A stretch of DNA of 64,000 nucleotides from Cepaea nemoralis. Taxonomy: Eukaryota; Mollusca; Gastropoda; Stylommatophora; Helicidae. Under the pieces are notes generated by a model that saw nothing but the letters and a program-made list of their open reading frames with translations, was not told the origin of the DNA and searched no databases. Below, piece after piece: positions 1-64,000 of this stretch. The first letter of the stretch is position 1. Every line of letters begins with the position of its first letter. Location of the stretch: the NCBI GenBank assembly GCA_014155875.1, contig JACEFZ010028321.1, positions 208,752-272,751 on the forward strand, in the 5' to 3' direction. Both the position numbers and the translations under genes were made by a program.

Positions 1-18
1 CCTCGAGGGGGTCCACCC

Positions 19-3000
19 ATGACTACTGGTGGTCACCTTCCCCTGTGCTGTGGAGTCAAGGCACAGAGGAGTAGGTTAAGAGCTATTGACCAAATACCCC
101 GGACACTCAACATACTACAGTGGAATGCCGAAGGAGTTTACAAGAAGAAAGACTCCCTAACACAGCGTCTTCATAAAGATAGAATAGATGTGGCATGCAT
201 TCAAGAGACACACCTCAACGCCAATCACAAATTCTCAGTCAGAGGATATCAGGCCACACGTTTCGACCGCGAAGGACACAAAGGAGGAGTTCTAATACTT
301 ACACGAAATACAATACCTTGCAGCGAAGTATCTGTGATCTCTGACAACCAAACGGAAATTATAGGTGTTGATATAATGATAAAGGACGTGAAAATAAGAA
401 TCTACAATCTGTATAGCCCAGCAGATAAGGACCTTACACTCTCAAACATGAAAATAACTGACACAAACTGCATTATTGTCGGAGACTTTAATAGCCGTTC
501 AGAAAGATGGGGATACCCAGATACTGACAAAAGAGGAGATGAATTGGAGGACTGGGAAATAGACTCAAATCTCCATCTACTCAACAAAGCGGATGACACA
601 CCGAGCTTCTACTCCAGAAGATGGCTTACCACTTCTACTCCAGACTTAGCTTTCTGCACAGGAGACATCCTCCACAAAATCGATCGCCATGTGCTGGACC
701 AATTAGCAGGTAGTGACCACAGACCAATCAAGCTTGAAATGAATATGGAGTATGTTCCACAGGAGCAAAAGCCCTTGCCCCGCTGGAATTACAAACGAGC
801 AGATTGGGACAGATTTGCCATACTAACAGACAAATATTGTGAAAACATAAATACACGATATGGCAACATAAAGCAAATGGTGGAAAGTCTAAACAGAGCG
901 ATAATACAGGCAGCCACTGAGTCCATTCCAAGAGGAGCGAGGAAAAATTACAAACCATACTGGACTGAAGAACTACAAAGTTTGGAGGACAAAGTTGAAG
1001 ATGCCAGGAAGACAGCAGAGAGAGAACAAACAATTGAAGCAAACATCTCTCTCAAAGCCATCTCAGCAAAATATAAAAGAACAGTAAATCAAACAACAAG
1101 AGATTGTTGGAGGGAAAAAACAGAAAACCTGAATTTTGACAGGGATGGAAACAAACTATGGAAACTAGTGAAAGCCATGAACAATGAAGGACCTAGAAAC
1201 AAACAAATAACAATTAAACAAGGAAATGCCTTGCTTACAGGCAAAAAGGCTGCAAATGCACTAATGGAACACTATGCAAATGCAAACCACATTGATATTA
1301 CAACCGAACAGAAGAAAGCAATCAAAGACAAACAGATACATCATAGAAATACAGAGACAGCAGCAGAATATATGATGGCAAATCTAACAATGGAAGAAAT
1401 GGAACAGGCAATGAATACCCTAAAAAAGAAGAAATCACCAGGAAAGGATGGAATCACAAATGAAATGCTAATAGGACTAGGCACCAAGGCAAAGAAGAAA
1501 CTACTAGCAGTCCTAAATAACAGCTGGAAGAGAGGAATAGTCCCACAGGCATGGAAGGAAGCTATACTAATACCAGTCCCAAAGAAAGGAAAAGACCTGG
1601 AAGAACCAAATGGCTATCGACCTATCAGTCTACTGAGCTGTGTAGGAAAATTAATGGAACGCATTATCAATGGCAGGCTAACATGGCATCTGGAAGAAAA
1701 CAAACTCTTAACACCACACCAAGCAGGATTCAGAAAATACAGATCCACTGAAGATCAAATAACCTATATAGCTCAGGAAATAGAGGATGCCTTCCAAGAG
1801 AAAAAGCACACACTAGCAGTCTGGATAGATTTAGAAAAAGCATTTGATAAAGTATGGAAGGAAGGACTGAAAGTAAAACTGCAAAACATGCATGTTTGTG
1901 GAAAAATGTATAAATGGATCAGCCACTACCTTGAGAACAGAACTGCCAGGACAAAAGTACAAGGACAAACAAGCAAAATGATGCTGCTGGAGCAAGGTGT
2001 CCCCCAAGGAGGAGTTCTTTCACCAACATTATTCCTAGCATATATAAATGACATCACAGAAAATTTTCCAGCCAGAGTACACACATCCTCCTTTGCAGAT
2101 GACCTAGCCATATGGACATCTGAAGAATATATTAGTACAGCTAACAGCAGAATACAGCAAGCCTTATTAGCGCTAGAGGACTGGTCAAAATCATGGCTAG
2201 TGAAGATAAGTGAGGAGAAAACAACATGCACAGTGTTCTCCCTCTCAAATAAAACTCAGCAACCTAAGCTGGTATTGAATGGAAAAATATTGCGCCATGA
2301 AGAAAATCCAAACTATCTAGGAGTCACCTTTGATCGTCGCCTGACATGGAAGACACAGGTTGAGAAAAATCGAACAAGAGCAAGGCAGAGAATGGCAATC
2401 ATGAAAAAGCTTGCTGGTACAACGTGGGGAGCAGATGAGAAAGTTCTCAAGAAGTTATATACTGGACGGGTGAGGCCAGTACTGGAATATGGCATTGCAG
2501 CTTGGGCAACAGCAGCTAAGTCAAACTTTAACAAAATAAGTAGAGTCCAAAACCAAGGAATGCGAATCATAACTGGAAGCCTGAAGACAACGCCTATTAA
2601 TGAACTAGAAAAGATCACTTGTTTACAACCAATGCAGGATAGAAGAGATAGCAGAGCCCAGCAACAAGCAGAAAAATTTAGAAGATTGACAGACCACCCT
2701 ATGTACAACAGATTTAATGGTTTTGGAAAGGGAAGACTGAAGCGTAGCAACTTTGTAGAAACTGCAAAACGAAGGATTAGGGCAGATCCTATACTTAACA
2801 TATCAACAGTCAAGCCCATACACAATGCACACAACTTCCCAGCTTGGAGACAGCAGCAACTGCCTGAGATGATAGAAAACATTCCTGGTATTGAGAAAAA
2901 GAACACTCAGCATGAAACCGAAAGAAGAGAAATAACCCTAAACTACATAAAAGAACATTACCCAAGCAGGAATTGGACCCATGCATATACAGATGGATCA

Positions 3001-3771
3001 GCCAAAAATTCAATAGAGAATGGAGGAGGAGGAATTCTCCTAAATTTAAAAAATGGAGTGAAAAAAACACATTCAATGGCAACTGGAAAATTTTCAAGTA
3101 ACTTCAAAGCGGAGGTAGAGGCTTTGAAAACTGCAGCAGAAATGCTCCTGATGGAGGAAAATAAAGAGAAGCAAATAGCTATCTTCACAGATGCAAAGTC
3201 AGCTGTCTCAATACTCAAGAGCAATAACAGCACAGAACTAACTGACCTAAGAGCAGCACTCCATGGTCTATGCCAGAAATCCAAAAAAGTTGTAATACAG
3301 TGGATCCCATCACATTGCAGTATACCTGGAAACGAAGAGGCTGACAGACTGGCAAAAGAGGGCGGACGACTACCACAGCCTGACATAGACATAACCTATA
3401 ATGAGGCAAAGAGGTTGATAAAAAGCACTTATAGAACCAAATGGGAATCTGAGCATCCAGGCCATCAGAAGGATGATGCATATTACAAACTCGACCGAAG
3501 AGAACAAGTAGCAATCTTCAGACTCCGCACAGGACATAACAGGCTGAAATACCACTTGTTCAATAAACTAAAGATAGGAGATACTGATGAATGTAATTGT
3601 AGAACTGGAAAAATGACAGCAAAACATTTGCTGCAGGATTGCCCAACGTATGCAGAACAGAGAAAGATATTTTGGCCCACACCTGCTTCATTTGAGGACA
3701 AGCTCTATGGAGATATCAACAAGCTCAAGTTGACCGCAGCTTACTTTAACTACATACAGGTTGACATTTAA
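19..3771 (+). CDS. LINE ORF2: endonuclease, reverse transcriptase, RNase H
   Basis: 1250 codons without interruption. The frame is open to base 1, so the Met at 19 is not necessarily the start. Domains in order: APE-type endonuclease (about 28-240), with LQWNAEG, CIQETHL, VGDFNSR near 154 and catalytic SDHRP near 232; reverse transcriptase (about 510-780), with NGYRPISLL, WIDLEKAFDKVW, GVPQGGVLSPTL and FADD at about 692-695; RNase H (about 985-1110), with YTDGSAKNS, FKAEVEAL, IFTDAKSAV and WIPSHCSIPGNEEADRLAKE; then a C-terminal CNCRTGKMTAKHLLQDCP CCHC-like motif. The protein nicks target DNA and primes reverse transcription of its own RNA. All catalytic residues I looked for are present, so the protein looks competent. 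Confidence 0.93.
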   Translation: MTTGGHLPLCCGVKAQRSRLRAIDQIPRTLNILQWNAEGVYKKKDSLTQRLHKDRIDVACIQETHLNANHKFSVRGYQATRFDREGHKGGVLILTRNTIPCSEVSVISDNQTEIIGVDIMIKDVKIRIYNLYSPADKDLTLSNMKITDTNCIIVGDFNSRSERWGYPDTDKRGDELEDWEIDSNLHLLNKADDTPSFYSRRWLTTSTPDLAFCTGDILHKIDRHVLDQLAGSDHRPIKLEMNMEYVPQEQKPLPRWNYKRADWDRFAILTDKYCENINTRYGNIKQMVESLNRAIIQAATESIPRGARKNYKPYWTEELQSLEDKVEDARKTAEREQTIEANISLKAISAKYKRTVNQTTRDCWREKTENLNFDRDGNKLWKLVKAMNNEGPRNKQITIKQGNALLTGKKAANALMEHYANANHIDITTEQKKAIKDKQIHHRNTETAAEYMMANLTMEEMEQAMNTLKKKKSPGKDGITNEMLIGLGTKAKKKLLAVLNNSWKRGIVPQAWKEAILIPVPKKGKDLEEPNGYRPISLLSCVGKLMERIINGRLTWHLEENKLLTPHQAGFRKYRSTEDQITYIAQEIEDAFQEKKHTLAVWIDLEKAFDKVWKEGLKVKLQNMHVCGKMYKWISHYLENRTARTKVQGQTSKMMLLEQGVPQGGVLSPTLFLAYINDITENFPARVHTSSFADDLAIWTSEEYISTANSRIQQALLALEDWSKSWLVKISEEKTTCTVFSLSNKTQQPKLVLNGKILRHEENPNYLGVTFDRRLTWKTQVEKNRTRARQRMAIMKKLAGTTWGADEKVLKKLYTGRVRPVLEYGIAAWATAAKSNFNKISRVQNQGMRIITGSLKTTPINELEKITCLQPMQDRRDSRAQQQAEKFRRLTDHPMYNRFNGFGKGRLKRSNFVETAKRRIRADPILNISTVKPIHNAHNFPAWRQQQLPEMIENIPGIEKKNTQHETERREITLNYIKEHYPSRNWTHAYTDGSAKNSIENGGGGILLNLKNGVKKTHSMATGKFSSNFKAEVEALKTAAEMLLMEENKEKQIAIFTDAKSAVSILKSNNSTELTDLRAALHGLCQKSKKVVIQWIPSHCSIPGNEEADRLAKEGGRLPQPDIDITYNEAKRLIKSTYRTKWESEHPGHQKDDAYYKLDRREQVAIFRLRTGHNRLKYHLFNKLKIGDTDECNCRTGKMTAKHLLQDCPTYAEQRKIFWPTPASFEDKLYGDINKLKLTAAYFNYIQVDI

Positions 3772-3777
3772 AGGTGC

Positions 3778-4070
3778 ATGAAGACCCAGAGGCATGAAAT
3801 GAAATATTGCTTGGATAGCAAATCCATTATGTGGAAAGTCCAAATCGAAAGCTCGCTGTGTGGGCTTCATAAAAGGTGGAAAAGTGTCCTAGTGGCACGA
3901 AATGGAATATTGCTTGATAGCAAATCCATTACGTGGAAAGTCCGAATCAAAAGCCCATTGTGTGGGCTTCATAAAAGGTGGAAAAGTGTCCTAGTGGCAT
4001 GAAATGGAATATTGCTTGGATAGCAAGTCCATTACGTGGAAAGTCCGAATCGAAAGCTCACTGTGTGGAT
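3778..4070 (+). repeat. Tandem repeat in LINE 3' UTR, about 103 bp x 2.8
   Basis: Three successive copies of a roughly 103-base unit. The landmark ATATTGCTTG recurs at about 3804, 3907 and 4009, each followed by a TAGCAA-TCCATTA-GTGGAAAGTCC block and, in two copies, by CTTCATAAAAGGTGGAAAAG. It begins directly after the ORF stop. The third copy runs into the 3' module (about 4060-4440) that is also present, twice, in the element at 11405-13065. Confidence 0.85.
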
Positions 4071-4702
4071 GTCATCTGCAGACTGCATACTTCTGGTTTC
4101 CGGAAGAACAGCCTATGGTGAACGGAAGGCCCAATATACGGAAGTGAGGCTAAGCAGCCATGTGCAGGACGTGACGATTCCTTGGGTGAGCCCAGTACCA
4201 GAGCGCTATGTATCGGCTCTGCAAGTATGGAAGCCTCCTTGGATGGCGGGGAATGCCCATGGTCTGCCCCTGCCTTCCCTTGAGGGCTGACCAGGATCTT
4301 TGGCTGTTCTATATGGACCAGCTGGGATGGGGGATAACACCACAACAGTGAGAGTCAAACGTCCTAAGAAACCCCCGGGAAGGTTAACCCGGTCAACAAA
4401 TGCCCGCAGAAGTCGGATGTGTCGGCCTAACGGCGCAAGAACGCAGCTCTGCTGTAAACAGGCACAACGCAATCACATCCGAAAAAAAACTCCGGATGAA
4501 CGAAGAAGAAGATATACATGATAGGCTACAGTGTTAATATTCTTTGCTTCTCTTCTGGGCTGTGGTAATACATGAGTGGATGAAGACTGTGCATGTGTTT
4601 TTGTCACATCGTGAGGTGAAGAAAGGCTGCCTGTTCCTGCCGGTCAAGAATGTGCAAGTTTCTGATCTACATAATGCTTATGCTAATATCAGTAATTTAC
4701 AT

Positions 4703-4930
4703 ACATAGCCTTTACAGGATGGCACAGTCAACCCCAGTATGTTTTGGCTGTTTGTGATTTCTTGGTAACTTTACATTCAGTAGTTTCCTTTGCTTTCTGA
4801 ACGACCAGCACTCATACCAGTGTATGAAAACCAACGGAATACTGTCTGCTTCCAAATAACCAGCATTTGTGTTTCGAACCTGGTATGCAATATTACGAAT
4901 TGTGTTCGTAACCCCTTCATCACAGAGCCA
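4703..4930 (-). mobile_element. tRNA-derived SINE, family 1, copy A
   Basis: One of at least five copies of a SINE family in the window. On the - strand it runs from a tRNA-like head (GTTACGAACACAATTCG-type region followed by a B-box-like GTTCGAAACAC) to the conserved tail CTGTAAAGGCTATG. Family landmarks are GGTCGTTCAGAAAGCAA in the body and TGACTGT.AT.CTGTAAAGGATATGCA-like ends. Transcription would be from internal Pol III boxes. The copy is diverged and carries a CATCATCATC microsatellite next to its head. Confidence 0.75.
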
Positions 4931-5019
4931 TATGATATATCATCATCATCATCTTCCACTTCTGCCGTCAAGCGTCGTGGGGAGGAATAATTTATATAAT
5001 ATATAACAGAACATATAAT

Positions 5020-5080
5020 CAATCAATCAATTAATCATGTGCCATGCCGGAAAGCGTGGGCAGTCATGACTCGCCATTTC
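5020..5080 (-). mobile_element. 61-bp extreme 5'-truncated LINE end with TSD
   Basis: On the - strand this is the last 60 or so bases of the same LINE family as 35497-36212: GGCGAGTCATGACTGCCCAC, then CTTTCCGGCATGGCACATGA and a GATTGATTGATT tail. It is bracketed by the 9-bp duplication ACATATAAT at 5011-5019 and 5081-5089, so it is a real retrotransposition event in which reverse transcription stopped almost at once. Confidence 0.82.
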
Positions 5081-5113
5081 ACATATAATAAAAAAAAATA
5101 AAATAAAAATTAA

Positions 5114-5321
5114 GTTGCATGTCCTTCACAGGACGTTGCAGTCAACCCCAGCATTTTCACTTTTCATGATTCCTGGGCACATTTTACGTTCATTAGTTTG
5201 CCATTGCTTTCTGAACGACCGGCTCCTATACCTTTAAAAAAAAAACCAGCACCGCTGTGTTTCAAACCCGGGTATACAGGCTCACAAACCGCATTCGCAA
5301 GCCCTTAGCCATAGAGACCGA
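5114..5321 (-). mobile_element. tRNA-derived SINE, family 1, copy B
   Basis: Second copy of SINE family 1, head at the right (GTGAATCGGTCTCTATGGCT on the - strand) and tail at the left (GTCCTGTGAAGGACATGCAA) followed by an AT-rich tail. It is flanked by TTCACATATAATA on both sides (around 5078-5090 and 5322-5334). This overlaps the duplication made by the 61-bp LINE end next to it, so the SINE landed in or beside that site. Confidence 0.75.
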
Positions 5322-5463
5322 TTCACATATAATAGCCTATGCTAAATAAGACATGGTCTTTGAATTCCCCATGATTTTCACTGTGTATTCTACATTGCAC
5401 TTCTCCTGTGACTGCTCATCTTTTGTTATATGAATAACTGTTACATCTCTGTCTGCCCTGTAG

Positions 5464-5664
5464 GTTTTGGCTTGGGTTTGGCCAAACGTCTTCATGAGGT
5501 TGGGTTTACAGTGTTTGCCACATGTTTGAACCTTGAAAGTGATGGTGCCAAATCTTTGCAAAACCTGGCATCTGACAGACTGAAGGTCATAAATCTGGAC
5601 ATCACCAATGATGACAGTGTAGGAAGGTGTCAGAGACAAGTTAAAGAGGCATGTGAAAACACAG
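5464..5664 (+). CDS. BDH1: BDH1-like SDR, exon with Rossmann-fold start
   Basis: First visible exon of a short-chain dehydrogenase/reductase. It is bounded by a polypyrimidine tract ending in TAG at 5463 and by a strong donor GTGAGT at 5665. It enters in phase 1 and leaves in phase 1 and encodes about 67 residues beginning GFGLGLAKRLHEVGF, the second half of the NAD(P)-binding TGxxxGxG glycine motif, so the exon holding TGCD and the N-terminal targeting region must lie upstream of the window. The segment SDRLKVINLDIT carries the acidic residue after beta-4 that contacts adenine. Exon order and sequence (FATC, then SDRLK) match mitochondrial D-beta-hydroxybutyrate dehydrogenase better than retinol or 17-beta-hydroxysteroid dehydrogenases. 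BDH1 interconverts 3-hydroxybutyrate and acetoacetate with NAD(H). A related SDR of the 9C group remains possible. Confidence 0.82.
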
Positions 5665-6261
5665 GTGAGTAAATATCAGAGAGTATGAGTGAACTAGCTT
5701 TACTAAATGAGGATATACAATGAGCATAATAAATATATACATTTTGTTTGGGACAGATATTTACATTGAAACATTTTATTGAAACATGGTCACATGAGGA
5801 CAGACTTGAAAACTATGACTGTGTAATGCTGAATGTATTTGGAGAACATTTATAACTGAAAAAGATATTCAGGAAACAAAAATGAAAAGAAAGATGCAAA
5901 AAATATTGGTTATTGAAAGAAGGTAGAAATGGGAGTGGGAATAAAAATTAAAACAGATATATAATAAATAGATGTCCCAAAAGGTGATAGAAGATGATAA
6001 ATGAAATAGGATGATGACAGAACTTATACTAACTTGGATTGATGTATGGTGTGTTCCACTTAAGTCTCTGTAAGATTATAAGATCTCTTATTGCCGACTT
6101 TATTTGCCAGCTTGACCAGACACTTTAATCTAATGAATGACAAACATGACTTTAAGTATCTAAACATGGATGGCAGGATTTTGTTGGAATTTGTCATCCA
6201 ATATCGAGACCACAGCACTCAGTACATTTCCATGTGTGCTCCAGCTCCCTCAGTTGTTAAG
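5665..6261 (+). other. Intron sequence without recognised feature
   Basis: AT-rich intronic sequence between the donor at 5665 and the start of the minisatellite. I see no ORF of note, no SINE boxes and no repeat structure. Confidence 0.6.
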
Positions 6262-7303
6262 AGTATATAAACTTAGTTCTAGTAGCTACATATGTCAACA
6301 GTATATAAACTTAGTTATAGTAGCTACATATGTCAACAGTATATAAACTTAGTTCTAGTAGCTACATATGTCAACAGTATATAAACCTAGTTCTAGTAGC
6401 TACAGATGTCAACAGTATATAAACCTAGTTCTAGTAGCTACAGATGTCAACAGTATACAAACTTAGTTCTAGTAGCTACAGATGTCAACAGTATACAAAC
6501 TTAGTTCTAGTAGCTACATATGTCAACAGTATATAAACTTAGTTCTAGTAGCTACAGATGTCAACAGTATATAAACCTAGTTCTAGTAGCTACAGATGTC
6601 AACAGTATATAAACTTAGTTCTAGTAGCTACAGATGTCAACAGTATATAAACTTAGTTCTAGTAGCTACAGATGTCAACAGTATATAAACCTAGTTCTAG
6701 TAGCTACAGATGTCAACAGTATATAAACTTAGTTCTAGTAGCTACAGATGTCAACAGTATATAAACTTAGTTCTAGTAGCTACAGATGTCAACAGTATAT
6801 AAACCTAGTTCTAGTAGCTACAGATGTCAACAGTATATAAACTTAGTTCTAGTAGCTACAGATGTCAACAGTATATAAACTTAGTTCTAGTAGCTACAGA
6901 TGTCAACAGTATATAAACTTAGTTCTAGTAGCTACAGATGTCAACAGTATATAAACCTAGTTCTAGTAGCTACAGATGTCAACAGTATACAAACTTAGTT
7001 CTAGTAGCTACAGATGTCAACAGTATATAAACCTAGTTCTAGTAGCTACAGATGTCAACAGTATACAAACTTAGTTCTAGTAGCTACAGATGTCAACAGT
7101 ATATAAACCTAGTTCTAGTAGCTACAGATGTCAACAGTATACAAACTTAGTTCTAGTAGCTACATATGTCAACAGTATATAAACTTAGTTCTAGTAGGTA
7201 CAGATGTCAACAGTATACAAACTTAGTTCTAGTAGCTACAGATGTCAACAGTATATAAACTTAGTTCTAGTAGCTACAGATGTCAACAGTATATAAACCT
7301 AGT
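6262..7303 (+). repeat. 38-bp minisatellite, block 1 (about 27 copies)
   Basis: Head-to-tail 38-base units built as AGTATATAAACTTAGTTCTA followed by GTAGCTACAGATGTCAAC. Variants are few and recurrent: ACAGATG/ACATATG, AAACTT/AAACCT, TATATAAAC/TATACAAAC. The shared variants in runs point to homogenisation by unequal exchange or replication slippage. Each unit carries a TATATAAA string. The array was split by a LINE at 7304. Confidence 0.95.
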
Positions 7304-7318
7304 TAGTTAGTCGACAGA

Positions 7319-9778
7319 TCATCCTCGTTGCACATCGGACCATTCAGTCCATAAGTGCTCGGATCCCCTCCTCAGCAAATCCCGCAGCGTGTAGCGGCTA
7401 ACGACGCCAGTTCTGTGTTGGTTTATCAATCTTCTTTGGCTTCCTGCGTAGTGTTCTTGTTTGGCCACCCCTCTTTTAATTTGCTGCTCTCGCAGTCTGG
7501 CCATTGTTGTAGATTCACAGTCATCACTTGGTTCTTGCAAAAGTCTCACTTCTCGTAGAGCATTCAGAATGTCAGCCTGGTCCATGGCGCGTCCGCCCTC
7601 AACAGTAGCCTCACCTGCGAGCTTGTCAGCCCGCTCATTTCCTTGTACTCCCGCATGCCCTGGCACGAAGATGAAACTAATCTTTGCCAGCCGAGACCGC
7701 TTCAGAGGCAGCAACCATTCTCTTCGGATCGACCCCTCCTCTATCCTCTTGATCATGTTCATCGAGTCGCTAAGGAAACAAGCCCTAGTGAATGTCTGTG
7801 TCTCGAGCCATGTTATTGCTTTACTTACTGCCATGACTTCCATGGTCAGGCTACTTGTGGTTTCAGTGAAAGCACCAGAGTCCTCCTTCACAATTCTCCC
7901 TCCGGCCCGAGCTGTAAAGGCCCATGAGCTTCTCACATGTCGGACGACCGACCCATCTGTGTAGATGACCGCGTCACTGTCTAGCGAATTCTCGAAAATC
8001 AACGCTTGTACTTCAGCCTCAACAGCAGCCGGATTTTCTTGTCTGCATTTTCTATCTAGTTGGATGCAAACTGAAAAGGATGTGCAGAAGTCTGTTGGCA
8101 CTTGCACCCACTCCTCGCCAGGTTCTAAGTCCTCAAGTGAACACACCTGTTGAAGAATGTCCTCGGCTTGACCCATCCACGACCGTCCTCTTTTTAACCT
8201 GCTGCCCTTCACCTTCCTAATTTCACTATGCAGTGGATGCTGTGTGTTTGCGTTAATTCTGAGGTAGGCACGTGCCCTGCAAACTTGCATTCTCTCTTCA
8301 ATGGTTGGAAAATCAAGAAGGTAGCGCATCGCCCTGCATGCTGTATCTCTTGTACATCCAAGAATAATGCGCATAGCTTCATTCTGTATCCTTTCCATCC
8401 TTTCTATCTGCTTATGGCTGAGAGTCAGGATTGCCATTGCATACTCCAAAACAGACATGACCAGCCCCTCGTACAGAAGACATAGATGGCGCTGCTCACA
8501 GTTTGCTGCCGCCATCACCCGCATCGCTGCCAAACCCCGCTTGGCCTTTGTTATCACCTGGTCTATGTGCACATTATAAGCAAGGCTTCGATCAAACCGT
8601 ATCCCCAGGTAATTCATTGCCTGCATTCTTTCCACCGTCTCTGAACACAGCATTACAGTTGGTGTTGGATTGTTGACAATATGATTATTCAACGAGAACC
8701 AAGTCACTGTTGCCTTTGTTGGGTTGACCATTGCCCCAGCTTCATCACACCAAGTACTTATGCGATTGAGTTCGGTTTGTAGTTCCACAGCAACCTCCTC
8801 TCTATCCTTACCCTGACGATACACTAAAACATCATCGGCATATGACAATGTCCTGCCAGGTCCAGTGATCTGCTCACTGGTGATTCTCACTGTGTAGGCG
8901 TTGAACAGTACCGGAGATAATGGTGATCCCTGTGGTAGGCCAGGATATATTGTTGTTGGTTCCGAAGTCCAACTGCCACATCTAAAAACTACTTTCCGTT
9001 GGAAGAGAGCTGCAGCGATCCAACTAAGGAGGAATGGACTTACGTTTAGTTCAAGAAGCTGAAACATTAAAAAATCCAGTGGTACTCTGTTGTATGCGTC
9101 CTCAAGATCAATCGCTGCAGCAACGGTTTCAGTGCCTGAGTGGAAACCTTCATAGACATCGTGGGCAAAGACTGCTGCATTGGTCCAGGTTTCTCTTTTT
9201 GGACGGTACCCACCCAGGGTAGGTGGGAAAACACCTTGCCTCTCTAGTTGGCTTGATATTTTCCTGGCAATTACCTTCTCCAGCAGCTTGCCTATTGTAT
9301 TCTGCATGGTTATAATTCGATATCCCTGAATTTTCTTGTGGTCTTTGTCAGGCTTCGGCAAGGGAATCAGATAGCTGTGTAACCATTCCTCCTTGATGCT
9401 AGCACTCCCTATACTGTTGTTGTACATGTCTGCTAGTTTCTCTAGCTCATTGTCGGTACACCTATTTATGTCGTCGTATCTTATGCCATCAGGACCTGGA
9501 GCACTGTTTTTTGATCGTCGAAGCACAGCCTTGATTTCTTTCACTGTCACTGTGTCTTCATCCGAAGTGTTCTGGGCCTTGCATCTGTCTGAGGTGACCT
9601 CCTTGGCCAGATTCCGGCCTCCCATGTCTGTCTGGTTGCTCTGCTCAAGGTAGCGTTCAAAGAGGGCTTTGCCCTTGTCCTCGTCAGTCCTCTGCCAGAT
9701 GAGGTCAGCACCTTGGAAGTCAGAAATGCTCTTATTCTTGACTACACCACTCATGCTTTTATGTAGTCGCCAGAACAA
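7319..9778 (-). CDS. LINE reverse transcriptase-RNase H fragment, 819 codons
   Basis: Long open frame with reverse transcriptase motifs APGPDGIRYDDI, IQGYRIITMQNTIGKLLEKV, AIDLEDAYNRVP, GLPQGSPLSPVLFNAY and SYADDVLVY (about residue 312), a thumb region NYLGIRFDRSL, and RNase H with YTDGS (about 604), LTMEVMAVSKA, FLSDSMNM and VPGHAGVQGNERADKLAGE. The frame continues the same ORF as the endonuclease remnant upstream, but two frameshifts separate them. No C-terminal CCHC is seen before the stop at 7319. The Met at 9778 is only the first in the open frame, not a real start. Confidence 0.88.
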   Translation of the reverse strand: MFWRLHKSMSGVVKNKSISDFQGADLIWQRTDEDKGKALFERYLEQSNQTDMGGRNLAKEVTSDRCKAQNTSDEDTVTVKEIKAVLRRSKNSAPGPDGIRYDDINRCTDNELEKLADMYNNSIGSASIKEEWLHSYLIPLPKPDKDHKKIQGYRIITMQNTIGKLLEKVIARKISSQLERQGVFPPTLGGYRPKRETWTNAAVFAHDVYEGFHSGTETVAAAIDLEDAYNRVPLDFLMFQLLELNVSPFLLSWIAAALFQRKVVFRCGSWTSEPTTIYPGLPQGSPLSPVLFNAYTVRITSEQITGPGRTLSYADDVLVYRQGKDREEVAVELQTELNRISTWCDEAGAMVNPTKATVTWFSLNNHIVNNPTPTVMLCSETVERMQAMNYLGIRFDRSLAYNVHIDQVITKAKRGLAAMRVMAAANCEQRHLCLLYEGLVMSVLEYAMAILTLSHKQIERMERIQNEAMRIILGCTRDTACRAMRYLLDFPTIEERMQVCRARAYLRINANTQHPLHSEIRKVKGSRLKRGRSWMGQAEDILQQVCSLEDLEPGEEWVQVPTDFCTSFSVCIQLDRKCRQENPAAVEAEVQALIFENSLDSDAVIYTDGSVVRHVRSSWAFTARAGGRIVKEDSGAFTETTSSLTMEVMAVSKAITWLETQTFTRACFLSDSMNMIKRIEEGSIRREWLLPLKRSRLAKISFIFVPGHAGVQGNERADKLAGEATVEGGRAMDQADILNALREVRLLQEPSDDCESTTMARLREQQIKRGVAKQEHYAGSQRRLINQHRTGVVSRYTLRDLLRRGSEHLWTEWSDVQRG

Positions 9779-10387
9779 TTTCAGTGACTTGTCTGTGCTT
9801 ACACACCTCTGCCCATTTTTCGCTTTTAACCACCGTGACCAGTTTTTTGAAATAGCTTACTTTTGTGTGCATCTCTCTTTCTAAGTGCAAGCAGGGACTA
9901 GGATGACCAGCTCTGTTCTTCTTGGCATTTTGCCATCTCCTTACAGCACCACGCTTATCCACCCAAGCCTTCTCCACCTCGAAACTCCACCACGGTGGCT
10001 GCTCCCAGCTTTTTTTCCTTTTCTTCCTGCCTGAAACGTTCTGCGCTTGTCACGTCTTATTTTACTCACCACATCTTGCCCTGTACTGTCATACTGGAAC
10101 GTCTTTACCTTTAGCTTGTGCTGCCTGGTTCTGCCTTTCTCCACCAATATACTGCATGGGTGGTGGTCGCTGCCATGGTGTCCTAGGACACCCCATCTAC
10201 ACACTGTAGTGAGTGAAGGTGAAACTAGCGCCAGATCAATAGCACTGTCCTCATCGCCTGGACGGCTTGCTGTCCTGGTGACACAGCCACTGTTGATACA
10301 AACCAGGTCGATGGTTTCCAGTGCAGTCTCGAGCTCCTCCCCTTGTGTATTGGAGGAAGTGTTTCCCCATGATCTGCCTTTAGCGTT
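9779..10387 (-). pseudogene. Endonuclease C-terminal half and linker of the same LINE
   Basis: On the - strand, NAKGRSWGNTSS starts at 10387, followed by DSAIDLALVSPSL and GSDHHPC, the DFNAK, D and SDHH catalytic motifs of an APE-type endonuclease. This frame ends at a stop near 9941. The linker (VEKAWVDKRGAVRRWQNAKK) continues one frame over from 9977, and the RT frame resumes at 9778. Two frameshifts therefore inactivate this copy in addition to the 5' truncation. Confidence 0.78.
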
Positions 10388-10388
10388 G

Positions 10389-10427
10389 TATATATATATA
10401 ACATTTATATATATATATAAATGTTAT
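10389..10427. other. AT palindrome at LINE 5' junction
   Basis: Between the truncated LINE and the resumption of the minisatellite lies a perfect palindrome centred near 10413, half-site TATATAACATTTATATAT. It belongs neither to the LINE nor to the 38-bp unit. It could be filler DNA made during integration or a later microsatellite expansion, and would form a hairpin or cruciform. Confidence 0.7.
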
Positions 10428-11404
10428 ATATAAACCTAGTTCTAGTAGCTACAGATGTCAACAGTATATAAACTTAGTTCTAGTAGCTACAGATGTCAAC
10501 AGTATATAAACTTAGTTCTAGTAGCTACATATGTCAACAGTATATAAACTTAGTTCTAGTAGGTACAGATGTCAACAGTATACAAACTTAGTTCTAGTAG
10601 CTACAGATGTCAACAGTATATAAACTTAGTTCTAGTAGCTACAGATTTCAACAGTATATAAACTTAGTTCTAGTAGCTACAGATGTCAACAGTATATAAA
10701 CCTAGTTCTAGTAGCTACAGATGTCAACAGTATATAAACTTAGTTCTAGTAGCTACAGATGTCAACAGTATATAAACTTAGTTCTAGTAGCTACATATGT
10801 CAACAGTATATAAACTTAGTTCTAGTAGCTACAGATGTCAACAGTATATAAACTTAGTTCTAGTAGCTACAGATGTCAACAGTATATAAACTTAGTTCTA
10901 ATAGCTACAGATGTCAACAGTATATAAACTTAGTTCTAGTAGCTACAGATGTCAACAGTATATAAACTTAGTTCTAGTAGCTACAGATGTCAACAGTATA
11001 TAAACTTAGTTCTAGTAGGTACAGATGTCAACAGTATATAAACTTAGTTCTAGTAGGTACAGATGTCAACAGTATATAAACTTAGTTCTAGTAGGTACAG
11101 ATGTCAAGAGTATACAAACTTATAGTTCCAGTAGCTAGTTAGTTTCACACATATCTGCTTCACCTTCTGCATGTTCTCCATCTCCCTCAGATGTCAAGAA
11201 TATACAGACTTATAGTTCTAGTAAGTACAGATGTCAACAGTATATAAACTTAGTTCTAGTAGGTACAGATGTCAACAGTATATAAACTTAGTTCTAGTAG
11301 GTACAGATGTCAAGAGTATACAAACTTATAGTTCCAGTAGCTAGTTAGTTTCACACATATCTACCCAACCCGCTACATGTTTTCCATCTCCCTCAGATGT
11401 CAAG
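10426..11404 (+). repeat. 38-bp minisatellite, block 2, with higher-order ends
   Basis: Continuation of the array in the same phase and orientation: about 18 regular units to 11110, then a higher-order pattern in which diverged units (with AAACTTATAGTTC) alternate with a spacer reading GCTAGTTAGTTTCACACATA, a pyrimidine-rich stretch and CCATCTCCCTCAGATGTCAA. The spacer occurs twice here (about 11131-11190 and 11338-11400) and again in block 3. Confidence 0.92.
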
Positions 11405-13065
11405 AGTCTCCCCCGATGTGTCTCCACCTTGACGTGGTGGGGGAGCTTGCGTGTCCCATCGACCCCATTTGCTTGCAGATGGATGAAAAACTACATATCG
11501 GACAGCTTATGGGATAGGGATCAGACTAAGAGAGACACAACCTGCTGCCCTGCAGGTAGACTGAGGATAGCAGTCAAAAATTTAAATCAGGTGCACGAAG
11601 GCAGAAGTTCTTGGTCCGGACAAAACTCTTAAGGCTCCCTGTCGAGGGCTGTGGCTGAATGCCTCTAAGCCACAAACCCTCGTATCTGAGAGCCAGGCTG
11701 ATACCCACCTACCGAAAAATAGAGGCGTGATTCTGAGCAAGCTACATGCTCAGGTCTGATACATGTCCGAAGGCTCTCAGCTGGGGGATATGAGAGATTC
11801 CCGGATGAGAGGGCCAGGCCGTTTCTCGTTCACTGCTGCACGAAGGTAAGGTGCTGAGCCGGCAGCACATGTAGCCTACCTCGTGAGCGAGCACAAAAAG
11901 TCAGAAGTCCCCCAGTCGAAGGAAATGGTTATGCAAACTGTCTGTATCTAACTCATAGAGAGTGTAGACAAAAGTGGAAGTGACGCGAAATGACGCGAAA
12001 TGGAACGCACGGCGAGCGAACCTATTGCGTGGTCCGAAGTCAAAAGCAATGCTTACCGAGTGGATGTCGCCCACAGTCTGACCGTTCCTGGTGTGTGCTT
12101 GAGCGGCCAGTGGCAAGCGAGATGCCCAACATATGGAAGTGAGGAACTAAAGCAGCCATGAGCAGGACGTGGCAACTCCTCGGGTGAGCCCAGTCTCAGA
12201 GCAATATGTGCCGGCTCTGCAATTATGGAAGCCTCCTTGGATAGCGAGAGAATTCCCATGATCTGTCCCTGCCTTCCCTTGAGGGTTGACCATTTTGTCG
12301 TTGACCGTTCTATCCTGACCAGCTGAGATGTGGGCGGCATCACAACAATAAGTCTAACGTGCCTCAAAACCCGAGGAAGGCTAACCTCATTAAAAAATGC
12401 CTGCTGAAGCCGGCAGTGCTGGCCTACGGGTGGCAAAATAAAAACTGGCACTACGCATTTTACGTCCGAGTGAAACGTCTCGTCCATTTGTCTCTCGTGC
12501 TAGGAACAGCTCTGACTACCTAGTTTCTGAATGCCGCTCTTGCTCGGAACAGCTGTGACTAGGTAGTTTTCCGAATGTCCGCCGTGCCTGGAACAGCTCT
12601 GAAGGGCGCAAGGACAAGCACATGTCCGAAAACTCGCTGAGTGGATACCATCTGCAGACTTGTCTGGTTTGTGCAGGAACGGCCCATGGTGAAGGAAAGC
12701 CCAATATATTGAAGTGAGGATTTAAAGCAGCCATAAGCAGGACGTGACGATTCCCTTGGCTAGCCCAGAACCAGGGCGCTATGTGTTGGCCCTGCAACTA
12801 TGGAAGCAACCTTGGATGGCGGAAAATGCTATGGACTGTCCCTGCCTTCCTTTGAGGGATGACCGTTGTCTTCGACCGTTCCACCCTGGCCAGCTGGGTT
12901 GCAGACGGCACCGCAAAAGTGAGTCTCCCAGGAATGCTACCTGGTCAAAAAAAGCACGCTAAATTCGATGTGTTGGCCTACGGGTTTCGGCCCAAGGGCG
13001 CATAACAGACACACCGCAATCACATCTGAAAAAAACACTCCGGATGATCGCAAAGAAGAAGAAGA
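11405..13065 (+). mobile_element. Non-autonomous Nimb-derived retroposon, 1.66 kb, TSD AGATGTCAAG
   Basis: Inserted into the minisatellite with a perfect 10-bp duplication AGATGTCAAG (11395-11404 and 13066-13075). The 5' end begins with a GC-rich segment, TCCACCTTGACGTGGTGGGG, that can form a hairpin. No RT or endonuclease coding is present. The 3' part holds two tandem copies (about 12050-12420 and 12630-12950) of the module found once in the 3' UTR of the LINE at 1-4516 (shared landmarks GCCTCCTTGGAT, TGCCTTCCCTTGAGGG, GACCAGCTG), and it ends in CTCCGGATGATCGCAAAGAA plus GAA repeats. It looks like a parasite that keeps LINE 5' and 3' ends and borrows the machinery of the Nimb element. Confidence 0.83.
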
Positions 13066-13560
13066 AGATGTCAAGTCTACAAACTTACATTTCTAGTAGG
13101 TACAGATGTCAAGAATATACAGACTTATAGTTCTAATAGGTACAGGTGTCAAGAGTACAAATTTATAGTTCTAGTAACCACAGGTGTCAAAAGTATACAA
13201 ACTTAGTTATAGTAGCTACATATGTCAACAGTAAACAAACTTACAGTTCTAGTAGCTTGTTGGTTTCACATATATCTACCCCACCCTCTACATGTTTTAC
13301 ATCTCCCTCAGATGTCAACAGCATACAAACTTACAGTTCTAGTAGGTACAGATGTCAACAGCATACAAACTTACAGTTCTAGTAGGTACAGATGTCAACA
13401 GCATACAAACTTACAGTTCTAGTAGGTACAGATGTCAACAGCATACAAACTTACAGTTCTAGTAGGTACAGATGTCAACAGCATACAAACTTACAGTTCT
13501 AGTAGGTACAGATGTCAACAGTATATAAACTTAGAGACCTAGTAGCTAGTTGGTTTCACA
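13066..13560 (+). repeat. Minisatellite block 3
   Basis: The array resumes after the retroposon with diverged units, then a homogeneous run of six GGTACAGATGTCAACAGCAT-type units (about 13321-13510) with AAACTTACAGTTCTAGTA, and the pyrimidine-rich spacer again at 13250-13310 and 13545-13600. Unit sequence differs from blocks 1-2 by GCATACAAACTTACAG, indicating local homogenisation. Confidence 0.9.
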
Positions 13561-13600
13561 CATATCTACCCCACCCTTTGCATGTTCCTTCCTGCAAGTG

Positions 13601-14237
13601 TCAACTGGGATCCCTAACTCCATCAGCCATAGACACACATGGTTGTTGATTTGTTTCCATATGCAACAGGTGTTTATTTATAGACAGTATTGTCACCCCT
13701 GGCCCAACCACAGTGTTCTACGGGAGGTGCCCGGTAGGCCAGCCCAACAGCCCTTTCATCTCCATGGTCTGGAAATGTGATGACTGCCAACTATTGTAAA
13801 ATTATATTAACTGTTGTTTACTGCACTAGCTATCTCCGCTGTTGTCATTTTTAAATTCTTATCAATGATGTTCTGCATATTTCACATGTTCATTGCAAAT
13901 GTACACCAGCATCTGGTCATACCTACATTTACTGTCACCTTGTATCTGTGAAGTTAATGAAACTTCATACCCATATTTTAATGGTCTGCCATTTCTTTTA
14001 TTGTAATTAAATGGTTTCTTCCCTTTACTTTCATGATCTTAGTAATAAACACCGAGGAAAGTATTGATGAGTCTCAGTGTTAAGTATATTAGCTAAACAT
14101 CACAAGCACAGCAAAACCACCTTTTGTACCCTGTAACAATTACACAACAAATGGTTTCCTGGACTAGCTACAGCATATCAGACAATTCTAAAGCACCAGG
14201 ATGACAGCAACAATTATATAAAATGTTTGTTTTCCAG
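13601..14237 (+). other. Intron sequence without recognised feature
   Basis: Unique-looking AT-rich sequence between the minisatellite and the NNAG exon. No coding or repeat signal seen beyond the polypyrimidine tract of the acceptor at 14237. Confidence 0.6.
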
Positions 14238-14390
14238 GTCTCTGGGGCCTCGTTAACAATGCTGGACTGAATGTCATGGGAGACGTGGAATTGACCACAA
14301 TGGAACAGTATTTGACAACAGGGAATATAAATCTGTATGGGATGGTGAGAATGTGCAAGGCATTCTTGCCCTTGGTAAGGCAAGCTAAAG
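14238..14390 (+). CDS. BDH1: BDH1-like SDR, NNAG exon
   Basis: Internal exon of the same dehydrogenase, preceded by TTTCCAG and followed by donor GTATGT. Phase is 1 in and 1 out, so it joins the exon ending at 5664 without a break (ENTG then LWGLVNNAGLNVMGDVE). NNAG is the structural/catalytic Asn motif of classical SDRs, and the GLWGLVNNAG context is typical of the BDH1/RDH branch. The exon continues through the helix ending MCKAFLPLVRQAKG. The intron before it (5665-14237) holds a 38-bp minisatellite and two large retroelement insertions. Confidence 0.85.
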
Positions 14391-14599
14391 GTATGTTTTG
14401 TAATTAAAAATCGGTTTTGTTTTTCAAACTTATTCATTGCAATATAGTTAATAACTTTGAAGACTTATATTCTAGGTTGTACCTAAAATATCTGTATAAC
14501 GTTGATTTACTTTCATGCACTTTAGTCAAGAGACTGTTCTTCAGCTTGTCGTGACAAAGCTGTTTTCTACGACATTACGCATTCTGGTACAAGAGTATT

Positions 14600-14755
14600 T
14601 TATTTCTTCTCATTCTCTCTTTATCCCCCATTGGAACATTGGCTCTCAACCGACTCCAAGCTCTCCTATCCCTAGCTGTTCTCCAATATATTATTCATCT
14701 CTGTTTCTGCTTCTCTTCTGCATGTATTTTAGATCTTCTTTTAATTCTTTTGAGG
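14600..14755 (-). mobile_element. LINE 3'-end relic (weak)
   Basis: The + strand string CCCATTGGAACATTGGCTCT, followed by CCAAGCTCTCCTATCCCTAG and a drift of T/C-rich sequence, resembles the 3' ends of RTE-like LINEs read on the - strand (normally a conserved tail encoding ...W..L...A.DR..W). The sequence at 40960-41230 is a second, similar relic. Too decayed for a frame. Confidence 0.4.
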
Positions 14756-14756
14756 A

Positions 14757-14960
14757 GTAGCTGGCTGAGTAGCTAAGATGCCGGATTCTCCTTTAGGAGA
14801 CCAGGGTTCAAATCCTCGGTAAGGTGTTTTTGTTTTTTGGTTGGGGGAAAAAAGAAAACTCTGGCCTGCACAGTTCTCGGCGACTGCACTAGCCTGGTGA
14901 CCTTAATTCCTCAGGCTCAAGACACCCCCCTCCCACCTGCCATACACCACAAGGTATTGG
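14757..14960 (+). mobile_element. tRNA-derived SINE, family 4
   Basis: Starts with a tRNA-like head: AGTAGCTGGCTGAGTAGCTA as the A-box region and CAGGGTTCAAATCCTCGGTA as a good B box about 35 bases later, followed by a T-rich and GGGGGAAAA linker and an unrelated body. This is a Pol III promoter arrangement, not a real tRNA, since no acceptor stem closes. The 3' boundary is approximate. Confidence 0.65.
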
Positions 14961-15293
14961 CAGTAAATGACAGTTTTGACAGTAAATGACAGTTTCATTT
15001 TGTTTACCCTGTGGACTCCAGACAAAGGCCTTTCTAAGTATTCTATTCTCAGGTTTTATCAAGGCATATCGTTTCCAGCCCCAGCATCTTCTTCATCTCT
15101 TGGTTCAGTAGTGGTAACTTGTTTATCAATGCCATATACCATATATATAATCTAGATATTTAAAGAGTTTGACAAGTTTGATTTTCATACACAATTAGAG
15201 TAACAATATATTGGAAATTGTGCTGTCTTGGGAACTGCCAGGCACTCAAGTTAACTGTAGCGTCATGGTATTTAAAGTTATTTTTGTTAACAG

Positions 15294-15530
15294 GGCCTGC
15301 TCCGTGGCGAAGGGGTTATAGGTGCAGTTCATAATCCGGCATACTCACGTTCGAAACACAGCCGCAGACTATTTGGTAACAGACCTCCTTGCCTTGATTT
15401 TTTAATGAAATGGTAATGGATGCCGGTCGTTTAGAAATCAATGGCAAACTACTGAACATAAACTTTCCAAGAGATCACACACAGCAGAAAAATGCTGAGG
15501 TTGACTGTGATATCCTGTAAAGGATATGCA
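15294..15530 (+). mobile_element. tRNA-derived SINE, family 1, copy C
   Basis: The only copy of family 1 on the + strand and the easiest to read. Head GGCCTGCTCCGTGGCGAAGG with an A-box-like region, B-box-like CACGTTCGAAACACAGCCG, body GCCGGTCGTTTAGAAATCAA, and tail TGTGATATCCTGTAAAGGAT ending ATGCA. The tail resembles the 3' end of the LINE at 29709-31000. Confidence 0.8.
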
Positions 15531-15888
15531 GCTGACTTTAACTGTTATTAATAGTGATGAAAACTCGACTGTGGAGCAACTGCAACAGGAGGCTTCTGAT
15601 TGTCAGAGGTCCCGGTCCCATCCCCTTCACAGAATGTTTCAACCTTTTACCTTCCTGACACACTCTGGTGGCAGGCCCACCTGGGTCATGATTCCAGGTG
15701 TTTTCTTTTGGTGTGCGTTTGTATTCTATTTTCAGATGTTGAGTAATTTTCCAACTTGTCCTATGCCACCTTCTGAACTGGATTTTCTCCCTGGGACTGT
15801 CAGAAGGGTGCTCAAGTACATCACAGGGGCCATAAACTTTAATATTCTCAGCTCTTTAGTTCTCCATGGTTAAGATCTAAAGAAAAGT

Positions 15889-16079
15889 GGGGGCTGCGTG
15901 GTCTCGGGGTATGGTGTCCGCCTCGAGTGCTAGAGGTCCCGGATTCAAGCCCCGGTGTGGACCAGGAGTTTTTCACGTGGACTTCTAGTAAAAAAAATTT
16001 CCCCTGGTCTCTGGGTAGTGAGAACGGACGCCCATGTGTATTGTTGCGCACGTAAAAAAAAAAAATCCCTTGGCGAGTT
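15889..16079 (+). mobile_element. tRNA-derived SINE, family 5, left part (split by LTR element)
   Basis: tRNA-like head: TGCGTGGTCTCGGGGTATGG (A box) and GGTCCCGGATTCAAGCCCCG (B box), then a body with CCTGGTCTCTGGGTAGTGAG and an A-rich stretch. It is interrupted at 16079 by the LTR retrotransposon and continues at 25593 with GTTGGAAATCGAATAAAGAG, so the element is older than the LTR insertion. Confidence 0.72.
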
Positions 16080-16690
16080 TGTCAACAACCAATGTTTCAG
16101 GCATCATCGGATTACTTCTCCCACACCACACAAGAAACTTGCAAGTCGTGTGAGAGGAAATGAATGATACATTTTATTGCCGTTGGCTCTTTACAATTAC
16201 AAAACAGTCGCTATCAAATCACACACAAAGCCACAGAATTGCCTATCACTAGTTTCCTAACCCTATTGCTAATCTCTATCTATTTGGCTACACAAAACTC
16301 CTATCAACACTAAACGATCTGCTCGCTACGAAGTCAGTCCCCAGTCTGACTTTCCTACTCGCGTGGCTACACAGCACGCGGAAGGACCTTGATGCGTCCT
16401 TCGGCTTTTTGCACGCCGTTACACTTAGCACGCTTATATTAGCTGTCTCCTATTGAGTGGCAATCGTGGCTATCACGTAGGCGTGATTCTGTCGTGACCA
16501 GAGTGCTAACTATCTGGTCGACGTCTCCGTGTCTCATGAGAGAACTAGTTAATAGTCCCCCATTCTATCACCTACCCTGCCCTTATATCGGGGCACTGTA
16601 TTACCTCTAATCTACTTGAGGTTGACCACTCTTCCCGGTGGTCTTCTATCTTGAGGCAGACCTCCGGCCTCTATGTTTCAGTCTTTGACA
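16080..16690 (-). repeat. 3' LTR (left)
   Basis: In element sense it begins TGTCAAAGACTGAAACATAG and ends GGTTGTTGACA, giving the inverted termini TGTCAA...TTGACA. It matches the right LTR over its full 611 bases apart from four substitutions (near 16411-16415, 16477 and 16523) and two single-base indels. Confidence 0.95.
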
Positions 16691-16706
16691 CACACCCTCC
16701 CCTCCT
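16691..16706 (-). promoter_or_regulatory. Polypurine tract
   Basis: Immediately upstream of the 3' LTR in element sense the - strand reads AGGAGGGGAGGGTGTG, the expected primer for plus-strand DNA synthesis. Confidence 0.85.
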
Positions 16707-18927
16707 GTGTTGCGTCATCAACTTTGACTCATTGGTTGTGACGCAAGAGGTTTCTAAAAAATTAGTGTATCTAATTTTTGTCAAAGACTGTAGATAACCT
16801 GGCTTTGGGTAACTCAATAGACTTCTACTGACTATTGTCACAATGTAGTATCACTTTACTTGGCTACTGGCAATCGCCACAAACTTGTCTGGTTGGCGTG
16901 AGCCCTCTTCTCAATCGCAATATTATATTAATTAGAGGTATGTCTGAACCGGACCGTTGTCTTATAAGACCTGCCCTCAAATAGTAAATTAACTCACTAC
17001 CCATACAAAGTTGACTTTCTTAGGGTCAACACATGAATTGCTTCATGTCCCCCATATAATATTAAACAACCATTACACAAGCTGTGTGCGACAGGCTTTA
17101 CCTATTTCGCTTCCGCGTGTAAAGTTATCTTTCACTGTTAAGTTAGTGTTTCGTTGTCTATTATGTCCCCTGACCCGGAGTTATCTCCCTTTGATCTACA
17201 AAAAATGTATGCAATTTATATGTTTGTTTTCCTGGATGTTTGCGTGTTTGGATCTAACTAATAGTATAATCTAACTTCTAACATGTGTATCCAACTATCA
17301 TGTGTATGTATGTTAGTTTTCAAGTGCCATAATTCGGTTAAATGTGGCCACAAACAAGTGTATAACACTAATTCGTGACTACGTTTCCGTCTTATGAGAC
17401 TTAAAATACTTTCTCTAAGATCTATACTAAACTACACACAACACATTCACGACAACACATTTTCAACATCGAAAACAAACATTTGACGCAGACAAAAAAT
17501 AAAAAGTCGCGTTGAGCGGCAGAAAAAATCCGCTGACTGATCTCACTCTCTCTTGTATAATTTACATTTGCTCTCCCTTTCACACTTCTGTCACACATCT
17601 TTTACCCTTACTTCTGTCACACATCTTTTACCCTCACAATTATTTAAAAACCTTGGAGTGACACTGTACAAGTTTGGCTCAGTTTGACAAAGTTGAGCTT
17701 AATGACTGTGCGTAAATTGCTGCACGAGTCATGTATTTACAACATATTTACATGTAAGAGAAAGGGTTGATGGTTTGTACCCTGGTATTATTAACCACTA
17801 TATTCTACTGAAATAATACTCTAAATACTGAAATGCTAATACTAGTTCTATAAATATGTATTTAATGTGTTACCTATTTTAATCTATTTTGCCACATTAA
17901 TCCTAATATTTATCTAATTTAAGGGACGTAATCTAATTATTTAAAATGGAATTGATGTGACATGAGTTATGTAACTTTCTGAATGGGTAATGTGAAATGT
18001 AATAAATTATGTACCTTTCTAACATGGGTAATGTGAAATATAACAAAATTCTAACTAATGTTTTTAAATGAAAAAAATATATGATTGATATTCTTACTCT
18101 AAATGGTGTAAATGATGTATGTTTACTTGTATAATCCTTTTATCCTATTACGGTGTAAACTAATTATAATACTAAATGATAACGTTTGTTAAATGGACTG
18201 GTTCATTAAGATGGAATGAACTCAAGTGAAATGAACCTAAGTGAAATGTAACAAACTAAATGGTAATATTACTATCTAAATTTAATCCTAGTTTATATTT
18301 AGCTGTTATTACGTTTAAATTACTATCCTAATCTACTTTTAAGCTAAGTAAGTGGGTGAATTAATGATCTATCTAAACTAACTGAAAACTATTATATTTC
18401 CTAAATCTTACATATATGTTAGAGTGATCTAATCTACTATAATTTATCACTATATTAAAATATTATAATACATATCACAATCAGTATATATATACATGGT
18501 ATTCAATTACCTCAGGTCAGTTGTTGTCTTAATGTTTAGAAATTGCTTTCATAGGCATACTCTATATACACAATTGGCCTGGGTATATGAAATACATTAC
18601 ACAGTCATACTTGTGTCCTATGGGTATTGCATCTGTAGAGTTCGCTTGTGTCGTAGACCAGTATTTTCGTGTCTGTATTTATGTACTGTTCTGACACTGT
18701 TCTTCTATGCTTATACAGATGGTTCACCGGCACACATATGAAGCTTAGTATATAACGAGCTGTCTCAGTTCACATGGTGATATACTTGTTTTCGAAGCAC
18801 AGTTCTTATGTTGAAGTCTACGGACACATGGTAGTTCACCGTTCTTAGTACGTGGTTCAGAACATAATGTCTATGTATTCGTAAAATATATCACATAGAA
18901 TATTCGAATGTACCAATTTAATATCTA
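16707..18927 (-). other. Long 3' non-coding region of the LTR element
   Basis: About 2.2 kb of very AT-rich sequence between the RNase H stop and the polypurine tract. No env-like ORF with signal peptide or membrane segments is seen on the sense strand; the only ORFs are short. An untranslated region this long is unusual and might be a decayed third gene, but I see no trace of one. Confidence 0.6.
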
Positions 18928-21291
18928 CTACTCTACACTCTTATGTGGAATCTCCGGTATTTCTATCTCAGATGGTCGACTAAGGGTATCAGCCAGAATG
19001 TTGTCCTTACCCTTAATATGCTCTATACTAAAAGTATAGTTTTGTAGTATTAGCGACCACCTGTATATACGGTCATTCCGATGCACACCACTTTGTATGA
19101 CCGTGATTGGGGAGTTGTCAGTCTGGACAACGAAGTGAACACCCGCTAGAAATCGATGGAGCTTTCTCACCGCATAGATGACGCTTAGGGCTTCCAACTC
19201 TGATATGGAATATCTGGACTCAGCAGGTGTGATCTTACGGCTCACGTAGCAAATCGGATGGAAGATGCCATCATAAAATTGGCCTAGTACTGCAGCGATG
19301 GAGATTCTGCTGGCATCTGTCCTAAGATAATAAACGAGCCTAGGATTAGGCAAGCGAAGGATTGGTACATTACTAAACAGGATTTTCAATTTTGACAATG
19401 CAGAAATTAATAATGCATCTTTGACATCTAATTTTACAGATGCTTTTAAAACATTGGAAAATACACTTGTAATTTCCGCTAAGTTTGGTATGAATTTGCT
19501 ATAGTAATTTACTAACCCCAAAAGGCTTCTGACCTGCTTCTTTGTGGTAGGCATGGTCAGGTTCATAATTTTGGTAATAATTCTATTGTCAGTCTTAAGT
19601 TGACCTTGTGAAATGACATGACCCAAAAAATCAATTTCTTTTAGACCCAATTCGACTTTGCTCGGTTTGACAGTGAGACCGAAGAGTCGCAACCTATCGA
19701 AGACATGTCTTAGTTTCAGTAAGTGTGTTGTCCAGTCATCAGTATGGACACATATATCATCTATATAAGTCACTGTATTCGTCACTCCATGAAGTAGATC
19801 TCTAGTTAAGCGTACGAAAGTGGCAGGAGCGTTTCGAAGTCCGAAAGGAAGAAAACGCCACTCGTACAGTCCTAAAGGTGTTGAAAAAGCAGTAAGATGA
19901 ATGGATTGAGTCTGCATAGGGACCTGCCAATATCCCTTAGTAAGATCTAATTTAGAAAAGATTTTGGAGGTGGACATGTCAAGAATAAGATCTTCGCAGG
20001 AAGGAATTGGTTCTGCGTCGATCTTAGTGACGTTGTTGAGCTTTCGATAGTCCACACACAGACGAATTGTGGAGTCTTTTTTCTTAACTAGGACGATTGG
20101 AAAGGAGTACTCAGATGTAGATTTCTGGATGATCCCACTAGCTTCTAAATTAAGAATTTCCTTATTTAGACTTTCTCTATAGCTGAGTGGGATAGAGTAC
20201 GGCCTGCATTTGATAGGCTTAGAGTCCGAAAGAAGAATGGAGTGCTCGATTCTGTCCGTCCTACCTGGAATGTCAGAAAATATGTCTTTATACTCCGTCA
20301 CTAATTCTACTAATTGTCGTCGTTGACTGTCTGTTAGTCCCTGTTCTATCCGTATGCTATCTAATGTCGCAGTCTTGTCTACAATGGGAACAGGTAGTTC
20401 CATTCCGTCGTCGTCTACCTGATTCAGTACGGTGGTGGTGCTAAGTGCGTATTCTGTAAGCTCACTAGGTGTATGGATATCGTCGGATTTGCCAGTCTCG
20501 CTAACTAGTGTAGTTGCGTTGTGTATGTCTGTCGTCTGATCACTAGGTGTGGGTGCACTGTGTTCGTCTGTCTCTACTTCTGTCTCTTGTCGTGAAAAGT
20601 AAGGTTTCAACATGTTGACATGGAATATCTTTAAGTGTCCGTTTATCGATATTTCATAGTCAACATCTGAAATTTTACGTACCACCTTGAATGGCCCTTG
20701 CCATGAGGTCAATAATAAATTTCGTTTGTCTGGAAGTAACAAAAGTATGTCTTGATCTGGTTCAAGATCAATTGTTCTCGCACCTTTGTTTGCGTATTGG
20801 CGGTAGATTTGACCCTTCCTCTCCAAAGCTGCCTTAGCTATAATACACGATTTCATGATTTTGTCTCGTGTTTCTGTCACCATTTCATAAGGTGTTTTTG
20901 GGGTTGGAATTTCAATGGAATTAGTTATTACCTGATGGTAAATGGTTAGGGGTCCACGTGGGTTAGCCCCGTATACTAATTCAAACGGTGAGAAACCCGT
21001 GCTTGAATGGGGAATCTCCCGATAGGCAAACAGCACTGTTGGTAACAGTGTATCCCAATCAGCTGGGTTTTCTGCTGTCACCTTAGCCAGCATATGCTTA
21101 AGATCTCCGTTAATTTTCTCTACTATCCCATTGCTGGCTGGATGGTACGCTGTTGTAAAATGCTGTTTAATCCCTAACATTTTTGTAAGGGCTTGCGTTG
21201 CAGCCGATATGAATTGAGTTCCACGATCGGATAAGATGGTACGTGGAAATCCGAATCGTGAGAACAGGATGTAGAAATACATTGGCAACAT
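18928..21291 (-). CDS. pol: integrase core - RT - RNase H (787 codons)
   Basis: Open frame with, in order, the second half of the integrase core (LSDRGTQFIS with Asp 22, NGIVEKINGDLKHML with Glu 58, exact D-x35-E spacing), the integrase C-terminal GPF module (WQGPFKVVRKI, about residues 195-255), an acidic linker (about 255-340), Ty3/gypsy RT (IRLCVDYRKLN, FSKLDLTKGYWQVPM, FLPFGLRNAPATF, TYIDDICVHTDD with YIDD about 508, FLGHVISQGQ), and RNase H (LRTDASRISIAAVLGQ about 655, YSISELEALSVIYAV, VQTDNSPI about 722, LADTLSRPSE). The frame continues the protein upstream at 21280-22144 after a one-base shift. The Met at 21291 is inside the shifted overlap and not a real start. Confidence 0.93.
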   Translation of the reverse strand: MLPMYFYILFSRFGFPRTILSDRGTQFISAATQALTKMLGIKQHFTTAYHPASNGIVEKINGDLKHMLAKVTAENPADWDTLLPTVLFAYREIPHSSTGFSPFELVYGANPRGPLTIYHQVITNSIEIPTPKTPYEMVTETRDKIMKSCIIAKAALERKGQIYRQYANKGARTIDLEPDQDILLLLPDKRNLLLTSWQGPFKVVRKISDVDYEISINGHLKIFHVNMLKPYFSRQETEVETDEHSAPTPSDQTTDIHNATTLVSETGKSDDIHTPSELTEYALSTTTVLNQVDDDGMELPVPIVDKTATLDSIRIEQGLTDSQRRQLVELVTEYKDIFSDIPGRTDRIEHSILLSDSKPIKCRPYSIPLSYRESLNKEILNLEASGIIQKSTSEYSFPIVLVKKKDSTIRLCVDYRKLNNVTKIDAEPIPSCEDLILDMSTSKIFSKLDLTKGYWQVPMQTQSIHLTAFSTPLGLYEWRFLPFGLRNAPATFVRLTRDLLHGVTNTVTYIDDICVHTDDWTTHLLKLRHVFDRLRLFGLTVKPSKVELGLKEIDFLGHVISQGQLKTDNRIITKIMNLTMPTTKKQVRSLLGLVNYYSKFIPNLAEITSVFSNVLKASVKLDVKDALLISALSKLKILFSNVPILRLPNPRLVYYLRTDASRISIAAVLGQFYDGIFHPICYVSRKITPAESRYSISELEALSVIYAVRKLHRFLAGVHFVVQTDNSPITVIQSGVHRNDRIYRWSLILQNYTFSIEHIKGKDNILADTLSRPSEIEIPEIPHKSVE

Positions 21292-22144
21292 CTTTGGAGG
21301 TGATGTATTTCAAAGCTACTGCCTCAACCCACCTTGAACATAGGTCGACCATCGTTAATATGAAGCGATTTCCTTTGCTGGACACCTGATTCAGGGGTCC
21401 AACAATATCTACCGCCACACTTTCAAATGGCCTAGAAGCCAGTGTAGAAGGTTGTACTTCAGCTGTAGGATGTTTACCCTTACGTACTAATTGTTGACAG
21501 ACATTACAAGAACGACAAAATAATTTTATATCATTGCAAAAACCTGGCCAATAAAAATGAGCCTGAATTCTGGCCCTGGTTTTGTCGTATGCAAGGTGAC
21601 CAGCAAACGGTGACTCATGTGCAATCTTTAGCACAGTTAGGCGGTGTTGTACAGGTAACACCGTTTGCTGAATCTCATGGTTACCAGTTGTATAATACCT
21701 AGTAAGAATGCCATTATTAAGTCTAAAGAACCATGATGCGTTTTTGGTCACTTTGGCTCTTTCTTTCAATAATTTTAAATATGGAGACACACTAGGATCA
21801 GCTTTCTGCTGTTCTATAAATTTTTGTCTGGTGGTATCATCTGTGCTAGTTGGGGAAAGCAACAGTAGTCTCTCATTTTGTAGTGTGTCTTGATGTTTTA
21901 TAGCGTCTGCTCTGGTTGTTGCATTAGCTACATTTAATTTTTCCCATGCAGCTATTTCATCGCTAGTACATTGTTTCAATTGGGGTAAGCAACCCAAAAT
22001 TAAATCAGTACAAGGGTTGTCAAGTATTGCACAAGTAAAGGTACCAGAAAGGAAAGGAGTGTTAATACGGGCTTTGGCCAAAGGGTAAATTTCAATGTTA
22101 CCCGAAAAGGTTCGGCATTTGACAGAGTCAGCCTGTATAATCAC
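21167..22144 (-). CDS. pol: protease C-terminus and integrase N-terminus
   Basis: Residues 1-60 or so are the second half of an aspartic protease (ILDNPCTDLILGCLPQL). About residues 170-220 form the integrase zinc-binding domain (HESPFAGHLAYDKTRARIQA, then LFCRSCNVCQQL), followed by the start of the DDE core (ESVAVDIVGPLNQVS, TMVDLCSRWVEAVAL). At about 21285 the true reading shifts by one base into the frame of the 787-codon ORF (KDVANVFL joining YILFSRFGFPRTILSDRG), so the last 35-40 codons here are not real. The one-base shift lies between the first and second catalytic Asp. Confidence 0.88.
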   Translation of the reverse strand: MIIQADSVKCRTFSGNIEIYPLAKARINTPFLSGTFTCAILDNPCTDLILGCLPQLKQCTSDEIAAWEKLNVANATTRADAIKHQDTLQNERLLLLSPTSTDDTTRQKFIEQQKADPSVSPYLKLLKERAKVTKNASWFFRLNNGILTRYYTTGNHEIQQTVLPVQHRLTVLKIAHESPFAGHLAYDKTRARIQAHFYWPGFCNDIKLFCRSCNVCQQLVRKGKHPTAEVQPSTLASRPFESVAVDIVGPLNQVSSKGNRFILTMVDLCSRWVEAVALKYITSKDVANVFLHPVLTIRISTYHLIRSWNSIHIGCNASPYKNVRD

Positions 22145-22354
22145 CTGGACTCACCAGTTCCTTTCTAAGACCAATAAGGGTGCTGCCGCTGTCCAGCAAA
22201 CATTAGGCATGGTCTATCATTGACCATTGCATTGTGGAACACCAAATTGCCTCTGGAGGCTAAGGCTGCATTTACACTCTCAGTTGAGAATGGTACTGTA
22301 TGTCCACATTCTAATTTTCCGTCTGCATGAAATTGGTGACATCGTTCACAACTG
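22145..22354 (-). pseudogene. pol: protease active-site region, frameshifted
   Basis: On the - strand, between gag and the next pol frame, one reads CERCHQFHADGKLECGHTVP (a Cys/His cluster) and, in another frame, CLLDSGSTLIGLRKELVSPG with the DSG active site at 22196-22182. Both frames are broken by stops, so at least two indels separate gag from pol. Whether one of them is a natural programmed shift cannot be told from one copy. Confidence 0.75.
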
Positions 22355-23791
22355 TCAAAAGCTCAATATATCGTTTACACAACACACATCTTCAGATTGG
22401 TTAACAGGTAATTCATTTTCAACATCACACTCAGTGTCACTACCACTATCAGAAGATGTATCAATCAAAATAGCATTGTTGGCTTTCATACGTTGGCGGC
22501 CCAGGCACTTATTTGAATAATGGCCGTAGCTGGAACAAAAGAAGCATTTGATTGCACGCCTGTATGCAGATCTTTTGTTTTGTTGCTTCTTAATAACATT
22601 TTCAAGATGTGCCGGATAGTTTGGCGATTTATCACACATAGAATAAGTGTCATGCAAAAGTTGACAGTAGATACATTTTGACACTTTCCTATCTTTCTTG
22701 TCGACTCTATGAAATGGTTTTCTATTACTTTGATAGTTTTTAGGTTGGTCCTTTACAAAAGAAACTACTTCAGAGTCATTTGAAGTCTTAAAAATATCTC
22801 TATTTGAAGAAAAATATGCAGAGCCTTTCTTTTCGAATTGTTCTATGTTCTCAATGTCTGACTGCTGCAGGAATTTAGCAAACGGAGATGGTATAGTGGA
22901 TATGACTTTATCCATGGCTATTAAATTTTTAAGTCTGTCAAAGTCTTTTCCTATGTTAGCTGCTTTAAGCCACCTATCTAGTACACTTTGAACATTTGAG
23001 ACGTAATCAATGAAAGTCTCACTAGGTTTTGGTTTTAAATTTGAGAACTGAACCTGATACCCAGGGGCATCAAGTAAAAAGTGTTGCATTATCCTATCAT
23101 GGATGTACTGATAGTTAGATCTAAGATCAGTTGGTATAGATTCTATCACTTTAAGGGGCTCACCACTCAGGTTCTTCATATAAATCATAGCCCACATCTC
23201 TATTGGAACTTGGTGGTATTTAAACTGATACTCGACATTTTCTGTCCAGGCTGATATGGAATCTTCTTTACAATATGGTTTGATAATATTTTTGTATTTG
23301 TTGAACTTATTTTCTTCTTGTTGACTTTTTAGTTTAGTAGCAGAGATCTCTACGTGTGAGTCTACATCCATACCTTTCATCTTTAACTGTGTCTCTGATT
23401 CTACTTGTATTTGTTTTTCCTTAACTCTTGCCATTTCATCTATCTCTTTTTGCTTTAGTTCTCTCTCCTGATCTAATTGCTTTTGCTTTAATTCTTTCTC
23501 TTGATCTAATTGCTTTTGTTTTAATTCTAATTCCTTCTGTTTAATTTCCTTATCCTGTTCTGACTGTTTTAGCTTAATCTCCTTATCATGTTCTAACTGT
23601 TGTTGTTTAATTTGTAGCTCTTTTTGTTTTGTTATCTCAGCTAGTTCTATCTGGTGTTGTCGTTCTTGTGCACGTTCATCTCTCTCAGCATCTTCTGCTT
23701 CCTTAAATTTCTGCTCAGCATATTGTTCTAAGTCCTTTCCTGTGTATTGTAAATCTTTGCCTGCTTTTATGAAGTCAGCTAACGTAGCCAT
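22355..23791 (-). CDS. gag-like protein with coiled coil and zinc knuckle (478 codons)
   Basis: Starts MATLADFIKAGKDLQYTGKD at 23791, with no competing upstream Met. Residues about 40-165 are a Glu/Lys/Gln-rich coiled coil including near-exact repeats of KQKQLDQEKEL. Residues about 185-330 look like a gag capsid core (WTENVEYQFKYHQVP, IMQHFLLDAPGYQVQFSNLK, SETFIDYVSNVQSVLDRW). Residues about 416-429 are a CX2CX4HX4C zinc knuckle, CFFCSSYGHYSNKC, for RNA packaging, with a second Cys cluster (CIYCQLLHDTYSMC) before it. It forms the particle in which reverse transcription happens. Confidence 0.87.
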   Translation of the reverse strand: MATLADFIKAGKDLQYTGKDLEQYAEQKFKEAEDAERDERAQERQHQIELAEITKQKELQIKQQQLEHDKEIKLKQSEQDKEIKQKELELKQKQLDQEKELKQKQLDQERELKQKEIDEMARVKEKQIQVESETQLKMKGMDVDSHVEISATKLKSQQEENKFNKYKNIIKPYCKEDSISAWTENVEYQFKYHQVPIEMWAMIYMKNLSGEPLKVIESIPTDLRSNYQYIHDRIMQHFLLDAPGYQVQFSNLKPKPSETFIDYVSNVQSVLDRWLKAANIGKDFDRLKNLIAMDKVISTIPSPFAKFLQQSDIENIEQFEKKGSAYFSSNRDIFKTSNDSEVVSFVKDQPKNYQSNRKPFHRVDKKDRKVSKCIYCQLLHDTYSMCDKSPNYPAHLENVIKKQQNKRSAYRRAIKCFFCSSYGHYSNKCLGRQRMKANNAILIDTSSDSGSDTECDVENELPVNQSEDVCCVNDILSF

Positions 23792-24950
23792 GTTATTGGG
23801 AGCTTAGATAGCTTTGAAAGGCACTCAAATAACTACTTACTTATTTATCTTAGATACGGCTTATTTATTTTAATCTCTGAGCACTATCAATTGTACTCTT
23901 TGTTTATAACCTGGAAAATTTTATCCTGAAAAAACAGAGCACAAACATATGCTAATGCATCACACGCTGAAAAAGAGATGCACTATTAATCACATTGCAT
24001 GCCAAATATATTGAGTATACTCAACTTAATGTTCCCGAGAATCAGGAACACCAATCCGGTAACACAGGTCACCTCGTTTGGCACTTCGGCATACACACGA
24101 GTTTTCTAATCAGCTGTTGTTCACCCTGGTTCACAGAGCAGCAACAATTAACAAATAGTAAACGACATATAATATTCTCGACAATTTGGTACAATCACAA
24201 TGACATGCCCACGGACAAACAGAATATAGTTTAATTAATATTAAATTGTCAATGTCCTGTCTTCGTTCTACCGTTTTATGCCTTTCGTTACTAACCTAGT
24301 TTAATCTATGGAAGTGTTGTGCAGACCAAGTCTAATTTGCATGGCCAAAAGTAGTGCCATCGTGACGGTAAACAAATAGAAAAAGTACGAAAAAAAATTC
24401 AATAACTGCTTTCAAATAAATAAAAATATAATAATAATGTTTAAATAACTAAATATATTCAATTACTAACTTAAATAAACAAATAATAGTTAATATAAAG
24501 CACAGATTCAGGCGGGCAGCAGCTTGACGATTTGTAAACAATCAGATGCTGAATGCGAATGGCGTAGAACAACTGCTTGTCAATCGTACTACGTCAGAGG
24601 CGCAGCGCTATTTTTAGCTTGCAAAAATCGATAATGTTGCTGGCCTGTGTATCGCTCCGCCATGAATCATTATTTGATAGTTATTCATAAACAAATCAAT
24701 AATTACATAAATAAATGAAAGAAAATAATAATATCAATACTTACAACTTTGAAGAACACATGATTAAGTACATAATATTTTAATAAACACAAATAAGCAT
24801 TATTTTGTCACGATAGGCACAGTTTAGCTCGCAACTCGTTCTAGTCTGCACACGTCATCAGTCACTGACACAAATTAAACCTGTAATTCACTATTCGTAA
24901 CCTTAGTCTAGAGCCGTGGGTAAGTGTAATAGCTTGAACATTTGTCCAAG
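23792..24950 (-). other. 5' untranslated leader of the LTR element
   Basis: About 1.15 kb between the primer-binding site and the gag start. It is AT-rich, without a coding frame on the sense strand. Confidence 0.6.
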
Positions 24951-24967
24951 CCACACTTCTGACACCA
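24951..24967 (-). promoter_or_regulatory. Primer-binding site, likely tRNA-Leu
   Basis: On the - strand TGGTGTCAGAAGTG begins 14 bases inside the 5' LTR. The + strand CACTTCTGACACCA equals the 3' end (with CCA) of animal tRNA-Leu(CAG) as I know it, with 14 matching bases. The 14-base gap to the LTR is longer than usual. Confidence 0.75.
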
Positions 24968-24981
24968 CATTAATCCTCGCC

Positions 24982-25592
24982 TGTCAACAACCAATGTTTC
25001 AGGCATCATCGGATTACTTCTCCCACACCACACAAGAAACTTGCAAGTCGTGTGAGAGGAAATGAATGATACATTTTATTGCCGTTGGCTCTTTACAATT
25101 ACAAAACAGTCGCTATCAAATCACACACAAAGCCACAGAATTGCCTATCACTAGTTTCCTAACCCTATTGCTAATCTCTATCTATTTGGCTACACAAAAC
25201 TCCTATCAACACTAAACGATCTGCTCGCTACGAAGTCAGTCCCCAGTCTGACTTTCCTACTCGCGTGGCTACACAGCACGCGGAAGGACCTTGATGCGTC
25301 CTTCGGCTTTTTGCGTGCCGTTACACTTCAGCACGCTTATATTAGCTGTCTCCTATTGAGTGGCAATCGTGGCTATCACATAGGCGTGATTCTGTCGTGA
25401 CCAGAGTGCTAACTATCTGGTCGACGCCTCCGTGTCTCATGAGAGAACTAGTTAATAGTCCCCCATTCTATCACCTACCCTGCCCTTATATCGGGCACTG
25501 TATTACCTCTAATCTACTTGAGGTTGACCACTCTTCCCGGTGGTCTTCTATCTTGAGGCAGACCTCCGGCCTCTATGTTTCAGTCTTTGACA
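24982..25592 (-). repeat. 5' LTR (right)
   Basis: Upstream LTR of the - strand element, 611 bases, same termini as the left copy. It should contain the promoter and the start of the genomic RNA; I could not place a TATA box or the R region with confidence. Confidence 0.95.
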
Positions 25593-25800
25593 CAGTTGGA
25601 AATCGAATAAAGAGTAGCCTAACGGCGCTGTCCGGGCAAAATTTCGAGTTAAAAATCTACCCAAAGTATTTCAGGAACCTCGCCGTGCTACGGAGTTCGT
25701 GCACTGAGCTGAGTTTCTCTAAACTCAGGTTTGAGTTAGGAGAAGAACGGAGCACTTATGGGTTACACCCGTGTGCATCTTTCCCATTGTAGCGGCATGC
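25593..25800 (+). mobile_element. tRNA-derived SINE, family 5, right part
   Basis: Continuation of the SINE at 15889-16079. Joining GGCGAGTT (16072-16079) to GTTGGAAATCGAATAAAG across the LTR element gives a continuous sequence. The end is taken near TTTCCCATTGTAGCGGCATG and is approximate. Confidence 0.6.
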
Positions 25801-26604
25801 TGTTTATTCTCCTGTGACCACTGGCACGGAACTTGTGTATTTCTTACAAGATAGTTAACACCTTACATCTAACTAAAAGGCCAGAAAAGAATATGAAGAA
25901 TACCAAGTCTGGCAGGAAAAAACTAACAAGTTTTATTAATTGCTTGATGAATGCAGTGTTAGTGTGTGATGTATCTGCCATCTGTAAAACTCTTATAAAA
26001 CAATTCATGTATATTTTAGTAGCTAAAACCACTCATCCTATACCACAAGACATCCTTGATAAATATTCATCTCAAGAGTCCCAGTCCCTTCATGTTAAGT
26101 CTCATATTATTATCCCTTTGTGATCCTGTTATTTTAGGCTATACTAGGCTCAAAAGTTTGTCCTCATTTCCTCTTCTTTCAATGTGCATAACACTAGTTT
26201 GGCTATTTCCATAATAGCTGACACTAAAATTAAACGTGAGTAAATCTCATGCACATCAAGAATATTATTACATAGAATCAAACATGTCAGTAGATACACA
26301 GCTAAAATACACTGCATTATCAGTTCAATAGTTAAAATATTTTTAGCAACACAACAGAATGACTATGGTCTGCTAGAACAAGTAAGGATTTTAATCTGGC
26401 TTATAAATTATATTTTTTTGTCTACAGCATAGCGTAACATTTAAAGTTGCCTCATGAGTGTTCATCCTATCTGCTATGACAGATGTCAACTCGAGGTTTA
26501 TGATTCACTTCTGTGTGTCATCTGCTACCATTAGTATTCTGAAACAGTTGCTTTCTTCTGACCATATTTAATTTCTCCATTATGACTCTTGCCTATTTTC
26601 TCAG

Positions 26605-26720
26605 AGGAACGGGTGGTTGAGAATTAGAATAGAAGTCTCAAAATCAGAAGACTTGGAATCTAATCTCTGGTGAGGAAAAGGGTGTTTATCTACTGAGGTT
26701 AAGGCAATGCTAACCTTAAA
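26605..26720 (+). mobile_element. Decayed tRNA-like SINE head (weak)
   Basis: GAACGGGTGGTTGAGAATTA and, 35 bases on, GACTTGGAATCTAATCTCTG resemble A and B boxes in the layout of the SINE at 14757, but the B box has lost GGTTC. Relic at best. From 25800 to 27280 I see nothing else that can be named. Confidence 0.35.
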
Positions 26721-27283
26721 AAATTTAATTCCATAATACTTAATTTCTATGTTCTTTTATGGGATAGGGTTTGATATTAAAGACTGCTGATCGATAAAAT
26801 ATTGTCAAATTGACTTTGCACTTAATGATTGCTATGGAAACCAAGATAAACAGCGGCCATCTTGAATTTCTTAATGTACCTCTAAAACATTTATTTTTTA
26901 ATGTACAGGCTAAATTCTTTGTTTTATGTGTAAATAAATAGACCCTTTACAAGTTTAGTAGAAAATTTTAATGATATCTCTTTGCAGTTTTTTTTTTCAA
27001 AATGTGAAAATGGTGACATTTTTCATGACATTTTTTTTTTTTAGTGTAGCACAAAAACTAAAATGTAATTTTCAAGATTAATCTACTCACAATGTAAGTG
27101 ATATAATAAAGAATATCTCTGCAAAGTTTGAGTGAAATCTAACGAATAGTTTTTAAAACAATTGTACTTATGTATAAAAAACTGGCGAAATGAGAAAACG
27201 GGGAAAAACTAATAATTTTTATGTTTTTTATTACTAATGCACTCTTTTACAGAGAAAAAAAGTGTAAAACTGTACCTTGAGTG

Positions 27284-28918
27284 TTAAAATTGTCCTGCTG
27301 AATATGCAGGACCTCCCTCCAGAGCATGCAGCTCACCTTGTCTCTTTAATTTGGCCGCTCGTACAGTGTCGCGTCTTTTAGTTTGTTTGTCCTTCTTGTA
27401 CTTAAGACTATTTCTTACTTGCTTCTGCATCCTAAATGTTCCTAGTCTCTGCATATGCAGGCCTGTAGAAAGTCCATAAAACTGGGTAGTGTCTTGGGCA
27501 GCAGCAGCTCCAAAGTTGAACTCTCTTGCTGCAGTTACAACTGCAAACTGAACGCGCTTGCGTGAGGCAAAGTTGTCTTTAGTGCATCGAGCCCATATCA
27601 AGCTGTGTAAACACTCATTTGAATTCTGAGTTTGTCCTGACACACATCTACTAAGTAGTTTAGTTTAGTTTGCGCAGTGCTGTTCCAAGGCGTTTACTGA
27701 CATGGTTGATACACTCCTCTTTGTCTATCTGAATGTCATCCCCATATTGTTTGATCTTGGTAAGTTCCGCAAATGTTTTGGTGTCACCATCAGAAAGTAT
27801 TGACGTGTAGCGAAGTTTATGACGGGCCACAGACCGTCGCCGCAGCATCCTTGCAGCCTTCACCTCCATCATTCCAGCAGATCCTGTGAAATTGTTGTCA
27901 CAGTTTAGAAGATGTTCTGCCTTCCATGCTGCAAATTCATCTGGTTTGTCCCTGGAAAGTCTTACCAGTGGTTTCACACACCTGGCAATATGTGGACATA
28001 ACATGGGCATCTATGCAAAGTCCCGTAAGAACATCCACTGCACAGCCAACTCCAATGTGGGATGTGTGGCCTCTAGTCAGCCAAGTGCCATCAAAGCTGA
28101 CACTAATATCTAGCACATCATTGTCATGTAGAGTTATGCCTGACTGTTGTGCATGAGCCTGTCGAACATACTTTACGGTTTGAGAAAAAACAGTGTCCTC
28201 CAGATATTCTATCTTTGAATATAGTTTATTCGCTTTGCTGTGAAATGTTTTGTGATGAATACCTTGCAGGTTTATATTTTCACAAAAATTATTAAATGTT
28301 GTTGCACCCATCCCACAAACTAATGCTGAATATACTGACTGGCTGTTGACAGGAAAAGATCTATCCCCAACATTACTTTTTTCAGATAGGTATCTTCCAC
28401 ACACTACTTCTTCACAACAAGAGCAGTAAACCTCTGCATACACAGCTAATCCCTTGGCTTTCTTGCTGTCAGTTTTCAAAATAAGACTATCATTTTTACA
28501 AACTGGACAACATAACAATTTGATTATTGCCTCAATTTCTGAACAATCAACAATTGCTCTGTGTTCCCGTTTTTGATATCCATTGTCCTCACCAGAATCA
28601 TACTTGCTGCTAGTGGATATTGTGTATTTATACGTATCTCTTTTAAATTGGCTTCGGGTAATAAAAGAATCACTTCCACAACTTTGAGAAGAACACGATA
28701 GCACTGATTCATTCAGATTCACTGTCAAAACACTTGGATTTGGAAGTGGCATGTGCACTTTAGCTGGGTCGCTTTCAGTAGTTTCAGAATTGTCTGTATC
28801 ATTTACGACGTTCTGATAGGTTTTCGCTGCTTACGAGCATTTGCGAGGTGTAGTCTGAGAGATTACTTACGTTGAGTGGATGACTGCATGTTAAATTTCT
28901 TAGAACGAGGCATATTTC
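27284..28918 (-). pseudogene. Mutator-like (MULE) DDE transposase, broken
   Basis: The - strand start MPRSKKFNMQSSTQRK at 28918-28870 is followed by stops. The open part 28758-27937 holds a CCPVCKNDSLI zinc site, CSCCEEVV, and the first catalytic Asp in VSFDGTWLTRGHTSHIGVGC. After a frameshift near 27970 the next frame (to 27660) has WKAEHLLNCDNNFTGSAGMM and LSDGDTKTF (second Asp) and ends CINHVSKRLGTALRKL. A third frame (27643-27284) has QTQNSNECLHSLIWARC with the catalytic Glu. About 100 residues normally found between these last two blocks are missing. This matches the Mutator-like transposase family common in mollusc and cnidarian genomes. TIRs could not be placed, so element limits (roughly 26800-29300) are uncertain. 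Confidence 0.78.
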
Positions 28919-29708
28919 AATGCGTGTCAGTCTGTCGTCAACAATGAACTTTCAGCACGTCGCCAGGTGTAAACAACACAAAGCCGCCATTTTGGAAACC
29001 CATGGAAACCCACGTGATCAATTTCAGCCATCGGCGAACGCGGATTGCTTACGATGTTCCATATATGGAAGTTTCCGGAAGATGATAGACACGAATAAAC
29101 CCGATGTACACAGAAGAGCTTCCGATTAGACGAACTCGTAGTTTTACGAACAGTTACGGAAGTTCACGACCTTTCCAGGGATACCTTACACGCGCGTGTC
29201 GTGTTTTCCTGAGATATCGTTGCTAGGATTTGAAAACCGTCAATTTCGCAACAATTTTCAATAATTATACAATTTGACACAGAGGGTGGGTTCAGTAAAT
29301 TATGAATATTGCATAAAAATAACAGTTTTTAAACAAAAACAAGTACGGAATCTGATATAAGACATGATAAGGTGTCTAAAAATGAAATATTCCAAAAATA
29401 GCCAAGTTGACAAAAAATCGATGTTTTTACTGCCGCACATCGCCTTAAGAACAAATCTGAGTATACTGAGTGGTATTGACCTAGCTGTCTTTAAATATTC
29501 AGCCTTTGGAGAACCTGCTGTCACCACCAGCAGTGGTACAAATGCCATGATTATTGTTTTTAAAAAGAGGTCTGATTTGTTAAGTTAAAATCTGAATCTA
29601 ATTGTTTCCTTCACAACCTTGTATAGCATAGTTGGATATTAGTTTCTGACTTTGCTATTAAAACTGTGTCATGAACACATCTCTGGATGTTTATATTTTA
29701 TTCTCAAA

Positions 29709-31000
29709 CTTCATTCATTCATTCAGTAGCATGTCCTTTGCAGAACCTCGCTCCCATAACAACCTTCCGGAAAACCTCTCGATCATAAGCAAGATGTCCC
29801 GCGTCTGATACACCCATCTGGAGATCATCCGCCACATCCTGCACCCATCTTCTCTTTGGCCTTCCTCTTCCTCTCTTCCCAGGCATATACCCCTCCATTA
29901 TTGTTCTCTCCAGACTTTCGTGACGTTTCAAGTGACCAAAATATTTCAATGTTCTTTGTTTTATCGTCTTTAATAGCCAACATTCTTCAATATTCAACTC
30001 TTGAAGTATGGATGCATTTGTTCTTTTCTTTACCCAAGATATTCTTAGAACTCGTCTATAACATTTATATTCAAAGGCGTTTATGCGCTGTTCAGCTTGT
30101 TTAGTAAGTGTCCATGTCTCACAGGCGTATGTTGCAATGGGAAAGATGCATGCTCTTAAAAATCTAATTTTTGTAGTTCTATCTGTCCCACTCCATAATT
30201 TATTCAGCTGTTTTAGTCTTTGAAGAGCAATTGATAGTCGCCGTTTAATTTCTTTCATTGTGTCACCGTTGTTGGTAATCAATGAACCAAGATATTCAAA
30301 ATTTTCCACTACCGCCAATTTTTCCCCATTAATGTATATTTCTTTCTCCATAGTAGTTTTATCTGTATGCATTATCTTTGTTTTTGCTATGTTAAGATAT
30401 AAGTTGTGATTTTCACTATTCAATTGGGTTGAAGCTATTAGGTTTTCTATGCCATTCTGTGTTGTGGATAGTAATACTGTATCATCAGCATATCAAATCT
30501 CCGGTATGTCATGACTGCCGATATTTAGGGCATCATATAGCTCCCTGTTTATATCATCTCTTACATTTCTCATTATATTTTCGGCGTACAGGTTAAACAA
30601 ATAGGGTGACAGCACACAGCCCTGACGGACTCCTTGCTTGATGTCAAACCAATCTGATGCCTCGCCATCTATTCTAACTGCTGCTTGTTGGTCTAGATAG
30701 AGCATTTTTATGAGTTGTACTACATGTGATGGAAAGCCCATATTCCTCATGATTTCCCAAAGTTTCTGATGTTGTACACAGTCAAATGCTTTTGAATAAT
30801 CCACAAAACATGAGAATAGGTTTACATTAAATTCTCTGCACTTCTCTATTATTAAACGCATGTTGAATATGTGATCTCTTGTTCCTCATCCTTGTCTAAA
30901 TCCAGCTTGAACTACGTTAATCTCTTCTTCCATTTTCTTATGAAGTCTTCCCATTATGACTTTTAGTAGAATTCTCGAACTTACTTCCACAAAATGCTCT
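29709..31000 (-). mobile_element. RTE-like LINE, 5'-truncated, - strand
   Basis: Read on the - strand: QAGFRQG near 30900, FVDYSKAFDCVQHQKLW, GVRQGCVLSPYLFNLYAENI (frame 30861-30493), then after an in-frame stop YADDTVLLSTT, and the frame 30423-29719 with NFEYLGSLITNNGD, YACETWTLTKQAEQRI and a C-terminus RGRPKRRWVQDVADDLQMGV. The 3' end reads TTCTGCAAAGGACATGCTAC and finishes in a TGAATGAATGAA tail at 29709-29725. One stop separates the RT from its YADD motif, so the copy is dead. Clade assignment to RTE is by general resemblance only. Confidence 0.83.
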
Positions 31001-31869
31001 GTGTTTTCTGAGCATTGTCTCTCTAAATATTGACAAAATAAAATATACTTATCTAATTCTTGCTTTGAGTGTCCTGTTCTGATGGAAGATTCTTGCTACA
31101 ATAGACTATTAACATTTTTTATGCACCAATATAGATTTATGACTAATTATCAGTTGAAAGATGTAGCACTAAAGAGTTAGGTAAGTGTATCTAAATGAAA
31201 AGATCCCCTTTATCCTTGCTATTGTGGAATATAGTGAGTATAGTAAATAAACACTCCTTTTACATGCCTAAGGCTCATTGGGCTAGACCAGGGGTCACGA
31301 AACGTTTTTCAAAGTGGGCTGGATAACTGACAAAATGACGAGCGTGGGCCGCAAAATCATTCTGTACAATACATGCAAGCCAGAACGAAAGCTCTGGGAA
31401 AAAAGACGAACATCTAAGTTTAGCATTCTATGTTAATCATGGTTGAGTGGCGTGCAATGCACACAAAAAACAAAGACAACCAACATATTTATTTACTTAA
31501 AAAAGTTATCAAAGAAGGCGGCATTAGCAAAAAGATAGTTACATCAGACCTAGTGTGCACACATCCAAATCTCACAAACTAAGCAGCAAAATAGGTTAGT
31601 GAGATTTGTGAAATTGATGTTTGGCTTTGAAGATATCATCAATGTTTGGTTTGGAATTGCTGCATCCAATCAAGAGAATTGCTTTCAAATGTTCATCAGT
31701 CAATCTCGTTCGATGTTTTGACTTCACAAACTTCATTTTTTAAAATGTTTGCTTACATACATAAGTTGTTCCAAACACTGATGCCATACCAGTGGCAAAT
31801 TTCTTCAGTTTCAGAAGCTCAACATCAGGTAAGCAGTGGTAAAATTCAACAAGTTTTTCTTCTCTGTGC

Positions 31870-33540
31870 TTCTCTTTCAACAAGTCATTTGCTCATAAAT
31901 CAATGAGCTCCAACTGTAGTTCAGCTGGCACATCATCAAGATTACAATCAAACAGATTCTGGAACAGAAGAATGTCACTCTCAATTCTGTCAAGATCCGA
32001 AAATCTCTCCAAAAAATGCTTCTGCAAGTCACGAATAATATTTTTTTTTCCAGAAAATCATGGTTTACATCTTCGGCGATTGTAGAGCAAAATACTTTGA
32101 AACAGTGAAAATGAGAAAAGATTTCTCCTTCCAGTTGTACTTCAAACAATTACAGCTTTCTCCAAAATCCTTTGATGATTCTGTAGAGATTACAGATGAG
32201 GTTATCCTGTCCCTGAAGTTTCAAGTTCAGTTCATTCAAGTGGGATGTGATGTTGGCCAAAAATGACAACTTTGACAGCCAGGTAGGATCTGACAGCTGT
32301 GGATCAGCTCTATATTTTTCAGTGAGGAAAACGTGCATTTCATTTCAGAGCTTGTAAAAACAAAATAGGACTTTACCGCACCTGAGGCACCTCACTGATG
32401 TGTGATAAGGCAAGTCACAGATTTCAGAATCAATTTCTTCAAGAAAAGCCTGGAACTTACGGTGATCAAATGCATGTCCTTGAATGAAGTTCACAGCAGA
32501 AACAATTCGTTTCAGTATACAAGAAATCTCCTTTCCCACAGAGTGCTTGCTGATGTATGATACAGCATATGAAAAGAGCGCCGGGAATGTGCAAATCTCC
32601 CATCATGTTGTGATCTGATCCCACCAGACCCTTCTTCACTCCAGACATGTTTTTCCCTCCATCAACTGTAACACCTCGAAGCTGATTCCACTGAAGGTTA
32701 TAGTCTTGCAAAATATTTTGCACTTCCACAAAAATGTCTTTTCCTGTTGTTCCATGTATGCTGCAAATGGATGCCAACTCTTCCATTATCTGAAAGTTCA
32801 AATTTATACCACGAATGAACACGAGAAGTGGTGACGTGCTCGAGAGATCAGTAGACTTATCCAGCGCCAGAGAATACCACAACAAGTTCCTAGCTTTCGC
32901 ACATATCTGTAGCACTATTTTCTCTCCTGGTTCTTCTGTTCTCTGCATGACTGAAACTTGCCTGAAAGGCTGATAGTTCCAAACAAATCGGCTTTCTCTA
33001 GGACACAAGTCATTTGCTGCTTCCATAATACACTCTTTGATGAAGCTGCCATCAGTTAACCGTTTTCGTCGTTCCTTCCAATAACCTTCAGTGGAATCAA
33101 CTTCGAGGTGTTACAGTTGATGGAGGGAAAAACATGGCTGGAGTGAAGAAGGGTCTGGTGGGATCAGATCACGACACGATGCACTATTTCTTATGATAAT
33201 ATGCATTATATATGATAATAATCTTATGCACTATTTTGTAACTTGTACGGGTGACAGATTCATTTTCAGCAAACTTTCTTATGAAGAGATTACTTTGTGT
33301 TTCTAAACCATGTTTCATGGACTCATATTTCTCAGAGCGTAACTTTCCAGAAAACTTTGAATATGTTGATAGATATTTTGTTTCAAAGTGACGCCGAAAA
33401 TTGTACTTTTTCAAAACGGCAACACTGCATATAATGCTGCTGGTTTTCTGGTCCTTTGTTTCCACAGAGAAGTACTTTATTCCCCATTCTTCATTGAAAA
33501 TGCAACACTCGGTGTCCACTTTTCTTTTCTTAGTAGCCAT
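31870..33540 (-). pseudogene. hAT transposase remnant (GTF2IRD2/ZBED-like)
   Basis: The - strand start MATKKRKVDTECCIFNEEW at 33540 precedes a BED-like zinc-finger region whose Cys pair is partly lost (SSIICSVAVLKKYNFRRHFE). After an interruption at about 33200-33060 the frame 33026-32466 holds LTDGSFIKECIMEAANDLCP just upstream and WYSLALDKSTDLSSTSPLLV, VTVDGGKNMSGVKKGLVG, the DDE-core signature seen in GTF2IRD2, ZBED5 and relatives. Further frames (32540-32345 and 32338-31870) carry CLRCGKVLFCFYKLWNEMHV and LNLKLQGQDNLICNLYRIIK, typical of the C-terminal half. Several stops and shifts; not functional. This is a transposon relative, not the domesticated host genes. Confidence 0.85.
33081..33180 (+). 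repeat. Inverted copy of a transposase segment
   Basis: These roughly 100 bases are the reverse complement (about 95%) of 32604-32703: on the + strand they read GTTACAGTTGATGGAGGGAA, encoding VTVDGGKNMAGVKKGLVG, the same peptide as the transposase core that the - strand encodes 400 bases away. The copy sits exactly where the transposase frame is interrupted. Confidence 0.85.
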
Positions 33541-33740
33541 AATGACGGGTAAAAAAAGACATTGAATTAGAAACATAATTAAAATCCTATTGAAACACAA
33601 GAAAAGCAGAAGTTACTGGTGAAAGTATGGCTCACCAAAGGTACATATAAAGTTTATAGGTACCTTTGGTAATAGAATATATCGCATAATAATGTTTGCA
33701 AAATACATAAATAGGGCCGGCCTACACAAACGGTCTAGAG

Positions 33741-33909
33741 TAGTGTTTTTCAACCGGGGCTCCGCGAGTGGCAGCCATGGGTTCTGCCGAAAGCCCATCT
33801 GGTTTATTACAGAAAGTAGGACAGACACTTGGATCATCGCACAGAGTTCTCTGAGCAAAGTAAACATTTGCGTAAGGATCTGCTCCAGCAGAAAGGTTGA
33901 AAAAAACTG
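33741..33909. mobile_element. Nested hAT MITE, 169 bp
   Basis: Inverted ends TAGTGTTTTTCAACC (left) and GGTTGAAAAAAACTG (right), with the 8-bp duplication GTCTAGAG/GCCTAGAG (33733-33740 and 33910-33917, one mismatch). Short, non-coding, and inserted inside the larger hAT element. The duplication again has the form nnnTAnnn. Confidence 0.8.
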
Positions 33910-34746
33910 GCCTAGAGACCAGCTCAATTAACACCTTGACCGGGGAATTTTTCATAACACAAGGCTTTTATGGCAGTTTTATGCTATGTTTGCTACTTTA
34001 TTGCCTCTATTCACACTTGCACTTCACTTACCTATCATTGTCAAACAAAGAAATCCTTGTTACATACCTATGAAATGGATAAAAGGCAAAAAAGAAGTAA
34101 ATATTTCTAAATATTTCTGGAGCGTCGGATCTGTGTTGATAGCTGGACGCATCTGGGGGAGGGAAAGATGCATGTTTGTGTGTGTTGCATTGGAAACCAT
34201 GGTAACTTCAGAGTGTAGGCGGAGCTACCACAAGCTGGGGAAGGACTTGGGAACGCGCGAAATAAGCAAACATTACAATAAACAAGAACATCTAGATACA
34301 ATAATTTAAAATTGAAAATAATAAATTTAAGGCACATAGCAGCCAGGAGGTCTCTGCACATGTAGTGATCTCGTAATATTCTAAACATAATATTTAAATT
34401 TAAATTGTATCACAACGTCTTGTGTTCCATACATTTTTTCAAGCAAATTCGAGTACCATCGGTGGGCCTGATGAACTGACATCATGGGTTGGATCCGGCC
34501 GTAGTTTGAGTGACCCCTGGGCTAGACCCATATTTTTATAGTGCAAGATTACTGTTGTAGGACAGTAGTTTCTTTATCCACCTTGCAGGGAAGTATATAA
34601 TACACATAAATACACACATCTTGAAAGGATAGGTAAACAAAACAGATAGTTAATAAGTTAAGGTTGATGAAGTTTTATTGTATTTAACTTGAATGTTATA
34701 CATGTTTTTATTTTGTAGTTATAATACTGATGATTTGCTCTCTCAG

Positions 34747-34940
34747 GCAGGATTGTGAATGTGACCAGTGTGAAAGGACTGCTTGCCATTCCCAGCTGTG
34801 CTGCCTACACTGTGGCCAAGTTTGGCGGAGAAGCTTTTTCAGAGACTCTTTATCAAGAGATGAATCAATATGGCGTAACAGTCAGCATCATTGAGCCATG
34901 CAATTATGGAGGCGCAACTGGTTGTTTAAATGAAGCAGCT
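34747..34940 (+). CDS. BDH1: BDH1-like SDR, catalytic exon (Ser, Tyr-x3-Lys)
   Basis: Catalytic exon, acceptor CTCTCAG at 34746 and donor GTAAGT at 34941. It enters in phase 1 and leaves in phase 0. It encodes GRIVNVTSVKG with the catalytic Ser, then AAYTVAKFGGEAFSETL with the catalytic Tyr-x3-Lys, then SIIEPCNYGGATG. In this family the last motif is normally EPGN; here Gly is replaced by Cys at the nicotinamide-side loop. The 20-kb intron before it (14391-34746) carries the Gmr1-like LTR element, a Mutator-like transposase, an RTE-like LINE and a hAT transposon. Confidence 0.87.
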
Positions 34941-35496
34941 GTAAGTAGTTTATTACTGAGTACCTCCTCCTCCTGTGGTAACATAACATATGCATTTCAT
35001 AATCATCAGTATGTCATCAAGGCTTATTAAAAAGGAGTTTAAAGGCACCTGGTTTTATTATGTTTTTCTGTTTCTTTCTGCACAGAACTGCATGCCAAAA
35101 GCATCAAATGGAGCATGAATACCGTAGCTACAGAAGCAACCCAGAGGGATCTCTGAAAAAATTGCTTTTGTGAACCAAATGACAGAGTCGGGAAATGAAC
35201 AGTGCGAGGCATGAAACTTGACTACTATGCCATGGTGACACCCTGTGAATTACATATATGGTTGAATAAAAGTAAAGTAGTTATGAAGCCATAAAGTATC
35301 ACAGCAAACAGTTGACCAGTTTACTTGCACAGCTGAGGAATATGATCTGACTATTGTTTTCCCAGAGAAACCAGCTGTCAGTACTCGCTTATTGTACCTA
35401 TATATCACCACAAATGGAGGATCTACAAGGTGTTTGCCTATGTGGACTACTCATTCAGTTAGATCAAGTGAGAATTTCTGTCAGTGATGGCTTATT

Positions 35497-36212
35497 ATGG
35501 GGTTAGAATTAAATTGTAAAAAGACTCAGGTTATGGTCGTCAGTAGAAAGAAAGAAGTGCCACAATGTAATATATGAGTAAATGGAAATATTCTTCAACA
35601 AGTGAATCGGTACAATTATCTTGGAACAGTTATAACATCTGATGGGAGATGCCTTGAAGAGATTAGAACAGAAGATTAGAAGAGATTTCGCCATGGCGAA
35701 AGTAGCCTTTAGCAAGATGAAAAACATTCTGACCAATAAAAAGATGTCAATTGAAACGAGAAAAAGAGTGTTGAGGGGATACATAGAGCCTGTTCTTTTG
35801 TATGGATGTGAAACTTGGACAATGAGCAGTCAAGCTGAAAAGCATCTGATGGCTGCAGAAATGTGGTTTCTGAGGAAAATGCAAAGAATACCATGGACAG
35901 ACAGAAAAACCAATGACCAAGTACTACAGGAGACAAATGAACATCGTAGACTGATTAGAGAAATTAGACGTAGACAGTCAAAATTTTTTGGACATGTTAT
36001 GAGAAGAAATGGGTTGGAGAACTTAGTGACAACTGGCAAGATCGAGGGGAACAGACCAAGAGGAAGACTGAGAGGAAAATACCTGGATGGCTTGGCCACA
36101 TGGCATGGACGAGACAGGAACACTGAGCTGATCCACGACACTGGTGATCGAGTGAAATGGCGAGTCATGACCGCCCACGCTTTCCGGCATGGCACATGAT
36201 TGATTGATTGAT
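35497..36212 (+). mobile_element. RTE-like LINE 3' fragment with 12-bp TSD
   Basis: 5'-truncated LINE flanked by TGATGGCTTATT at 35485-35496 and 36213-36224. It reads GLELNCKKTQVMVVSRKKE, then (after a stop) RYNYLGTVITSDG and the open frame 35642-36199: KRVLRGYIEPVLLYGCETWT, FFGHVMRRNGLENLVTTGKI, RGRLRGKYLDGLATWHGRD. The end is CTTTCCGGCATGGCACATGA with a (TTGA)n tail. Only the RT thumb and C-terminal domain are left. Confidence 0.9.
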
Positions 36213-36368
36213 TGATGGCTTATTCTGATGGGAAATATCTAATAGCTGCAGATTTTAAGTGCTCAATCAAACAAATGGGAAAATGTTACATAAAATAGGG
36301 AATTGCACTTAGCCTAGAATCATTCAGCACCAGCCTGATTTCAACGGTGGCCATGCTATTGACTAGAT

Positions 36369-37390
36369 CAGGGGTCACCAAACTATGGCCTGCGGGCCGG
36401 ATCCGGCCAGTGACATCATTTCATCCGGCCCGCCGACGGTGCTCGAACTTGCTTGATATAACGTATGAAACACGAGACATTGTGATACAATTTAAATGTA
36501 AATATGTTTAAAATAATACGGGAACTTCACATGTGCGGAGACCTCCTAGCTACTCTAGGCTGTTTATTTAGGCCAGCCTTATTTATATATTTTGCAAACC
36601 TTATTATGAGATATATTCTATTATCAAATGAAGTCGCCTGCCGCAGCTCTAAAAGAGTATGGAGTAGCATATATTGTGATAGGGGTTTTAGTTTGTGGAG
36701 TGGGACAGATAGAACCACAAAATTAGATTTTTAAGAGCATGCATCTGTCCCATTGCAACGTACGCCTGTGAGACCTGGATACTTACTAAACAAGCTGAAC
36801 AGTCGCATAAAATGCCTTTGAATATAATGTCATAGGCGATTTCTAAGAATTTATGGGATAAAGAAAAGAACAAATGCATCTATACTTCAAGAGCTGAATA
36901 ATTAGCTATTAAAGACGATAAAACAAAGACAATTGAAATATTGTGGTCTCTTGAAACGTCACGAAAGTTTGGAGAGAACAATAATGGAGGGATATATGCC
37001 TGTGAAGAGAGGAAGAGGAAGGCCAAAGAGAAGATGGGTGCAGGATGTGGCGGATGATCTCCAGATGGGTGTATCTGAAGCGGGGCATCTTGCTTATGAT
37101 CGAAAGGTATTCCGGAAGGTTGTTATGGGAGCGAGGTTCTGCAAAGGACATGCTACTGAATGATTGACCTTTGTTCCATCTTGTTGTCTGATAATTGCTA
37201 GTGTTGTGTATCAGGCTACAGTTACTGTGTTGGATGATTACCCCTGGTGTGTATACGGGATTACGAACAGCGTCCGTATGACCTTTGCCACGGATACCGA
37301 TGCAAGTATTGTATAGAATGACTATCCGGCCCGCGCTCGTCATTTTTGTCAGTTATCCGGCTCGCCGTGAAAAAAGTTTGGTGACCCCTG
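36369..37390 (+). mobile_element. Internally deleted hAT, same family, perfect 8-bp TSD
   Basis: Ends CAGGGGTCACCAAAC and GTTTGGTGACCCCTG with the exact duplication GACTAGAT (36361-36368 and 37391-37398). Left and right terminal regions match, in inverted orientation, those of the element at 31289-34519, including a shared block with TTTGCAAA and TATATTCTATTA near 36580-36635. The transposase is gone, and a LINE fragment occupies the interior. It can only move using a transposase made elsewhere. Confidence 0.92.
36687..37170 (+). mobile_element. LINE 3' fragment nested in the hAT
   Basis: Same LINE family as 29709-31000: LWSGTDRTTK, TYACETW, then the frame 36933-37163 with KRHESLERTIMEGYMPVKRG, RGRPKRRWVQDVADDLQMGV and ending FCKGHATE. 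The region in between has frameshifts. It is followed by a short SINE family 1 head fragment (about 37254-37300, - strand). Confidence 0.85.
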
Positions 37391-38186
37391 GACTAGATCT
37401 TGGGACTCTGATTTTCAGTATATTGATGCCCCACCTGAAGTAGCGAATGGGTACTCACCAGAGTAATCATAATTTCTGATTCTGACTCCATTGTGTCAAG
37501 TTATAATTGGACATATATGGCAAGAGTGGTTACTGAACATAGACACTTCTTTCTTATGACTTAATGGATATGCTGTTGGTGTCATGCTGGAATGTGTAGC
37601 AGCAAGCTTGCAGATCTTTTGGCTGTCAAGAGTACCAGTTCTTGAAACACTCATGATTGGCATATTGTGAAGACATATCTATGAACAAATCTATTTCAAT
37701 ATACAATAACAGGTATTTAAGGGTTCTTGACTTTTGGATTTAAATGTCATTCCATCAAGGAAGGGTGTATAAAGGGATGTATTTATTACCAGATTGTGAC
37801 TGGAATGATTAGCATCTTCAATTGTCATTTTCTCAGGGATATGGAACTTCTGTTGGTTTGCCTGGAGTACCATGTCCATTTTTAAAACCAATAACTTTTA
37901 CAAGCAATGATGAGCCATTCGGTTTATAGAAATCATTTAGTTGTAAATTGATTTAAATTTGTTTTATAGGACTATCTTTGTGTATAAATATATATTTACT
38001 TGGTTTATGGAGACAATCTTTCAATATCAATCAGTTTTATTTGATATGCAAGAATCATTTTTCATTACTGAATAAATTGTATTTGATTTTTAAGATATCT
38101 TCATTATATAAATCAGTGTTTTAAATGTGAATACCGATCATATTTTATAAAAACAATCATTTGTATGTCATTATACTCTGCTGCAG

Positions 38187-38273
38187 TTGAAAAGAATCAA
38201 GGTGGACTTTGATGACATGTGGAGGGAAGCCAGCGAAGATGTCAAAGAATTTTACGGCCCAGCTCATTTAGCG
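38187..38273 (+). CDS. BDH1: BDH1-like SDR, substrate-lid exon
   Basis: Exon of 87 bases, phase 0 on both sides, acceptor CTGCTGCAG and donor GTGAGA. It encodes a charged helical segment, DDMWREASEDVKEFYGP, matching the MWEELPEVVRKDYG region of BDH1 that forms the mobile lid over the active site. A 41-bp minisatellite begins about 190 bases downstream in the following intron. Confidence 0.8.
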
Positions 38274-38303
38274 GTGAGATGTCAGATATATTCTTCTAAC
38301 ATT

Positions 38304-38420
38304 AGGTGCCATGCGTAGCATAGTGGCTAGATTCTGGCGCACCGGTCTTGGTTTGATCTGCATCAGAGTGGATTCAAATTTTAAAAATGTAACCTGGGCT
38401 CCTTGGTTGACCCAGCCTAA
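38304..38420 (+). mobile_element. tRNA-derived SINE, family 2
   Basis: tRNA-like head GCGTAGCATAGTGGCTAGAT with a B-box-like GTCTTGGTTTGATCTGCATC, then TTTTAAAAATGTAACCTGGG and TCCTTGGTTGACCCAGCC. The last two blocks recur in the copy at 47538-47654 (TTTTAAAAATCGACCTGGGT, then AAGTTGACACAGCC on the - strand), which defines the family. Confidence 0.65.
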
Positions 38421-38464
38421 AATGGACACCAAGAGATGTCTTGAAGTAAACACAGTTACCATGA

Positions 38465-39530
38465 CACTGACCACAGCAATCATGGACCACAGCAACCACT
38501 GACCACAGAAACCACTGACCATAGTAACCACAGAAACCACTGACCACAACAACCACTGACCACAGCAACCACAGAAAACCACTGACCACAACAACCACCG
38601 ACCATAGCAACCACAGAAACCACTGACCACAACAACCACCGACCATAGCAACCACTGACCACAACAACCACCGACCATAGCAACCACAGAAACCACTGAC
38701 CACAACAACCACCGACCATAGCAACCACAGAAACCACTGACCACAACAACCACCAACCATAGCAACCACAGAAACCACTGACCACAACACCCACTGACCA
38801 TAGCAACCACAGAAACCACTGACCACAACAACCACCGACCATAGCAACCACAGAAACCACTGACCACAACAACCACCGACCATAGCAACCACAGAAACCA
38901 CTGACCACAACAACCACCCGACCATAGCAACCACAGAAACCACCTGACCACAACAACCACCGACCATAGCAACCACAGAAACCACTGACCACAACAACCA
39001 CAGACCATAGCAACCACAGAAACCACTGACCACAACAACCACCGACCATAGCAACCACAGAAACCACTGACCACAACAACCACCGACCATAGCAACCACA
39101 GAAACCACTGACCACAACAACCACCGACCATAGCAACCACAGAAACCACTGACCACAACAACCACCGACCATAGCAACCACAGAAACCACTGACCACAAC
39201 AACCACCGACCATAGCAACCACAGAAACCACTGACCACAACAACCACTGACCACAACAACCACCGACCATAGCAACCACAGAAACCACTGACCACAACAA
39301 CCACCGACCATAGCAACCACAGAAACCACTGACCACAACAACCACCGACCACAGCAACCACAGAAACCACTGACCACAACAACCACTGACCATAGCAACC
39401 ACAGAAACCACTGACCACAACAACCACCGACCACAGCAACCACAGAAACCACTGACCACAACAACCACCGACCATAGCAACCACAGAAACCACTGACCAC
39501 AACAACCACCGACCACAGCAACCACTGATT
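38465..39530 (+). repeat. 41-bp minisatellite (about 25 copies) in the BDH1-like intron
   Basis: Unit GACCACAACAACCACCGACC then ATAGCAACCACAGAAACCACT, nearly perfect, with a few partial units and base changes near each end. The G-free strand is + . Because 41 is not a multiple of 3, all three - strand frames of the array spell the same 41-residue repeat (WLLWSVVSVVAM and similar), which produces three overlapping 340-417 codon ORFs that are artefacts of the repeat. Confidence 0.96.
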
Positions 39531-39789
39531 GGTCTATAAACTGTGACTCCAGCAACATGTGTCCAGTGTGTCTTAAGGCGTCCTTGACTTTTAACACTCC
39601 TGTCACTAATCAGTTTTTGTGTTGAAACAAAAGTTCATTGCAAACCCAAGAAATGTACCATTTTGCTCTGGATAATAATTTGATACATATTCTAAATTTA
39701 TGTGACATTGCTCTCAATGTAAAGATAATATTTAGCTATTGAAATTATGAAATATTAGTCAGATCTAATTGGTGGTGGTGGTGGTTTTT

Positions 39790-40078
39790 TTGTTTTTTTT
39801 TTCACTCTCTCACTTTGAACACAAGCGTAGTCCATACATACTATAGTAGTGATGGACTGAATTTTGCGCATGGATTAGCTTTTGCTATTAACAGTGTCCC
39901 TCGCCATCAGGCAAACCCACTCCCACTTCAGAGGTACTTATGATTACGTCCCAAGTCAAGGATGACAGGTCAACATTTTAGTCCAGCTGTCCGGTGTAGG
40001 GGTTGAACCCCTTACCTCGTCGTCAGCACAACAGATTTTTAAGAATACGCGTTCTTACCCATTCGACCATGCTGACAT
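39790..40078 (-). mobile_element. tRNA-derived SINE, family 3
   Basis: On the - strand the head is TGTCAGCATGGTCGAATGGG with TAAGAACGCGT as an A-box region, and GTAAGGGGTTCAACCCCTAC is a strong B box. The body continues through GTCATCCTTGACTTGGGACG and GGGAGTGGGTTTGCCTGATG to a run of A on the - strand near 39800. No other copy is seen in this window. Confidence 0.65.
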
Positions 40079-40959
40079 GCATTGGTTATGTAATCCATCA
40101 GCTTGTTATATATGGCTATATTAGCAAGAGACCTTTCTAGGCCTATAAATGGCCAAGTTAGCAAGAAATAGTATTCAGCTACTAAAATAATCTATTATAG
40201 AAAAGACCTAAACAAGAAAGATGAAGAATTAGTTTTCATTAAAACACCATGAACACAAGAGTAGGTAAACACATTTCAAGTCCAGTCAGAGTTAGAACAC
40301 ATGAATGGTGAGTGATCTAATACAATTATTGTAAAATCCCAAGTAAAGTGCACAGTATCTATTGGACTAATTTTGAGCTTGAGTTTTGTGCTGCAACATA
40401 CATTATTAGATATGCATCTTCAGTTAAAGGTAAGATTAGTTAATTGGATGCCTAAACTTTGCTATAAAGTGCAGTAGTTTAGCTGTCCAAATATTGTTTC
40501 TTTATGTACATAATGATTCTTAAACAAATAGGGAAACAAGAGTAGGACTGGTGTTACCAATAGCACAATTTCATGCCAACTATTTGAAACTAATTACATT
40601 ATTAACTGCAGAACTGGTAAACTTTTGACCTACATAATAGCTGAGGTACTGGTATATAAACACAGAAATTACCGATTGAGTTCAATGACCCTACACTTAT
40701 CTATAAATAGGAGTGGAAATTTCATGGATCAAAACTTGTAAATTCTGAAATTAATTTCACTTACTAACATAAAAACAGCTGTCTGCAATATTTTAACTTC
40801 ATTACCTGTGTTTGTGAGTTAAGGCTGAGCACTATACTTGTGAAATTCAATTTTACCTTCACATCTGACTACCAGTAAAGCCTGCACACTATACTCCTGT
40901 TCACATTGTAGTCAGTTTTATATTTACTCAGCAGATTAAGATTGGTTTTCTTCTGCCTT

Positions 40960-41230
40960 ATCTCTCATTGGGGCATAGAACCCTAATGAACTCACTCCAA
41001 GCTGTCCCATCCTCAGCTGGCCCATGTAGCTACTCCATGTACTCCAAATATTGTTCATTTCTATCTACTTAAATTTTCATGTTTAAAAAAATAATTTTAT
41101 GGTCTTCCTTGATTTCCTTTGTGTCATTCTCAAGTTTTCTTAATTTATGTTCTACCATTGCCAGTATGTTTCTCCACTTCTTTATTCATTGGTGTTTGTC
41201 TAGTTCTCTCCATGAGCTTCATAGTTTTAG
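40960..41230 (-). mobile_element. LINE 3'-end relic (weak)
   Basis: CTCATTGGGGCATAGAACCC, then ACTCCAAGCTGTCCCATCCT and CATGTACTCCAAATATTGTT on the + strand match the pattern of 14600-14755 and of RTE-like LINE ends encoding a W..L...A.DR..W motif on the - strand. Heavily decayed. Confidence 0.42.
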
Positions 41231-41756
41231 TTCTTTCACACTAATTTAGTTTTCCTATTTTATTCAGGCACCAATTAATGAATGAAGTTTATTTGTAACC
41301 GTGTTTCTGATCTAAACAGTATTGATTTATTGGATATTCAAAGCTTAGCACTAAGTTCTTTGTTTTAGTCTTTCTCAAATTTTATTGTTATAAAAGCCCA
41401 CAGAACAAAAGAAATAGAGGCATACCTAAAATGGTGATAAGTAGAAACAAATGAACAATGTGGTATGGACATGGACAGAGCTGCATGGGATTCCTAATGA
41501 TAGGGGGAATTAGTGAGTTGGTTCTATACCTCGTTGGGGGGATAGAGGGCAAAAGAATAATAAAAGCTCTTTTTTATATTTTAAAAATAAAATTATAAAA
41601 TGTTAATGATGGTCTATTACATCTGCATTGAACAAATTCAAGTAACAGTAACATGATTATAAGAAGAAGTATGCCTTAGAGACATACCTTATTTGCAGAG
41701 ACAAAAATTTTATTAATTTCCACTGGATGTCATTGATCTCATTATTTGTTTGTTAG

Positions 41757-41907
41757 CAACAACTGGAAGATCTTAGAAAGGATGCTGCCACAGCTGCTCC
41801 AACAATTGATCCAGTCATAGATGCTTTTGAAGATGCATTGCGGAATCAGTGTCCCAAATTTCGTTACCTGATACCAGGGTCCAACTCTTTCTTTGACTTG
41901 GTCCCAC
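41757..41907 (+). CDS. BDH1: BDH1-like SDR, penultimate exon
   Basis: Acceptor TTTGTTAG at 41756, entered in phase 0: QQLEDLRKDAATAAPTIDPV and then DALRNQCPKFRYLIPGSNSF. TIDPVIDAFEDAL corresponds to the SPVIDAV(T/E)HAL segment of BDH1, and FRYLIPG to its TRYHP turn. The best donor is CCAC|GTAAGT (exon end 41907), but that leaves phase 1, while the final exon is only BDH1-like in phase 0. A poor donor TTG|GTCCCA (exon end 41900) would restore the frame. The alternatives are a missed microexon, an indel, or a frame-changed C-terminus. Confidence 0.75.
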
Positions 41908-42163
41908 GTAAGTTGAATTTAGCCAAATGATTGAGATTATTAGTTACTGCCCTCTTGTATGCAGGACTTCATGGGGAAAGCAAAGTATGGTTACATCATA
42001 AACCTACCAAGCTAATCATAGGTAATTGGGAAGGTGTGGGGAAGGAAATATGGCTAGGTATCTCAGCTGTACATCCCTACCAACCAAAGACAGGATCTCA
42101 CAAAGATAAGGCACACAACTCAAGCAAGAAAAGAAAATTTTTCCTTAAACAGAATTATGTAAA

Positions 42164-42182
42164 CCCCCCCCCCCCCCCCCCC
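42164..42182 (+). repeat. Poly-C run (19) next to poly-A
   Basis: Nineteen C followed by nine A. Length of such runs is unreliable in assemblies. Confidence 0.9.
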
Positions 42183-43346
42183 AAAAAAAAACAAAAACTA
42201 ATAAAGTTCATAAACAGGTTAAATCTGGAATGATACATGTTTAGAAAGTATGGCCAATAAACAGAAAATAAATCTGGCGTCTCAAAAGAGGATCTGAGCA
42301 CCAGAAGGAAAATAACAGAAAATATAAGATAAGAATTCAAGTGGAAAGAAAATTCTCACTGCCATGTAGTGTCGGAGGCAAGAATCAATGATTTAGAATT
42401 AGATACAAAATTGTGGCAAATGGAAGAGAGAGAGTTAACCGAGAGGCGCATGATTACACATGTTGCTACATGACGTCACGGGGGAACTACGTTACCATAG
42501 GGAGTCAAGTTTGGAAACATGGAGAAAGGCGCACAAAATGACAACACCGACAAATCAACATCAATAGCCAACTGAAAGACCTTATGCATATAACATCTGA
42601 TACTACAGAAAGAGGAGGAAACAAGGACACAATCTGTAGTAAGGAGGATGATTGGCAGAAGGACATTTAAAGCTGAGAAAGTGGATGGTGTCATAATGTG
42701 CCGGTTCAATGTCAGCTAGAAGTCATAGAATCAGCCTACACGCAGAGTAACGTAAGTGAGATTGTTTAGGGATTAGGAACGCAAGATAATCATAGAACGA
42801 TGAACAATGTGAGATTTATTTGTCAATTATTTAAATATTAAAATGGAATAGAGTTCGGCAGCTAACGTAGAATATTTTCAAATAATTATTTATTATATTT
42901 TGACCGTCCCTCCCATTGACATGGGAACGGTCATATAGTAGTTTGTGTGGCCGATTACCATTAATAAAGTTTTCATTGACGTGGAACACCATCGTTGCTG
43001 CAGTCATTTCTGTTGATGGATTCTGGTTCCCGTTGATCTGCTATGTTGGTTGTTTGTTGGACGGCGAGCGGAATTGAAGGATGCAAGCACTATAGCACTC
43101 ACCAACATTAGATGTACTGAATACTGGAGAATCTTCTAAATGACTTCTTCCCAGAGGGTCCAGCCTTTTAAATTATCTGAGAAATCAAGTAAAGAAGACA
43201 TGTTTTAAATAGTAACACTCCTGAAGAATGGAACAGCTGTTACCATTAAAACAGATTATAAAAGGTCTGTATGTTTTTAAAAAATACCTCCATGGCCATA
43301 AACTCAAAGGGAAAATCCCAACTGCACCTTCTCACAGTTAGTTATT
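42183..43346 (+). other. Intron sequence, possible degenerate LTR end
   Basis: No coding. Around 42920-43080 a block with TAATAAAGTTTTCATTGACG and CATTTCTGTTGATGGATTCT has the look of a retroviral-type polyadenylation region, but I found no matching TG...CA ends or duplication. Confidence 0.3.
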
Positions 43347-43588
43347 TGCGTATCCTTTACAGGACGTCAACATCACAGTAAACACCAGCATGTTTTTTTG
43401 TTTTACTGTTGTGGTCTGTTGGCAAGTTTATGCTCAATAGTTTGCTTTCTGAACGACTGACACCCATACAATTTTGTGAAAAACCAACGCAAGACGGTCT
43501 GCTGCCAAATCACCCACAGCTGTGTTTTGAACGCGGGTATGTGGGATTACGAACTGTGTCCGTAACCCTTTCGCCACGGAGTCGGCCC
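43347..43588 (-). mobile_element. tRNA-derived SINE, family 1, copy D
   Basis: - strand copy: head near GGGCCGACTCCGTGGCGAAA, B-box-like GCGTTCAAAACACAGCTG, body GGTGTCAGTCGTTCAGAAAG, tail GACGTCCTGTAAAGGATACG. Best-preserved - strand copy. Confidence 0.8.
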
Positions 43589-44159
43589 TTTTCACAGTAG
43601 ATGATGAGAAACACACTGTTGTGGCAAATGCAGCTCTGGGGACCGAGTATCCACTGGGATAAGTGGAATATCTGAGGTGCTCTTTGCTGTTAGCAATACT
43701 ATCACAAAGCTGGGTACTCAAACTGGCAGCTTACAAAGTTGCTAACGGCTGTGGAAGTAATTCACAGCCATGTAGATAGCAAGGGGAAACTACCCCATTA
43801 TGCATTGTGTCGATAAAGTATATGCATCTTTCCTATGGCAACATATAGATGCATCGTTGCTATGGCAACATATAGTTGTGCATCATGAACAGTTTCACAA
43901 TCACTAAAGAAGAAAATTAGGGCTGATGAGCTCAAAAGGAAGAAACAAAACTTAAATTCTATAAGATCTGAACATAAAAAAACTAGCCTATAAACAGTAT
44001 CATGTCTTGGAAACTAAAATACTTTGACCTTATTAAAGGTCACAGGGGTTTAGAAAGAAGATGCATGGTTGCTATAGAAACACAGGTGTTGACCACCATG
44101 AAGGAGGACATTGCAGACACCTTCAGTTTGAGGGTGCATGAAGCAGGAGATATGGGAAG

Positions 44160-44214
44160 AGACTGAGGCTTTATGACTCGCCGTGGTAGAGCAACATTCT
44201 GCAAAGGACATGCT
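44160..44214 (+). mobile_element. LINE 3'-end remnant
   Basis: Ends ACATTCTGCAAAGGACATGC, the 3' end of the LINE family at 29709-31000 and 36687-37170, preceded by a diverged C-terminal coding segment. No tail or duplication seen. Confidence 0.55.
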
Positions 44215-44482
44215 ACACAGAATTATGAAATAGGACAACTGACTGTATATTTTTTAACTTTTTGACTCGGATGCCCAGGCAGCCGAGACAGCTGGTTAGC
44301 AGTAGATTATGTACAGTTTGTCAGATTAAATATTGGATTGGTATTCAGCATGTGGGTTCTTTGTTCAAGAAGCCAGTGGCAGTATTTGTGTAAGTGTCAC
44401 TGCAGCATGATAATCTCACTTATCAAGCTAGATCCACCAACAATAGAATGAGTGCAGTCAGTTACATTCATATGGTTAAAAA

Positions 44483-44817
44483 GGGGCGCAGAGGTGTTTC
44501 CAAGGCACCAGGGCCGGGTTATATACTGGCCAAGACCTATTGACGCGTCCTCGTCGAGCGTCCTGGGCAACAGGTCCCTTCGGGGTCCTGGCTAAAGTCA
44601 GTAGGATCGCCGATTCCTCCGAAGTCGGAGAGTGTCTGCCTGTACGGCGAGGAACCACCAGTCTGCACACCAATAAGCCGACATGGGACAACGGATACTC
44701 ACGCAAACCTCAGGTCCTGTATGACATCACACTGATGTTGGACAACAGGATGCCTTCATCCGACATACAGGACTTCGCGTTGGAGCTCAAGCCAACGAAC
44801 ACAAGCAAGCAAGCAAG
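44483..44817 (+). mobile_element. Retroposon of 335 bp with (CAAG)n tail and 14-bp TSD
   Basis: A GC-rich block quite unlike its surroundings, ending AACACAAGCAAGCAAGCAAG and flanked by CATATGGTTAAAAA at 44469-44482 and 44818-44831. It has no convincing A/B boxes, so it is either a truncated LINE 3' end of a family not otherwise seen here or a SINE with another promoter. It lies in the last intron of the host gene, in sense orientation. Confidence 0.85.
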
Positions 44818-45010
44818 CATATGGTTAAAAAAGAAATTAATGCATGGCTAACCATACGGTTGTTTAGGAGAATATGTTGAGTGCCATCCTGTTATATTTG
44901 TTTTTAAAAAGTGATAATGGAGATGGTCACTTCACGTCACTGTATAAATGTATACAGCGGCTCCCTATTGCCATTTTCTTGAATATATACTATTTTTTTT
45001 CTTCCCCCAG

Positions 45011-45097
45011 ATTCTGACATGTTTAATTCCCTACATGCCACAGTCATTGTTCAACAAACTCAGAGCTTACTTTGTACCCTATGCGATCTACAAATGA
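45011..45097 (+). CDS. BDH1: BDH1-like SDR, terminal exon
   Basis: After a T/C-rich tract ending CCCCCAG, phase 0 reads ILTCLIPYMPQSLFNKLRAY and then FVPYAIYK with a TGA at 45095-45097. A hydrophobic patch, a Pro-containing turn (YMPQSL) and a short C-terminal helix are what the end of BDH1/RDH-type enzymes looks like. It would lie against the inner mitochondrial membrane in BDH1, where phosphatidylcholine binds. The alternative phase 1 reading, used if the strong upstream donor is spliced, gives a 41-residue tail without this resemblance. I could not fix a polyadenylation site in the AT-rich sequence that follows. Confidence 0.68.
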   Translation: MLTCLIPYMPQSLFNKLRAYFVPYAIYK

Positions 45098-46881
45098 CAG
45101 AAACCATAGTTTTCTTCAGGCTGGACCAATGATTTGTGCCATGTGTAAACAGAAGTCACATTTACTGTAGTTATATACCAATTTCCCCCCACACTCTATT
45201 TTGTGGCATGTAATTTGATAAAAGGTGACCAATTATTATTTCTTTTAAGAAAATTGTCATGCACACATTAAAAACCATAAACATGATAAATATCTCTATA
45301 TGTTACAGACAAATAATAATTGCCACCATTTTAAAAGCTCAATTTTATGTATAATAATTGCCACTATTTTAAAAACTCATTTTTGCGTATATTATATGCT
45401 AGTCAAATTGTTTATTTATGGCGTCTAGTTTATCTGAAATTGTATTTTTATAGATATATTAAATAACCCTGCTATAATGTATATTTAATTCTTATATAAA
45501 AGCACAGAAGTATATACTAACATTTCTCCATGTCGAGAGTTAAGTTAGGTATAATGTACAAATTTCATATTTCTATTGGCACTCTATGGGTGATGTCATC
45601 AATACCATGCCAGCTGCCTTGATGCCCATAGACATTTTCTGGTACCCATTTTAGACTGGCAGCCCGTGTCAATGTAAAAAAAAAAATCCCACTTCGGCGG
45701 ATTCAAAACACATGACTACAATAGTTTAAAAAAAAATGGAAGGACAATGAGATCAAGGTAGCAAGTGATTGATCGCATGGCAAAAACAGATTTGAGACCT
45801 GACAAAAGCAACTTCTCATGCCCACTCAAGAGATACCTGGTTCATTAGGGGCAGGTAAAAAATAAATTGCCTTGGTTTTTTTTTTTCTTTTTACTGCCAG
45901 CATAATGCAGCAACTTGCCATGGGCAAATACATTCCAAAACTTGAGGGAAGTGTGTTTTAACAACACTCTTCAGTGTAGTAAGATAAAATTTCAACCTAT
46001 CAATGAGGGGCAGCTGGTTACTGAAGACATAATAGTTAGTAGCCTCAGACAGTTAATTAAATAGAGAACTTTCACCACTCAGTCAATGTTGTATGAAGTC
46101 AGCTATGGGAATAATAGAACACCTGTTTACTTCCTTGTAGGAGTCTGTCATACTAAAATTTGTGCCATATTATGGAAGCAAAATTAAAAGAATCATCAAT
46201 TTAAAGACTATGCAGCTGTTTGTCTTCATGTACTTTTTCATTAATGTACAGAATACATTTTTGCTTGATATCTGAATACAAGTTTCAGACATCTTGTGAG
46301 GAATGAGGGGGAAGGAGAGATAAAATAAAATGGGGTTTATTAATATACCAAGAGGTAGAAATCTTAACATGAAGTGGGGTGATAAATTTCCATACTCACC
46401 TTTTTCATCTGGCTGGGTCAACCACAGAGCAGTAGTGATTTTGCCTAGCAAAATCACCTTAATGCATCATTTCTTCATTATATAAATTGTCTAGAACTAA
46501 ATTATGCAGCATAAGTGACAGGTTCCAACAAATACCCTTTGATATTATATATAACTTGCACTACAACCCATACATTAAGTAAGTGATTAGAATTCATTAC
46601 AATCCATTAGGATAAAACAGGGACTAGATATCATAAAATGAAAAAGGAATTATCCACCACTACTCTACAGCCCAGAAGATAAGCTATCCTAATTACAATT
46701 CACAACCTTCATCTGCTTTGTTTTGTTTGTCTCCCAGAGGATCATTGGCCCTCAATCAATTCATTGTAAGATTGTTCCTTGATTGGTTGGAGTTTACAGT
46801 TAAAGATTTATGGGATGACTCTCATGCCAACTCTCCTTTAATCTCTTAAAGACATGTATGGTAGGTTAGTGTTAAATATTA

Positions 46882-46882
<1 letters not shown>
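45098..46882 (+). other. Sequence after the host gene's last exon
   Basis: Presumed 3' UTR and downstream DNA, AT-rich. Candidate poly(A) signals (ATTAAA near 45265, AATAAA near 45860) occur but cannot be ranked. No further coding or repeat seen. Confidence 0.5.

Positions 46883-46913
<31 letters not shown>
46883..46913 (+). repeat. Poly-C run of 31
   Basis: Uninterrupted run of 31 C. The complementary G-run could form a quadruplex; run length is likely variable between individuals and uncertain in assembly. Confidence 0.95.
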
Positions 46914-46915
<2 letters not shown>

Positions 46916-47537
46916 GCACAACACAGGAATTCACTGCCTAATAAAACTGAATACCCACCACTATAATTGATTGACATTAACAAGCATCTGCTGCTAGACT
47001 GAGAAAAATGAGCTATAGAGCATCCACAACATGATTCACAGCTACAGTTTATGACATCCGCCGCTGTAATATATGAGGGATCGAAAGCTGTAAGCATCTT
47101 ATGTATCACAACAGTAATACATGAATAACAAGAAGATCAAGCACTTTGTAGAGAAAACTAGCACTATTTCTAGAGCAAATTATTCTCTACAACCAATGTC
47201 ACATTTCATGTGTCAGTAAAGGCAAGAACATCAGAGACCTGATTCAATCAAACCATGACTGTCCACACCTATTGACACGGCACGTGATGTTAAGGCATAT
47301 ATTTACACTCTCTCCAAACCAAACACATTGCCAAATGGCACAGGTGATCGTGCTTCTCCACATCAACAGCATGTATCAGTCCTCATGGACACTTTTCCCT
47401 GCCATGACAAAAGACTTATTTTCTCTTGTTGCCTTCCTCTACTTCTTTTGTCTTTCTCTAAATCTCTTTCCCTAAGTAGCAATGGTTTTTCTTTTCTCAT
47501 AGTGTGGTAAAAATGATGACTGCTTCTTTCCATTTAA

Positions 47538-47654
47538 GGCTGTGTCAACTTGGGAACCCAGGTCGATTTTTAAAGTTCTGCCTCGATGCAAATTCGAACC
47601 CATGACCCTCAAGTTAGCAGGCAGATATGTAGCCACTTTGCTACTGTGACTCCC
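47538..47654 (-). mobile_element. tRNA-derived SINE, family 2, second copy
   Basis: On the - strand: GGGAGTCACAGTAGCAAAGT, CATGGGTTCGAATTTGCATC (B box), then TTTAAAAATCGACCTGGGTT and AAGTTGACACAGCC. Same end module as 38304-38420. Confidence 0.72.
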
Positions 47655-47969
47655 AAATCAACATAGTCGTGGGACATAACATTAACACATCTAGAAAATA
47701 CTCATTAAATCTATCAGCAACTTAATTATTTAGCTTTTAGAAGAAAGAACTTATATCACATTAAAATATGCATGCTAATGAGCTTTAGTGATATATTATA
47801 GTAAAACTAGCAGTTTGTTCTATTTCAAACCTAACAGAAAATAGATTGTTTTGTGTTTATCAGTACGCGAGTTGAGGGTAAAGGTTTATTTGTGTGGCTT
47901 AACAAGGGGCATAACCATCTCTCAAAGGCCATTCAGTCGCAAAATGTGGGTTAAATATCCTAGCTTTAG

Positions 47970-48202
47970 TGCATATCCTTTACAGGACATCGCTGTCAAC
48001 ATCAGCATCTTTCAGCTGATTGTTGATTTCTTGGCAAGATTACGCTCAGTAGTTTGCCATTGCTTTCTGAGCGGCCGGTTCATTATCCCGCAAGTCACTA
48101 ACGCGGGAAGAACCGCTACCAATTCTCGTGCGCTGCGTTACCCTGCGTAGATAAACGGGATTACAGAGAGAGTCGTGTAACCCCTCAGCCAGAGTGACCG
48201 GC
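47970..48202 (-). mobile_element. tRNA-derived SINE, family 1, copy E
   Basis: Tail GTCCTGTAAAGGATATGCAC, body CCGGCCGCTCAGAAAGCAAT, head with GCCGGTCACTCTGGCTGAGG. Carries a GCGGGA-rich variant segment around 48100-48150. Confidence 0.78.
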
Positions 48203-48412
48203 ATTAACAGGATTACTTTATTATAATTTATATATTTCCGCCTTTTGAATTGGGATTGATATAATGTAAGGGTGTTTCATCTTACAATTTCAGAAGTTTC
48301 ATGATGTTGGGGGGCTTCATGAGAAATAGTTTTAAAATAAAAGAAAAAAGAAAAACCACACGCAGCAGCCTGATAAATTTTAAAAGATGTAGTCTAGCCA
48401 GTAACAGGGCCC

Positions 48413-48690
48413 ATGTTTCTGTTTGTAGTGGGAAGATCTATGTCAGGGCCCATATTTCTGTTTGTAATAGCAAGTTCAGTACCAGAGTTCACATTTCTGT
48501 TTGTAATGGGAAGATCAGTACCAGGACCTATATTTTTGTTTCAATGGGGAGATCACTATTAGGGCCCATATTTCTCTTTGTACTGGGAAGATTAGTACCA
48601 GGATCCATATTTCTGTTTGCAATAGGAAGATTAGTATCAGGGCCCATATTTCTGTTTGTAATGGGAAAGTCAGTAGTTGTGACTGTCAAC
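48413..48690 (+). repeat. 39-bp minisatellite (about 7 copies)
   Basis: Unit CCCATATTTCTGTTTGTAAT then GGGAAGATCAGTACCAGGG, with TTTCTG recurring at 48416, 48455, 48494, 48533 and onward. Since 39 is divisible by three, a 149-codon ORF (48301-48750) runs through it with a repeated ISVCNGKISTR peptide. I regard that ORF as a by-product. A looser, decayed repeat with AAACTAACAGTGTAT follows to about 49100. Confidence 0.88.
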
Positions 48691-49100
48691 TTTTACTATA
48701 TGCTTTGTTTCATTTTCCTGATTATGCTTTTGAAAATATTCTCTGTATAGCATACAACATACAGATTTTAAACAAAAATGAAAATAAGTGACCCTTAAAC
48801 TGTAACTGTATGAAAATAAACATCCTTTAAACTAACAGTGTATAAGAAAACTGAAACACTCTTAAAACTAACAAATATATGGGTAAAAAACATCCTGAAG
48901 AAACATCCTGTGCTGAAAACCCTCATCTCCTCTAAGATAAACTATAACAGTATATGTAAAAACAGAAACATTCTTGAAACTAACAGAATGGTATGAGAAC
49001 AGAAATGTCTCTTAAACTAATGGTGTATATGAAAACAGAGAATTCTTTTAACATCCAGTATATATGAAAACAGACACATCCTGCATTGAAAATAGGTCAT

Positions 49101-50059
49101 ATCCTTTAAGATAGTGTGATTCCCAACCTGTAAGCTGAGATAACAATGGAACTCGCCAAGTGTCTTCTGGAGTGTTGCTTGGTTAGTGTGTGTTAGTTAT
49201 TGTGGTAGGAAATTTCACCAAAAAGTTATTTCAACCCTGAATTATTTTAATATACACTAATGAACATATATTAGTAGTTCTACTACAGATTGTCGATACA
49301 ACAAAAGGAAGTGACTCAGCTATCACCTATACTGTATATATGTCCCCAAAATGACATAATACAAAAAATAGCATATTCACACCAACTCAATGATACCAAC
49401 GTCAAATGTGGACATTATCCAAATCACACTTATGCAAAATCAACACCTGTGAGAGAGATGTTTGAGAAGAGCTGCCAACTTAACTGCTCGAGTAAGCAAT
49501 ATGTTACACAGTCAGTGGGATCAACACCTTGTGTCATATATATTGAAGGGAGAAGATCAAATGGTTCAGCCATCTAGGCAGAATGCAACACTATCAGTTA
49601 ACATTGGCACTACAGTGAATTCTCACCAGTGCTATGGAGTTTGTGCACTTTGTTGAGATTCTCCTTGCGTTATCTATAGAAGGAGACTGGAACACTTATG
49701 GAAAGTTATCTTGAAAAAAAAAACACCCTTAATTTATTAATAAATAACTTTGATACCAAATAAAAAATATATGACCCAAGTACATTAATTTCATGATGGC
49801 ACAAGAAATAGTATCTTTTAAAAAATCTTATCGCTTAGTTTAAGACAGCTAAATGAATGATCCATTACTTTCCATATATATATAAATAAGTGAAAAATAA
49901 TTAAACGTACAGGTTCAAGGCCGAGTATTTACTATTAAATATTGTAATCAAATTATTTGACAAAGAAATAACATACTAGCATGTGTTCCATTAAACAAAG
50001 TTATTGCCACTTAACAATTCGAGATACTCCTGAAAGGGAAAAATAAAATGTGAGTTAAC
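49101..50059 (+). other. Intergenic, no recognised feature
   Basis: AT-rich sequence with short ORFs only; no repeat, SINE boxes or protein similarity recognised. Confidence 0.5.
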
Positions 50060-50560
50060 ATTTAGTTAGTTAGTTGAAGTTCCAACTTCATGGCAATGGG
50101 TCGTCCCCATTATGCTCTGTTCCTGTGTCAGTAAATATCACATGAAATGCTCCTCACTGCCCTATGTGAGAAGTGGAATAGACAGGAGTCTCGACAAGCC
50201 AACAGCCTGCACATGTACACTGTGCATAATGCCGCTGCTAGAATGCCAACACAATAGTCCTCCACAGAAAATGCAGTTTATCGTTGATGAAAGCGGCAGT
50301 CTCCAGAAAACCAGCAGCCACACATTACTGCAATAAAAGTCGTGAGGATCAACTTCATTGCCCCGGGATTTATCCCATATAGCTCGGTCCTTTCGGCAGG
50401 GTGCCCACTGAATGCATTGCACAAAGCACCAACACCATAGCTTCAACGACAACTCCCAGGAGTCACCGAGAAAAAAGCACTTGTGAACTGAAAAGGCAAT
50501 CCAGTCAGTAAATTCCAAGCGACAGGCCTACCACCATCGTTCCGAACATGCAGTTCAGGC
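50060..50560 (+). mobile_element. Possible LINE ORF1 relic with PHD-like zinc finger
   Basis: Begins after a TTAGTTAGTTAG run. The + frame 50112-50336 reads CSCVSKYHMKCSSLPYVRSG and PTACTCTLC, a C-x-C...H-x2-C...C-x2-C arrangement like the PHD-type fingers in ORF1 of some CR1/RTE-like LINEs. The following sequence has many stops. It could equally be a decayed antisense LINE end, given the tail-like TTAG run at its left. Confidence 0.4.
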
Positions 50561-51113
50561 TACAACAACCGCGGACAGATGTAAAAACATTCCAAACTAA
50601 ATTCACAGCTCACAGTGTCGCGCCACACACTCAACTCAGTAGAAGGGCGACAAAACCATGCACTACCAGTTCAACATGAGGAAAATGCGACTGCAGACCA
50701 TAGCCACAAGCATAAACACTCCAGAGGCTTATCGGTTCAAATGTCTATCCGCCATATTTCTACAAAGGATGCTGTGAATTTGAAAGAGGGTTAATTCATT
50801 TGTGTGTGATTTGGTTTTAAAACAACCATTGAAAAATCAATAATTGATCCAAACTGCTCACTTAGATGTCAGGAGGGCCAGAATATCAATGTGTGTAGGC
50901 ATGCAGGAATCATATTCTGGAAATAATTTTGTGGTGGTCAGGTGTTCTAATTTTACAATTTTTGCTAGGGCAGCAAGTTAATTACTTAATGACCTGCAAC
51001 TCAACAGTGGAGGATTATCTAACGAGCCCTTTGGATCTTTTGTACAAGTGGTCTACAGCTAATTTTGTACCCTTGTGTACATAAATACACCAAACATTAC
51101 ACTTTTCTGCAAA

Positions 51114-51138
51114 ACACACACACACACACACACACACT
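51114..51138 (+). repeat. (CA)n microsatellite
   Basis: Short dinucleotide run, about 12 units. Confidence 0.9.
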
Positions 51139-51678
51139 CATATCAACACCCACACACACTTAAGCTCAAAAGTTCTAATGTTTAAACAGAACATCACTAG
51201 TTTGGAAAATAAACAGAACAAAGACAATGACTTAAGACAAAGATTCACATAGTCATAGCTTGGTCGGTGTGATAAGAAGAAATAGTAGAGCAATTATAAC
51301 TAGAGGGCACAATAATGGAGAAAAGAGAAAGGACAACATTTAAAACAGACGTGCCTAATCTACCAATGCAGACACGGTTGAAATTAAAGACAGCAGGACA
51401 AGAAAGACAGCAATTGACATTTCACAACTGGCCTAGGAACTGATATAATTGATGATGTTTTTGTCAAATTAATAAGTCAGCTTGCTACCTTATTTCTGTA
51501 GAAAGAGTGCAACAGTCTATATGAAGTGAAAACACTGTGTAGTCTATATAAAATGAAACGTGCTCTGTAGTTACTCTAAACCTGTGAAAAATGGAATACT
51601 TATTGTGCAGTCTGTATACAATGAAACACACACTGAGTCTGTATAAAATTAAACACTTACTGTAATGTAATGTATACT

Positions 51679-52563
51679 GTGTACTGTTCCCAAGCCTCTT
51701 CAACCTATACACAGAAAGAATGTTTAAACAAGTTGAAATGCCTGGACTCAACATTAATGGAAGAATCATAAACAATCTTAGATATGCTGACGATACCGTG
51801 TTACTAGCAGAAAGTGAGCAAGAGTTGCAAGACCTAGTGGAAGAAATAAACAAGCACAGTGCAGCATGTGGCTTAGATATTAACATTAAAAAAAACTATG
51901 ATAATTAGCAGTGAAAATGAAAGGTAATCAATGAACATCACAGTAAACGGGCAGATACTAGCACAAGTAACAAGTTTCTCTTATCTTGGACACATATTAA
52001 CAGATGATGGCAGAAGTGAAATAGAAATCAAAAAGAGAACAGGAATGGCCAAAATGCTTTCAATGGCATGAAATCAGTATTAACATCTAGAGAGATTAAT
52101 AACGCATTAAAAATGAGAATTGTCAAATGCTACGTATATTCAACGCTACTGTATGCGCGCGGAAGCCTGGACATTGAACAAGCAACTAGAAAGTCTCATA
52201 GAAGCCCTGGAGATGTGGATACATAGACGAATAGGTCGTACTTCATGGAAACATAAACAATCAAATGCAGAGGTTCTAGAAAAACTGGGAATGAAGAGAG
52301 AGTTGATGAAAGAAATAGAGGAGAAAATTGAAATATTTTGGCCACGTTAAAAGACATGATACTCATATAAAAACCATACTTGAAGGAAAGGTTGAGGGCA
52401 AGCGAGCAAGAGGTAGACAACGATACAAGTGGGAGGATAACATAAGAGATGGACGAACATCAGCCTGACAGAATGTACAGTCAAGGTGAGAGACAGACAG
52501 TGTTGGAGATCCTTTGCAGCCAACCTTCATTGCGGAGACGGCACCTGATTGATTGATTGATTG
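51679..52563 (+). mobile_element. RTE-like LINE 3' fragment with TSD
   Basis: Flanked by AATGTATACT at 51669-51678 and 52564-52573. Reads LFNLYTERMFKQVEMPGLNI, LRYADDTVLLAESEQELQDL, then (shifted) ITVNGQILAQVTSFSYLGHI and AEAWTLNKQLESLIEALEMW, and ends GCGGAGACGGCACCTGATTG with a GATT tail. Several frameshifts and stops. Retains the YADD catalytic motif but nothing upstream of it. Confidence 0.88.
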
Positions 52564-53061
52564 AATGTATACTTACAGTGTTCTACTGCAGCAGGTATGG
52601 CTTTGAAAGCACAAAAAGATGGTCAATTCTCTGGTTTTGCCTTCCAACACATCTGCGTTATAGCGTATCTACATAGAGATTTTGGTAACTTTATTATTTA
52701 CAATGATATTGTATACAATATAATTTCATCAAGTGAGAGCTACTTTATTCTATATGTATTCTTTTCCCATGATATACATATTACCATATGTAAAGAACCA
52801 AATGTAAAAAGTAAATCTTTATTAAAAATGATTATACTTCTTTGAAAAGATATGTTTTTGTTCCATCATAAATAATATGTAAATTAAAAATATTGTTTAT
52901 GCAAAATTTCCATGTTCTAAAGTCTTAATAGATAGGTATTTGTGTCATGATCTGTTTGTAAGTGATAATTGGTCAGTAATTATCTATCCATTGTTATCCG
53001 ATTCCTATGCATGGTTATCCAGTTGGCCTTTTGTGGTGTTGCTTCCTTTCCCAGAAGGTAA

Positions 53062-54093
53062 TCTATATCTATAAAAGAGACTGTATGTTTGTTTGTTTGT
53101 GGGTTTGTGGATTTGGATGCGTTCGATAACGGTACATCCGATTGAGATGAAATTTTCTACACGTCTTCCTTTCATTCCTGTGCAACCGACTATAATAATT
53201 TCTGAATGTAAAATCTTCTACTTATTTAATAACATTTACTTATCCATTTTCATTATATAATGTCTATATAGCAGGGATACTTCACTCTAGAAAAGTTATT
53301 TCAAGGGGCATAACTTTTAATAACATTTCTAAATACTTTATAGTCATATTGTTGGACTTACCTGCACTATTGTTACACTCTTTGTCTATAGTTATTTTTA
53401 GGCATATGAGTTATATTAAATAATGATATAATCTTTAAGGTATTTTTACAGTTGGCATAAAAATAATGCATTATGCATAACATTTTAACCCATCTTTTTC
53501 TACAGTTTTCATTGAATGGTGTGTGGAAGGACATTCTTTTAAGTTACTGTGCGCCAAAAGCTGGGCGAAACCACGCCGGTCAGACAGATAGACAGACAGA
53601 CAGTCGGGAACGGGAGAGCTTATATGACTACTTAAATGAATTAAATTAGATGCTCCCCACCAGGGACTGGGTGAAGCCGGGCCGGGACAGACAGACATAT
53701 AGACAGTCAGGAACGGGAGAGCTTATATGACTACGTATATGAATTAAATTAGATGCTCCCCACCAGGGACTGGGTGAAGCCGGGCCGGGACAGAGAGACA
53801 AACAGATAGTCGGGAACGGGAGAGCTTATATGACTACGTATATGAATTAAATTAGATGCTCCCCACCAGGGACTGGGTGAAGCCGGGCCCGGTCAGATAG
53901 ACAGACAGACAGATAGTCGGGAACGGGAGAGCTTATATGACTACTTATATGAATTAAATGAGATGCTCCCCACCAGGGACTGGGTGAAGCCGGGCCGGGT
54001 CAGCCAGCCAGACAGACAAACAAGCAGACAGACTGACTAATAGATAGATAGATCCCCTCCAGGGCCTGGGCGAAGCCGGGCCGGGTCAGCTAG
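53062..54093 (+). mobile_element. Non-autonomous Helitron, 1.03 kb
   Basis: Starts TCTATATCTATAAAAGAGAC after an A (53061) and ends CCGGGTCAGCTAG before a T (54094), the A^T insertion, 5' TC and 3' CTAG of Helitrons. A GC-rich hairpin (GGGCCTGGGCGAAGCCGGGC) lies about 10 bases before the end, as expected for the terminator. No Rep/helicase is encoded. The 3' half (53580-54090) is a tandem array of about 103-bp units (GAACGGGAGAGCTTATATGA at 53608, 53711, 53814 and 53921) in which partial copies of the terminal region itself, CTGGGTGAAGCCGGGCC, recur with GACA microsatellites between them. Confidence 0.87.
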
Positions 54094-54254
54094 TGGTTTC
54101 TATAAAACCTACTTCTAACGTCTGCCAGGCTCACATCATTGGTTTCATCTTCACTCCATCTCATTCGCATGAGAGCCCGATTCGCTTGACAGTACTTCTC
54201 AGCGCTATCAAGCCTAGACGCCTTATAATTTCAAGCTACCTGATACGGGGGAGA
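54094..54254 (+). other. 5' leader of the ORF1-bearing LINE, adjoining the Helitron
   Basis: 161 bases from the Helitron end to the ORF1 Met, including GCTCACATCATTGGTTTCAT. It may be LINE 5' UTR. The Helitron 3' end lies directly against it. Confidence 0.45.
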
Positions 54255-55298
54255 ATGGCACGCAAAAACAACAATAGGAAACCACAGCCAAGCAAGATGG
54301 GCAGCGTGGGAGCCGCCAAGACCGGACAGAAGATGAATGTGGAGAACCTACCTGTAAGCTGCAGCAAAGACCACGTAACTACAGTCAACTCAACTGAAGC
54401 TACCTCGAGAAAGACCGAGACCAGCCCACCACATACAAGAGCTAAGACAGCCGAGAAGAAGGAGGAGAAAGGCAACACCCACTCCAAGACAGCCAAATGG
54501 GTTGTAAAACGTGTCCAGGGGGAGCTGTCAGACGACGAAATCATGAAACAGCTGCAGAAAGAAAACCTCCACATCAGAATCCTGAAGGCACAGCGGATCC
54601 TGACGTACTCGAAGATACCAACCACACTGGCGATGGTGATGACTGAGGGCAACGAGATTCCACACCTGGTGTCAATCAACAATATAACTCAACAGCCTGA
54701 ATAGTTCCTACCAAGAATCAACCAATGCTCAAGATGCCAGAGGGCCGGCCACAGTCGAACAATCTGCCGCAGCAAGACGGAAATCTGTCGATACTGCGCC
54801 GACCATCACGCCTTTAAGGAGTGCCCGCTGGCCAAGCTGGACACCGACTTCAGAGCACCCAATAACAAGAGGAAGTGCGCCAACTGCCTGGGCAAGCATG
54901 GGGCAAGATACTTGGGCTGTCCGTACCTGCAACGTCACAGAGACGTCCTGAAGATAGCCACAACCACAAGGACACCATACAACGAAGCAATGCGGAGGTG
55001 CGAGACAGCCACGGGTTGCTCACAAGCGGAAAGAGCCCAACTGCAGGGCCAAATAGACGAGCTCAAGAAGCAGATCAAGCTACTCCTGGCACCGTCACAG
55101 GCCAGCGACAATGATAAACTGCTTGCTGAAATGAAGAAGATACAGCAAAACATCAAACAAGAGATGGAGCGCATGGTCGAGTTGAAGAAGGAGAACGAAG
55201 AAATCTTACAAATTATCAAGACCGAAAGAGAATTGCACATAGCTGAAATGGAACGATTCCAACACAAACCAACAGAAACCACACAAGACTGTCGCTGA
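54255..55298 (+). pseudogene. LINE ORF1 (gag-like) with three zinc knuckles, one stop
   Basis: Begins MARKNNNRKPQPSKMGSVGA, a basic N-terminus, in a frame open from 54093. Residues about 75-150 are helical and basic. An in-frame TAG at 54702-54704 (codon 150) interrupts it; the same frame then runs to 55298 with CSRCQRAGHSRTIC, CRYCADHHAFKEC and CANCLGKHGARYLGC (CX2CX4HX4C twice, CX2CX4HX5C), then a coiled coil (about 255-345: IDELKKQIKLL, LAEMKKIQQNIKQEMERMVE). This is the ORF1 layout of I/Jockey-group LINEs, an RNA-binding nucleocapsid-like protein. The expected ORF2 does not follow. Base composition is markedly GC-richer than the surroundings. Confidence 0.85.
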
Positions 55299-55669
55299 AT
55301 CGTGACCACCCACTACCGTGGTATCAACCCCCACCTCAGTCCCCATAACCCACAGACTCCCATGGCTATATATAATATAGGATAAAGAATATATGCATGG
55401 TACCAGTTCAGCCTTGGACTCTGAGTTAAGTAGCAAGACTTTCATATTTTCATTTTCTCTTCATTGCTCTCATTTTTTCCCTTATCTTTTTATTCTTCTC
55501 ATCCCGTCCTTATGTCTTAATGTAGTCACCGAAGGATCTTCTCCTGTACTATATGTTGTGTTTTGTACATGTATTTGTTTGCTGATGAAGGCTAGTCGCC
55601 GCAACGTTCTGTATGTGTCATAATTCTGTTAGGTAAAGCTGCATTACTTTGTGTTATTTTATATTGTTA

Positions 55670-57130
55670 ACTCCAACTCTTGATGTCAAACTCTTCTGAA
55701 GTTGCATCATCAAACTTGATTATACCCTTCATGCCTGTGTGGAACGATTCCACAATGGATAGAGGAGTTGGTAGCCAACCAATCTTCTTTAGTGCCGTGA
55801 ACAGACCCTCACAACTGACTAAATTAAATTCCTCTGTGAGATCGACGAAGGCAATAAACAGTGGTTGATTCTGTTCACGGCATTTTTTTTTGCATTTGTC
55901 ACAATGAGAATATCATATCAGTGGTAGACCAGTTCCTTTGAAAACCACACTGTGATTCGGGGTAGACTTGATATCCCAGGACTTGAAGTCTGCGCAGAAC
56001 ACTTCTGGCAAATACTTTCCCAACAATACACAGAAGCGAGATGCCCCTCTAGTTGTTACAGTCACGCTGATCCCCCTTGTTCTTGTGCAATGTTATGATG
56101 CTTGAATGTTTGAAATCCCGCGAGACTTGTCCTTGTCGTCAGCATAGCTCTATTGGCTGGTGGATATTTAGAGTGAGTGTGTCTTGTCTACTCCTGATAA
56201 CATCTATTGGAATCCCATCCTTACCTGGAGCCTTGCCAGATGCAAATTCATTAATAGTATACTTCTGTTATGATAGTAAATGTGTCCAGTTGTTCACAAG
56301 TTGGCAAGGCCTCTATGGCGTTGAGGGCATCATTGGGTAGTTTGGTCCCGCTTAAGTAAAGCTCCAAATTATGCTCTACCTATCTATCAATCTGCTGTTT
56401 CTATCAGTGATGGTTTCTCCAGTCAAGGTTTTCAATGGTGCACTTTTGATTATTGGACCACAGGCCTTCTGATGTTTCCCTTATCACTTGTATTTTGAAT
56501 GTAATCGCATAACTTAATCCAATAGTCATTTCCATATGCTCTACCTATCTATCAATCTGCTGTTTCTATCAGTGATGGTTTCTCCAGTCAAGGTTTTCAA
56601 TGGTGCACTTTTGATTATTGGACCACAGGCCTTCTGATGTTTCCCTTATCACTTGTATTTTGAATGTAATCGCATAACTTAATCCAATAGTCATTTCCAC
56701 ATTGCCCGGCAGCATTTTGCACATCCTTCCTGGCTTGCTTCACCTCATTGCGAGTGTTTCGTGTTGTTCTTTCCTTGTTTCTTAAGATAGCTATCTTCTT
56801 TTTATCAATCACGAGCTGCTATGTTTGGCTGTTTGCCGCAAACCAGTATCACCTTTTATCATCCACAATGCCATAAACCTCTATCGCTATTGTATAGTTT
56901 CCCTAAGTTTACCCCGCTTTTCACTTGCTGTAAAATTTTCTGATGTCTTCAAGTTACTGTTGGAACTCAAACCATTTATCAGGATCTTGGGTGTTAATAA
57001 TATTAATCCTGTGGCTAGATCTGTGGTTAGTAGTTTAAATTCCCTATGGTCTCAGTCTAACCCGTGCAACAACTAAAGAATGATCAGTATTATCAATGAC
57101 CGTCACACAACCCGAGCACGAAGATTTTGT
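55670..57130 (-). mobile_element. LINE (endonuclease end + RT), decayed, - strand
   Basis: On the - strand, from the right: VIDNTDHSLVVARVRLRP (endonuclease DHSL motif, about 57100-57050), a linker, IAILRNKERTTRNTRNEVKQ (frame 56812-56615), LPNDALNAIEALPTCEQLDT near 56310, ASGKAPGKDGIP near 56245, and AFVDLTEEFNLVSCEGLFTA with MKGIIKFDDATSEEFDI near 55850-55680, the RT palm. It stops before the catalytic YADD motif. Frames are broken in many places. A different family from the RTE-like copies elsewhere in the window. Confidence 0.8.
56370..56699. repeat. Perfect 165-bp tandem duplication
   Basis: 56370-56534 and 56535-56699 are identical as far as I can see (start TATGCTCTACCTATCTATCA, end CCAATAGTCATTTCCA). 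It lies within decayed LINE sequence, so the duplication is much younger than the LINE, or is an assembly artefact. Confidence 0.93.
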
Positions 57131-57373
57131 ATCTAACACACCACCAATGTTATGATGATAGTGTTTAAGTCCCATCCACTACAGATAATAATAACCGCCA
57201 TTATAATAAAGTCGGTCACTTTACAATAGATATATAACGGAAAAACCAAGGACTTCTGACGATCGTATTCACAAATATGCATCGATATTTTTACGGTAGA
57301 CCTCCTAACGCCTCGCCTTACATGTGCTGCCATCTTTAATTTTCGCTTCACGCATCAAATATACTATTTTTAA
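57022..57373 (-). repeat. Direct repeat, copy 1 (LINE endonuclease end + upstream block)
   Basis: About 350 bases matching 58438-58800 at roughly 90%. On the - strand it encodes GGVLDTKSSCSGCVTVIDNT and DHSLVVARVRLRP, preceded by a block with AAAGATGGCAGCACATGTAA and GGCGAGGCGTTAGGAGG. Copy 1 leads on into the RT of the LINE at 55670-57130. Its right end is at a TTAA (57370-57373). Confidence 0.85.
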
Positions 57374-58437
57374 CTCTTTCTCTGCCAAGGGCCCATACAT
57401 CGCCACAATTGACCGACGGTGACGGCCGTGGGCCCTTTAATCGCCACATTATAAAGATTGGTTTATTTGATACATTTCTGCTACCTTCCGCAATTTTAAG
57501 TTATGGTTAATTGAAAATTCACACACCCGGAACATTTCCCTTTCGGCATTGTAAGGTCACACGTACGGATCCATTGGTTTTTGTGAGATTTTTTTAGTTT
57601 TGAACTAGTTTTAAGTAGTTGTTTTGTTTTTCACAAATGGCAATATCCTCGAGTATGCGGCCTCGTAGACTGATATCAGATCAAGCTAGATATTATATTT
57701 ATACTGATTTCAAGGACTTTGTGAAAGATTCTAAAACTGAAACCACGTGCAGTATTCAGTTAGTTAGATTATTTTGTTAGATATTTTGAAACACCACTGA
57801 AAGCGAAAGTTCGTCATAATATGTCATAATATGATGGCGCATATCGAATTATGAATGCGCTAATGGGCCACATTTATGCCTCTAAATTTGTTTTGCCTAT
57901 CACAAAGTATTTAAGGAGTATTTAAATAATTAAATTTAAAAGAATAATAATCATAACTAAATAGAAAATAGTGTTTATATTCTTCTTCTCAGTACAATCT
58001 GAGTGGTGTGTTACTGACATTTTTCCATTTTGTGTGAAAATTATGTGCTTCAAAATATATGTTTAGTATGTTTTATTGGTGTTGTGGTGCAGTTCTTGTG
58101 ATATTATTGAACAAAGTGGTGTGTGTAACAGTATTCAGCAAATTTAACTGGATTAGCTGCAGTGGATTATAAATAACGCCTCGGTAAGTGAAATTTTCAA
58201 ATAATTTTTACCTTTTTAATTTCAATTGTTATTACTAAACCTCTCATTATTTTCATAATATTTCTAACCTATCAATTAATTATTAACACTGTCATGTTCA
58301 TTGTGCAATCCTCGTTAATTTGAAATATAATACAATATATCTGCTATCAGTTTAACCATTTTAAAAGCATTATTGTGACACACCCCTACTTCAAATTTTC
58401 TGCCATGAATTTCTGTTTGGCCAGAACCCAATTGTTG
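57374..58437. other. 1.06-kb sequence between the two direct repeats
   Basis: Starts right after TTAA with CTCTTTCTCTGCCAAGGGCC, resembling the TTAA + CCCTTT..TGCC ends of piggyBac-like elements, and contains a short ORF (MAISSSMRPRRLISDQARYY, from 57638). No matching right end with TTAA was found at 58437, so a piggyBac-derived origin is only a suggestion. Confidence 0.35.
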
Positions 58438-58800
58438 TGTGGTTAGTCGTTTAAATTCTCTTTGGTCTCAGTCTAACCCTTGCAACAACTAAATAATGAT
58501 CAGTATGATCAATGACCGTCACACAACCCGAGGGCGAAGATTTTGTCTCTAACACACCACCAATGTTGTTATAATAGTGTCTAAGTCGCATCCACTACAG
58601 ATAATAATAACCGCTATTATAAATAACAGTCGGTCACTTTACAATAGATATATAACGAAAAAACCAAGGACTTCTGAAGATCAGATTCGCAAATATGCAT
58701 CGATATTTTGTTATGGTTGACCTCCTAACGCCTCGCCTTACCTGTGCTGCCATCTTTAATTTTCGCTTCACACATCAAATATAATACTTTTTATATTAAC
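58438..58800 (-). repeat. Direct repeat, copy 2
   Basis: Second copy of the unit at 57022-57373. On the - strand VIDHTDHYLVVARVRLRPKR, better preserved than copy 1 in the endonuclease motif. It lacks the RT continuation and begins abruptly at 58438. Confidence 0.85.
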
Positions 58801-59284
58801 TCGTAAATACAATTACTTTTAATAAGTAAAATTTCACTTTTATATTACACAAAACCTGAAGCAATTAAATATCCTCCCTTGCGAGATTTGACAATTCACG
58901 ATTCACGTTCTTAAGGTTTGTTGTTCCCTCACATAAGCGCATATAAGAAATTATATCTGATCATCACCCGATCCGGAAACAAAACACCACATTAGCATGA
59001 CATACTACTTACTATAACACACGCAGTTTTTTATCGCTAACTAATAAACTGCGAACAGGCCATGCAATCGGCTTTATCTCTGGCGCGGGTTGCGCTATGA
59101 AACATGAGTCGTGTATGGAGATTAACTTTTCGCTGTTAGTCCACTCCAACATTTTTGTAAGAAATGTTACTTTTCTAGCTAAGCACTGAGTGATGGGTGC
59201 TACTTATAGACACCCACACACTTAGGCAGGCAGATAAATAGTCAGACCAATAGATAGATACGAGAACAGAGACATTCACACAAA

Positions 59285-59289
<5 letters not shown>

Positions 59290-59362
<73 letters not shown>
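59290..59362 (+). repeat. (GA)n microsatellite, about 36 units
   Basis: Long purine dinucleotide run followed by looser GACA/CACA-rich sequence to about 59520. Polypurine/polypyrimidine asymmetry could form triplex DNA. Confidence 0.96.
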
Positions 59363-59366
<4 letters not shown>

Positions 59367-59689
59367 ATCATATATGCATATAGGTAGAGAGACACGACAC
59401 ACATACAACCAGACGTACAGATATACAGAGAAATAAACAGACAGATAGACATGAGGAGAGAATCACACATACAATCATGACCCACACTCACACAGAGAGA
59501 CAGACAGACCATTATACATTGTAGATCAACAACACGACAACCGCTCACCCGTTTGTACATGTAATTATCTGTAACCAGGTCGTGTAATCAGTTGATCTCC
59601 CGCGACATTCTCTTGCCTGGACCGGCGCGGGTGACTGAAACATGAGACTCGTGTGGACATTAACCCTTTGTCGAACTAGTGTATTTTTT

Positions 59690-62055
59690 GTGTTTTGTAA
59701 CAAACATACTTGGAAATCATGTGACAAGAGAACCTATAATCAAATATATCACATTTTAATTAACAACAGAAATGCATCAAACATACAGCAAGTTAGAAGT
59801 TATAGAGGAGCTGAGTGCCACAGTGACCATTTCCTCGTTGGAGCAAAATTTAAAATAAAACTTAAGAGAGCTTTCTATACTAAATTACAAAGGATTACAC
59901 CCAACATATAACAGAGAAAAACTACAAGAAATTACAGTCAAAGAGAAATTTACAGATGAAATAAAATGTAAACTTGAAACTCTGCAAAACCCTTTGGAGG
60001 AAAGCGGTGACCAAACTTGGTTGAACATCAAGAATACAATTCAATCTACCGCAGAAGAATGTCTCGGTGTGTTAACCACGCATAGAAAGAACAGATGGTT
60101 CAATCAAAAATGTGAAGAAGCAGTCATTAGGAAAAAGAATGCCAGACATTTATGGTTAAATGACATCAACAACATCCAAAAGGAAGAGCATTATAGAACT
60201 GAATGTAAAGAGGCTACAAAAATAGTCCGACAGCAGAAGCGAGAATATATGAGTAATATAATCAAAGATATGGAAACTAATCACCAGAAAAATGAATCCA
60301 GAAAGTTTTTTAAAGAACTGAAGTCAATGAAACGAGGGCACCAACAAAACACATATGGTTTAAAAGACAAAAATGGGAATATGATAAATACCAATGAGGA
60401 AATGTGCAACACATGGAAAGAATATTTTGTTGAATTACTAAATTGTGAAGCTCCAAGTAATACTTTCCCACAGGAAGAGGTTCTAACATGCGAACCACAA
60501 ATTGAAGAACCTACATTTGAAGAAATCCTTTATGTAATCACATGACTTTAAAAAAAAAAATAAGGCAACTGGGACTGATGGAATTGCTGCTCAATTTATA
60601 AAGGCAGGTGGCCATGCATTACATCTAAAGCTATACGAACTAATAATAAAAATCTGGAGGACTGAAGAATTACCCCATGACTGGAAAGAGTCATTATTGA
60701 TACCTATCTTTAAGAAAGGAGACAAGTTCCAATGTGGAAATTATAGAGGAATATCACTACTGTCCACAAGCTATAAGATACTATCCGCAGTATTACTAAA
60801 TAGACTAAAACCATATTCAGAAGACATATTAGGTGACTACCAGGCGGGTTTTAGACAAAACAGATCAACAATAGATCAGATATTTATCTTACGACAAATA
60901 GCCGAGAAAAATTGGGAATATAAAAGAGATCTCCATAACATTTTTGTGGATTTTAAAAAGGCTTATGATAGTGTCCATAGGAATAGTCTATGGAATGCTA
61001 TGCAGGAATTTGGAATACCAAGGAAGTTAATCAACATGACCAGACTACGCATGGAAAATACTTATAATATAGTAACATATAAAGGCAGGAAATCAGACCC
61101 TTTCCAAATAACATCTGGCTTGAAACAGGGTGATGCACTATCGCCGCTACTCTTCAATCTGGCTCTAGAGAAAGTTGTAAGGAAGGTAAAGGAGGAATGT
61201 GATATTGGAGGACCATCCAAGCTGCTTGGTTATGCAGATGATATAGATATTATAGGGCAAAGTGAACAAAAGACATTGGAAATATTGACTCACTTAAAGG
61301 AAAAAGCCCAACAGATGGGGCTGGTTATCAACCAAGATAAGACAGAATATATGGTAATTTCAAGAGACGGAATGGCTAAAAACTCTGGCCACATACAAAT
61401 AGATTATATGACCATTAAAAGAACGGAAACATACAAATACCTGGGTAAATCTTCAACTGCTCCAACATCATAAGGGAAGAAATACAAACTAGAATCAACT
61501 CTGGAAATAAGTTATACTATGCACTACAACATCTACTAAAATCAAATGCGCTATCTCGTAACACCAAAATCACAATATACAAAACACTGATCAGACCAGT
61601 TGTGCTGTATGGCTCTGAAACCTGGAGTACAACGAAAGGAGACGAAGCCTTGTTACAAACCTTTGAGAACAAAATTTTAAGACGCATCTTTGGGCCCATT
61701 AGGGATACACAAAGTGAGAGTGGAAAAGAAGAAGTAACAAAGACATTTATGATCTGTTTAAGTCCCCGCTAATCACTGGTATCATGAAGGCTAATAGACT
61801 ACAATGGCTGGGGCATATAGAAAGAATGGAAGATAATAGGGAAACAAAACCCGCTTACACTCAGGAAATAAATGACCGTAGACCCCTGAGGTAGACCAAG
61901 AAGGACGGTGGAGAGATAATACATATACAGATCTACAAGCACTTGGAATCAACGACTGGCAAGAGAAGGTCCACCAGAGAGACGAATGGAGACGGATTGT
62001 GTCTGCAGCAAAGAATCTCAATGGCTCGGAACGCTGAAGAAGAAGAAGAATATTT
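59690..62055 (+). mobile_element. RTE-like LINE, 5'-truncated, frameshifted
   Basis: Begins inside the endonuclease (YNQIYHILINNRNASNIQQV, then RSYRGAECHSDHFLVGAKFK with the SDH motif). After a frameshift at about 59890 it continues LNYKGLHPTYNREKLQ and the frame 59994-60545. After another shift near 60545, the frame 60550-61473 holds RT: NKATGTDGIAAQFIKAG, GNYRGISLLSTSYKILSAVL, FVDFKKAYDSVHRNSLWNAM, LKQGDALSPLLFNLALEKVV, GYADDIDIIGQSEQ. Thumb and tail follow in broken frames (PVVLYGSETWSTTKGDEALL, RRIFGPI) and it ends GCTGAAGAAGAAGAAGAATA at about 62055. No target duplication found. Confidence 0.88.
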
Positions 62056-62059
62056 GTCA

Positions 62060-63209
62060 CTTCAGAGCATGTTGCCTTCAGAGTACTCAAGCACCGTGGT
62101 GATGGGGTTCGCGACCGGTGCACCTCGCTTGTCGGACGTAAGGGGTTCACTTCTCTGCGGTACGCCGACCACCTCACGCGCGCGCCCACCGAATACAAAC
62201 ACACAGTGTTTAGATTTTATATAGTGCATAACTCAGTAGATACGTGAGTTAATTAGACAGCTTACGACATAGTTATCCCTTTGACCTATATAAGGGTTTA
62301 GGGCTTCGCTTTTCGACATCAGACCGTGACGTCACATGGACCAATGAAGGGGTTCTTAGGGCTTAAAAGCCCTAAAAGATAATTGATAAGGACCTCCCCT
62401 ACTACTCTGGTGTCGTCAGCTACCACACACATAGAGATAGGTAGGGATCTGGATTGAATGGTTCGATGTGGAGTGAGAATGTGAGAATAATCTGAAGGCT
62501 AATTAACCGGTAACATTGTTGATAAATGGTTGTGAATCCTCTGGAAAAATGAGATTTCACTCCTGTGATTTGCGTTTAGGTTGACTGAGTCCTGAAAACG
62601 GCTTTCCTCTATCGGTGTGTTGGCTTGGAGGCGTGTTTCCTGACCCGCTACACAATGACAATTTGTCCAGGGACTGTTGCAGAGCTTTTTCTTCCTTCCC
62701 TCATCTCATACAATAGCGGTGCATTTGTGTGCATCTTCCGTCTGATGACATCGTGTTCCTAAATATTGTAATTGTTTCACTTTCCCCAAATTAAGGCTAT
62801 AGACTGTAATTGTACATTTGGGTGGGATCAGTTTCATGTATACTACCATTACTTATGTCTCCATATTATACCCGTTTAAAACATGTGTATAACCATCCTA
62901 TGAATAATTTTCTGCAGTTGCTTTGTGTTATTTGCTGCTAAGACAGTACTACTAGCATACTTACTAATACACTATCTTGTTCCATTAATACTGTTTCATG
63001 TTTTAGTTTTCAACATTCTGTGGTTGCTTGTGTTTCCACCGGTTAACATATTTCTTTGTACACAGAAATAGTCTCTTCCTGTGATTTATCTCAACCTCTG
63101 TGCATGTTATCACCATGTCGCAGGTTTTTTTGGTGAAATGTCAGCCACATTACAGAAATACTCTCTATCTATTGCCAGTTTCCTGTCTCAAGCATTTTCA
63201 TGCCCAATA
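62060..63209 (+). other. Intergenic, no recognised feature
   Basis: Mixed sequence with a GC-rich patch (62090-62200) and a small inverted repeat CTTAGGGCTTAAAAGCCCTA near 62358. No coding or mobile element signal that I can name. Confidence 0.5.
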
Positions 63210-64000
63210 GAGTGGTACCTCGGGTTACGAACTTAATTCGTTCCAGAACTCCCTTCGTAACCCGAAAAGTTCGTAACCCGAAACATTGAAATCAATTAAA
63301 TGGAGACAATCCGTTTCAAGATGAAAGAATCATTATTTTTTTTTAAATTAACATCCGGTCGTTTACCTGACAAAACGCAAAGAATACGTGTACTTCACGT
63401 ATTAAATAAAGAGAAAGAAAACAACCAAATAAAATATATGTAAAATAAAAAAGAAAGATTTAGTCTATCTTTCATACCAAGAAAACGATCATGGGAAATT
63501 TGTCACTTTCTTTGCTATTCTGATTCAGGAGTTTCTTGTCACTGTTTCTTGGCAGCCGACTGGGAATCTTTCTGCACCAAGAAACTATCAAGCGAAATTT
63601 GTCGCTTCCTTTGCTGGAGAATCTTTATGAAGTGGGCTATCGCGTTATCATTCATCAGGTTTACGGCCCTGTTAGCAACAATTTTGTTTGGATGATGGTT
63701 CACAATGAAGTCTTTGATGTCTGCTCACTTGATGCAAATTTCTTTAATCTTGGCAGTTGAAACGGTCACTGGCTCCTCAGCATTGGACGACTGCTCTTCC
63801 TTTAATGTCTTTAGCTGTTCATTCCGAAGACCAACAAGCTCATATGTGGTCCTCAATAAGCTCCTCCAAGTCGTTGCCATCGACTTCCAGGCCCATATGT
63901 TTGCCCAAGGACACAACCTCATCCCCTACATTAGCTTAGAACAGCAGAGTTAGCCTGTCCTTCATTGGTTTGTGCCTCGGTAGTGCTTTCTCCTCCTGGG
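63210..64000 (-). mobile_element. pogo/Tigger transposon, cut by window end
   Basis: Left end after TA (63208-63209): GAGTGGTACCTCGGGTTACG, the CAGTGGTACCTCG-type end of Tigger elements. The subterminal CGTAACCCG strings form inverted pairs. From about 63530 rightwards the - strand encodes the C-terminus of a DDE transposase: VVSLGKHMGLEVDGNDLEEL near 63900, then (frameshifted) EQLKTLKEEQSSNAEEPVTV, ADIKDFIVNHHPNKIVANRA and RQISLDSFLVQKDSQSAAKK with a stop. At least one stop and one frameshift, so inactive. The rest, including the DDE core, lies beyond 64000. Confidence 0.85.

Follow-up and report, generated by a model that had tools for sequence, protein, structure and literature searches.

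An integrase-first, Gmr1-like LTR retrotransposon in the genome of the land snail Cepaea nemoralis

A 64,000-nucleotide stretch of the Cepaea nemoralis assembly (contig JACEFZ010028321.1; hereafter the window) carries on its minus strand an LTR retrotransposon whose integrase lies ahead of its reverse transcriptase (RT). The locus raises the question whether this order is an inherited property of a known lineage or the product of a local event. The preliminary description had read it as a young mollusc LTR element of the Ty3/gypsy type with the pol order of Gmr1, and this reading was borne out. The integrase-first order is real and inherited, and it belongs to a lineage that is already described, widespread in animals, and neither new nor rare. 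The element in the window is very probably a recently inserted, now defective, high-copy Gmr1-like Ty3/gypsy LTR retrotransposon.

The features of the element are listed in Table 1. The LTR boundary (TGTC...GACA, 611 bp) was set by comparison with other copies. The two near-identical LTRs lay where the preliminary description had placed them; 4 substitutions over about 611 sites and 2 indels of one base set them apart. The flanking sequences AACTG and AACTC matched at 4 of 5 bases and form a possible target-site duplication. The PBS-like stretch TGGTGTCAGAAGTGTGGC, which we take to be approximately the complement of the 3' end of tRNA-Leu, kept its position after the 5' LTR in 9 of the 9 other copies read, one of which had one difference. 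Because the site lies 14 nt from the LTR end (window 24950-24981), unprocessed cDNA would carry extra bases. Three of the nine other copies (L050, L060, and L065) had GGCA... after the 3' LTR, resembling the bases of the LTR-PBS spacer, and were without a clear target duplication; these copies, small in number, possibly reflect unusual end processing.

Table 1. Features of the LTR retrotransposon, in window coordinates.
Feature	Position	Strand	Remark
LTR retrotransposon, whole	16080-25592	-	LTR pair at near-constant spacing plus internal domains
5' flank AACTG	25593-25597	-	One half of possible target-site duplication
5' LTR	24982-25592	-	611 bp, TGTC...GACA
PBS-like stretch TGGTGTCAGAAGTGTGGC	24950-24967	-	Starts 14 nt inward of 5' LTR end
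Presumed 5' untranslated region	23804-24981	-	5' LTR to gag; by position
gag frame	22355-23803	-	482 codons between stops; capsid and zinc knuckle behind a long helical N-terminus
Capsid region	22808-23233	-	Homologous to SCAN-bearing capsids of integrase-first relatives
CCHC zinc knuckle	22505-22546	-	Read from ORF; columns conserved in alignment
Protease, N-terminal part including DSG	22131-22362	-	Two frames; pieces match P0002 residues 153-199 and 205-227
LDSGS protease motif	22182-22196	-	
Frame with remaining protease, integrase zinc domain, and first part of integrase core	21167-22150	-	
Integrase zinc domain (Integrase_H2C2)	21491-21655	-	Pfam 6.6e-18
Integrase core, first part	21287-21436	-	Pfam rve; holds first catalytic D
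793-codon frame (stop to stop)	18928-21309	-	Second part of integrase core, GPF, RT, RNase H
GPF module (Integrase_p58_C)	20602-20697	-	Pfam
RT (RVT_1, YIDD)	19612-20088	-	Pfam 1e-29; YIDD read from ORF
RNase H	19036-19401	-	Pfam
pol-to-3' LTR region	16691-18927	-	2.2 kb; longest minus-strand stop-to-stop frame 68 codons
Polypurine tract AGGAGGGGAGGG	16695-16706	-	4 nt upstream of 3' LTR
3' LTR	16080-16690	-	611 bp
3' flank AACTC	16075-16079	-	Other half of possible target-site duplication

The rest of the window also held repeats. Minisatellite arrays of 38-40 bp with a similar unit were found at 6251-7304, 10427-11343, and 13066-13545, the first two flanking a LINE-like stretch (endonuclease, RT, RNase H) at 7319-10423. 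RVT_1 frames resembling LINE remnants lay at 60538-61473 and 29719-30492, the latter under the Pfam cut-off, and a Mutator-like transposase remnant at 27937-28830 (Pfam PF20700, 1.2e-23). At 38465-39528, a 41-bp unit (ACCACAGAAACC...) was repeated over 1 kb with all three minus-strand frames open, and a 165-bp unit was exactly duplicated in tandem at 56370-56699.

The domain order on the minus strand was gag, protease, integrase (zinc domain, DDE core, GPF module), RT, and RNase H. The DSG of the protease, placed at 22196 in the preliminary description, was recovered within LDSGS (22182-22196). Pfam and the ORFs also confirmed an integrase zinc domain, a DDE core with D-x35-E, and a GPF module ahead of RT (YIDD) and RNase H; the D-x35-E lay in the second part of the core and was read from the ORF of the 793-codon frame. 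The rve match came in two pieces with E values of 0.0085 and 1.9e-6, each alone under the Pfam cut-off. Integrase and RT had been thought to share a single unbroken frame of 787 codons, and this did not hold. The 793-codon frame starts partway through the integrase core. A separate frame (21167-22150) encodes the zinc domain and the first catalytic D, and the frame change falls between this D and the second one.

The protease of the window copy consisted of three frame pieces, which matched the consecutive residues 153-199, 205-227, and 228-282 of the Bradybaena protein P0002. From gag to RT, the frame changed at least four times (once between gag and protease, twice within the protease, and once in the integrase core), and the window copy is therefore defective despite its young LTRs. 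Short tandem repeats, of 21 and 33 bp, code for the helical N-terminal stretch of Gag (window 23438-23613), the length of which may therefore differ among copies.

Among the 120 best database matches to the RT-RNase H (RT-RH) region, 85 had integrase before RT, 34 had RT-RH only, and one (P0001) was a standard-order tandem. P0001 is a predicted protein in which parts of two gypsy polyproteins are joined head to tail; as a top match, it could mislead a reading of the order. A search from P0001 gave 119 new proteins, of which 102 were RT-RH-ZN-IN, 8 were RT-RH-ZN, and 9 were tandem or mixed. From a sea-cucumber relative, 115 of 115 new proteins were integrase-first. The closest named relatives, with 51-52% identity over RT-RH, were P0002 and P0003 of Bradybaena and P0004 of Candidula unifasciata. 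P0002 (Bradybaena similaris) is a Pol protein with the integrase-first order in a single chain, and P0003 and P0004 are RT-RH proteins. The names of the integrase-first relatives covered snails, oysters, clams, scallops, abalones, echinoderms, and one hemichordate, and the order was present in database proteins of Haliotis, Magallana, Argopecten, Pecten, Dreissena, Biomphalaria, and others. No relative named Gmr1 or from fish was among those returned. In the viral contigs scanned, no relative of any name was found.

The RT+RH tree had 50 rows. One side of a branch with 100/99 support carried 35 that were integrase-first, the window being one of these, and 4 with RT-RH alone. Two Bradybaena rows and one of Candidula grouped with the window at 100/99, the branches inside this group of four being weak (97/37). 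Because of the frame break, the integrase was analysed as two separate halves. The trees of the N and C halves, of 44 rows each, both split integrase-first from integrase-last rows at 100/100, with bootstraps unsettled. In the C half, the window was placed with Bradybaena P0002, Biomphalaria P0023, and the unnamed P0019 at 100/96 (bootstraps unsettled), Bradybaena being nearest. The shortest paths from the window in the N-half tree led to P0019 and Bradybaena; the pairing of window and Bradybaena was weak (74/0), and the highest identity of the window was to P0103.

A conflict between the RT and integrase trees was looked for and not found, and the trees were congruent. RT and both integrase halves grouped with integrase-first and not with standard-order elements, the latter set coming from one query and presumably being CsRn1-like. 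The best RT identity of the window to this set was 38%. The standard-order row P0207, which had a very long branch, was removed before the final RT and integrase trees; in the first trees it stood beside the integrase-first rows (RT) or among them (integrase C half). The order of row P0001b was labelled unknown, its integrase-first label having been a tandem artefact. Since the standard-order rows came from one query, the trees test congruence and placement; they neither address whether the order arose only once among gypsy elements as a whole nor show integrase-first elements as one clade against every other gypsy clade.

A capsid profile of SCAN-bearing integrase-first relatives matched the window gag at E 4e-24, the best of 2000 shuffles reaching 0.026. 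The profile matched 138 of 354 proteins (132 integrase-first, 6 RT-RH only, and 0 integrase-last), and capsid and integrase-RT stood in one chain in 132 relatives, some of which are gene models. A five-sequence profile including the window matched PEG3 (8.1e-6), ZNF174 (2.4e-4), ZNF24 (3e-4), and weakly ZNF42 (0.59), in chains which we take to be SCAN domains; it also gave two weak unrelated matches (0.025 and 0.66). Pfam found no SCAN match in the window gag alone. It found one in each of the 24 relatives in the same alignment, 23 of which were already SCAN-listed at selection.

The AlphaFold model of Gag had a mean pLDDT of 77 and a pTM of 0.43. In the PDB, the predicted fold was nearest to the retroviral-type capsids PNMA2, MLV capsid, Arc, and MOAP1, with no match at E 0.001 and a best value of 2.5e-3. 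By profile, then, the SCAN-related Gag capsid, a reported Gmr1-like trait, was present. According to PMC3424704, SCAN goes back to the Gag of a Gmr1-like element, and PMC4131045 reports it in more than half of the frog Gmr elements.

The name of the Gmr1 clade rests here on the domain order, the SCAN-type capsid, and the echinoderm and hemichordate relatives, the likeness to the type Gmr1 being by description. It is improbable that the element represents an integrase-first gypsy lineage apart from Gmr1 which gained the order independently. Such a lineage would accord with Table 1 of a mollusc survey, whose 21 gypsy clades omit Gmr1 (PMC6238403, which in its accessible text mentions Gmr1 once, in the introduction), and with the absence of the type Gmr1 from the trees. 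However, snail, bivalve, echinoderm, and hemichordate elements fell together in one integrase-first cluster in the RT and integrase trees, and the SCAN-type Gag accompanies this cluster.

Assignment to the Gmr1 clade also agrees with the order described in the relevant passages of PMC2582038, PMC6238403, PMC3587641, and PMC8220671. The earlier view of the Gmr1 group as a rare deuterostome exception was not upheld. In 2013, PMC3587641 presented four crustacean elements with kinship to the Gmr1 clade, reportedly the earliest known from protostomes, and an annelid family of Gmr1 type followed in 2021 (PMC8220671); a restriction to deuterostomes is therefore outdated. In a literature search limited to open full text, no report that names a Gmr1 element from a mollusc came to light, which is not proof that none exists.

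The genome was then the source of further copies (assembly of 3.47 Gb, 26,579 contigs). The 793-codon frame gave at least 57 scored matches there (window included) with 97-100% identity, and 16 of the 57 listed had stop-free frames of at least 1,500 codons (1,500-1,649 codons). All 20 fetched loci of the same family (window and 19 others) had the order ZN-IN-RT-RH; copies with standard order were looked for and found at 0 of the 20 loci. The LTR search gave 40 scored places (2,950 candidates) at 99-100%, including the 3' LTR of the window itself. LTR pairs of nine other copies differed by 2-7 substitutions across 284-622 sites. Both ends could be read in eight of these copies: five had target duplications of 4-5 bp (GTCAC, AGCC, CTGTA, GTATC, and CCCAT) and three had none; the ninth was left out of this count, its 5' LTR start lying outside coverage.

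A sample of 20 loci, roughly each seventh entry among 150 scored rve matches in this genome, had RT downstream of integrase at 18, no RT found at 2, and RT upstream at 0. For the eight top rve matches, with 1.5 kb of flank per side, the counts were 6, 2, and 0. The sampled best rve matches made up a second integrase-first family (L009-L028), with about 63% identity to the window over RT-RH; it matched the SCAN-type capsid profile, and its member L012 grouped with the window in a quick RT tree. Because the rve and family samples were taken from the best-scoring matches, they are uninformative on overall abundance.

These copies leave almost no weight to the idea that the order arose by local rearrangement or by an assembly join of fragments of two elements. 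The integrase core is indeed divided across two frames exactly where the long frame starts, as such a join would have it. However, the order is shared by all 20 same-family loci, the relatives of RT agree with those of both integrase halves, and Bradybaena P0002 carries the same order in one protein. The join was rejected on the finding that in 15 of the 19 other fetched copies a single frame ran through the zinc domain, the integrase core, and RT, which upholds the earlier statement that the order is no assembly artefact. A Ty1/copia element, in which integrase before RT is the normal order, is suggested by the order alone and can be dismissed by domain type (gypsy-type RT of the RVT_1 family, integrase with an H2C2 zinc domain and a GPY/F (GPF/p58_C) module), with no copia-type family listed by Pfam at E 0.1 in the three frames scanned and Ty3 as the best match among known structures (6.7e-92).

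The inherited order is accompanied by frame changes of the window copy itself. A programmed frameshift is an unlikely cause, because 16 of the 57 matches were stop-free over at least 1,500 codons and 132 relatives had single chains. A pure assembly error at the integrase break is likewise unlikely, because one of the 19 other loci (L030) had the same spacing as the window at this break and row C24870 matched from residue 1 in the 793-codon frame, as in the window. The LTRs of these two copies were 88% and 93-94% identical to those of the window. The shared break may go back to one defective parent, to recombination, or to a recurrent indel. The frame changes of the protease were read in the window copy alone, and for these an assembly error is possible.

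The window copy would have moved through the usual cycle of LTR retrotransposons, in which RT and RNase H would copy the element transcript inside a Gag particle, starting from a primer at the PBS-like site, and the integrase would insert the cDNA and duplicate about 5 bp of the target. To judge from the frames of about 1,500-1,650 codons in other copies, gag-PR-IN-RT-RH would form one reading frame, so the order would alter the cut sites of the polyprotein and not the chemistry. With at least four frame changes, the window copy should not now yield a complete Gag-Pol, and its further movement would require the proteins of other copies.

These results mean that, among gypsy elements, the copia-like pol order is inherited stably and widely, protostomes included, and that Gag, integrase, and RT travel together in the integrase-first lineage. 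Surveys based on RT/RNaseH trees need not reveal the order; the most interesting by-product is the mollusc survey without a Gmr1 clade set against mollusc database proteins with the order. The MolGy clades of mollusc surveys were named from RT/RNaseH trees alone. We suggest tentatively, with rather more doubt than confidence, that the integrase-first (Gmr1-like) lineage is a main, recently active LTR lineage of land snails, that some MolGy clades are integrase-first, and that defective copies here may spread via the proteins of intact ones. Land-snail genomes with recent LTR expansion, as described for Oreohelix in part of PMC9719178, would be a good setting in which to measure the integrase-first share.

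Compared with known systems, the standard Ty3/gypsy elements (P0121-P0239; Ty3) have the same types of RT, RNase H, and integrase domains as the window. In P0121-P0239, however, integrase follows RNase H (102 of 119 RT-RH-ZN-IN), opposite to the window, and this standard trait was absent from the window and from all 20 same-family loci. Bradybaena P0002 has the same domain order; by identity, it and the proteins P0003 and P0004 belong to a different family. The Gmr1 clade (Gmr1 of Gadus morhua, crustacean GyRex4/5, annelid LGF3, and fish Gmr1-4) shares with the window the order PR-IN-RT-RH (read as IN-RT-RH in the 20 same-family loci), the gypsy-type RT and integrase, and the SCAN-related capsid. 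The window differs from it in the long stretch that separates pol from the 3' LTR and in broken protease and integrase frames. Tetraodontiform fish Gmr elements, as far as their published description was available, are 6.1-6.5 kb in length, whereas the window element is about 9.5 kb; their Gag and Pol together have 1,506-1,634 aa, and the frames of the other copies here have 1,500-1,649 codons.
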